DNA of 36,677 bases from Paludibacteraceae bacterium. Lineage in GTDB: Bacteria > Bacteroidota > Bacteroidia > Bacteroidales > Paludibacteraceae. Below are positions 1-36,677 of the stretch, in pieces. Every line of letters starts with the position of its first letter. The stretch's first letter is position 1. The stretch is taken from contig JAFTZQ010000008.1 of assembly GCA_017464475.1 (NCBI GenBank), positions 1-36,677 on the forward strand, written 5' to 3'. The translations under genes and the position numbers were made by a program. The notes under the pieces were generated by a model. It had not been told where the DNA came from. It did no database searches and was given only the letters and a program-made list of their open reading frames with translations.

Positions 1-2
1 GT

Positions 3-1001
3 GCGCCAAAGTATCCGACCGTGACGCCGGATGAGTTTGAACAGACTATTGCCGAACCGGATGTGCAGTTAGTAGATGTGCGCACGCCGGAAGAGTACGA
101 GCAAGGACATATCGTTGGAGCGATGAATATCGACTGGAAAAGCGAGGCGTTTGCGGACGAAGCCGGGCAGATGTTGGATAAGTCCAAGACCATTGCCGTT
201 TATTGCAGAGTTGGTCATCGCAGCCATGAGGCGGGAGACAAGTTATACAAGATGGGCTACACGCATATCGTGGAACTGCAAGGCGGTTTGGAAGCGTGGA
301 AAATGGCAGGCAAGACCGTTCAGGCAGAGGTCTATGAGTGTGATGAGTTCCGGACGCCTAACGGCATGAGTGTGAAACTCCACGCGCTGGTACATGCAAG
401 TATATGGATTGAAGCCGGTGACAAGCAGATCTTCGTCGATCCCGTTTCGCACCTCGGCAACCGTTCGATCGATTACACCACCATGCCGACCGCGGATTTC
501 ATCCTTATCACGCACGAACACCATGACCATCTGGACAAAGAAGCAATTCATAACTTGTCGCACGAACTCTATACGCAAGTGATTGCAAACCAAGCATCTG
601 CCGATATATTGGGCAAAGGTATCGTCATAGCAAATGGCGACAAGCGCCAATTGACAGACAATATTTCCATAGAGGCCGTTCCGGCGTACAACACGACAGA
701 AGGGCATCTGCAGTTCCATCCGAAAGGACACGATAACGGATATATCCTGACGTTGGACGGCTTGCGTATTTACATCGCAGGAGATACGGAGGTGATACCG
801 GAGATGGCAGCCATCAAGGATATTGACATCGCTTTCCTGCCATGTAATCAGCCATACACCATGATGCCGGAGCAACTGATAGAAGCCGCGCGTATCATCC
901 AACCAAAAGTGCTGTTCCCGTATCACTACAGCCAAACCGATGTGTCCGGCATCGCAGCACAACTACCCGATATAGACGTTCGAATCAGACATTATGAATA
1001 A
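3..1001 (+). CDS. Rhodanese / metallo-beta-lactamase-fold hydrolase fusion, 5' end outside window
   Basis: Two-domain cytoplasmic protein. Counting from the GTG at 21, residues 1-100 form a rhodanese domain with the active-site loop CRVGHRS (Cys62). Residues 105-326 form an MBL-fold hydrolase of the UlaG-like type with the metal motif HEHHDH (165-170) and later AGDT and YHYS segments carrying further ligands. Rhodaneses move sulfur onto a thiol acceptor. UlaG-like MBL proteins hydrolyse varied substrates, so the exact reaction cannot be read. The frame is open to the left edge (APKYPTV precedes the GTG), so the gene almost certainly starts upstream and the GTG is not the real start. It overlaps the next gene by 8 bases, consistent with one operon. 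Confidence 0.9.
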   Translation, partial: APKYPTVTPDEFEQTIAEPDVQLVDVRTPEEYEQGHIVGAMNIDWKSEAFADEAGQMLDKSKTIAVYCRVGHRSHEAGDKLYKMGYTHIVELQGGLEAWKMAGKTVQAEVYECDEFRTPNGMSVKLHALVHASIWIEAGDKQIFVDPVSHLGNRSIDYTTMPTADFILITHEHHDHLDKEAIHNLSHELYTQVIANQASADILGKGIVIANGDKRQLTDNISIEAVPAYNTTEGHLQFHPKGHDNGYILTLDGLRIYIAGDTEVIPEMAAIKDIDIAFLPCNQPYTMMPEQLIEAARIIQPKVLFPYHYSQTDVSGIAAQLPDIDVRIRHYE

Positions 1002-1467
1002 AGATACCATTAGACAAGCATCCGTGGTGGATATTCCGCGTATTATTGACCTGCTGCATCAGGTGGATATGGTGCATCATCGTCTGCGACCGGATCTATT
1101 CAAACCGGACACTACCAAGTATGACGAACAGGAGTTAGCTATGTTGCTCGAAGACAAGACTAAACCTATCTTTGTGTATGACGACGGTGAAGTGCTTGGC
1201 TATACGTTCTGTCAGATAACGGAAGTGAAAGAGGACCGTTTGTTGCAAGACCGCAAGACTTTGTATATTGATGACCTGTGCGTGGACGAAGCGGCGCGTG
1301 GCAAGCATATCGGTAGCGCCTTGTTTGACTTCGTGTGCGACTATGCCAAGTCGATAGGGTGCCATGCCGTCACGCTCAACGTGTGGGAAGGTAACGACTC
1401 CGCTATTCGCTTCTATCAAAACATGGGTATGCACCCACAGAAAATAGGAATGGAAATTAAATTGTAA
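994..1467 (+). CDS. GNAT-family N-acetyltransferase
   Basis: 157 residues, normal for a single GNAT domain. The acetyl-CoA binding motif A is visible as LYIDDLCVDEAARGKHIG (about residues 90-107), matching the R/Q-x-x-G-x-G/A loop, followed by an amphipathic helix and the C-terminal NxxAIRFYQNMGM segment (motif B). It transfers an acetyl group from acetyl-CoA to an unknown amine. The ATG lies inside the end of the rhodanese-MBL gene, so translation is probably coupled. Just after its stop lies a 29-bp piece of a different GNAT gene (1470-1498). That suggests this gene was placed next to, or replaced, an older acetyltransferase gene. Confidence 0.92.
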   Translation: MNKDTIRQASVVDIPRIIDLLHQVDMVHHRLRPDLFKPDTTKYDEQELAMLLEDKTKPIFVYDDGEVLGYTFCQITEVKEDRLLQDRKTLYIDDLCVDEAARGKHIGSALFDFVCDYAKSIGCHAVTLNVWEGNDSAIRFYQNMGMHPQKIGMEIKL

Positions 1468-1469
1468 CG

Positions 1470-1508
1470 GGCGACGAACGCCTGGCATACCAAAAGACAA
1501 TTAAATGA
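1470..1508 (+). pseudogene. Relic 3' end of a second GNAT gene (last 12 codons plus stop)
   Basis: Bases 1470-1498 are identical over 29 bp to 3450-3478, the 3' end of the intact GNAT gene at 3000-3485. Read in frame, the relic encodes GDERLAYQKTIK and then TGA at 1506-1508, overlapping the ATG of the next gene (1505) in an ATGA coupling. The upstream part of this GNAT is gone. The stop-start overlap suggests the lost gene was once coupled to the SDR-like gene. Confidence 0.7.
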
Positions 1509-2188
1509 GAAAGATGAAAATCATTTTAACTGGAGCCACAGGTTATGTGGGCGAAGGTGTGATGCTCGAACTGCTGCGCACGCCGCAAGTAGAGAAAGTG
1601 CTATCGGTCGGTCGCCGGCCGGTAAGGATTGACGACTATCCCTTAAGTGAATCCGAAAAAGCCAAACTCGAAGAGTATATCATTCCCGATTTCATGGATC
1701 TGAAAGCCGGAGACAAGCATTTTGAGGGCTATGATGCCGTCTATTTCATCGCCGGTATCACCTCTATCGGTACGCCGGAGAATGTCTATCGACGTATCTC
1801 GTACGACATTCCGACGCATTTTGCGGACATCATGCCGAGCAAAGAGCAGATGACCTATATCTACCTCAGCGGCATGGGCACAGATTCCAACGGCAAACAA
1901 TGGTGGATGCCGATCAAGGGTGCCACAGAGCAGTATATCAACACGCTCGGTTTCAAGCACGCTTTTGCGTACCGACCGGCACTGATGCGTTGGGCAAAAG
2001 GACAGCGTGGTACCAAGATGCAGCGGATGCAATATGCGTATATCTGTTTCTATCCGATGATGCGCCTCTGTGGTCTTGCTAATAATATGACCGAAGTAGC
2101 GCACTCCATGCTCGCCTGTACTCGCGACGGATACAAACAATCTGTCATTAACCCGAGGGATATAACGAAACTGACTAAACAATGGTAA
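1505..2188 (+). CDS. NAD(P)-binding atypical SDR / epimerase-like protein
   Basis: 227 residues with an N-terminal Rossmann dinucleotide-binding motif GATGYVG (residues 10-16) after a short beta strand. A mid-protein LSGMGTDS and the segment YINTLGFKHAFAYRPALM match the layout of NAD(P)H-binding atypical short-chain dehydrogenases. The usual YxxxK pair is not clear (WWMPIKGATEQYI is the nearest stretch), so catalysis is uncertain and it could be a redox-sensing or binding member. The ATG at 1505 overlaps the TGA of the GNAT relic; a second ATG at 1514 is also possible. Its substrate is unknown. Confidence 0.85.
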   Translation: MRKMKIILTGATGYVGEGVMLELLRTPQVEKVLSVGRRPVRIDDYPLSESEKAKLEEYIIPDFMDLKAGDKHFEGYDAVYFIAGITSIGTPENVYRRISYDIPTHFADIMPSKEQMTYIYLSGMGTDSNGKQWWMPIKGATEQYINTLGFKHAFAYRPALMRWAKGQRGTKMQRMQYAYICFYPMMRLCGLANNMTEVAHSMLACTRDGYKQSVINPRDITKLTKQW

Positions 2189-2206
2189 GCAAACAAGAAT
2201 ATTGAT

Positions 2207-2410
2207 ATGAAATACGTTATTTGGACACTCAAGTTATTACTTGGATTGATTTTCGCATTCTCATACTTGTGTATGATGAAGGTGCTCTATTGCGGATGCT
2301 GGGCTTGCAAGATCGGAGTCGCGATAGGTGTCTTAGGATTACTGCTGTTTGTGTATGACCGTGCAGTGGAATTACGCACCATTACAAAAAGAAATAATAA
2401 GACATTATGA
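2207..2410 (+). CDS. Small membrane protein, two predicted helices
   Basis: 67 residues. Two hydrophobic stretches (about 5-25 and 35-50) flank a short cysteine-containing loop (VLYCGCWACK), and the C-terminus is basic. I do not recognise the family. The cysteine loop between the helices could bind metal or form disulfides, but that is speculation. It sits 18 bases after the SDR gene, and its TGA overlaps the ATG of the next gene (ATGA at 2407-2410), supporting a real, co-translated gene. Confidence 0.7.
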   Translation: MKYVIWTLKLLLGLIFAFSYLCMMKVLYCGCWACKIGVAIGVLGLLLFVYDRAVELRTITKRNNKTL

Positions 2411-2997
2411 ATAATATGAGAAACTATCTATTTCTGCTGCTCATGGCAGCGATAACAATGGTTGGCTGCAAGAAAGCCGACACGAATAATGAGTTGAAAC
2501 CGTTTGCTGTTCAACAGGAGTTTACGGGCAATGCCTTTACGTTCTTCACGGGGGCAAAAGTGATTATGTCCGGCGATAGCGCGAATGCCAATGCTATGAC
2601 GATTGGCTGGGGCGCGCTCGGTAACTATACCGGCTACGACTGCCCGATCGTGACGGTCTTTGTGGCTCCGGCTCGTTATACGCACGAGTACTTGGAGCAG
2701 TATCCGCGTTTCACGCTCATGGAGTTTGTCAATCCAGATATACCTCGTTATCTCGGTACGCATAGCGGACGTGACGGCGATAAGACGGAGGCACTTGGGC
2801 TGCATGTCGCTTATACGGAGAACGGCACGCCGTACTATGAGGAAGCCAAGACGGTTATCGAATGCGAGATAATAACGGTGTTCCACCAAACGGCAGAAGA
2901 CTTCCGTTCGCAGCACATGCATGATTTTTATGAGAACTTCGGCGCAGGCATCCACACCGCCTATTTTGGCAAAGTGGTCGGCGCTTGGAAAAGATAA
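2407..2997 (+). CDS. Flavin-reductase-like lipoprotein
   Basis: 196 residues. The N-terminus has a lipoprotein signal with lipobox ITMVGC (Cys about residue 21), so the protein should be anchored to a membrane outside the cytoplasm. The rest resembles the flavin-reductase-like / flavoredoxin fold: a strand with MTIGWGALGNYTG, then PIVTVFVAPARYTHEYLE, a pattern typical of FMN-binding split-barrel proteins. Those normally act in the cytoplasm, so a lipidated version is unusual; it could bind exported flavin or have lost catalysis. Coupled by ATGA to the small membrane protein. A second ATG at 2416 is possible. Confidence 0.82.
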   Translation: MNNMRNYLFLLLMAAITMVGCKKADTNNELKPFAVQQEFTGNAFTFFTGAKVIMSGDSANANAMTIGWGALGNYTGYDCPIVTVFVAPARYTHEYLEQYPRFTLMEFVNPDIPRYLGTHSGRDGDKTEALGLHVAYTENGTPYYEEAKTVIECEIITVFHQTAEDFRSQHMHDFYENFGAGIHTAYFGKVVGAWKR

Positions 2998-2999
2998 GC

Positions 3000-3485
3000 A
3001 TGACCATCCGACTTGCGACATATGATGACATCCCTGCTATCATGCCGGTAATAGATGCGGCACGGGAGATGATGCACGCTTCGGGTAACGTGAACCAATG
3101 GATCAACGGTTATCCATCAGAGGAGGTTATCCATGCAGACATTGCTCGCGACGGCGGCTTCGTGGTCACGGATGAAGGACGGATTGTGGCATACTTTGCT
3201 TTCCTACCCTCTCCGGAACCGACTTATGAGAAAATATACGAAGGCGCATGGTTGAACGACGAACCGTACTATGTCATCCATCGTTTAGCGAGTTGGCCGG
3301 ACGTGCACGGTATATGGGATTGTGTGCTCGAATGGGCTTTTGAACGGACAAGCACATTGCGTGTAGATACGCATCGTGATAATCAAATCATGCAGCACAA
3401 CATCCTCAAACACGGATTTAACTACTGCGGAATCATTTATTTACTTTCAGGCGACGAACGCCTGGCATACCAAAAGACGATATGA
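3000..3485 (+). CDS. GNAT-family N-acetyltransferase (source of the 29-bp relic)
   Basis: 161 residues from the ATG at 3000, two bases after the previous stop; an upstream TTG at 2985 is less likely. The N-terminus MTIRLATYDDIPAIMPVI is typical of GNATs and the C-terminus carries NILKHGFNYCGIIYL. The central acetyl-CoA loop is less canonical than in the GNAT at 994. The last codons (GDERLAYQKTI) are duplicated at 1470-1498. Its stop overlaps the ATG of the next gene at 3482. Confidence 0.87.
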   Translation: MTIRLATYDDIPAIMPVIDAAREMMHASGNVNQWINGYPSEEVIHADIARDGGFVVTDEGRIVAYFAFLPSPEPTYEKIYEGAWLNDEPYYVIHRLASWPDVHGIWDCVLEWAFERTSTLRVDTHRDNQIMQHNILKHGFNYCGIIYLLSGDERLAYQKTI

Positions 3486-4177
3486 AAAAGTTCTTTCCTC
3501 ATATCCTTGGGGCGATATTTGTGCTAATCATCATCGGCGCATGGATGTTGATTGCGCACCTGGTCAAGAAACCGAACGATACGCAAGTACCGTTTGTGGT
3601 AGCACATAACTATTTCGTGCGGAACGATGCAATCGAACCTGTTCCGGCAAAGATTGGTTCGCTGGACGAGTTTGAACAATATTTCGGCATGGCAGCTTTC
3701 ATGGGTAAGAACGGACAACCGACACCTATTGATTTTGAGAAGCAGTTCGCGATAGCTATCGTGTTGCCGGAGACTAATCATAGCACCGAACTACATGCAG
3801 AGAGCCTGACGGATGATGGAAAGAAGCTGATATTTACCTATCGCGTCGATGTCGCTCCCAAAGAAAACACTTGGACTCAAGTGCCGATGTTGCTCATCTT
3901 CGTTGACCGCCAATACGAACGTAATAGTGTGGAACTACAATCTGATGTGGTGACGGACATCTCAGGCACTTGGCAGGTACGAGCTTTTGACAACATAATG
4001 CTTACGGAAGACTCCGTATCATTCCCGACGATTAGTTTGTTGGAGAACGGAGTGATAACCGCTTCAGCAGGTTGTAATGGCATGGGTGGTAATTACCAAT
4101 ATGCCAATGGGCGACTCAGCATCAAAGACGGAATGTGCCAGACAGAGGAGTGGTGTGAGAATGAGCCCAACGAATAA
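3482..4177 (+). CDS. Membrane-anchored protein with truncated META (HslJ-like) domain
   Basis: 231 residues. One N-terminal membrane helix or uncleaved signal (residues 8-28), then a domain of unknown type (about 35-155), then ISGTWQVRAFD starting a META domain, with the hallmark AGCNGMGGNYQ. META domains usually continue another 45-60 residues with a second conserved strand set. Here the protein stops soon after TEEWCENE, so the domain is cut short, probably by a deletion or frameshift near 4165. The +1 frame carries on only to a TGA at 4193. META proteins are linked to outer-membrane stress and antibiotic resistance; function here is not proven. Confidence 0.75.
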   Translation: MKKFFPHILGAIFVLIIIGAWMLIAHLVKKPNDTQVPFVVAHNYFVRNDAIEPVPAKIGSLDEFEQYFGMAAFMGKNGQPTPIDFEKQFAIAIVLPETNHSTELHAESLTDDGKKLIFTYRVDVAPKENTWTQVPMLLIFVDRQYERNSVELQSDVVTDISGTWQVRAFDNIMLTEDSVSFPTISLLENGVITASAGCNGMGGNYQYANGRLSIKDGMCQTEEWCENEPNE

Positions 4178-4202
4178 TGAACGTTTTAGAATATGACAGA
4201 AT

Positions 4203-4712
4203 ATGAAAAAGACCATTCAAAACATAGCCGGCTATGTGCTTGGCGGAGTGATGTTCGTAGTGCTTTTGCCGACGATTATGTGGCTGGCATCAGGAATGCC
4301 GGCATTGGAACATATCGGCGCATTGCGTGCATCCCTGACAGGACTGTTGATGGTGGGCGGCTTAACACTCAGCGTGTGGACTATTGTCTATATGAAGCTT
4401 CGCGGCAAAGGCAATCCAATGGACGCTTTCGGACATGAGGTGGCTCCTCGCACGCATCATCTGATGACGGAAGATCCTTACCGCATCAACCGCAATCCGA
4501 TGCTGACCGGGACGCTTGTCTATCTCGCATCGTTTATCGTTTGGCTATGGACGTGGCAGGCTCTGTTGGTGTGGTTTATTTTCCTTGCGATCATGTTCGT
4601 GCAAGTACTGACTGAGGAGAAACGCCTCCGCCGTGATTTTGGCGATGAATACGAGTCTTATTGCCGTCGCACAGGGCGGTTTTTACCGATTGGATTTAAT
4701 GGAAACAGATAG
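4203..4712 (+). CDS. Isoprenylcysteine carboxyl methyltransferase-like (PEMT/ICMT) membrane protein
   Basis: 169 residues with about four hydrophobic segments (15-33, 45-65, 100-117, 119-137). The family signature is clear: PYRINRNPMLTG in the middle, and the C-terminal EEKRLRRDFGDEYESYCRRTGRFLP, where the paired glutamates and Arg/Tyr contact S-adenosylmethionine. It methylates an unidentified lipid or small molecule at the membrane. The start at 4203 follows the truncated META gene by 25 bases; its 3' end overlaps the AlkD-like gene by 14 bases. Confidence 0.9.
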   Translation: MKKTIQNIAGYVLGGVMFVVLLPTIMWLASGMPALEHIGALRASLTGLLMVGGLTLSVWTIVYMKLRGKGNPMDAFGHEVAPRTHHLMTEDPYRINRNPMLTGTLVYLASFIVWLWTWQALLVWFIFLAIMFVQVLTEEKRLRRDFGDEYESYCRRTGRFLPIGFNGNR

Positions 4713-5388
4713 CATAAATATTACCGCTCAACTCTTCGCTTTGCAAGACAAGGCGTATGCTGACTTTCAAAGCAAGTTGCTTCCGACAGTCTCTCATGAG
4801 ACGGTTATTGGCGTGCGGACGCCGGACTTGCGCAAAATGGCGAAGCAAATCTGCAAGACTCCTGCTGCGCAAGAGTTCTTGCACAGTTTACCACATCGCT
4901 ATTTTGACGAGAACCAACTGCATGCGTTTATCCTGTCTGAGGAGAAAGATTTCGATATATGTATGGAGGAATTGGAGTTGTTCTTGCCGTATGTGGATAA
5001 TTGGGCAACTTGTGATCAGTTATCGCCTAAATGTTTTAAGAAACATACGCAAGAGCTATTACCGCACATACGTAAGTGGATGAAGAGCAAGCACACCTAT
5101 ACGAAACGCTTTGGCATCGGGACGCTAATGCGCTACTTTTTGGACGAGGCTTTCCGTCCTGAGTACTTGGAATGGGTAGCCTCCATCAAGAGCGATGAGT
5201 ATTACATCCGCATGATGCAGGCATGGTTCTTTGCTACGGCTCTTGCCAAACAGTGGGATTCCACGCTGCCTTATATAGAGCAACATCGCTTGCATCCCTG
5301 GACGCATAATAAGACTATTCAAAAGGCTATTGAGAGTTATCGTATAACGGACGAGCAAAAGGCTTTGTTAAGGACCTTTCGAGTGTAA
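4699..5388 (+). CDS. AlkD-like DNA alkylation repair protein
   Basis: 229 residues from the ATG at 4699; a longer in-frame start at 4633 would run deep into the previous gene and is rejected. The sequence is all-helical with HEAT-like repeats and family landmarks VIGVRTPDLRKMAK, LPYVDNWATCDQL, HTYTKRFGIGTLMRYF and IRMMQAWFFATAL. The VDNWATCD segment contains the aspartate and tryptophan typical of AlkD proteins, which excise bulky alkylated bases by holding the backbone. Length is normal for the family. The stop overlaps the next ATG (TAATG at 5386-5390). Confidence 0.92.
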   Translation: METDSINITAQLFALQDKAYADFQSKLLPTVSHETVIGVRTPDLRKMAKQICKTPAAQEFLHSLPHRYFDENQLHAFILSEEKDFDICMEELELFLPYVDNWATCDQLSPKCFKKHTQELLPHIRKWMKSKHTYTKRFGIGTLMRYFLDEAFRPEYLEWVASIKSDEYYIRMMQAWFFATALAKQWDSTLPYIEQHRLHPWTHNKTIQKAIESYRITDEQKALLRTFRV

Positions 5389-5954
5389 TGAAAAAGATAC
5401 TATTTTTACATGGCTTTTACGCAAGCGGGCAATGTGTTCCTGCTATTGCGTTACGCGAGGCATTCGAAGGTAAAGCAGAAGTGCTCACTCCGGACTTACC
5501 CATGCATCCGCAGGACGCGCTCTGTTTCATTCGCGAACTAATTGACCGAGAAAAGCCCGATCTGCTAGTCGGGAATAGTTGCGGCGCATTCTATGCGCAA
5601 ATGATGGCTCCTGTTAAATCCATTCCTGCGCTGCTGGGCAATCCGCATTTCCGGATGTCAGAGTTCTTGAAGCAGCGCATAGGTCAGCACGAATATAAGT
5701 CACCACGCAAGGATGGCAAGCAATCATTCGTTATTGATGAGGCTTTGGTTTTACAGGGCTTGGGTGGAGAGTGGGGCTCGAAAATTGCGACACCTCGCAA
5801 TAATCGACAGAGCGCAGCGGCTGAGAACCCACGACAGGCACTACCTAAAATCCGTTTTTGTAACTTGCTGTATTTCATCCGTTTAACAAATCAGTTTACT
5901 ATCATTTTTGCCCATTTTGGGGACAATTTTGGGACACTTTTTTACACAAAATGA
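5388..5954 (+). pseudogene. YqiA/YcfP-like alpha/beta hydrolase, truncated by insertion of a repeat element
   Basis: Residues 1-125 are a normal alpha/beta-hydrolase start: LHGFYASGQC (oxyanion region) and the nucleophile elbow GNSCGAF (Ser64). From codon 126 (base about 5762) the frame runs into repeat copy A, so residues 126-188 only translate the tRNA-like repeat and its flank. The missing part would hold the catalytic Asp and His. The protein is most likely inactive. The start overlaps the AlkD-like stop, so the gene was the last member of the plus-strand operon before the insertion. Confidence 0.8.
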
Positions 5955-6096
5955 GGCAACTTTTTCCAATAGATAAGTCTCTATATATCAGTTAATTACA
6001 GTACCTCCTCGCGCAACTTTTTGCGCACATTTTTGCCAACGATTTGACGTGATTAGGATGATTTTTTAGGGTTTTAAGCACCCAATGGGCACTACA
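5762..6096. repeat. Copy A of a 335-bp repeat (tRNA-His-like end plus ATPase 3' flank)
   Basis: Matches copy B (7565-7899) with about ten differences in 335 bases (roughly 97 percent). It begins with a 72-bp block (5762-5833) resembling the 3' end of tRNA-His on the minus strand with 45 extra bases inside the T loop. It runs through non-coding sequence and ends inside the last codons of ATPase 1. It interrupts the esterase gene at 5760/5762. On the minus strand, a short reading frame in the middle (CPQNGQK stop) looks like the tail of a tyrosine recombinase, a weak resemblance only. Confidence 0.88.
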
Positions 6097-7346
6097 CAAA
6101 CTCCATCCGGACGACGATAGGCGTATTGCCCGATACCAGTTACAACCATCATAAAGGCCGGTGCTTTCATCTTAGTAGTATCAATCTTTGATGCCAAGTC
6201 CTTTAAGGTTTTTGCACCTTTTTCTATATTATCTGCCCCACCGATTTTGATTTCTATCAAACCATATGAACCATTACGCCTATGTAGCACGGCATCACAT
6301 TCCAGGCCATTCTTATCCCGGTAGTGGAACACTTCACCATCCAAGGCATCTGCATAAACACGCAAATCACGAACTGCTAAGGTTTCAAAATAGAAACCGA
6401 AATCTATCAAATCATTGATTAAATCTTTAGGACCTAATCCTAATGCAGCTGTTGCTATACTAGAATCTACAAAATAGCGTGTATCGGTCGTACGAATTGC
6501 CGTTTTGCTCCGTAGATTAGGGTTCCACGCGCGCATATCCTCTTCTAAGAATATTTTCTTTAACACTTTCACATAACTCTCTACCGTGTCGTCACTCAAT
6601 TGGACCTTCTCATTATTAATTACGTCCGCGCGTATAGTAGTATATGGAATTTGTTCACCTTGATTACGTGCCAAACTACGTATGATCCGTAACATCAAGT
6701 CCGGATCTCGTTTCACGTCATCTACGCGGTTTATATCTGAATTCACTACTGCCTTCAAGTACGCGCGAGAGACATGCAATGCCGCGTTCTCAGATAAGGT
6801 TAGTGCTCCCGGCCAACCACCCCTACAGGTTAGAAAAGCAAGGCGATCTAAATCAATTGAAGACGTGCCCTCCGGCATAGCACCGTCGAATAAATCGGTT
6901 ATTCTCACGTCACCGGTACTATCTCCTGATTCCCATAAGCTCATCGGTCGCATAGTGATCCAGTCAAATCGTCCTGCTCCGCTATGGAACATCTTCTCTT
7001 TGTCTTTTTCTTTAGGCACAGCTGAACCGGTAAAGATGAATTGTCCTACATGTTCATCACGATGATCTACCTCAAATCGTGCTGCATCCCATAATTCAGG
7101 AGCTAACTCCCATTCATCAATTACACGCGGTGTCGCTCCTGCCAAAAGTTGTTTGATGTTTGTTTGTGCTAAAGCAAGGTTTTGTGCTTTTTGGGTTGGG
7201 TCATCCATATAGAGTACACTATTAGCATGGTGAACGGAAGTAGTAGTCTTTCCGCACCATTTTGTGCCCTGTACTAAAACGGCACCTAAAGCTTCTAAAC
7301 TTTCAGTCAGCAATTGGTCAGCTATTCGCGGTCTGTACTCACTCAT
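6066..7346 (-). CDS. AAA ATPase with DUF4143-type C-terminal domain, copy 1
   Basis: 426 residues. Walker A is GTKWCGKTTT (about 27-36), a Walker B-like RVIDEWE follows near 96, and FIFTGSAVP is a sensor-type strand, matching the COG1373 AAA family. The C-terminal part (about 310-400) is the DUF4143 region with a nuclease-like core: FETLAVRDLRVYAD, HYRDKNGLECDAV and GLIEIKIGG (D...E-x-K). Nuclease activity is not established for this family and the biological role is unknown. The minus-strand promoter lies at 7372-7403. Copy 2 lies directly upstream at 7869-9164; the proteins are clearly related but well diverged. Confidence 0.93.
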   Translation of the reverse strand: MSEYRPRIADQLLTESLEALGAVLVQGTKWCGKTTTSVHHANSVLYMDDPTQKAQNLALAQTNIKQLLAGATPRVIDEWELAPELWDAARFEVDHRDEHVGQFIFTGSAVPKEKDKEKMFHSGAGRFDWITMRPMSLWESGDSTGDVRITDLFDGAMPEGTSSIDLDRLAFLTCRGGWPGALTLSENAALHVSRAYLKAVVNSDINRVDDVKRDPDLMLRIIRSLARNQGEQIPYTTIRADVINNEKVQLSDDTVESYVKVLKKIFLEEDMRAWNPNLRSKTAIRTTDTRYFVDSSIATAALGLGPKDLINDLIDFGFYFETLAVRDLRVYADALDGEVFHYRDKNGLECDAVLHRRNGSYGLIEIKIGGADNIEKGAKTLKDLASKIDTTKMKAPAFMMVVTGIGQYAYRRPDGVCVVPIGCLKP

Positions 7347-7371
7347 TTTCTTGTGATTTAGAAATCCGCTG

Positions 7372-7403
7372 CAAAATTACTAAAAATAATTGACATACGC
7401 AAA
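7372..7403 (-). promoter_or_regulatory. Bacteroidota-type promoter of ATPase copy 1
   Basis: Minus strand: TTTG at 7403-7400, exactly 20 bases, then TAATTTTG at 7379-7372. The -7 element lies 26 bases before the ATG. Confidence 0.75.
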
Positions 7404-7512
7404 TATTTTTCAATTTTAATCACCGAGTTGGCGCATTTTTAATCACCGAGTTGGCTGTATTTTGTTCGGTCACTTGGCGGAGTTCTGTTTGGGAAGATGG
7501 CGAAAATCGTCC
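7398..7512. repeat. Degenerate 23-bp tandem repeat array 1
   Basis: Four clear units start at 7421, 7444, 7467 and 7490, each 23 bases, with core TTGGCG or TTGGCT (ATGGCG in the last) about eight bases in, and a T-rich second half. A weaker unit may start at 7398, overlapping the -33 region of the ATPase promoter. The first two units share CACCGAGTTGGC. There are no spacers, so this is not a CRISPR array. Confidence 0.8.
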
Positions 7513-7540
7513 CACTTTTTTAAAAAATGTGTGACAAAAA

Positions 7541-7562
7541 AGACATCCCGTCAAGGATGTCT
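7541..7562 (-). terminator. Rho-independent terminator, minus strand, beside repeat copy B
   Basis: Perfect 8-bp stem AGACATCC / GGATGTCT with a 6-base loop, followed on the minus strand by TTTTTT. It lies directly 3' of the tRNA-like end of copy B, where a terminator would follow a real tRNA gene. Confidence 0.75.
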
Positions 7563-7564
7563 AA

Positions 7565-7899
7565 GGGTGGAATGTGGGGCTCGAAAATTGCGACACCTCG
7601 CAATAATCGATAGAGCGCAGCGGCGGAGAACCCACAACAGGCACTACCTAAAATCCGTTTTTGTAACTTGCTGTATTTTCAGCCGTTTAACAAATCAGTC
7701 TACTATCATTTTTGCCCATTTTGGGGACAATTTTGGGACACTTTTTACACAAAATGAGGCAACTTTTTCCAATAGATAAGTCTCTATTTATCAGTTAATT
7801 ACAGTACCTCCTCGCGCAACTTTTTGCGCACATTTTTGCCAACGATTTGACGTGATTAGGATGATTTTTTAGGGTTTTAAGCACCCAATGGGCACTACA
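7565..7899. repeat. Copy B of the 335-bp repeat
   Basis: Partner of copy A (5762-6096). Its first 72 bases (7565-7636) again carry the tRNA-His-like T arm with the 45-base insertion, including the perfect hairpin TTGCGA-CACC-TCGCAA. The far end lies inside the last codons of ATPase 2. Similarity to copy A falls sharply on entering the coding sequence. Confidence 0.88.
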
Positions 7900-9164
7900 T
7901 AAACACCATCGTCTCTGCGATAAGCATACTTGCCTACACCGATTAAAACCATCATGAATGACGGAGCTGGCATTTTCGTCGTGTCAATTTTTCCGGCTAA
8001 CTGTTTCAGGGTTGTGGCGCCCTTTTCTATATTGTCTGTTCCGCCTAACTTGATTTCCACTAATCCATATTTACCATTCTCAAGATGGATAACGGCATCA
8101 CACTCTAATTCATTTCTATCTCGATAATGGTAAACGTTCCCATCTAAAGCATCAGTGTATACGCGCAAATCACGAACAGCCATCGTTTCAAAGAACAATC
8201 CAAATGTAGCTAAATCATTTATCAAATCTTGAGGGCCAATGCGAAGAGCAGCAACTGCTATACTTGGATCAACAAAATAGCGTGTATCCGAAGTTCGGAT
8301 AGCCGTTTTACTTCTTAGAGCAGGATTCCACGCAGTCATATCTTCTACAACAAATATCAGTTTAAGTGCAGCTATATATGATGATATTGTGTCTCTATTC
8401 AATGTAGAGTCATCATTATTTGCCATATCTTGATATATGGTGTCATGAGAAGCCGACGTTCCTTGATGCCGACTTAAACTCCGCATTAGCCGTTTTACCC
8501 GTTCCGGGTCACGACGTACGCCATCTGCACGAGAAATATCAGAATCCTCTCCATTACCGGAACCCACAACTCCATCATAGTATATCTTTGCCTGTTTGAG
8601 AGCCGCCTTGCGGTTTGAAGTCATTGTTGCCATTGGCCATCCTCCGCGGCAAATCAAATAGGCTAATTCCTCAATATCAATTTTTGATTCTGCCATCAAC
8701 TGTTCAGGATTATTGAATAGTTCAGCCAGACTTACTTCGCCAGAACTTTCTCCGGATTCCCAAAGGCTCATCGGGCGCATTACAAGTGGAGCTATACGTC
8801 CAGTACCTGTATGCACAATTTTCTTTTTATCCGCTGGAACAGCTGAACCTGTAATGATAAATTGTCCTAAAGCACGACGATGGTCAACTTCGCCCCGTAT
8901 AGCATCCCATAACGTCGGCACAACTTGCCATTCATCAATTAGTCGCGGCGTTTCGCCTTGCAGAAGGAATTTGGGTGTTGATTGGGCATACTGAATGTTG
9001 CGTGGTCCTTCTTCAGGATCTGCCATATACACAACACTTTTCGCCAATTGCTCAGCTGTGGTTGTTTTGCCACACCATTTACTTCCTTCTAATAATACGC
9101 ATCCGCACGCGTCCAATAAGTCCGCTAATAACTGATCCGCGATACGTGGTTTATAGCCTTCCAT
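7869..9164 (-). CDS. AAA ATPase with DUF4143-type C-terminal domain, copy 2
   Basis: 431 residues, paralogue of the ATPase at 6066-7346. Walker A is GSKWCGKTTT, Walker B-like RLIDEWQ and sensor FIITGSAVP. The C-terminal domain has FETMAVRDLRVYTD, HYRDRNELECDAV and GLVEIKLGG. The last ~100 residues are much closer to copy 1 than the middle third (roughly 180-280), which also contains an extra acidic stretch, GSGNGEDSD. The role is unknown. The promoter is at 9190-9221. It is probably transcribed alone, as a terminator-like hairpin (7541-7562) lies downstream. Confidence 0.93.
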   Translation of the reverse strand: MEGYKPRIADQLLADLLDACGCVLLEGSKWCGKTTTAEQLAKSVVYMADPEEGPRNIQYAQSTPKFLLQGETPRLIDEWQVVPTLWDAIRGEVDHRRALGQFIITGSAVPADKKKIVHTGTGRIAPLVMRPMSLWESGESSGEVSLAELFNNPEQLMAESKIDIEELAYLICRGGWPMATMTSNRKAALKQAKIYYDGVVGSGNGEDSDISRADGVRRDPERVKRLMRSLSRHQGTSASHDTIYQDMANNDDSTLNRDTISSYIAALKLIFVVEDMTAWNPALRSKTAIRTSDTRYFVDPSIAVAALRIGPQDLINDLATFGLFFETMAVRDLRVYTDALDGNVYHYRDRNELECDAVIHLENGKYGLVEIKLGGTDNIEKGATTLKQLAGKIDTTKMPAPSFMMVLIGVGKYAYRRDDGVYVVPIGCLKP

Positions 9165-9189
9165 AATTTGTTATATTTGAAAAACGCTG

Positions 9190-9221
9190 CAAAGGTAGTA
9201 AAAATAATTGATATGTGCAAA
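9190..9221 (-). promoter_or_regulatory. Promoter of ATPase copy 2
   Basis: Minus strand: TTTG at 9221-9218, 20 bases, TACCTTTG at 9197-9190. About 44 bases here are almost identical to the amidohydrolase promoter region (13621-13664). Confidence 0.8.
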
Positions 9222-9352
9222 TATTTTTGAAACTTTTCCGCAATTTGACGCAATTTTATTCCGCAACTTGGCAATAATTCGTTCCGCAGTTTGGCATAAT
9301 TCCGTTTGGGAAGATGGCGGAGTTTTGGTTGGGAACTTGGCGATATTTGTAT
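9215..9352. repeat. Degenerate 23-bp tandem repeat array 2
   Basis: Five clear 23-base units start at 9238, 9261, 9284, 9307 and 9330; a weak one may start at 9215. The first three begin CCGCA, the last two TGGGAA; all carry TTGGC, ATGGC or TTGAC in the same place. The array ends 17 bases before the TTG of the plus-strand promoter at 9369. Confidence 0.85.
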
Positions 9353-9368
9353 AAATCAAACGAGAAAC

Positions 9369-9399
9369 TTGCATATCTCGAAAAAATATTGTACCTTTG
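9369..9399 (+). promoter_or_regulatory. Promoter of the first ECF sigma module
   Basis: TTG at 9369-9371, 20 bases, TACCTTTG at 9392-9399. Array 2 ends 17 bases upstream, the same spacing as at the second sigma module. Confidence 0.8.
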
Positions 9400-9506
9400 T
9401 GGTATATTTTTTGCTTAAAAAAATGAACGATTTGCGTTTATCGGTGTATGCAGTAGTGAGAGCGCACTCTGAAAACAGAATATTAACCGATAAAATTTCA
9501 ACCAAA

Positions 9507-10718
9507 ATGGATAAAAAGTATTTGATTATTGCAGTAGCAGTATTAGCACTGGGCTGCATCGGGACTCTCCAAGCGTTTACACATTTGGAAACGCAAGAAC
9601 CCCAAGAAATCCGCGGTATTGTTGTAGATGAGCACGATGCCGCATGGTACGAACAACAGCAAACATTGTGGTTAAAGAAGGCACAAGCCAATCCTACTGA
9701 CGAGCACGCATGGGAACAGTGCTTCAGCGCGGCACGTTATGCCGATATGCTCCAAGAGCAATATGGAATGACCGATCGCAAAAAAGCTGTACTTGACGAG
9801 ATGGCGAAACATATTCCTAACTCGTTTACGTATAACCTCGCCATGTACCAAACAAAACGTGATATGTACGGCGAGGACGCAAGTCCGTGGGCAGAAAAGG
9901 CATTGCAACAGATTCCGGAAAACATCGGTCGTCAAGATGCATCCATGCTTATCGCTTATCTGGAGATGAGCGGCAAATGCTTCAGCGATAAAAAGGCACA
10001 AGAGACCAGCCATAAACTCATCGAGTTGCTGTACAAAAACAACGCTTACCCAAGTTATTTGCTCCGTTATGCCGACAATTGTATGCGCGGCATAGAGGGA
10101 AACGCACTATACTTCATTAACGGCGATGTGCCTTGGTATGGTTCGCGTATTCTGCAAGAAGCCTTGGATTTGCACAAAGACAAGAAAGTCATTCCCATTT
10201 CGTTCCTCGCTATTCCAGCCTATCGTGACGCTCTCTGTCAATCGCTTGGCATTAAACCATTTGAAGCCAAAGAGAATTACGATTCCATAGATAATATGTA
10301 CCATGAAGTGTTAGAATATATCATCAATAAAAGCAAACGTCCGGCATACTTCTCGCCGCACTTCAATTCTTCAAAAGCCGATGATTTCCCGTTAAAACTC
10401 TACAACGAGGGGTTGGTGTTCCGCTACTCGGCAAAGCGCTATGACAATATGGCTGTAGCCCAGCGGAATGTGGAAGAGAAATATCACTTGGAGTATCTGT
10501 TGGAACCGCAGTATGTCAACGAGGAGCAGTGGCAAGGCAGCGAGCGGATGCAACTCAATTACATGGTCATGTTGGCGCCGGTGGTAAAGAACTACAAGCA
10601 AGCAGGTGACACGTTACATGCTAACCGACTAGCACGCTATCTAAGTGCAGCCGTTACGAGAACGTCGCTTCCGCAAGAAGAAAAACAAAAGTATTTCAAC
10701 CTACTGAGCGACAAGTAG
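9507..10718 (+). CDS. Secreted or envelope protein of unknown function, first gene of ECF module 1
   Basis: 403 residues from the ATG at 9507, which gives a classical signal peptide (MDKKYLIIAVAVLALGC...LQA). An upstream ATG at 9423 is closer to the promoter but would add 28 polar residues before it. The mature part is helical and includes KKAQANPTDEHAWEQCFSAARYADM, which looks like a tetratricopeptide-type helix pair. The segment ALYFINGDVPWYGSRILQEA recalls the NGDxDTYPLWYLQE motif of larger Bacteroidota membrane proteins, but weakly. No enzyme motif is visible. Linked to the sigma factor 28 bases downstream, so it may take part in sensing or be part of the response. Confidence 0.75.
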   Translation: MDKKYLIIAVAVLALGCIGTLQAFTHLETQEPQEIRGIVVDEHDAAWYEQQQTLWLKKAQANPTDEHAWEQCFSAARYADMLQEQYGMTDRKKAVLDEMAKHIPNSFTYNLAMYQTKRDMYGEDASPWAEKALQQIPENIGRQDASMLIAYLEMSGKCFSDKKAQETSHKLIELLYKNNAYPSYLLRYADNCMRGIEGNALYFINGDVPWYGSRILQEALDLHKDKKVIPISFLAIPAYRDALCQSLGIKPFEAKENYDSIDNMYHEVLEYIINKSKRPAYFSPHFNSSKADDFPLKLYNEGLVFRYSAKRYDNMAVAQRNVEEKYHLEYLLEPQYVNEEQWQGSERMQLNYMVMLAPVVKNYKQAGDTLHANRLARYLSAAVTRTSLPQEEKQKYFNLLSDK

Positions 10719-10746
10719 TAATCGTTTGAGCAAAGCAAAATAAGAA

Positions 10747-11319
10747 ATGATAGCACTATTTGTAAACTATAAATCTCTTTCCGACGGGCAACTCATGGAG
10801 CGTGTTCGTCGGAAAGACGATGAACACGCATTTGCGGAAATCTATCGCCGTTATGCCCGATTGCTGCAAGGTTTCTTCTTCCGCAGGTTAGGTGGCGACG
10901 TGGAGCAATCCTCGGATCACATGCAAGACACGTTCGTGAAAGTGTGGTCTTCACGGTGGAATTATTCAGATGGGCAACCGTTCCGCATCTGGATATTTAC
11001 CATAGCCTACAATCTTTGCAAGAACACATATAGGCAAAATCAGCACGAACAAGAGTATCTGGATTCGCTGCCTGCAGACGAGCCGATTGCAGAAGACAGC
11101 ACTCCGCTGAAATTGGATGCAGCAACATTTGATAGTGCTTTACAACAAGAACTTGCCCGTCTCAATGAGGCGCAACAAATGTTGTTTGAACTTCGCTTTA
11201 CGCAGGAGTTAACCGTACCGGAAATAGCCGCGATTATTGACATTCCGGAAGGCACTGTCAAATCGCGTCTCAATACATTAACTAATTATCTACGACTAAA
11301 ATTGAAAGATTATGAATAA
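10747..11319 (+). CDS. ECF-type RNA polymerase sigma factor, module 1
   Basis: 190 residues. Region 2 spans about 15-95 (AFAEIYRRYARLLQGFFFRR, DHMQDTFVKVWSSRWNY, IWIFTIAYNLCKNTYRQ). Region 4 spans about 130-188, with a helix-turn-helix FTQELTVPEIAAIIDIPEGTVKSRLN. These are the two domains of extracytoplasmic-function sigma factors. The ATG follows the secreted protein by 28 bases, and its end overlaps the small membrane protein at 11312, which is probably its regulator. Confidence 0.95.
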   Translation: MIALFVNYKSLSDGQLMERVRRKDDEHAFAEIYRRYARLLQGFFFRRLGGDVEQSSDHMQDTFVKVWSSRWNYSDGQPFRIWIFTIAYNLCKNTYRQNQHEQEYLDSLPADEPIAEDSTPLKLDAATFDSALQQELARLNEAQQMLFELRFTQELTVPEIAAIIDIPEGTVKSRLNTLTNYLRLKLKDYE

Positions 11320-11638
11320 TGAAATTAATCGTGCTGATATGGCTAAGAATAAGACTTTTGAATCCCAACTATCTGCTTCTGCGCGTCGTATGCGCAAGCA
11401 ATCGGAAAGTAATCTCTCTGTTCCCGAGACGATTGTTATTCCGCAAAAACACACCCGTTACTGGGGATGGATAGCGACACCAGCTGCCGCTGCCGTTGGT
11501 CTGCTGATAGGACTTTTCATTCATCGCCCGGCAGAGCGTCAAGACAATTTTACTGTGCCCGTTGTAGTTGCTTCCGACAATTCCGGTCATAGCATTGTGG
11601 AAGACGGTACGGATTATAGTTTGTTAGTATCGCTATAG
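11312..11638 (+). CDS. Small single-helix membrane protein, candidate anti-sigma factor
   Basis: 108 residues: a basic N-terminal part (about 1-48), one membrane helix (WIATPAAAAVGLLIGLFI, about 53-70), and a short outer segment. No known anti-sigma domain is visible. Its 8-base overlap with the sigma gene and its topology fit the usual ECF anti-sigma layout. A second start at MAKNK is possible. Confidence 0.7.
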   Translation: MNNEINRADMAKNKTFESQLSASARRMRKQSESNLSVPETIVIPQKHTRYWGWIATPAAAAVGLLIGLFIHRPAERQDNFTVPVVVASDNSGHSIVEDGTDYSLLVSL

Positions 11639-11661
11639 GACACGCATACATATTAGAAATT

Positions 11662-11688
11662 GGTTCCTCGAACACGTTTCAAGGAGCC
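11662..11688 (+). terminator. Weak hairpin after ECF module 1
   Basis: GGTTCCT / AGGAGCC stem with one G-T pair and a 13-base loop, followed by ACTTTTATT. Probably a minor stop before the stronger hairpin at 11727-11764. Confidence 0.45.
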
Positions 11689-11726
11689 ACTTTTATTGTC
11701 CTGTAAACCAATCATTTACAAAATTA

Positions 11727-11764
11727 AATAAACGGGTAAAATGGAGTGATTTTACCCGTTTATT
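11727..11764. terminator. Bidirectional terminator between convergent operons
   Basis: Perfect 15-bp stem (11727-11741 with 11750-11764), 8-base loop, A/T-rich at both feet. It separates the plus-strand sigma module from the minus-strand amidohydrolase. Confidence 0.85.
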
Positions 11765-11793
11765 ACCCGATTTTTACATTTTGCAAAAGAAAA

Positions 11794-11819
11794 ACCGCTG
11801 GCCAGTGACGGTCAGCGGT
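11794..11819 (-). terminator. Terminator of the amidohydrolase gene
   Basis: Stem ACCGCTGGCC / GGTCAGCGGT with one G-T wobble and a 6-base loop. On the minus strand it is followed by TTTTTCTTTTG. Confidence 0.75.
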
Positions 11820-11846
11820 GAGATAAAATAAGAGTGAATAATGGGG

Positions 11847-13595
11847 TTATAGAGAATACACTTTCTTGCCTTCGAAGTAAGTGGCTTCTGGTTTCGCCTC
11901 GTGAATCTCTGTTTTTGGACAAGTGAGCACGTCCTTGTTAACGAGAAGGAAATCGGCATACTTGCCTGCGCTGATGCTACCTCTTTCCTTTTCAAGGAAC
12001 ATCTGCTTAGCACAATTGATAGTGAGGGCGGTGAGCGCTTGCTCACGTGTCAAGAGTTCTTCTGGCCACCAAGGCTTAGCGTTTTCCGGATAGTACACAC
12101 CAGTAACGGCGATTTCCATAACGCCAAATGGGTCGTCAGGACTACGGAAAGTAGCAGGGAAATCCGTGTGTGCAGACACGGTGATGCCGTGATCGAAATA
12201 GGATTTTAGAGGGAAACTCTTGTCTTTGAGTCCTTCGGGCATTGTCTCGCGCAACTCAGCTTGCATATCTTCGGAATAATGATGCCACAACATTCCCGAA
12301 GTGACATAGATATTATGCTCTGCCATGCGCGCATAGTCCGACGGGATCACACTATGTACATGTACTACGGTATTGCGCATCTCGTCCTTTCCTCCGTTAA
12401 TGAGAGCATTGACGATACGATTGACCGCTTTGTTGCCCATGGCATGTACGTGCATGGTCAGACCTTTGGAGTTCGCCTTACGGGTTATTTCCGTCAGTTC
12501 CTCCTCCGACCAGTTAGGAATGCCCTGATGACCATCGGGGTAAACAGGTTCAATAAAGCCAGTGCCGCTTTCAACTGTGCCGTCCACGAAGAGTTTGAAC
12601 CAGTTTGTCTTGACATGTTCTGTCGCGTATTTCTGCACCTCTACGGCTTTCTCCAAAGCCTTGTCCTTATCCATCCAACTCTCCATTTCGTAAGCCGTGC
12701 CTAAGATAAAATGCATATCGCCAGACTTGTCCATCTCTTGGGCAGCCTTATACAGATTCTCGTTGAAGAAATAGGTGGTGAAGCCGTCCATATACATTGT
12801 ATAGCCCTCGGAGAGAAGTTGCTCCTGAATGAGTTTCATGTTCCCTTTTGCGATGTCGACAGAAAGGACACTTTCACTGTCCATGAATGAGCGTACATAA
12901 GTACTTGCCTGCTCCAACAGATAGCCGTTGGGCACGCCGTTGGCATCCATATCCAACTTGCCGCCTCGAATCTCTGTCTTTAATACAGTCCCATCTTCTG
13001 CCAAAATGCCAGCGTTTACCAACATAATAGTGTTCACCAACGCCTTATGCCCCTCCTCATCAACGAAGTACATAGGAATATCAGCGCAGATGGCATCGAG
13101 CTGCTGTCGAGTTGGCATATTCTTTCGGAACTCAATCACATTCCATCCTTGACCAATAATCGCGTTTGCTCCTTCTGCCCGTGCTTTCTTAACTGCGCCA
13201 GGCACAATTTCCGTCAAGAACTTCTCCACGCTGTCGTCCTTGGAGATGAGCGTGCCGACGGATTTGAGGGCGTAGCCCATGGCATAATGTGCGTGCCCAT
13301 TTCCGCAAGCAGGCATCACAAGTCCTTTGCCGCTGTAGTCCACGATCTCCGTCTTGCCCTCTTCAATGAAAGCTTCGGCACCAGACTTGTCACCCACATA
13401 GACGAATTTGCCGTCTTTCACAGCCAAAGTTTCCACAATCTGATTATCTTCGGCTGTATAAATCTTGCCATAAACCACAAGGTCGGCACTCTTATTGCTT
13501 TTGCAGCCGGTAAGCGTACTCGCACCTAAAATGGCGCAAAGAACAATGATGCTCGAAAGAATTTTTTTTACACTCATACGAATTGTTTGTTTCAT
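11847..13595 (-). CDS. Lipoprotein amidohydrolase (amidohydrolase family 3, YtcJ-like)
   Basis: 582 residues from the ATG at 13595. The longer frame to 13652 starts upstream of the promoter and is rejected; MSVKK at 13577 is an alternative start. The lipobox is LTGC (Cys31), so the enzyme should be anchored in the envelope. The domain starts DLVVYGKIYTAEDN. Metal-ligand motifs: HAH (101-103), a LTMHVHAMGNKAVN strand, VHVHSV, and HTDFPA near the C-terminus with the catalytic Asp. Family members hydrolyse amides and cyclic amides; the substrate is unknown. The promoter at 13622-13653 nearly duplicates the ATPase 2 promoter. Confidence 0.93.
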   Translation of the reverse strand: MKQTIRMSVKKILSSIIVLCAILGASTLTGCKSNKSADLVVYGKIYTAEDNQIVETLAVKDGKFVYVGDKSGAEAFIEEGKTEIVDYSGKGLVMPACGNGHAHYAMGYALKSVGTLISKDDSVEKFLTEIVPGAVKKARAEGANAIIGQGWNVIEFRKNMPTRQQLDAICADIPMYFVDEEGHKALVNTIMLVNAGILAEDGTVLKTEIRGGKLDMDANGVPNGYLLEQASTYVRSFMDSESVLSVDIAKGNMKLIQEQLLSEGYTMYMDGFTTYFFNENLYKAAQEMDKSGDMHFILGTAYEMESWMDKDKALEKAVEVQKYATEHVKTNWFKLFVDGTVESGTGFIEPVYPDGHQGIPNWSEEELTEITRKANSKGLTMHVHAMGNKAVNRIVNALINGGKDEMRNTVVHVHSVIPSDYARMAEHNIYVTSGMLWHHYSEDMQAELRETMPEGLKDKSFPLKSYFDHGITVSAHTDFPATFRSPDDPFGVMEIAVTGVYYPENAKPWWPEELLTREQALTALTINCAKQMFLEKERGSISAGKYADFLLVNKDVLTCPKTEIHEAKPEATYFEGKKVYSL

Positions 13596-13621
13596 GATTA
13601 ATATTTTTATAATATTGCTTG

Positions 13622-13653
13622 CAAAGGTAGCAAAAATAATTGATATGTGCAAA
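13622..13653 (-). promoter_or_regulatory. Promoter of the amidohydrolase gene
   Basis: Minus strand: TTTG at 13653-13650, 20 bases, TACCTTTG at 13629-13622. The -7 element lies 27 bases before the chosen ATG. Confidence 0.82.
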
Positions 13654-13680
13654 TATTTTTGAAAGATTTTTTACTTTGTT

Positions 13681-13813
13681 GTGAAAAATTGATGTTTTTT
13701 ATTGTGAAGATTTGATGTTAATTATTGCGAAGATTTGATATATTTTATTGCGAAACTTTGAGTCATTTGGGAATTTGGCGCATTTTGGTTTGGGAACTTG
13801 GCGAAAACAGTAT
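13681..13813. repeat. Degenerate 23-bp tandem repeat array 3
   Basis: 23-base units start at 13681, 13704 and 13727. One shortened to 18 bases starts at 13750. Two more 23-base units start at 13768 and 13791. The first four share GTGAA/GCGAA with TTGA; the last two are TGGGAA with TTGGCG, like array 2. The array ends 17 bases before the TTG of the downstream promoter. Confidence 0.83.
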
Positions 13814-13829
13814 AAATTAGACGGGAAAC

Positions 13830-13860
13830 TTGCATATCTTTCAAAATTTTTGTATCTTTG
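13830..13860 (+). promoter_or_regulatory. Promoter of the second ECF sigma module
   Basis: TTG at 13830-13832, 20 bases, TATCTTTG at 13853-13860. The surroundings from GGGAAACTTGCATATCT onward match the promoter at 9369-9399. The leader to the ATG is about 95 bases with no recognised structure. Confidence 0.8.
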
Positions 13861-13961
13861 TGCGGTTTTTCAAAAAAAATGTAATTCGGTTGTAAGATTT
13901 TGGTATTTCAATCGTATTACATATAGAAAGCCTTTGTAGAAGGAAGCAAAAAACTAAGAAA

Positions 13962-14447
13962 ATGACGCACGAGCAGTTCACGCAAATATATTTGCCGTTC
14001 AGCGGAAAGATGTATGCACTGGCATACAACTTACTCCGTAACCGTGACGAGGCGCGTGACTGCGTGCAAGATGTGTATGCGGAACTATGGAACAAGCGTG
14101 ACACCATAGAGCCGGACAAACCACCACTTCCGTTTGTGCTAACGATGGTGCGGAACAACTGCCTTGACCGTCTCAAGTCCCGAAGCACACAAGCAGATGA
14201 CGAGACCCTTGAGACGCTTTTAGACCACAACACCGAAAATCAGATTGAAGCGGCAAGTGACCTCAACGCAGTAATCCAATTGATAGACAAACTACCAAGC
14301 GACCAACAAACAGTGCTTCGATTACGCACGATTGACGGACTGGAAATAGAACAGATACAAGAACTGACCCGTTTCAGTCGCGAAAACATTTACACCTTGC
14401 TATCGAGAGCAAGAAAAACATTAAAAGAGCTGACTGCAAAGTTATGA
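13962..14447 (+). CDS. ECF-type RNA polymerase sigma factor, module 2
   Basis: 161 residues. Region 2 is YLPFSGKMYALAYNLLRNRDEARDCVQDVYAELW plus PLPFVLTMVRNNCLDRLKSR. Region 4 is LPSDQQTVLRLRTIDGLEIEQIQEL with RENIYTLLSRARKTLKE. Shorter than the module 1 factor and from a different subgroup. It overlaps the following gene by four bases (ATGA at 14444), a classical sigma/anti-sigma coupling. Confidence 0.95.
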   Translation: MTHEQFTQIYLPFSGKMYALAYNLLRNRDEARDCVQDVYAELWNKRDTIEPDKPPLPFVLTMVRNNCLDRLKSRSTQADDETLETLLDHNTENQIEAASDLNAVIQLIDKLPSDQQTVLRLRTIDGLEIEQIQELTRFSRENIYTLLSRARKTLKELTAKL

Positions 14448-15016
14448 CATACAACATGACCATAGAACAAATCAAATCGTTACTCGCTCGTTTCTACGAG
14501 GGACAAACGACACCGGAAGAAGAAAGGCTGCTGGCTGATTTCTTCCGCCGTGAGGATGTGCCGGAAGATTTGCAGCAAGACAAGCAACTCTTCCTATTGC
14601 TTGCACAGACATCCGACCAAGAGATGCCGCAAGACATAGCCGAGGAAATCACCGCTTTTGTGAACAAACTCGGACAAATGAAAATACAACCACTTATCCC
14701 GGAAGACAAACAGCGCAAAGGTGTGATCTTCCGTTTGAAGACACCCCCGAAGATGTGGTATCGCGCAGCGGCAACGGTGGCCATTCTTCTCGCGATAGGT
14801 GGCGGCATGTTCGTACATCAGCAACGGACATTTGCAACAGACCCATTCCGCGACACATGTGCCACGCCGGAAGAAGCTGCGCGAGAAATCCTATATGCCA
14901 ATGACATCATCAATCGTTCATTTGCACCGTTCAGGCAATCTACTAATATTGCAACGGAGCAGGTAAATGAAATGAATCAAACCATTCAAAATGCAACCCG
15001 ATATATCAACTATTAA
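14444..15016 (+). CDS. Membrane protein, probable anti-sigma factor
   Basis: 190 residues. The first ~100 are cytoplasmic and helical, with FYEGQTTPEEERLLADFFR, a pattern common at the start of Bacteroidota anti-sigma and FecR-like proteins. One helix (AAATVAILLAIGGGMFV, about 108-125) crosses the membrane, and a ~65-residue part lies outside. No FecR sensor domain follows. Translationally coupled to the sigma gene, so it probably binds and holds it. A start at 14456 (MTIEQIK) is possible. Confidence 0.82.
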   Translation: MTYNMTIEQIKSLLARFYEGQTTPEEERLLADFFRREDVPEDLQQDKQLFLLLAQTSDQEMPQDIAEEITAFVNKLGQMKIQPLIPEDKQRKGVIFRLKTPPKMWYRAAATVAILLAIGGGMFVHQQRTFATDPFRDTCATPEEAAREILYANDIINRSFAPFRQSTNIATEQVNEMNQTIQNATRYINY

Positions 15017-15028
15017 AACTATACAATT

Positions 15029-15466
15029 ATGATGAAACGAATTCTTTTAGTAGCAGTCATCGCCCTTTGCGGTATCGCTGCGCAAGCCCAAAATAAAGTA
15101 TTTGAGAAATACGCCAAGATGGAAGGCGTGGAGTATGTTTGCATCAACAAAGCCATGTTCACCGCCGGTTTGTCTTTGGCAACGGCAGGACAAGTTGTTT
15201 TTGACAGCATAGATACCAAAGGCACTGACCTTAAGAAGTTCGCTAACTTCAACCGAATGATTATCATCACCGCCAAAGGAGACAAGAAGCAACAACTCTC
15301 CAAAGACATTCAAAAGTTATCAAAAGAGAAAGGCTATGAAATCCTTATGGTGTCGCACTACAACGGTAACGATGATGCGATATTTCTATCTTCCGATACG
15401 GAGTTTATCATCTGCAATACCCGTGAGGAAGATTGCTCGGTAGTACTGATGCTCAAAGACAAATAA
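15029..15466 (+). CDS. DUF4252-like secreted protein
   Basis: 145 residues. Signal peptide MMKRILLVAVIALCGIAAQAQ, then a small alpha/beta domain with VFEKYAKMEGVEYVCINKAM, which fits DUF4252. These proteins commonly follow an ECF sigma and anti-sigma pair in Bacteroidota; their molecular role is unknown. It lies 12 bases after the anti-sigma gene, in the same operon. A terminator follows at 15486. Confidence 0.85.
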   Translation: MMKRILLVAVIALCGIAAQAQNKVFEKYAKMEGVEYVCINKAMFTAGLSLATAGQVVFDSIDTKGTDLKKFANFNRMIIITAKGDKKQQLSKDIQKLSKEKGYEILMVSHYNGNDDAIFLSSDTEFIICNTREEDCSVVLMLKDK

Positions 15467-15485
15467 TCTGCTCTTTTCCATAAAG

Positions 15486-15524
15486 GCTTTGTAGCAACCG
15501 TTCTGCGGCTATCAAAGTTTTTTT
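15486..15524 (+). terminator. Terminator of ECF module 2
   Basis: Stem CTTTGTAGC / GCTATCAAAG (one bulged base) closing a loop of about 13 bases, followed by seven T residues. The loop contains one arm of the long-range inverted repeat at 15493-15504. Confidence 0.75.
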
Positions 15525-15565
15525 GCATAAATCTTCTTCATACCATAGTATGTAGAACGGTTGCT
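15493..15565. repeat. 12-bp perfect inverted repeat around a promoter-like site
   Basis: AGCAACCGTTCT at 15493-15504 and its exact reverse complement at 15554-15565, 49 bases apart. Between them lie TTTG (15521-15524), 20 bases, and TAGTATG (15545-15551), a weak match to the Bacteroidota promoter for the downstream barrel gene. Confidence 0.7.
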
Positions 15566-15598
15566 CTATGCCCTTTACCCAACAAAATTTGACGAACA

Positions 15599-17950
15599 AT
15601 GAAACACACCATATTTCTTGTGGTATTGTTTTGTTATGCCATTACCGCAGCGGCGAACAATGCCAAAATATCCGGTCGTATCAAAGATGCAAACGACAAG
15701 TCAGCCATCATCGGCGCAACCGTCTTGCTGATGCAGGACACGGTGCAGATAGCCGGAACCACGACAGACAGCAACGGCAAGTTCACGCTTAACGCGGACA
15801 CCGGAAACTATATTCTGGAACTTTCCTATATCGGTTATGAAACAATCCGCATGGCTCTTACCGTGAACGACAATATGCATATAGGCACAATACAAATGCA
15901 AGAAGGCGCAACGGAATTAGGCGAAGTGGTTGTGGAAAGCCAAGCCATTATTCAGAAAGTGGACAGACAGATCTTGCTACCGTCCAAAGAGCAGACACAG
16001 GCTTCCTCGGATGGCGTTTCTCTGTTACAGAACTTGCAAATTCCGCGTATCGTGATTAGCCCGATTGACAACTCCGTCAAAACTCTTTCTGACGAGAGCG
16101 TGCAGCTGCGCATCAACGGAATAGAGGCAAGCACGGCAGATGTAAAAGCCATCAACCCGAAAGATATTATCCGCGTGGAGTACCATGACCAACCGGGCGT
16201 GCGATACAACGGCGCGGCGGCTGTAGTGGATTATATCGTCAAGCACCGCGATACGGGCGGTTCACTTATGCTTGCGGGGTCAAACGGGCTGACATTACCG
16301 GGCATGGGCAGTTATTACGCGGCTGGAAAACTGCATGTTGGCAAATCGTCCATACAAGCGGTGGCAAGCTATTCACCGACTGATATTTATTGGACACGTA
16401 CCAACAATGAGACATACAATTTCACTACAGGCAAGATAGAGAACAACGAAGTAGGCGAACCGACGCGCTATAAGACGTATCCGGTTAATGTCTCGTTGAA
16501 CTACAACTGGACCAACGGCGACAAAAACATGCTGAACATACGCTTGCGTGACAACATGGCATACACGCCTTACGGCTCATCCGACCGCGACAGCCGTTTG
16601 TACCAGCCGACAGATTCGTTTGAGATACACGACCACGAAAATAGTAGCAGTCAGTCGCCGTCGCTTGATATTTACTATCAGCACAATCTGCCGAACAAGC
16701 AGCACTTGTATTTTGATGTAGTCGGCACGTATATCAAAACCAATAGCGACCGCCGTTTTCTCCAAACTCCATTATTTGGCTCCGCTTCAACAGATACAAC
16801 CGATGTTATGTCGCGTGTAAGAGGTGACAAGTGGTCACTCATTGGCGAAGTCATCTATGAAAAGGAATGGGAAAATATCATGCTAACCGTAGGTGCACGG
16901 CATAACCAACAGTGGGTTGAAAACAGATACGCTTCGGTAATAAATGAACAAATGGTAAATGACCAAATCGTAAATGTTTCCATGACCACCGCCGAGACCT
17001 ACGCGTTTGCAGAAATGCGGCATCGCGTGGACAAGTTCTCTTATGTGGTAGGTATCGGAGCCATGCACACTCTCATTGATCAAGCAAGGCAAAAGCAAAG
17101 CACATGGATTGCACGCCCGCAGTTGACCATGAGTTACGATTTCGGCAAAGGCTGGTTCTGGAAATACAAAGGCTATGTGTCCGGCTACCAGCCCTCTTTG
17201 TCGCAGCTGTCCGATATTACACAACAGATTGACAAGTACCAAATGCGCCGAGGCAACCCCAACCTGAAATCCGTCATGTATGTGTCGAATGAGATGGAAC
17301 TCTCGTGGCAGTCCAAACATGTCAATCTCAACCTCTGGGCAAACTACAGATACGACCACAAACCTATTATGGAAGAAACCTTTGAGGAAATTATAGACGG
17401 CTCTGCGTATGCCATCCGGACGTATGACAATCAGCGCGGCTATCACAAATTGCATGTCTCGCCGAGTGTGCAGGTCAAACTGCTTGATAACAAACTGATG
17501 TTCAATGTGACGCCCTTTGTCAAATACATGGTCAGTCAGGGCAACAGCTACTCGCACGAGCATGTCAATTACGGTCTTCAAGCCGGCATTTTCTATTTGC
17601 TAAAGGGTTGGCGGTTCTATGCTGATGTGGTTACCAGTGGACATAACCTATGGGGCGAAACGCTGACCATCGGCGAGTTGAAGCACGATATAGGTATCAA
17701 TTATAACTCGGAGCATTTTGGCTTTGGTATTATGATGGTTAATCCGTTCTCCACTCGCGGTTTTACTTCTGTCACTCAAGACCTTTCAGCCCTTGCACCG
17801 GCGAACAACACAGCCGTTATGCAGGACTACCGCCAAGTGCTGATGCTCAATTTCAACGTCAATCTGGACTTCGGTACCAAGCACAACGAGGGCTGGAAAC
17901 GTATCGACAACGAAGATACCGAAAGCGGTATTTTGAGTGGTACGAAGTAA
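15599..17950 (+). CDS. Outer-membrane beta-barrel protein with carboxypeptidase-like regulatory domain (TonB-receptor-like)
   Basis: 783 residues. Signal peptide to about residue 21; a carboxypeptidase-D regulatory-like domain (about 22-105, ISGRIKDANDKSAIIGATV with TDSNGKFTLNADTGNYILELSYIGYE); a plug-like region (GEVVVESQAIIQKVDRQ...IDGVSLLQNLQIPRIV...LRINGIEA); then a barrel of alternating strands to the end. It resembles the outer-membrane barrel family found beside ECF sigma factors in Bacteroidota rather than a full SusC: no SusD partner is present. Substrate is unknown. It lies after the sigma module terminator, with its own weak promoter-like site, so it may be controlled by the module 2 sigma factor. 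Confidence 0.88.
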   Translation: MKHTIFLVVLFCYAITAAANNAKISGRIKDANDKSAIIGATVLLMQDTVQIAGTTTDSNGKFTLNADTGNYILELSYIGYETIRMALTVNDNMHIGTIQMQEGATELGEVVVESQAIIQKVDRQILLPSKEQTQASSDGVSLLQNLQIPRIVISPIDNSVKTLSDESVQLRINGIEASTADVKAINPKDIIRVEYHDQPGVRYNGAAAVVDYIVKHRDTGGSLMLAGSNGLTLPGMGSYYAAGKLHVGKSSIQAVASYSPTDIYWTRTNNETYNFTTGKIENNEVGEPTRYKTYPVNVSLNYNWTNGDKNMLNIRLRDNMAYTPYGSSDRDSRLYQPTDSFEIHDHENSSSQSPSLDIYYQHNLPNKQHLYFDVVGTYIKTNSDRRFLQTPLFGSASTDTTDVMSRVRGDKWSLIGEVIYEKEWENIMLTVGARHNQQWVENRYASVINEQMVNDQIVNVSMTTAETYAFAEMRHRVDKFSYVVGIGAMHTLIDQARQKQSTWIARPQLTMSYDFGKGWFWKYKGYVSGYQPSLSQLSDITQQIDKYQMRRGNPNLKSVMYVSNEMELSWQSKHVNLNLWANYRYDHKPIMEETFEEIIDGSAYAIRTYDNQRGYHKLHVSPSVQVKLLDNKLMFNVTPFVKYMVSQGNSYSHEHVNYGLQAGIFYLLKGWRFYADVVTSGHNLWGETLTIGELKHDIGINYNSEHFGFGIMMVNPFSTRGFTSVTQDLSALAPANNTAVMQDYRQVLMLNFNVNLDFGTKHNEGWKRIDNEDTESGILSGTK

Positions 17951-18017
17951 TAAAAAGTTCTGCAAGTTAGTAGTTCGAGGAACCAACATATAAGTATTGT
18001 TATGTAATAAGACATCA

Positions 18018-18050
18018 AAAACGCTGCAAGTAACTGATTTGCAGCGTTTT
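18018..18050. terminator. Terminator after the outer-membrane barrel gene
   Basis: Perfect 12-bp stem AAAACGCTGCAA / TTGCAGCGTTTT with a 9-base loop and T-rich downstream sequence. Usable in both directions. Confidence 0.82.
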
Positions 18051-18152
18051 ATGTTATTTCTCTTACTCGTATAGATTCTTAATAATATCTTCTATTTTTT
18101 CGACTTCTTGGCGAGAATTTGACGAACCTTGTCAAAAAAATGCATAAAAAAT

Positions 18153-18177
18153 CGCTGCAACAAATTATGTTACAGCG
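18153..18177 (-). terminator. Hairpin beside repeat copy C
   Basis: CGCTGCAACA / TGTTACAGCG stem with one mismatch and a 5-base loop; on the minus strand followed by ATTTTTTAT. It sits 3' of the tRNA-like end of copy C on that strand, as at copy B. Confidence 0.65.
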
Positions 18178-18190
18178 TCTTATAAATTTC

Positions 18191-18261
18191 GGGTGGAGAG
18201 TGGGGCTCGAAAATTGCGACACCTCGCAATAATCGACAGAGCGCAGCGGCGGAGAACCCAC
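18191..18261 (-). repeat. Copy C of the tRNA-His-like element (core only)
   Basis: 71 bases matching the first 72 of copies A and B: the 20-base tRNA-His 3' end, the 45-base insertion with hairpin TTGCGA-CACC-TCGCAA, and ACCCACG. The ATPase flank found with A and B is absent. It lies 61 bases downstream of the real tRNA-His on the transcribed strand. Confidence 0.85.
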
Positions 18262-18295
18262 GGTCGTGGGCGAGATGCCTCCTATACACACGAAA

Positions 18296-18316
18296 AGAGA
18301 GCCACTACGGCTCTCT
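18296..18316 (-). terminator. Terminator of tRNA-His
   Basis: 8-bp stem AGAGAGCC / GGCTCTCT with a 5-base loop, followed on the minus strand by TTTTCG. Confidence 0.75.
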
Positions 18317-18322
18317 CTTTCG

Positions 18323-18396
18323 GGTGGAGAGTGGGGCTCGAACCCACGACACTCGGAACCACAATCCGATGCTCTGCCAACTGAGCTATGACCACC
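18323..18396 (-). tRNA. tRNA-His (GTG), imperfect acceptor stem
   Basis: Cloverleaf on the minus strand: D stem GCTC/GAGC, anticodon stem TCGGA/TCCGA with loop TTGTGGT (anticodon GTG), T stem GTGGG/CCCAC with loop TTCGAGC, and the extra 5' G (G-1) opposite C73 that marks tRNA-His. CCA is not encoded. The acceptor stem GTGGTCA / TCTCCAC pairs at positions 1-4 and 7 but not at 5-68 (T-T) and 6-67 (C-C). The 3' 20 bases are identical to the repeat copies A and C. Promoter at 18427-18458. Confidence 0.9.
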
Positions 18397-18426
18397 ATGT
18401 CGCCTTTAATTTCTCAAAAGCGGGTG

Positions 18427-18458
18427 CAAAAGTACTGCTTTTTTTTGACATACGCAAA
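18427..18458 (-). promoter_or_regulatory. Promoter of tRNA-His
   Basis: Minus strand: TTTG at 18458-18455, 20 bases, TACTTTTG at 18434-18427, about 30 bases before the tRNA. Confidence 0.75.
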
Positions 18459-18498
18459 TTTTTGAGCAATTATTTTGCAAAAAAGTTATTTTAAGTGC

Positions 18499-19002
18499 CT
18501 ATTCGAAGCGTTTTTTCCAAAAAACAGAGGTTATATCCTCCCATTCATAGGGCGAATCGGGTGAGCCCTGCCCCACCCGCTTATAGAGACGCTGGTTCGT
18601 TTTTTCGCTCTTCAAACCTCCCAACGATTCAATATAAGGACCGAACTTTACAAAATTGAAAGTGGAAAGTGGAAAAGGGAAAGAAGTCTCCGGAGTATAT
18701 GGTCTGCCGGAGTACCATGCCATGCGGAGAGAAGGTTGGCAATCTGCGATATATTCCGCCCAGCGCGCAACTTCTTCCGGGGCTTGATCACCACCCATAA
18801 ACGCCACGCAAGTCACCTGCGAGCCGTAGCGACCGAGAAGGTCGGCGAGCAGTTCTTCGTCCAAGATCTCACCTGTATCTTCCCACAGATGCGGACTATG
18901 GCATCCCTTGCAATGACAAGGACACCCGGAGAGGTTGAGCGCAAGCGTCACCTCCCCGGGAATCTCTTGAAATACAACGTCGTATGAAGCTACTTTTAGC
19001 AT
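18499..19002 (-). CDS. nrdG: Anaerobic ribonucleotide reductase activating protein
   Basis: 167 residues from the ATG at 19002, overlapping the nrdD stop by 7 bases. Radical-SAM protein with the CX3CX2C cluster motif (C27, C31, C34 in SGCPCHCKGC), MGGD near residue 85, and the NrdG-type C-terminus FGPYIESLGGLKSEKTNQRLY. It uses a 4Fe-4S cluster and S-adenosylmethionine to make the glycyl radical on NrdD. Odd point: between WYSGRPY and FVKFGPY there is an in-frame stretch PETSFPFPLSTFN encoded by purine-rich repeats (about 18653-18690), longer than usual at this loop. Confidence 0.95.
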   Translation of the reverse strand: MLKVASYDVVFQEIPGEVTLALNLSGCPCHCKGCHSPHLWEDTGEILDEELLADLLGRYGSQVTCVAFMGGDQAPEEVARWAEYIADCQPSLRMAWYSGRPYTPETSFPFPLSTFNFVKFGPYIESLGGLKSEKTNQRLYKRVGQGSPDSPYEWEDITSVFWKKRFE

Positions 19003-21095
19003 TGCGGAGCTTTCTCTTTCTCTGCATAGTAGCGCTGAGCCGCCTCTTTCTGGCGTGCCTCGGAGAAGTTCGAAACGCGCTTCATGTAGCCGATCACACG
19101 TGTCAGGTAATCCACATTCTTCGAATGGCAATGCGGGCACTCCTTGAGGTAGCGTTTGTCGATATGACCACAGTCGTTGCAAACGGTATTCGGGATGTTG
19201 AAGGTGAAATAGTTACATCCTTCTTGCGCCGCGATGCGGAGAAGTTGGCGGTATTGCTCTTGGCTGAGGTGCTCCTCCAAATTGCAATGGAGAGCCGATC
19301 CACCGGTGAGGTGCTCGATGTACTTGCGTCCGTGGAGACGGAAGCGGTCCAGCACGTTAAGTGACTTATCCTCAACGATATAGAAATAGCTGTTGTAGCA
19401 GTCGCGCGGCACAACATATCCGTCCTCGCGATCCCATTTGGCGTGCTTGACACCCACGTTCTCCGCCGGAATCATTTCGCAGTTGAACATCACATCTTTG
19501 GTGCGATACTCTTTGTTTTTCTTCTCGATAATTCCGAGCAGCTCCTGCACGAAATGCGCGTACTCCGGTGTGTCTTTGATCTCCAGACCGAGGAACTCAG
19601 CCGCCTCAACGAGACCGTTTACACCGATGGTCAGATACTGACGTCCGATGTTGATATATCCTGCGTCGAACAGCGGCAGCATGCCTTTCTCCTGAAGGGA
19701 TTTGAGGTTCTCGTTGTACGCCAGTTGCACCTTGTGCATGAGGTCCACGATGTCCTCGATATATGCCTGATACGGGATGTTATTGCGTACGGCGTATTGG
19801 ATCGCGCGGTTGAGGTTGATGGTCAGCACGGACTTGGAACCTGTGGAGATACCACCTGCTCCGAGCGTGTAGCTGAAACTGTTGTCCGTAATGGCGTTAC
19901 GCAGACGGCAGCAGGACGAAAGCGAATCGGCATTGTCGCTGACGTACGTGAAGAACGAGTGTCCCTTCGAATACATCTCCGCCGTGAAATCGCCGTACTC
20001 TTTGTCCTTGATATCGCCGTTCTCCGCGAGGAGCGCCATGGTCTCAACCGGGAAAGTGAGGACAGTACGGGTACGCTCCTCGTTGAACCAGTTCATGAAG
20101 CGTTTCTGAAGCCAGTTCAGGCTGTCCCAATGCGGCGCTTCGCCGTTCGGGAAACGGAAGTTCTCAAAGAGCGACTGGAAATAATAGCGGTCATAATAGC
20201 TGATATTCCAGAACACGGACTGGAAGTTACGCGCGCCGGATGGCTGGTTCAGCGAATAAACGACCTGCTGGAAGCAATCGCAGATGACGCGGTCGATCGT
20301 ACGCTGTTTCTTGCTCAGATCGACTACCTCGTCCGCACGCTTGTAGTAATCCTCGCCGTACTCCTGCTCGATGAAATAGTTCATATACATAAGGAACTCG
20401 GGCGTAGCGCACGCGCCTGAGAGCATCGAGGAAACCATGAACACCATGTTGATGAATCCGCCGCAGAAGGACTTCAGGTTCTTCGGAGGAGTCGCATTGC
20501 CGCCGATGGATTTGGTGCCACCGATCAGCCACGGATACATGGTGATGGACGCGCAGTAGTTCGCGAGGTTCGTCTCGTCGTTCTTGTAAATAAAATGCTG
20601 GTTGAGCAGGCTCATATAGCGGTCTGCAAGCTCCTTGCCGTACATCTCTTTGACGCGCTCGGTCAGCAGACGGCGGTTCAGACGGATGAAGCCCTGCTTC
20701 GGCAACTCGCCAATCAGAGTAGCGATATTCTTATGCTCAACGTTCGCGTTGGCATCGAATTTCGAACCCTCGGCGGCATTGGATGCCTGCACATAATTCA
20801 TCATAAAATCCAAACGACGCTGCGTGTCGCGATCCTCCGTGTGCTGATGGCGGTAAAGCATATATGCTTTAGCTACCTGATAATATCCTTCCGCCATGAG
20901 CGCAACCTCCACCTGATTCTGAATCTCCTCAACGGTTGCGTTGTTATGAACCCGGAGATGCGAAAGGATGGATGTGAGTGCCTCTTCCGTCGCAAATGCT
21001 CCAACTGCTAAGAATGCCTTCGAGATGGCGTTTTTGATTTTGTCGATGGTAAATAACTCTTTTTTACCATCACGTTTGATAATGTATGTTTCCAT
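18996..21095 (-). CDS. nrdD: Anaerobic ribonucleoside-triphosphate reductase
   Basis: 699 residues from the ATG at 21095 (METYIIKRDGKKELF). The longer frame to 21425 crosses the promoter and is rejected. An ATP-cone lies at residues 1-90, then the catalytic barrel (SITMYPWLIGGTKSIGGNATPPKN, SDNADSLSSCCRLRN), a C-terminal zinc site (C639, C642, C653, C656) and the glycyl radical site Gly669 in RVIGYMKR. It reduces ribonucleotides to deoxyribonucleotides without oxygen, for DNA synthesis. Operon with nrdG. Promoter at 21200-21231; the 105-base leader holds a hairpin. Confidence 0.97.
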   Translation of the reverse strand: METYIIKRDGKKELFTIDKIKNAISKAFLAVGAFATEEALTSILSHLRVHNNATVEEIQNQVEVALMAEGYYQVAKAYMLYRHQHTEDRDTQRRLDFMMNYVQASNAAEGSKFDANANVEHKNIATLIGELPKQGFIRLNRRLLTERVKEMYGKELADRYMSLLNQHFIYKNDETNLANYCASITMYPWLIGGTKSIGGNATPPKNLKSFCGGFINMVFMVSSMLSGACATPEFLMYMNYFIEQEYGEDYYKRADEVVDLSKKQRTIDRVICDCFQQVVYSLNQPSGARNFQSVFWNISYYDRYYFQSLFENFRFPNGEAPHWDSLNWLQKRFMNWFNEERTRTVLTFPVETMALLAENGDIKDKEYGDFTAEMYSKGHSFFTYVSDNADSLSSCCRLRNAITDNSFSYTLGAGGISTGSKSVLTINLNRAIQYAVRNNIPYQAYIEDIVDLMHKVQLAYNENLKSLQEKGMLPLFDAGYINIGRQYLTIGVNGLVEAAEFLGLEIKDTPEYAHFVQELLGIIEKKNKEYRTKDVMFNCEMIPAENVGVKHAKWDREDGYVVPRDCYNSYFYIVEDKSLNVLDRFRLHGRKYIEHLTGGSALHCNLEEHLSQEQYRQLLRIAAQEGCNYFTFNIPNTVCNDCGHIDKRYLKECPHCHSKNVDYLTRVIGYMKRVSNFSEARQKEAAQRYYAEKEKAPQC

Positions 21096-21135
21096 AATAT
21101 GCTGTAAATAAAACTTAATCTCTTGATTAGCAGGC

Positions 21136-21168
21136 GATTCCGACCAGCCCGAAAATGCCGGTTCAATC
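21136..21168 (-). promoter_or_regulatory. Structured leader hairpin upstream of nrdD
   Basis: On the minus strand GATT-GA-ACCGGC, an 8-base loop and GCTGGT-CG-GAATC fold into an extended stem within the 105-base leader. No known riboswitch family is recognised, and there is no T run, so it is not a simple terminator. Confidence 0.55.
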
Positions 21169-21199
21169 AGGGCACCAGACCAAGGCCGGAAAAACGATG

Positions 21200-21231
21200 C
21201 AAAAGTACTACAAAAAAATGATATATGCAAA
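21200..21231 (-). promoter_or_regulatory. Promoter of nrdDG
   Basis: Minus strand: TTTG at 21231-21228, 20 bases, TACTTTTG at 21207-21200. Confidence 0.78.
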
Positions 21232-21285
21232 TATTTTGAGCAGAAAAATTTATTTTTTTGATAATTATTTTTATTAACATTTTTC

Positions 21286-21365
21286 AAAAGTTGTCCAAAA
21301 TAAAAACACAAACCGTTCATTTTCAACGATTTGTATTTTCTAAAAAGCCGAAAAGTTGTCCAAAA
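21286..21365. repeat. Short direct repeat in the nrdD / lipoprotein gap
   Basis: AAAAGTTGTCCAAAA occurs at 21286-21300 and 21351-21365, 65 bases apart in A/T-rich DNA. The gap 21232-21415 otherwise shows no gene, only a weak minus-strand hairpin (AACAGCC...) just after the lipoprotein stop. Confidence 0.6.
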
Positions 21366-21415
21366 CAAAAAGTTATTAACAATAGGCGGCTGTTTTTTAT
21401 AGAAATTTAATGTAC

Positions 21416-22189
21416 CTACGAACAAATAAATCTAAAACGGTATTTGACCATATTTTTGGCGATGAACCAGCCTTCATAAACATAGTTTTCGTTTTCCTTT
21501 TTACCGGTGAATTCCAATTCCAAGATATCGTAAGAAGATTTAATCGTAATATAGGAAGCCGTCTGGTCCATATCCTTGGACGTGAAGGTTCCCTTGAGTT
21601 TATCGGAGTACACGGAAATAGAAACAAACATGCCCTGGTCCATGGTAGTCAGCATGAACGTGCCGTTCATCTTTGTCCAATCATGCAGTTTAGCGGTAGT
21701 GGTGGCTATCGTGACCACCGAATCCTCCTTCATAGGCAAGGTTGTGAAATACTCTTTTGCGACCGTCCCGGATGCCCTCGCGCTGTCGTTCATTGCCACC
21801 GAGAGGACGACATAATCGGTATTCGCCGCCAGATCCGTATAACGATAGGAAGTGTTTCCTTTCGAAAGCAATCGCGAATAAGGAATAGCATATCCGCAGG
21901 CGATGGATGATTTCCACCACTCAATGAAATCTCTCTCCATTTCCAACCGCAACGAGTCCTCCGGTTTTCCCGCAACAGACGCCGCGACGAACACATTCCA
22001 GTAATAGGTCGAAGTCGAATCGGAAGGATTGATGCCAATTCGCGCCTCTGTTTGTTCGACCGAATCCACGGTTATTTCAAAGCGAAGTCCCGATTGGGTC
22101 TTCGGATCATCTATCTCTGTCCGTCCTCCGCAAGAAGACATCCACCATGCTACGCACGCGAGCACTACTGCCGCTAAAATCTTTTTCAT
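21416..22189 (-). CDS. Lipoprotein with fibronectin-III-like region, unknown function
   Basis: 257 residues from the ATG at 22189; the longer frame to 22273 starts upstream of the promoter and is rejected. Lipoprotein signal with lipobox MSSC (Cys about 20). Residues 35-150 resemble a fibronectin-III-type domain (LRFEITVDSVEQTEARIGINPSDSTSTYYWNVF; ANTDYVVLSVAMND). Residues 160-257 form a second beta domain (MNGTFMLTTMDQGMFVSISVY). No catalytic motif. Monocistronic, promoter 22215-22246. Confidence 0.82.
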   Translation of the reverse strand: MKKILAAVVLACVAWWMSSCGGRTEIDDPKTQSGLRFEITVDSVEQTEARIGINPSDSTSTYYWNVFVAASVAGKPEDSLRLEMERDFIEWWKSSIACGYAIPYSRLLSKGNTSYRYTDLAANTDYVVLSVAMNDSARASGTVAKEYFTTLPMKEDSVVTIATTTAKLHDWTKMNGTFMLTTMDQGMFVSISVYSDKLKGTFTSKDMDQTASYITIKSSYDILELEFTGKKENENYVYEGWFIAKNMVKYRFRFICS

Positions 22190-22214
22190 ACAAGCGTATT
22201 TCAAAAATCGAGTG

Positions 22215-22246
22215 CAAAGATACAACATTTTTCGGATATATGCAAA
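22215..22246 (-). promoter_or_regulatory. Promoter of the lipoprotein gene
   Basis: Minus strand: TTTG at 22246-22243, 20 bases, TATCTTTG at 22222-22215. Confidence 0.78.
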
Positions 22247-22279
22247 TTTATTTCCCAAAATCCTTCCTTTCACCTTTCA

Positions 22280-22338
22280 CCCCCTTTAGGGGGTCGGGGG
22301 GCTTCCTTCTTCCTTTCCTCCTCCCCTTGAGGGGGAGG
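22280..22338. repeat. REP-like C/G-rich palindromes
   Basis: CCCCC-TTTA-GGGGG (22280-22293) and CCTCCCC-TTGA-GGGGGAGG (22320-22338). The 17-base core of the second recurs inside the peptidase gene at 34585-34601. The whole gap 22247-22502 contains no gene. Confidence 0.7.
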
Positions 22339-22376
22339 TTGGGTAGGGGTTTGGGCTTGGCATATTATTGTGTCAA

Positions 22377-22431
22377 AAGGGGGTGATAAGGGGGTGATTA
22401 GGGGGTTATTAGGGGGTGATTAGGGGGATAT
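22377..22431. repeat. Five 11-bp tandem repeats
   Basis: Units AAGGGGGTGAT (x2), TAGGGGGTTAT, TAGGGGGTGAT and TAGGGGGATAT follow without gaps. The runs of five G are spaced 11 bases apart, about one helical turn. Confidence 0.85.
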
Positions 22432-22502
22432 TCGTGACACGCTACCGAGGTAATCTCACGATACTTCAAGCGTATCAAAGTCGGAACGGCAGCGGCAAAA
22501 AT

Positions 22503-22532
22503 AAGAGGGACGCGGTTGATTGCGTCCCTCTT
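22503..22532 (-). terminator. Terminator of the repeat-domain secreted protein gene
   Basis: Perfect 11-bp stem AAGAGGGACGC / GCGTCCCTCTT with an 8-base loop; on the minus strand followed by ATTTTTG. A smaller palindrome CCGCCAA-GA-TTGGCGG lies at 22538-22553. Confidence 0.8.
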
Positions 22533-22588
22533 GTGTACCCGCCAAGATTGGCGGATCTATGATCTATCCTTTCGGATGACGAACTTGA

Positions 22589-25102
22589 TTATCGTACGAT
22601 TGCGCCTTGGGCGTTGTACTCTACACCATTCTTGATGATGAGAAGCTGACCATTGCGAACGAACTTGGTAGCCTTAACTGCTGCCTCGGTATTGTCGATT
22701 GCCTCTGGCCAAGAACCGAGTTGGCAGTGGATCTGTGCGCCCCAAGTATTGGTTGCAGAAACTTGGATCACACCATTCTCCAATACGTTCACCTCACCTG
22801 CTGCGAGGAACCAAAGAGGTATATTGAAATAGCCCTCATCGTCCACAGAACCTGCGAAGGAACCATAGAGACTCTGCCCCTCGAACGTACCGACTGACAC
22901 GGTGTTTGCTGCATACGTATCATTGATCGGATATACGCCCGGAGTCAATTCAGTAGCGTCTGCTGCCATATTGAATTCCAAACTGATCGAATTATTCTCT
23001 GCGTCCGTTGCCCCTACGTAGATCACATGGTCTTCAGCCAGATACTGGGTATTCACATCGTACTCCGCAAACATGTGCTTGAATGCCTCGTCCTTTGCGT
23101 CATACTGGTTACCTTCTTCGCCACCTCCGGTCTCGTCAACAATTTCGAGCGACAGATTGATTGTGAACTCAACCACATCCGCTTCGTTATTCTCAGCCTG
23201 GCCAAGGAGCGTACCGGTAATGGTAGCATTTTCGCCGTTCACAGCAACAGAGATGTTTGCATCCAAAAGATCATACCAAGTCGTGTCTGACGGGGCTGCG
23301 AACTTGCCCACATAGGAATAAGAAGCATAGAGGTCAGCCATAGCGTACGAGCCGGCAGGATCATCCGCGAAAGCGAGGAGCGATACATAGCGGCTTTGAT
23401 CTGCGTTCAGCGCTGCTGCCTGCCAATACTTGCTGCCTTGACTTTCCCCAAGGTAGAGCCTGCCCGCTCCGGTGATCGTCTCCTGCGATTTAGCCTCAGG
23501 AAGTACGTACTGAAGATCCAGCGTATATTCGATATTATCGAAGCAGAGCACAGAACCGGCAATCTGGAGACCACCGTTATTGGAGATAGTGATTGAACCG
23601 CTGTAGATTTCGGTCTCTACTCCGGTAGCATTGTTTTTGATCGAACCGGAGAAGTCTGTTCCGGCCTGCAGCGTACCTGTGGCAGCATTGAGAGTCAGAG
23701 AAACGGTATAGTCGTCATTGCTTGCCTCTGCCCAAATGATACCAAAGTAACTATACCAGGAGTCGTCAAGGGCAAGGTTCGTAGCCGCGATAGAAGCTTC
23801 ACCTTGTTTTTCTGGAACAGCAAAGAAAGCATTGAACTCATATACATTTCCGTCATCGCAAAGAAGGCTTGCGAAGAGGAAAGTGGTGTCATTCGATGAA
23901 GTTACCTCAAGCGAACCGGAGATAATTCCCTTGCGAGAGCTATTCTCTGCGGAAAGAATGCTATCCACATGGCAATAGGTAATATCGAAATCAGCCTCGG
24001 TAAAAATGCCGACAGGCGATTCAGCATCAGAGCTGTAATAATCCAATGCGAGCTCAAAGGTATTGTCAGCGGCACGCAGCGACCACTCGCCATAGGAAGC
24101 GAGGTAAGAAAGTTTCGAAGTAGCGGTGAAATCATGACGGATCGTGTCACCGGTCGGAACGAAAGGCTCCTCATCATAAGCGAAATTGAAGACACGATCG
24201 TGTGAATCTTTCGCTGTACCGGAAATATGTACCAGATTTTCGTCATCAACAGTCTTGGTGAAGGAAGCTTCCACAAGGTTGGCTGTCGCACCGTCATAAC
24301 GAACTTGGGTGTATTGAGAAATCATGTTAGAGATCGTGTACTCCTGACCAAGCACAACGTCCTGGCTTTCTGCTCCCTCCTCCAAAATAATATCGAAAGT
24401 CAGCGTGCAGAGGTTGTCCGAACTAATCAGTTTGTAATAGACGTCATTATCCGCGGAATAATATTTCGAATCAACCTGTCCGATAGTAATATCGAAGTTT
24501 CCCGGAAGAACGGGTTGCTCCTCATAATGGAGACGATATACATTTCCTTCCGCATCCGTTACCTCAGCCTCAATCTTCACACGGCTGTCTTCCGTGAGAG
24601 TCTTGGTGAAAGAAGCGGAAGCATAGTCGAAAGACGCATCGGTAGCCAAGACCCTGCCATAGGAATAATCCGTATCCATATCATCAAGGGAATAGGTCTT
24701 GCCCAGCTCAACATCCTCAGCCGCTGTATTGGTCTCCAGAATGTCAAAATCAAAACGGTAATCCGCATTCATTAAAGCAAAAAAGAGATCACCACCACCG
24801 TAGTTTTGGAAACCAACTTCGTTGATAGTAATGTCCTGCTCTGCTTTTTGGGCCTTGGGAGCACGTGCGGGAGCAGCGGATTTCTGAGCCGCAACCATTT
24901 TCGTTGCCGGCATGGAGTGTGCATTTTTCAGCTGCTTGCTGAAAGTCACTTTCTTGGCAGGCGCTGCCTTTTTCTCTACGCGAGATTTCTCCGCATAGGC
25001 ACGTTCAGCCTTCTGCGCCGCCAACTGTTTGCTCAGTTGAGGAGCAGCATTTGCGCTAAGCACGATAGCTACGGCGCACAAAAGAGAGAAAAATTTCTTC
25101 AT
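22589..25102 (-). CDS. Large secreted protein with about six repeated beta domains and a C-terminal tail motif
   Basis: 837 residues. Signal peptide to about residue 19, a Lys/Ala-rich linker (20-88), then about six related domains of roughly 110 residues. Each begins with a strand set such as ITINEVGFQNYG, FDITIGQVDSKYYS or ETITGAGRLYLG and contains VELGKTYSLDDM-like turns. The last 26 residues (KFVRNGQLLIIKNGVEYNAQ) match a tail shared with two other secreted proteins in this window. No enzyme site is visible; it could be a surface adhesin or binding protein. Promoter 25212-25243 with a ~105-base leader. Confidence 0.85.
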   Translation of the reverse strand: MKKFFSLLCAVAIVLSANAAPQLSKQLAAQKAERAYAEKSRVEKKAAPAKKVTFSKQLKNAHSMPATKMVAAQKSAAPARAPKAQKAEQDITINEVGFQNYGGGDLFFALMNADYRFDFDILETNTAAEDVELGKTYSLDDMDTDYSYGRVLATDASFDYASASFTKTLTEDSRVKIEAEVTDAEGNVYRLHYEEQPVLPGNFDITIGQVDSKYYSADNDVYYKLISSDNLCTLTFDIILEEGAESQDVVLGQEYTISNMISQYTQVRYDGATANLVEASFTKTVDDENLVHISGTAKDSHDRVFNFAYDEEPFVPTGDTIRHDFTATSKLSYLASYGEWSLRAADNTFELALDYYSSDAESPVGIFTEADFDITYCHVDSILSAENSSRKGIISGSLEVTSSNDTTFLFASLLCDDGNVYEFNAFFAVPEKQGEASIAATNLALDDSWYSYFGIIWAEASNDDYTVSLTLNAATGTLQAGTDFSGSIKNNATGVETEIYSGSITISNNGGLQIAGSVLCFDNIEYTLDLQYVLPEAKSQETITGAGRLYLGESQGSKYWQAAALNADQSRYVSLLAFADDPAGSYAMADLYASYSYVGKFAAPSDTTWYDLLDANISVAVNGENATITGTLLGQAENNEADVVEFTINLSLEIVDETGGGEEGNQYDAKDEAFKHMFAEYDVNTQYLAEDHVIYVGATDAENNSISLEFNMAADATELTPGVYPINDTYAANTVSVGTFEGQSLYGSFAGSVDDEGYFNIPLWFLAAGEVNVLENGVIQVSATNTWGAQIHCQLGSWPEAIDNTEAAVKATKFVRNGQLLIIKNGVEYNAQGAIVR

Positions 25103-25211
25103 AATGTTTTAATTTTAGTTAATTAATAATAAATTGGTATAAAATGTTTTATATTTTTATTCACTTTGCTTCGATTGTTCTATTTTATCTTACAAAATGC
25201 AATAATCGGTA

Positions 25212-25243
25212 CAAAGGTACAATAATTTTGTAAAACACACAAA
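25212..25243 (-). promoter_or_regulatory. Promoter of the repeat-domain secreted protein
   Basis: Minus strand: TTTG at 25243-25240, 20 bases, TACCTTTG at 25219-25212. Confidence 0.82.
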
Positions 25244-25299
25244 CATTTCATACCAAAAAACAACATTTTTGTGCATTTTGCAAAATAAAGTTAGCAAAA

Positions 25300-25331
25300 T
25301 TTGGTCATTTCGAAAAAAATGAGTACCTTTG
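25300..25331 (+). promoter_or_regulatory. Promoter of the GH53 galactanase gene
   Basis: TTTG at 25300-25303, 20 bases, TACCTTTG at 25324-25331. Divergent from the minus-strand promoter at 25212-25243. Confidence 0.82.
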
Positions 25332-25359
25332 CACCGAATATGGCTTGAAACTAAAAAAC

Positions 25360-26703
25360 ATGAAAAATATGAAAAAGATCTCCTTATTTATTATTTGCGC
25401 ACTCGTGTGCGTATGCGCGCGCGCAGAGCAACAGCGCTATGTGGGCGGCGACATCAGTATGTTACCGATGTACGAGCAGCACAACTCCTATTACAAGGAC
25501 GTGAACGGCAAGAAAATCAGCAACCTGATCACTTGGTTTGCGAATGACTGCGGCTGGAACACCTTCCGCGTGCGTATCTTTGTCAACCCCATTCAGCAAG
25601 CCAAAGGAGCTACCGATCCGTCCGTTTGTCAGGACCTCGCGTATGTCACCGCACTAGGCAAACGTATCAAAGAGGCAGGAGCGTATTTTATGCTGGATTT
25701 TCATTACTCCGACGAGTGGGTGGATGCAACGCACATACAAGCTCCGGTGGCGTGGAAAGGCAAGCCGGATGCGGAGATGGCGGACAGCGTGGCGGCTTAT
25801 ACGCGCCGCGTGCTGACCACGCTCAATGAAGCGAATGCAACGCCGGATATGGTACAAGTGGGAAACGAGATCATGTATGGGCTCTGCGGGATCAAAGTGA
25901 AGCCGTACGACGATGCAAGCAGCAACTGGACGGGCTATTTAGGTCTGCTCAAAGCTGGCTGCAACGCGGTACGCGAACTATGCCCGAACGCGCAGATCAT
26001 TATTCATACCGACCGCCCGACCAACAGCGGATACAATAGTTATTACTATCAGAAACTGATAGACGGCGGTGTGGATTTCGATGTTATCGGACTGAGTTAC
26101 TATCCGTTCTGGCACGGCTATCTGACAAACGAGCAGGTGGTCTCCAAGGGCGACAAGAACAACCTCGTCAAAGCCATTAATCAATTAGCCACAGACTTCC
26201 CGGACAAGAAAGTGCATATTGTAGAATGTGCTTATAATTTCCAGTATTGGCCTACTTCCGGCGTCAATTTCAACACGCAGGATGTGTGGGCATGTTCGGT
26301 AGCGGGGCAATATAATTTCGTCAAAGACCTCGTAGATGCACTCAAGCCGCTGGAGAATGTGGAGGGCATCAACTACTGGTTCCCGGAGGAAGCAGGCAAC
26401 GGCGATGACACCAATTGGAACACAAGTAGCGGAACGGTTATAACAAGCTGGCTCAACCGCGGATTCTGGAACGAGAACAAGACCACTGCAGGTCATACCA
26501 TCAACAAGACCGGGTCTGTAAGTAGCACCAAGACCGCTGCGGATGTATGCGCGCCGTATTATATGGGTAAATTCGTTGACTTTGTACCGCAGGGAATAAC
26601 AAACCCCTCCGCAAACGAAGGGGCTGTTAAACGATTCCGCAACGGTCAATTGGTCATTGAGCGCAACGGCGTATTCTATTCGCCGGACGGCAAAAAGCTT
26701 TAA
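25360..26703 (+). CDS. GH53 arabinogalactan endo-beta-1,4-galactanase, secreted
   Basis: 447 residues from the ATG at 25360, 28 bases after the -7 element; a TTG at 25345 and an ATG at 25369 are also possible. Signal peptide to about residue 22. The GH53 barrel shows GWNTFRVRIFVNP, FMLDFHYSDEWVD, the acid/base Glu170 (QVGNEIMYG) and the nucleophile Glu289 (VHIVECAY), then GINYWFPEEAG. It cuts beta-1,4-galactan side chains of pectin. A C-terminal tail FRNGQLVIERNGVFYSPDG follows a proline/asparagine linker. The 3' end overlaps the convergent VWA gene by four bases. Confidence 0.93.
   Translation: MKNMKKISLFIICALVCVCARAEQQRYVGGDISMLPMYEQHNSYYKDVNGKKISNLITWFANDCGWNTFRVRIFVNPIQQAKGATDPSVCQDLAYVTALGKRIKEAGAYFMLDFHYSDEWVDATHIQAPVAWKGKPDAEMADSVAAYTRRVLTTLNEANATPDMVQVGNEIMYGLCGIKVKPYDDASSNWTGYLGLLKAGCNAVRELCPNAQIIIHTDRPTNSGYNSYYYQKLIDGGVDFDVIGLSYYPFWHGYLTNEQVVSKGDKNNLVKAINQLATDFPDKKVHIVECAYNFQYWPTSGVNFNTQDVWACSVAGQYNFVKDLVDALKPLENVEGINYWFPEEAGNGDDTNWNTSSGTVITSWLNRGFWNENKTTAGHTINKTGSVSSTKTAADVCAPYYMGKFVDFVPQGITNPSANEGAVKRFRNGQLVIERNGVFYSPDGKKL
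26604..26623. repeat. C/G hairpin in the linker before the GH53 tail
   Basis: CCCCTCCG-CAAA-CGAAGGGG inside the coding sequence, just before the tail motif. It lacks a T run. A similar C-rich hairpin lies at the same relative place in the peptidase gene (34585-34601). Confidence 0.5.
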
Positions 26704-29501
26704 TCCTTGAATTTCATAGCCGAAGCCCATTGGAGGTCACTCATGGCAGTCAATGGACGGAGAGACAAAAGCGAGACGATGGTATCGGGCTCGCTTTTTG
26801 ATGCATGCACCCGTGCGGCGGTATTATTCAAGTTGCATAATTTCAGGAGCTGCTCCTCCAGCCTATGGTATTCGTTGCTCTCTGCGGCGGCGAAATAAGC
26901 CACATCGCGCATCTGCTCCGCTTGCAGCGAGAGCGTATTACGTTGCGCAGCAGCCTGCAGCCACTCGGCAAAGCCGGGTTGGTTAATATAGCCGCAAATG
27001 ATAGCCGGGAGCGTCAGACTGTAATCGCCGATGCGGTTGAGAGCGAACTTATGCAAAGCCGAAGCACATGCGTCGAGCTGGATATGTTTCATCAGCTCGC
27101 CAAACGAATACTCGCCTTTGTTGACCAGTTCGACATTCGGCAGGATCTCATTATTCCATACATCGGGCGTACGAATCTGGTCGAAGCTATCTACCGTAAC
27201 CTCTTTTCCGCCCGTTCGCAGCGCGATATTGATAAGTACATCTTCCGCCGCGGAGCCGACAGCCACCGTATTGAGCGGCAACTTCAGTTTCTGCGCAGCA
27301 GCCACGATGTCGTCCAATTCCTCGAACGGACATCCGTCGCTCAGAAGCATGATCATATCGTATTCGCTGGTCTGCGACCACTCGACCGAGCGCTCTATCG
27401 CCGGAATATAATTGGTTCCTCCGCCGGCTTTCAGCGCATCGACAGAAGCGGAACGGCTGGAAGCCACCACATCCTCATCGAACGCAATCCATTCGATCTC
27501 GCCGATGGTTTCTAATTCATGGACGTATTTCTTGAGATCATTCATGTCGGAAGACATACTGCCCGACACATCCAGCAGTAAGAGCATCCGGCGGGTAGCG
27601 AGATTCGTCTGGTGCGCTTGGAATTGCACATTCTCCTCCTCTGTATCGGCGATCGTCTCGTCGCTGTACATCAGCTCTTTTACCAGCCCTTGCACGCTGC
27701 TCTTGTAGCCTTTCTCCAGATCGGGAATACCGATCGTACCGCCATCCACGTCGGAATAGAGTTGTACCGTGGGCACATTCGCTACCAGCGGCATATTTCC
27801 GAACGAACCGGAGAGTAGCGGCTGGAACGCTTTCGTCTGACTGAAATTGAATTCCGGCGGAGTAAGCAGTTTCATCTCGTTCTGGAGACGGACTAACTTC
27901 TTCTCGTGCAACCATCTCATATACTGCTTCATCTCCTCTACGGTCTTCTCGTGCAGTTTCTGGGCTTGCGTATCCAGCCGTTTGCGGATCTCGCATAGTT
28001 TGACACCCACGAACAGGTCTTTGAGCCGCTCAAGACGCTTGATCTTAAGGATGAAGGAAATTGCACCACCCAAAAAGGCAAGCAAGAAAGCGAACATACT
28101 CCACCACCCTATTACGGGGAAGAACCCTGCGCTAACCGCCAATCCGGCGATGCCGGACGAGATGATCGTCGTCCATTTATAGGTATCGAGTTTGTTCATC
28201 TCCTCTTGCAACTGGGTGCGTAGCGCATCGGACGAGAGCGTCATGCCTTGTGCCTTGTTCACCAGCTTGGCTAAATCACCCGGCAGCACGAAAGCCGCAG
28301 GAGGCGTCTCCAAACTCTTACAAGCATCGCTGATCTTGATTTGGAAATGCTCCAGCACTTTCATGCTCTGCGGTAGGCTGATATGCTTGTACCGCGGATT
28401 GCCTTTGTCGCAGAACATCTGGAATACCAACTCCTGCAAGCTATGCGAGCTATCGAAGATGAACTTATGCTGCCGCAGGTTGAGCGAGCGGATAAAATCT
28501 TTCTCAAAGCTGCTCAACTCCTGGGTCACATTGTTGATCACTTTCTCGATATGCAGGGTGTTGTATTCGCGCCAAATAGGGATGATATGATGCAGATGAA
28601 GCGATGTGTGAAACCGGGTGATTTCCATATTGGGGATATGGGGTCCGTCGCTGACGAAGAAGCGCTTGGTATTCATCGGCTTGAAGGTGTCGATGAAACT
28701 CTGGTTGTCGTCCACAAACGCTCGCGCTTCTTTCACATCCAGGAAATGCTCGTCGATATTGGTCGTCAGGTCTTTGAGTACGATCGCGGACAGATTATAC
28801 GCATCGATCTCGCGCTGCACATCCGCTTCAAAGAAGACCGCCGTTGCATTGCCGTCGTAATACTGGATTCCATAGTCGTTGAAGCACTGACCATCGGTTC
28901 GAGCGATATGTAGCGCCGCAATATTGACCGCTTGCTCCGCCGCTTTGCGTCCATCTTCCGTCATGGAGGACTGGAGGAAAAGGATCTTCTCGAACGGACG
29001 GTCATTCATCTGCAGCCTCTGCATAGCAGCCAGATCGTTCAGAAAATCGCTCACTCCTTTCGTCACCGTCTTGTCATCCACGGTCACCGACGCAGGCCGC
29101 AGCAGAATACCGTACATCCGCACGCTGCTGATGGAGAACCAAGGGCGGTTGATATCCGCCATGCGTTGCTCCTGCAGGTACTTCGCCCAGGTATGAAAAC
29201 GCGTTATGGTCTTCGGCTGGGTCACGTCGCCCACAAAGATGACGTTGATGCTGTTGCCTTGGTTGCTGGTGAAGGCAGGGATTAACTTCTCCGCCTCCGG
29301 GCTACTCATGGAGAGCCGTTGGAAGGCGATCTCGTTCAGTTGCTCTTTCGTCATCCCTTCCGCTTTGCCGTCCGTGATATGGAAGAACTTCAGCGGAGCG
29401 GGACCCGTCGTGGTATTTTGCAGCAACGATTCCCAATACGACTGGAAGAACGACTCGCACGCATCTTCTTCAAGGAAATTTACAATCCAAAAAGGGGTCA
29501 T
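26700..29501 (-). CDS. VWA-domain protein with two membrane helices, third gene of the tubulin-like operon
   Basis: 933 residues, no signal peptide. N-terminal domain (1-400) of unknown type; two close membrane helices (about 443-463 and 467-486); a charged, coiled-coil-like stretch (487-545); then a von Willebrand factor A domain (about 638-770) with a complete MIDAS: DVSGS (644-648), Thr696 in GGGTNY and Asp722 in LLSDG. The C-terminus (780-933) is helical. With two helices and no signal, both large parts should lie in the cytoplasm. Intact MIDAS suggests metal-dependent binding of a partner, probably the tubulin-like protein encoded 21 bases upstream. Part of the same operon. Confidence 0.9.
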   Translation of the reverse strand: MTPFWIVNFLEEDACESFFQSYWESLLQNTTTGPAPLKFFHITDGKAEGMTKEQLNEIAFQRLSMSSPEAEKLIPAFTSNQGNSINVIFVGDVTQPKTITRFHTWAKYLQEQRMADINRPWFSISSVRMYGILLRPASVTVDDKTVTKGVSDFLNDLAAMQRLQMNDRPFEKILFLQSSMTEDGRKAAEQAVNIAALHIARTDGQCFNDYGIQYYDGNATAVFFEADVQREIDAYNLSAIVLKDLTTNIDEHFLDVKEARAFVDDNQSFIDTFKPMNTKRFFVSDGPHIPNMEITRFHTSLHLHHIIPIWREYNTLHIEKVINNVTQELSSFEKDFIRSLNLRQHKFIFDSSHSLQELVFQMFCDKGNPRYKHISLPQSMKVLEHFQIKISDACKSLETPPAAFVLPGDLAKLVNKAQGMTLSSDALRTQLQEEMNKLDTYKWTTIISSGIAGLAVSAGFFPVIGWWSMFAFLLAFLGGAISFILKIKRLERLKDLFVGVKLCEIRKRLDTQAQKLHEKTVEEMKQYMRWLHEKKLVRLQNEMKLLTPPEFNFSQTKAFQPLLSGSFGNMPLVANVPTVQLYSDVDGGTIGIPDLEKGYKSSVQGLVKELMYSDETIADTEEENVQFQAHQTNLATRRMLLLLDVSGSMSSDMNDLKKYVHELETIGEIEWIAFDEDVVASSRSASVDALKAGGGTNYIPAIERSVEWSQTSEYDMIMLLSDGCPFEELDDIVAAAQKLKLPLNTVAVGSAAEDVLINIALRTGGKEVTVDSFDQIRTPDVWNNEILPNVELVNKGEYSFGELMKHIQLDACASALHKFALNRIGDYSLTLPAIICGYINQPGFAEWLQAAAQRNTLSLQAEQMRDVAYFAAAESNEYHRLEEQLLKLCNLNNTAARVHASKSEPDTIVSLLSLRPLTAMSDLQWASAMKFKD

Positions 29502-29522
29502 AACAGAAACGATTTTATGCTA

Positions 29523-32500
29523 TTATAACGAACTGATTGTTTTTTCTATCACTTCTACAAATGTCTTGTCGCCGGGGTTGCTCTGTCGCCGCCAGATGAG
29601 GAGGCAGAAGGCGAACGTACCCACTCCGCCATCCATTGATTTCAGCAGGCGCACTTTCGCCTCGTCGCGTACTGCCATCAGCGAAGCATTCATCTGCTCA
29701 CTTACGCGGATGTCAAATTTCTGCTCCAAGAAATCTGCACCAATGAACATATTCTCCGGAATGGTCATCAGTTGCTCCACAAAAGCATTGCATTGTTGTG
29801 TGTGCTCTCGGTCGAACTCGTAGTTCTGCACGCCACTGTTGTCGATCGACAGATATTTGGTCTTCGGATTGAGGATAGCCGGACGGAGTTGCAGATGCGC
29901 AGTGATGTTATTCGGATCAACCCACAAGGTAATAAACCGATTTGCCTCGCTTGTCGCCGCGGCTGGAGCCAAATCGATGCCGAGCAGTTGCAGCATCTCC
30001 GGTGTCATGCCGGTTGTGTCTACTTCTGCCGCAGCTCCGGAGAAGCCGAAGAGGTTGTTGTATGCGTTTCTGTCTTTCTCCCACAGCAGGTTGACCACAT
30101 GTTGGTAATAGAGACACTTGACAAGAGACTCCAAACGACGACTAGCCAGCTGCTCCGTCAGACTGCCTTGCGCTGCCGCTGCGCTGCTCTCCGACTTAGG
30201 CAGCGTCAGACCGTACTCGTTGAATGCGCTGTGGATGTGGCAGCCGTAGAACTGACCGCGTACGCGCTCCAGATACGGATCTGACATATAGAAGGTCTTG
30301 TAACTCTGGTAGTACTTGTACATATTGAACTCGAATCCAGCCGGCATGCGCATCACCATGAAGCGGTCGTTCATCGCGGAATCTTGGATGAACTGCTGCT
30401 CTTTGCTATTAGAGTTATAGCCAAGCGATTTGGCGAGTTCCTCGTTGTTGCCGACAAACATCAGACGCATATTGGACGGAACCGACACGTCTCCGCGGAG
30501 CGGGAAGAATACCGGCACACGGCTGCTGTCCATGAAGCTGTTGAACAGATCTGCCGTACGTTTGAACGCCTTCGGCAGCAGAGCAGGATTTTGGATAGCG
30601 TCGCTCAGCTCCAAGCCGATCCATTGCCCGGCAGACGTGCTGGTATCATTCACAATCACTTCTACCACATGCTTAATCGGGTTGATGATCAGCGAATCTT
30701 TATTGTTCGGCAGCGAGATCTGTTTGGATTTGATAATATTGATAAACAGGTTATTATCCGGATCTATACGACCTATAATATCTTTCAATCCCTTGCCGGA
30801 CGCAGAGGTGCGCATCGGTACGCGGATCTTCTCCAGACCGCGGGTGATGTCCTGCTGGCCGATCACGCTCTCTTGGTAGAGCTGGTCGAAGAAATTATTC
30901 TCTGCCCAATCGGTATTGTCGCTTCCTGTTGCCAGTTCCGCCAAGGACGGCAGATAAACGGTCATGATATCGTCTTCCGTTGCGCGGAACTCTTTCGCGA
31001 GCGTTGCGTACATATCCTTATAATCTGTTCCGTCGTTCTCCAGCAGTTTCTGAAGATTGCGGATGCCGGCATAATTGGTATTGTCGCCCTTACGCAGTTT
31101 CTCCAGATAGCCGGACGGCGATTCGGTCAGTTCGCGAATGATCTGTACGGCAATGGTCAGCGTGATAGCGCGGGCTACCGCATCCTTGTATTTCTTGAGT
31201 GCTTGGCTCATCTCCGCTTTCTTGAGCGCCATCAGCAGACCACCCTTTGCGTACGTCGCACAAGCTGCTTTGGCGGCATTCACCTTGCCCGTCGCATCCG
31301 GCAGTAACGTGCTCACTATATATCGGCATAGCGGCTCCAGATAGAAATCATCGACGAAATTGAGCAAATCGTAGGCGTTATTCAGACCGTTCATCAGAAT
31401 AAACTCGTTCACCCGTTTGTCGATCTCGCCTGTGATCATGGCATATACGGCCTTCTTCAGTTCCTCATAGTTCTCCGTAGTATAGAGACGGTCTAACTTC
31501 AGGCTGATCGCGCGTACCACATCCGACGAGATCTCATTCGGATCATATTTGGTAGCATTGTTGACTGCCGAATAAATCTGGTGCTCCAGCGCGTCCGCAT
31601 CTGCCGTCGTATTGTAGCGGTAACTCATATCGCTATCCGTTACCGTCTCGTTGAGAGAGAATAGTTTCTTCAATATCGCATTTTGAGCAAACTCCACTTT
31701 CTTTTGGTCGAAGTCGGACGGACGGCGTTGATCCAGCAGACCATAATTGATGACCTCATAGAGCGCGCGGCGCGTCAGGTACTCCTTCAACTCCTTGTTC
31801 GCTTTCTTGATCGCGCGGAAACCATATCCCACCATCTGCGATGTGATGCCCGAACGAGTATCGCTCTTCTGCAGCAATTCCGCTAAGATATTGCTCAGGT
31901 TGCTCTTCACGAAAGCGCGGCCGTTACCGGTATTCAGATAATAGATCATCTCCGCGATCGTGGGATAGAATTGTTCCACTTTCATCTTCGAGCCGAAGTT
32001 ATTCTCCGCGCACACAGGAATCAGGAATTGGTAGAGCGGGAAATCGTAAATCTCCGTTCCGGCTGCCGTCGGACGAACTGCATAGGGTTCGAACGTCTTA
32101 CCGTTGCCGTTCTCGAAGTTGGAGCGGAAGAAATTGATCTCCTCCATGCACGAATAGCCATTCAGCCTATGATTCGGGTTCGTACTGTTGAGATCCACGA
32201 ATGTCTGCGGCATATAGAGCACCAGTTTGACGTTCGGCTCGCCGTTCGCCACATGGTGCGCCAGACGGTTGATCATATACAGCACGTCGAGCGTCATGGA
32301 GCTACCTGTTCCGCCGCAGGAAGAAGCGATCACCCATATATCCACATCGCGGCGTCCGCTGTCGTCCGGCGTCAGCTCGCGGAAGCGGTTGATCTTGGCG
32401 GTCAGCTCGCGCTCCATTGCCTCGTAGTAATTATAGATTCCGAATCGACCCACATTACGCTGCGCCGTGGCGCCATCGCTCAGCGGGTGGTTCGGCAACG

Positions 32501-32804
32501 TCATGTGACCGGGTTCCTGAGAAATAGCCCATTCCAGCAAACGCTTGGTGTTCTCGTTCGGACGGTCGGTCGTCTTCGCGCCGTTGTAGATCGCCAGAGG
32601 TACCGTCGGACCCATGTCTACGAAATCAGCAGCAGGAATTACAATCGAGTCCGAATTGATTCGGCTGTACGTAAACATATCCGTATCGACGTACGTGAAT
32701 GCGTAGTCATCCGGATTGTAGTTGGGGTCTTTCTTCAGACGTGTTGAAAGGCTGGCTACGGTTTGCAATCCACAACCGCCTAAACCGATAAAATAAGTTT
32801 TCAT
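29523..32804 (-). CDS. FtsZ/tubulin-superfamily protein (Tubulin_2-like)
   Basis: 1093 residues, about three times the length of FtsZ. The GTP-binding half is clear: GLGGCG (7-12) and the acidic DTD (40-42) after the first Rossmann strand, a GATAQRNVGR segment (111-120), and the tubulin signature as SSCGGTGSS (161-169) after the strand WVIA. No canonical T7 catalytic loop can be pointed to, so GTP hydrolysis is not assured. The C-terminal ~700 residues are helical and unlike FtsZ. Such proteins are placed in a predicted membrane-remodelling group with VWA proteins. Middle gene of a three-gene operon, 21-base gaps on both sides. Confidence 0.88.
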   Translation of the reverse strand: MKTYFIGLGGCGLQTVASLSTRLKKDPNYNPDDYAFTYVDTDMFTYSRINSDSIVIPAADFVDMGPTVPLAIYNGAKTTDRPNENTKRLLEWAISQEPGHMTLPNHPLSDGATAQRNVGRFGIYNYYEAMERELTAKINRFRELTPDDSGRRDVDIWVIASSCGGTGSSMTLDVLYMINRLAHHVANGEPNVKLVLYMPQTFVDLNSTNPNHRLNGYSCMEEINFFRSNFENGNGKTFEPYAVRPTAAGTEIYDFPLYQFLIPVCAENNFGSKMKVEQFYPTIAEMIYYLNTGNGRAFVKSNLSNILAELLQKSDTRSGITSQMVGYGFRAIKKANKELKEYLTRRALYEVINYGLLDQRRPSDFDQKKVEFAQNAILKKLFSLNETVTDSDMSYRYNTTADADALEHQIYSAVNNATKYDPNEISSDVVRAISLKLDRLYTTENYEELKKAVYAMITGEIDKRVNEFILMNGLNNAYDLLNFVDDFYLEPLCRYIVSTLLPDATGKVNAAKAACATYAKGGLLMALKKAEMSQALKKYKDAVARAITLTIAVQIIRELTESPSGYLEKLRKGDNTNYAGIRNLQKLLENDGTDYKDMYATLAKEFRATEDDIMTVYLPSLAELATGSDNTDWAENNFFDQLYQESVIGQQDITRGLEKIRVPMRTSASGKGLKDIIGRIDPDNNLFINIIKSKQISLPNNKDSLIINPIKHVVEVIVNDTSTSAGQWIGLELSDAIQNPALLPKAFKRTADLFNSFMDSSRVPVFFPLRGDVSVPSNMRLMFVGNNEELAKSLGYNSNSKEQQFIQDSAMNDRFMVMRMPAGFEFNMYKYYQSYKTFYMSDPYLERVRGQFYGCHIHSAFNEYGLTLPKSESSAAAAQGSLTEQLASRRLESLVKCLYYQHVVNLLWEKDRNAYNNLFGFSGAAAEVDTTGMTPEMLQLLGIDLAPAAATSEANRFITLWVDPNNITAHLQLRPAILNPKTKYLSIDNSGVQNYEFDREHTQQCNAFVEQLMTIPENMFIGADFLEQKFDIRVSEQMNASLMAVRDEAKVRLLKSMDGGVGTFAFCLLIWRRQSNPGDKTFVEVIEKTISSL

Positions 32805-32825
32805 GTGTTATATAGGTTTTGAAAT

Positions 32826-34403
32826 TTATGAAATCGTGATTACGTATGTGGTGATACCTTCCGCTATCTCCAGACGCACCATCGGCGCGCGTTTGTAACG
32901 GAAGAGGAACGCCGTCTTGCCCACCTGCAGCGTGGCGATCTTGTAGTCCGTCATCTCATTGATGATATCGGCGAAATCGCCGCTCTCCAGCGTGCCGTAA
33001 TAACCCGTTTTGCGGAAGATATTAAATATCGGGTTGTACCGCCGCGGCTCTATCTTCAGCCGCCATGAAGCGCCGGGGACACTCAAATCCCCACCCTCGC
33101 CGATTGTGTATGGCAGGAAATCCGTATCTCCGTTGAATGTATCGATGCCGTTGCTGCCTTTGCGTTTGACTTGGATGCTCGTCATACGCTTCTGCGGTTT
33201 CTGCATCGCTTCCCATATCAGAGAAATGATGATCAGCACAAATACAAAAATGATCAACGCCCAAGCCCATTTCGGCAGCGTCGAGTTCCATACTCCTATG
33301 TGCGGCACAGCGATCGTCTCGCGGCGGCTCAGGTTAACTGCCTCCTCCGACTTCGGATTCACTTTGCATAGACCTTGCAGTTTATGGATTTCCTCCGCAT
33401 ATTTCGACTCGTAGTTCGCCGTGATACATACGTCCGCGGAGTCAATCTGGATAAACGACGGATACCATGTCGGCTCTTGATCCACGGTATAAACCGCCTC
33501 GGCGGTGAAGCCGGAGATCAGGTTCGTGTCGGAGTTTTGGAGCGTCATCTCCACGCGCCTGTCGTGGATGGCGATTCCCAGCTTGCGGTTCGCCAGCCAC
33601 TGCTGCCAGTCCGACTTCAGCATGCTGTTGATCTTCTGCGCACGGATCTCATCGACAATATGTCCGAACCATTGTTTGAGGATCGCAGCATCGCTCGCCG
33701 GTTGGTAATCAATCGGACCGAAGATAGCGTCCAACTCCGGTTTGATGACCGCCTCCGGATGGCTCACACCCTTTTGCGCCAACTCTACGCCGTACTTGCA
33801 CATCGCACCGCGGTGTTTCTCCGTCAGCAGCGGTTTCAGACTTGCCCAGTCCTCGGCGCGTTTGTCAAATTTATTCCGATGCGTCCAATACTCGAAATCC
33901 GTCAGCAGATAGACGAACGTCAGATCGCTGCTGCTCACCACATTCATCGCCTCCAGCACACGGCTCGTCATCGTGAACATATCCGATCCGTCGTGAGGGT
34001 CGTTGCGACGCAGGAACTTAAACTGCTGAGAGTTGATCGCATCGATGATAGAGCGACGAACCATCGGCTCTATCGTGATACATTTGATGGAGTTCAGATA
34101 ATTGGTGTTGTTTTCGTCGCAAACCACGATGATCGTCACTTGGTCGTTCTCCGGAATCGCATTGACGAACGTCTTCAGACTCTCGCGCACCACCTGCTCG
34201 TATTGCGTCATCGAACTGGAAATGTCGATCGCAAAGATATAATGAGCATTGCGGCTCTCCAGCCGGTCGCCGTAACGCTGCATCAGCAACGGGTACTCTT
34301 TCTCCATATTGCTGAAATCGTGATCTTGCGCCTTTGCAGCCGGTAGAACCGACAGCAACGCCATCATACAAGTAAGGAAAAATTGAAATTTACTGTTTTT
34401 CAT
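32826..34403 (-). CDS. Periplasmic VWA-domain protein with one membrane helix, first gene of the tubulin-like operon
   Basis: 525 residues. Signal peptide to about residue 25 (AAKAQ). A VWA domain follows (about 53-235) with MIDAS DISSS (60-64) and LLTDF (Asp169). A second domain runs to about 370 and one membrane helix lies at 378-398 (WAWALIIFVFVLIIISLIW). Residues 400-525 are basic then mixed and should lie in the cytoplasm, where they could meet the tubulin-like protein. This topology would link the periplasm to a cytoplasmic polymer. The promoter at 34428-34458 drives all three genes. Confidence 0.9.
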   Translation of the reverse strand: MKNSKFQFFLTCMMALLSVLPAAKAQDHDFSNMEKEYPLLMQRYGDRLESRNAHYIFAIDISSSMTQYEQVVRESLKTFVNAIPENDQVTIIVVCDENNTNYLNSIKCITIEPMVRRSIIDAINSQQFKFLRRNDPHDGSDMFTMTSRVLEAMNVVSSSDLTFVYLLTDFEYWTHRNKFDKRAEDWASLKPLLTEKHRGAMCKYGVELAQKGVSHPEAVIKPELDAIFGPIDYQPASDAAILKQWFGHIVDEIRAQKINSMLKSDWQQWLANRKLGIAIHDRRVEMTLQNSDTNLISGFTAEAVYTVDQEPTWYPSFIQIDSADVCITANYESKYAEEIHKLQGLCKVNPKSEEAVNLSRRETIAVPHIGVWNSTLPKWAWALIIFVFVLIIISLIWEAMQKPQKRMTSIQVKRKGSNGIDTFNGDTDFLPYTIGEGGDLSVPGASWRLKIEPRRYNPIFNIFRKTGYYGTLESGDFADIINEMTDYKIATLQVGKTAFLFRYKRAPMVRLEIAEGITTYVITIS

Positions 34404-34427
34404 CTATCGCGTAATTTTTTTCGGGCA

Positions 34428-34458
34428 CAAAGGTACAACTTTTTTTTCATATACACAA
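34428..34458 (-). promoter_or_regulatory. Promoter of the VWA-tubulin-VWA operon
   Basis: Minus strand: TTG at 34458-34456, 20 bases, TACCTTTG at 34435-34428, 25 bases before the ATG. Confidence 0.8.
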
Positions 34459-34485
34459 GACTTTGTATATTTTTATACAAAAAAA

Positions 34486-34501
34486 GAGACCCGAAGGTCC
34501 C
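34486..34501 (-). terminator. Terminator of the S37-like peptidase gene
   Basis: On the minus strand GGGACC-TTCG-GGTCTC, a stem capped by the very stable C(UUCG)G tetraloop, followed by seven T residues. Confidence 0.88.
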
Positions 34502-34507
34502 TTTTCT

Positions 34508-36214
34508 TTATAACTGCTGGCCGGTAAGCGTGTAAATCTTGTCTCCTCGCTTGATCACCAACTGCCCGTCCCGCAGCACTTTCTCTCCCCTTGAGGGGGA
34601 GTCGGAGGGGGTTTCCACTCCTTGCGCCGCTCCCAATACCGCATCTATCGCCGCACGGATCGCGTCGCATTGCGTCTTGTCCGTATTCGAACTGAAGCAC
34701 GCCAAGTGGTTTTGCGCCGGAAGAATGAATTTCTTCACGTTGCTGCCGTTGATATACTCGTCCTTGACCGCCGCGCCCGTCCAGGTATCATCCTCGCCGT
34801 AAATCAGTACAATCGGTTTGGTCGCATTCTGCGTCGCTGCCATCAAGCGGTCGTACAACGCAGGACTATATGTCAGCGAAGCAAAGTACGGATACGTGAG
34901 ATCATACAGACATCCCATCTTCTCCTGCCAATACTTATTATACCATGCTCCTTCTTCAGGCGTAGGCGCTAACATATCAAACCGGAAATCGTGCGATCCC
35001 AACTCGCGCTTGGCTTGGTATTCGTATGCTTTCGCATTGTCGGTATGATAAGGGTCATTTTCACCCCACCATTCTTTCTCCGTGATTCCGAAGGGACGGT
35101 AATGATGCGTAACGAGCCTGCGACCCGGTATCTGCCGTGCGTTCGGATATTTACGCAGCGTGTCCACCCATTTGCCGATGCTGTCTAACGCAAACCGGTC
35201 GGTCGAATAGATATATGCCAGCACCGTGTCGTTGTAATTATTCCAGTTATAACTCCTGAGAATACTGTCGTTCTTCGTAAACTGCTTCCGGATAGTGGTG
35301 GTGTCCGAATACGCGTGCTCCATAAAACCGAAGTACGCCGCATTGCAAATATAGATGCCGAAAACGGTATCCGTACGTGCTTGCGAGCCGTCTCTTCCTG
35401 CGTTCATCTTGTAGAAAATCGGCCATATTGTGTTCGTCGAGCCCGCCTGTCCCGGTGCTCCTTCAAAGGCGGCACGACGGACGGACATGAACCAGTCTAA
35501 CAACCCTTGGTTCCAACCGTGCGTGTACCAGTATTCCTGCATCAACGTGTCGCGGTCCGTGCGGAAGAACGGAGCCGAATACGGCACATAAATATCCATA
35601 TCATTCGGATAGAAGGCATGTTGCAGCAAGGTCGTTATTCCGCCTTTGCTCACTCCCGACATGATCCATTTGCCTTTCAGCACTTTCTTCATTCCTTCTA
35701 CAAAGTTATGAAAATCCTCCGCTGCCTCTTCTGCACGCAGGTAATCGAGGTTCGTCCAGCATTGATCAGGAGCCGAGTACTGGAAATAGCGGTGCTCGAT
35801 CTGGATAAAATTGGCGTTATAACGGTGCGCAATCTCCGACGAACACATCTTGGACTCCGCTACGAAAGTCGAATCCGGGTGCTTGAAAATACAGTCGTAA
35901 TTGATCGAATAGCCCGTGCAATAGAAATGGTTCACCGCCTTGGTCGGATCGTTATTGGTGTTTACCGTGATCAGCGCACGCAAATGGAACTGTCCGCTGC
36001 TTGGATTAGCGTGCTCCAGAGGCTGATGGTAATAAATCACGTATGTCCGATACCCGGGTGCCGACGGATGAGCGTCATAATAAGCCGTGGAGTCTATCAA
36101 CCCCGGATTCTGCCGCTGTAATTCCTGTAACCATTGCGGGTTATCGCTCGGATTTTGAGCCTTTGCGGCGATGCTCAAAATGCATACCGCCATCAAAAAA
36201 TAAATCTTCCTCAT
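34508..36214 (-). CDS. Secreted S37-family (PS-10) peptidase with C-terminal tail motif
   Basis: 568 residues. Signal peptide MRKIYFLMAVCILSIAAKAQ, then an alpha/beta-hydrolase peptidase: Ser189 in GVSKGG, an Asp in YGEDDTWTG and a His in AQNHLACF form the likely triad. The layout matches the Streptomyces-type S37 tripeptidyl aminopeptidases also found in Bacteroidota. It would release peptides from proteins outside the cell. The end (EKVLRDGQLVIKRGDKIYTL) carries the tail shared with two other secreted proteins; the linker before it is encoded by a REP-like palindrome. Promoter 36376-36406; a long repeat-bearing leader. Confidence 0.88.
   Translation of the reverse strand: MRKIYFLMAVCILSIAAKAQNPSDNPQWLQELQRQNPGLIDSTAYYDAHPSAPGYRTYVIYYHQPLEHANPSSGQFHLRALITVNTNNDPTKAVNHFYCTGYSINYDCIFKHPDSTFVAESKMCSSEIAHRYNANFIQIEHRYFQYSAPDQCWTNLDYLRAEEAAEDFHNFVEGMKKVLKGKWIMSGVSKGGITTLLQHAFYPNDMDIYVPYSAPFFRTDRDTLMQEYWYTHGWNQGLLDWFMSVRRAAFEGAPGQAGSTNTIWPIFYKMNAGRDGSQARTDTVFGIYICNAAYFGFMEHAYSDTTTIRKQFTKNDSILRSYNWNNYNDTVLAYIYSTDRFALDSIGKWVDTLRKYPNARQIPGRRLVTHHYRPFGITEKEWWGENDPYHTDNAKAYEYQAKRELGSHDFRFDMLAPTPEEGAWYNKYWQEKMGCLYDLTYPYFASLTYSPALYDRLMAATQNATKPIVLIYGEDDTWTGAAVKDEYINGSNVKKFILPAQNHLACFSSNTDKTQCDAIRAAIDAVLGAAQGVETPSDSPSRGEKVLRDGQLVIKRGDKIYTLTGQQL
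34585..34601. repeat. REP-like palindrome inside the peptidase linker
   Basis: CTCCCC-TTGA-GGGGGAG, identical over 17 bases to 22321-22337. Read on the minus strand it encodes SPSRGE just before the C-terminal tail. Confidence 0.7.
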
Positions 36215-36284
36215 AACCTATTTTTCTTCCTATTTTTCTTTTTCATATATTTTTCCTTTTCTATTTTTTCTTTTATTCTTTTTT

Positions 36285-36356
36285 CGTGTTCTTTTTCGTA
36301 ACCGTGTTCTTTTTCGTAACCGTGTTCTTTTTCGTAACCGTGTTCTTTTTCGTAAC
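36285..36356. repeat. Four 18-bp tandem repeats in the peptidase leader
   Basis: CGTGTTCTTTTTCGTAAC four times without change (36285, 36303, 36321, 36339). They lie between the peptidase promoter and its ATG (36214), so on the minus strand they would be transcribed in the 5' leader. The rest of 36215-36284 is T-rich and holds no gene. Confidence 0.9.
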
Positions 36357-36375
36357 AGATTATCAAAAACGCCTG

Positions 36376-36406
36376 CAAAATTACTACTTTTTTTTGAAAT
36401 ATGCAA
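36376..36406 (-). promoter_or_regulatory. Promoter of the S37-like peptidase gene
   Basis: Minus strand: TTG at 36406-36404, 20 bases, TAATTTTG at 36383-36376. It gives a leader of about 155 bases. Confidence 0.7.
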
Positions 36407-36464
36407 TTTTTTTTGCATATCTCTTATATTATCGGCATGTTCCCTATTGTGTAACCATTATGAT

Positions 36465-36508
36465 ATTATTATGTGATTATTATGTTATTATTATGTGATT
36501 ATTATGTT
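36465..36508. repeat. Two 22-bp A/T-rich direct repeats
   Basis: The unit at 36465-36486 is repeated exactly at 36487-36508; built from TTATTATG and TGATTATT. No gene lies in 36407-36538. Confidence 0.75.
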
Positions 36509-36526
36509 ATTCGTATAACCACAGTA

Positions 36527-36677
36527 TGTAGTGTACTTGTAGTGTACCCCGTTTTTTGGACACTTTAATTGATTTATTATGAGAAAGAAAGTGCCCTTGG
36601 AGGTCAAAATGGAAGCGTTAAAAATGCTTCAAAGCGGCGAATCCGCTCATGCAGTAAGCAAACTGTTAAGAATCGGA
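36527..36677 (+). mobile_element. Left end of an IS3-like insertion sequence, cut by the window edge
   Basis: TGTAGTGTAC occurs at 36527 and again at 36539; the second leads into CCCCGTTTTTTGGACAC, typical of a terminal inverted repeat of IS3-family elements, followed within 30 bases by a transposase start. The right end is outside the window, so the boundary is provisional. Confidence 0.6.
36579..36677 (+). CDS. IS3-type transposase OrfA (N-terminal part)
   Basis: 33 codons from the ATG at 36579, open at the right edge: a basic start then a helix-turn-helix pattern EVKMEALKMLQSGESAHAVS and KLLRIG. This matches the DNA-binding first frame of IS3-family transposases, which binds the element's ends. 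The catalytic frame would follow outside. Confidence 0.75.
   Translation, partial: MRKKVPLEVKMEALKMLQSGESAHAVSKLLRIG

Follow-up and report, generated by a model that had tools for sequence, protein, structure and literature searches.

Organisation of the locus

The window, by which we mean the whole stretch of 36,677 nucleotides that was analysed, comes from a rumen bacterium and carries three minus-strand open reading frames separated by gaps of 21 and 21 bases, which encode a VWA protein (VWA1), a Tubulin_2 protein and a third protein (X-VWA) belonging to a family that we call partner X (Table 1). Their order, the 21-base gaps and the single Bacteroidota-type promoter reported in an earlier note on this DNA were all recovered from open reading frame and pattern scans, and the composition and linkage of the operon can be taken as practically certain. 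The promoter has the form TTG-N20-TAnnTTTG, which we take to be the promoter type of Bacteroidota. With the scan covering the single spacing N20, this pattern was observed 13 times in the window against 0.48 expected from shuffles, and none of the 13 matches (0/13) falls inside 26700-34403. Between the operon promoter and the upstream gene stands a hairpin followed by a T-run, found by eye and absent from the list of the consensus terminator scan. Pfam assigned the adjoining genes to an S37/S28-type peptidase and a GH53 glycosidase, which agrees with the claim that neither a GTPase nor an OmpA gene is adjacent; the Pfam scan of window neighbours showed no defence genes.

Table 1. Features of the three-gene operon and its upstream border in the window
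Feature	Position	Strand	Length	Description and basis
Terminator-like hairpin then T-run	34482..34505	-		3' of the upstream peptidase gene; by eye
Promoter TTG-N20-TAnnTTTG (TACCTTTG)	34428..34458	-		Pattern scan and sequence read
VWA1	32826..34403	-	525 aa	Signal sequence (by eye), periplasmic VWA (predicted), TM ~382-400, cytoplasmic tail
Tubulin_2/FtsZl1 protein	29523..32804	-	1093 aa	N-terminal tubulin-type domain 5-352; Pfam, loops and tree
X-VWA	26700..29501	-	933 aa	Putative pseudo-tubulin ~1-260, helical linker, TM hairpin ~446-487, QPLxxGSFG 560-568, C-terminal VWA

The Tubulin_2 protein

The N-terminal domain of the middle protein matched Pfam Tubulin_2 (PF13809) with 120.1 bits (E = 1.6e-34; cut-off 27), in keeping with the FtsZ/tubulin-like identity proposed earlier, and PF00091 with 16.8 bits only (cut-off 33). 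Both sequence signatures attributed to it are present, GLGGCG as the T1 loop (residues 7-12) and SSCGGTGSS as the T4-loop stretch (residues 161-169). The core glycines of the two loops are invariant in an alignment of 11 tubulin sequences, and GxGGxG and GGTGS occur in 33/33 tubulins of the analysed loci. To the C-terminal region, of about 700 residues, no known fold was assigned. Sequence searches against solved structures returned nothing useful for the tubulin alignment (three rows, E = 0.57 or worse) and no rows for the alignments of the other two proteins. As the genome has a separate FtsZ at C4 (PF00091, 153.8 bits), the Tubulin_2 protein is not the division FtsZ.

The two VWA-bearing proteins

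Inspection by eye and a simple hydropathy scan served to assign signal sequence and topology, and on this basis the membrane topology predicted for VWA1 and for the third protein is likely. The MIDAS residues, said to be intact in both proteins, are indeed complete and invariant in the alignments, namely D60/S62/S64, T144 and D169 of VWA1 in 7 sequences of the window's subtype, and D644/S646/S648, T696 and D722 of X-VWA in 6 VWA2 sequences. In both window proteins the VWA domain lies below the Pfam cut-offs (best E 0.0042 and 0.0018), and relatives of VWA1 lie above them (L074, VWA_2, 38 bits; L042, 29.2 bits). The cytoplasmic tail of VWA1 is conserved in the alignment of 7 sequences. The VWA1 family counts 35 members in the fetched loci; the DxSxS pattern was matched in 27/33 relatives, one of the matches (L130) being at a stray position, and of the 6 relatives devoid of it one (L122) is truncated.

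According to the alignment, the X family is built from an N-domain, a membrane hairpin, a QPL segment and a helical C-terminus, the last of which is swapped for a VWA domain in the window copy; D.SGSM is found in 7/33 X proteins. The suggestion that a second VWA protein takes the place of OmpA or the GTPase has thus to be recast, the third protein being a VWA-bearing version of a partner that is VWA-free elsewhere in the family. One of its two helices passes the hydropathy cut-off in the window copy (463-481), and both pass in L026 (446-464 and 469-487).

Conservation and distribution of the operon

All seven loci whose tubulin is more than 50% identical (7/7, window included) have the three genes in order, the third being interrupted in L025. 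Conserved linkage in relatives, set earlier as a test of the operon, was thereby found, and it excludes a chance arrangement. In the wider joint clade of the tree, VWA1-tubulin-X is present in 33/35 loci, and in the remaining two (L034 and L151) the tubulin lies at a contig end and VWA1 is missing from the fetched stretch. Counts over 33 loci leave out L075, L034 and L151 and take the longer fragment (729 aa) as the X of L025; L149 gave no match to the tubulin profile used. A profile of X gave 35 main matches in 34/300 family genomes, and by list comparison all of them share a contig with a Tubulin_2 match. The distance correlations of the three proteins were 0.935, 0.974 and 0.979, and in each case 0/2000 permutations reached the observed value; such correlations would also arise from shared descent alone. 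The distribution is patchy, with X-VWA in 6/178 genomes of the genus and Tubulin_2 in 8/16 genomes of another genus. A search for relatives in phages, plasmids and viral contigs (for the last, 90 stretches from two peptide patterns, none of them confirmed) found none.

A putative degenerate tubulin domain in partner X

Profile comparison suggests that the N-domain of X is probably a degenerate tubulin domain lacking the GTP-binding glycine loop. The X N-domain profile (37 rows, the L025 fragment being counted twice in this family-wide set, as L075 is the same record) matched the tubulin N-domain profile (67 rows) over 196 columns with P = 3e-5 and a probability of 73%. The score was 45.7; 200 column shuffles reached at most 25.0 (0/200 as high) and the reversed profile 14.8, and control comparisons with five other profiles and with the X C-terminus gave P = 0.077 or more. 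Set against the 28 more distant tubulins alone, X again matched (P = 4.2e-5). Smaller or mixed profile sets gave P = 0.11 (A1 vs A2), 0.4 (ten X rows) and 0.0019 (14 X rows); the signal was clear only once the family-wide X set was used.

Two other kinds of partner bear on this reading. In L153, from another family of the phylum, a VWA gene and a tubulin (192.6 bits) are followed by a partner of 1071 aa, which begins with a T1-like GLGERG and shows, by eye, a hydrophobic hairpin; its match to Pfam Tubulin_2 is weak (E = 0.016; 14.9 bits against a cut-off of 27) and lies at the expected place (profile positions 221-353). In another operon type the partner is papain-like, and in the final comparison, made with a clean set of 13 proteins, it matched the tubulin profile with P = 4.5e-4 and 0/200 shuffles as high; an early protease-partner set (P = 0.015) and a mixed set (P = 0.11) both contained two unrelated proteins from L031 and L032. 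Among these papain-like partners a Cys is kept in 12/13 (the miss is a cut copy) and a His in 13/13, at the places of the papain catalytic residues. When 54 partners were ranked against 90 other long proteins by their scores with the tubulin profile, the test gave p = 2.6e-14; relatedness inflates this value, and of three control profiles two were likewise below 0.05 (p = 0.027 and 1.5e-4) and the third was at 0.13.

It is unlikely that X is instead some other Rossmann-like alpha/beta domain which matches through convergent alternation of strands and helices. Such a reading would fit the non-significant comparison with the 39 same-subtype tubulins alone (P = 0.064) and a Pfam scan of 28 X members, in which no Tubulin_2 appeared among the 25 of 48 families listed, but the match is collinear over its whole extent and beats 200/200 shuffles and the other families tried, and the L153 partner stands as an intermediate.

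Neighbouring genes

The sister subtype has a transglutaminase-like gene after the operon. The genes directly downstream in L029 include a transglutaminase-like match just short of the cut-off (E = 5.7e-4), a TIR match above its cut-off and a weak PP2C-like match (E = 0.028), and in L039 two TIR-like genes lie upstream, so that by raw locus count TIR genes are near the operon in two loci. L152 has a VWA1-tubulin remnant with type III-B CRISPR-Cas genes on one side and type I-B genes on the other. PADLOC gave nothing better than a Cas11a match (E = 0.022) for the three operon proteins and no match for the TIR, PP2C-like and transglutaminase-like genes of L029; a search run without a positive control returned no homolog of the transglutaminase-like protein of L029 from the window's own genome, which is 71% complete.

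The GH53 neighbour is common to 5/6 in-genus loci. The GH53 site was considered as a defence hotspot, which was not borne out. Ten stretches around other GH53 orthologs were fetched, and Pfam was run on 20 proteins taken from all but L108, L114 and L115; three of the 20 had no match and, apart from a papain-like protein in L106, the matches were to ordinary families (transporters, regulators, peptidases and lyases). In L106, the GH53 site holds a different Tubulin_2 operon, with a papain-like protein. A defence role is weakened by the shared GH53 neighbour, the PADLOC result, the absence of relatives from the viral contigs, phages and plasmids searched and the loss of DxSxS in some relatives.

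Discussion

A cytoplasmic polymer of the tubulin superfamily that a partner protein fastens to the inner membrane is familiar from FtsZ and its FtsA/ZipA-type tether; here, in contrast, the tether would itself be a tubulin relative, and the genome has its own FtsZ. With the FtsZl1 operons of Makarova and Koonin (2010; PMC2875224) it shares a Tubulin_2 protein with T1 and T4 loops, a long C-terminal region, membrane partners and a vWA gene in the operon, the latter here with a complete MIDAS and Pfam matches below cut-off in the window. It differs in that the P-loop GTPase or OmpA gene, frequent there and not universal, is absent beside the window operon, and a degenerate, membrane-hairpin tubulin partner is not described in the main-text portions of that paper covered here. 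The pairing of a tubulin with two VWA proteins is not in itself new: in Firmicutes, Kaur et al. (2020; PMC7159879) report systems that contain two genes for tubulins and two for vWA proteins, one of the latter extracellular, and they place operons of tubulin plus two vWA genes among conflict systems. Their GAP1-N2 GTPase-centric systems share with ours the tubulin(s) and two vWA proteins, one of them outside the cytoplasm. Unlike these, the window operon and its adjacent genes, scanned with Pfam, showed no GTPase, GAP1 or FNIII, and the second tubulin is apparently degenerate, membrane-bound and fused to a VWA or, in the other operon type, to a papain-like domain. Together with the patchy presence and the TIR, transglutaminase-like, PP2C-like and CRISPR-Cas neighbours, the classification of Kaur et al. 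was counted among conflict-like traits.

We propose an inner-membrane complex that would combine the Tubulin_2 protein, with its intact GTP loops, and the membrane-hairpin partner X. The intact and degenerate tubulins may assemble together on the membrane, as a heteromer or a capped filament, with GTP turnover setting a threshold. By way of its cytoplasmic tail and single helix, VWA1 would signal strain or the presence of a ligand in the periplasm or envelope, and an exchangeable module would deliver the output; this module may be the VWA in the window's subtype, a papain-like protease in another, and a transglutaminase-like or TIR protein from adjacent genes in others. Taken as a whole, this model of a tubulin/pseudo-tubulin complex with a VWA1 reporter and exchangeable outputs, serving a stress or conflict response, has in our view an even chance of being right. 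As to the role, we put the chance of a regulated response to envelope stress or conflict (against invaders) slightly below even, and above that of general cell shaping.

A membrane-remodelling cytoskeleton, in which the Tubulin_2 polymer bends or organises the inner membrane with VWA1 and X as anchors and no part in defence, appears rather unlikely. This is the role proposed for the family in 2010 (PMC2875224), and it agrees with the helices predicted in VWA1 and X and with a Tubulin_2 protein distinct from the division FtsZ; however, presence in a minority or half of close relatives would be odd for a basic shaping function, papain-like domains in partners and TIR genes near two loci do not fit it, and a reviewer of the 2010 paper already asked how a cytoplasmic FtsZ-like protein would join periplasmic and outer-membrane proteins. 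Least probable is the adhesion or contact sensor of the earlier note, in which VWA1 uses its MIDAS to bind a ligand in the envelope or outside the cell and force is passed to the cytoplasmic assembly: the MIDAS (invariant within the subtype), single predicted helix and conserved tail of VWA1 favour it, as does the discussion of VWA domains as force sensors for PilY1 (PMC9210963), but no outer-membrane or pilus gene is adjacent (Pfam) and some relatives that keep the operon have lost DxSxS. As for its components, VWA1 may sense in the periplasm and couple through its tail to a putative polymer, with the third protein as a proposed anchor.

Returning to the tubulin/pseudo-tubulin complex, we tentatively suggest, at somewhat less than even confidence, that the products of Bacteroidota Tubulin_2 operons form a two-tubulin machine, a heteromeric switch whose C-terminal or downstream module differs between lineages and which may work as a transmembrane, GTP-thresholded device for immunity or envelope damage. 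If X is a degenerate, membrane-anchored tubulin, bacteria would possess a tubulin pair that combines a GTP-binding subunit with a pseudo-subunit and brings its own tether, and the question of FtsZl1 filament formation and complex organisation, left open by the 2010 authors (PMC2875224), would become directly testable. The interchangeable protease-type and TIR-linked outputs would give a concrete handle on whether these operons serve defence or a cytoskeleton.

The operon in the window

Three minus-strand genes with gaps of 21 bases, which the earlier note had placed behind a single promoter, were found as described (Table). The motif TTG-N20-TAnnTTTG, which we take to be a Bacteroidota promoter, lies just ahead of the first start codon and is absent from the inside of the operon; in a scan of this spacing only, it was observed 13 times in the window, with 0.48 expected. 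The preceding gene is followed by a hairpin with a T-run, seen by eye and absent from the terminator consensus scan. The same promoter motif also stands upstream of each of two related, closely spaced genes elsewhere in the window. The middle protein, read earlier as tubulin-like, matches Tubulin_2 (PF13809) with 120.1 bits over residues 5-352; a separate FtsZ is encoded in the same genome. The MIDAS motifs of both flanking VWA proteins are complete, again as claimed, and their residues are invariant in alignments of 7 (VWA1) and 6 (X-VWA) sequences, with the Pfam VWA scores of the window's two proteins under the cut-offs.

Coordinates of the operon and related features (L-numbers denote stretches from other genomes)
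Stretch	Positions	Feature
Window	26700-34403	Minus-strand operon: VWA1 (525 aa), tubulin (1093 aa), X-VWA (933 aa)
Window	34428-34458	Promoter motif; first start codon at 34403
Window	6066-7346	Minus-strand gene, 426 aa
Window	7869-9164	Minus-strand gene, 431 aa, related to the previous one
L025 (same record as L075)	5226-7969	X-VWA split into two overlapping ORFs, a stretch missing
L106 (G400:C16)	2761-12016	Different Tubulin_2 operon: tubulin (938 aa), papain-like protein (1211 aa)
L029	16329-19671	Transglutaminase-like, TPR-TIR and weakly PP2C-like genes directly downstream of X-VWA; gaps <=20 bases
L039	1932-6680	Three one-cluster genes upstream of the operon, two with TIR-like N-termini
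L152 (G549:C8)	1-17524	VWA1-tubulin remnant between type III-B (Cas10, Cmr, Cas6) and type I-B (Cas3, Cas5, Cas7, Cas8) genes
L072	3423-6986	1187-aa protein with kinase and HSP70 matches, downstream of Tubulin_2 gene
L045	9099-13942	Short tubulin-like protein (479 aa; Tubulin_2 27.5 bits) paired with 1133-aa protein
L044	6037-10698	Short tubulin-like protein (425 aa) paired with 1123-aa protein
L031	17438-18655	Second, short (~400 aa) Tubulin_2 protein downstream of protease-type operon
L032	16003-17202	As L031

Linkage and the nature of the third protein

Conserved gene order had been proposed as a check, and VWA1, tubulin and X-VWA indeed occur in this order at all seven loci with a tubulin more than 50% identical (the window, L025-L029 and L039; the window subtype), the third gene being interrupted in L025. 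A profile of the third protein matched 6 of the 178 genomes of the genus. A GH53 neighbour is common to five of these six in-genus loci (window, L025-L028); L039 has other neighbours, as does L029, which comes from a record outside the 178. The same GH53 gene also adjoins the different Tubulin_2 operon of L106.

In alignment, X-VWA and the wider partner family X share an N-domain of the same kind, a hairpin and a QPLxxG[ST]F-like segment, past which lies a VWA domain in the window subtype and a helical C-terminus in other X proteins. D.SGSM is present in 7/33 X proteins, and Pfam VWA families gave 4-5 matches among 28 members scanned, five of which belong to the window subtype. Similarity beyond this subtype is low (12-16% in subtype-2 rows), and the first X-VWA profile scores only 12.7-16.5 bits on four X proteins; the proposed homology of X-VWA to X rests on position, architecture and weak scores taken together.

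Extension of the operon in the family

We fetched 36 family stretches in two batches. All 20 of the first batch, as well as L144-L146 of the second, carry VWA1, tubulin, X and a transglutaminase-cluster gene in this order (VWA1 truncated at the contig end in L122), followed in 14 of the 20 by one and the same gene of ~345 aa; the papain-type operon is present in L136-L139, L147 and L148. The transglutaminase name derives from Pfam for L042, L029 and L073 and from BLAST clustering for the remaining loci. Of the 33 loci that carry the VWA1-tubulin-X trio, 27 have the transglutaminase-cluster gene and 6 lack it (window, L025-L028, L039). Over these 33 loci, correlations between the pairwise distances of the three proteins range from 0.935 to 0.979 (0/2000 permutations as high), as shared descent alone would also produce.

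In the tubulin tree, the window subtype (7 rows, support 100/100) is sister to a larger subtype (28 rows, 100/99), the joint clade of 35 rows having support of 97/97; all three genes lie in the stretch at 33 of these 35 loci, the tubulin being at a contig end in L034 and L151. An X profile (28 rows, five from the window subtype) matched 34/300 family genomes, and comparison of both match lists placed all 35 main X loci on contigs with a Tubulin_2 match at neighbouring coordinates.

L025 is 88-98% identical to the window over VWA1 (300-base windows) and window-like at the X-VWA end too. From operon position 3597 on, six windows that cover the final portion of the tubulin gene and the beginning of X are instead L026-like, with L025-L026 identities of 90-98% and window-L025 identities of 75-89%, four of them at 75-82%. 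This mosaic suggests a joint exchange of the C-terminal end of the tubulin and the beginning of the X N-domain, a single case that would fit a tubulin-X interface.

A putative degenerate tubulin domain in X

On reading, the X N-domain shows a succession of strands and helices parallel to that of Tubulin_2 (INVIFVGD/IWVIASSCGG; MYGILLRP/KLVLYMPQ; FLNDL/CMEEI; FEKILFLQ/LYQFLIP), with a GDxT[EQ]-like segment at the position of the GTP glycine loop (22/33). Small profile comparisons between the two gave little signal. With hhalign against 67 tubulins, 34 X rows gave P 4.6e-4 (probability 33%, 173 columns) and 37 rows P 3e-5 (73%, 196 columns), both in the expected register; the three rows added (L070, L073, L074) had been selected for their place behind the tubulin gene and their hydrophobic segments, not for tubulin similarity. 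The scores of 36.7 and 45.7 each beat 200/200 column shuffles (best 20.6 and 25.0), a reversed profile scored 14.8, and control profiles (VWA1, transglutaminase-like, c4, c6, protease C-part, X C-terminus) gave P 0.077-0.53. The match was obtained with 28 distant tubulins alone (P 4.2e-5) and did not hold with 39 same-subtype tubulins alone (P 0.064).

A match to the tubulin profile was likewise obtained with the 13 papain-like partner sequences of the other operon type (P 4.5e-4, 0/200 shuffles as high). L153, from another family of the phylum, encodes a VWA protein (42.4 bits), a tubulin (192.6 bits) and a 1071-aa partner with a hydrophobic hairpin, seen by eye, and a start, AMLLGLGERGVEAA, resembling the T1 loop. 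This partner scores 14.9 bits with Tubulin_2 (cut-off 27; E 0.016; profile positions 221-353) and 10.9 bits with the X profile, and gives a putative bridge between X and tubulin. When tubulin-profile scores were compared by a rank test, 54 partners differed from 90 other proteins, all 600 aa or longer (p 2.6e-14). This result is given little weight, since the sequences ranked are relatives of one another and two of three control profiles also came out below 0.05 (p 0.027, 0.13 and 1.5e-4).

Proposed outputs, distribution and possible role

PF00112 was over cut-off in all three papain-like domains scanned (L030, L106, L147), and these partners keep Cys in 12/13 (the miss being a cut copy), His in 13/13 and an N-x-W-G motif in 13/13, presumably where the papain catalytic residues lie. 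The L029 genes downstream of X-VWA scored E 5.7e-4 for PF04473 (transglutaminase-like, just under cut-off), 2.6e-17 for TIR_2 and E 0.028 for the PP2C-like gene, and PADLOC listed none of the three; at L039 the TIR-like N-termini gave PADLOC E 4.7e-8 and 6e-4. In the L152 remnant, 66 residues of VWA1 (86% identical to that of L074) and 470 residues of the tubulin (81%) are left. The Tubulin_2 gene of L067 is followed by one for a PBP-OmpA protein. These TIR, CRISPR-Cas, kinase-HSP70 and PBP-OmpA neighbours were seen at individual loci, with no background count to set them against, and only shift the odds. Beside the window copy, no defence genes were seen among the neighbours scanned with Pfam. 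The pairing in L045 and L044 is possibly another tubulin operon type; short second Tubulin_2 proteins were seen in L031 and L032.

Tubulin_2 was detected in 18/101 genomes of the genus (17 over cut-off), 8/16 of another genus of the family, 60/300 of the family (57) and 13/395 of the phylum (10), and the window tubulin as single query in 2/295 of the order, its own genome included. These counts, from genomes many of which are incomplete MAGs, show a patchy presence even in close relatives. Searches of viral contigs, phages and plasmids, at the sensitivity used, yielded no relative.

In the literature examined, which included the two papers discussed below as well as PMC9871819, PMC5898192 and PMC9210963, we found no description of a degenerate tubulin partner in Tubulin_2 operons, and a search aimed at a pseudo-tubulin yielded no paper. 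Components, order, loops and co-occurrence of the operon are observed, and the topology of its proteins is predicted. We propose that the intact and the degenerate tubulin would assemble at the membrane, with GTP acting as a threshold; VWA1 would report from the periplasm, and the output module would be exchangeable. Makarova and Koonin 2010 (PMC2875224) proposed membrane remodelling, and Kaur et al. 2020 (PMC7159879) NTP-dependent conflict systems that include tubulin and two-vWA operons. Because of the patchy presence and the enzyme-type partners, we prefer, with modest confidence, a conflict role over membrane remodelling.
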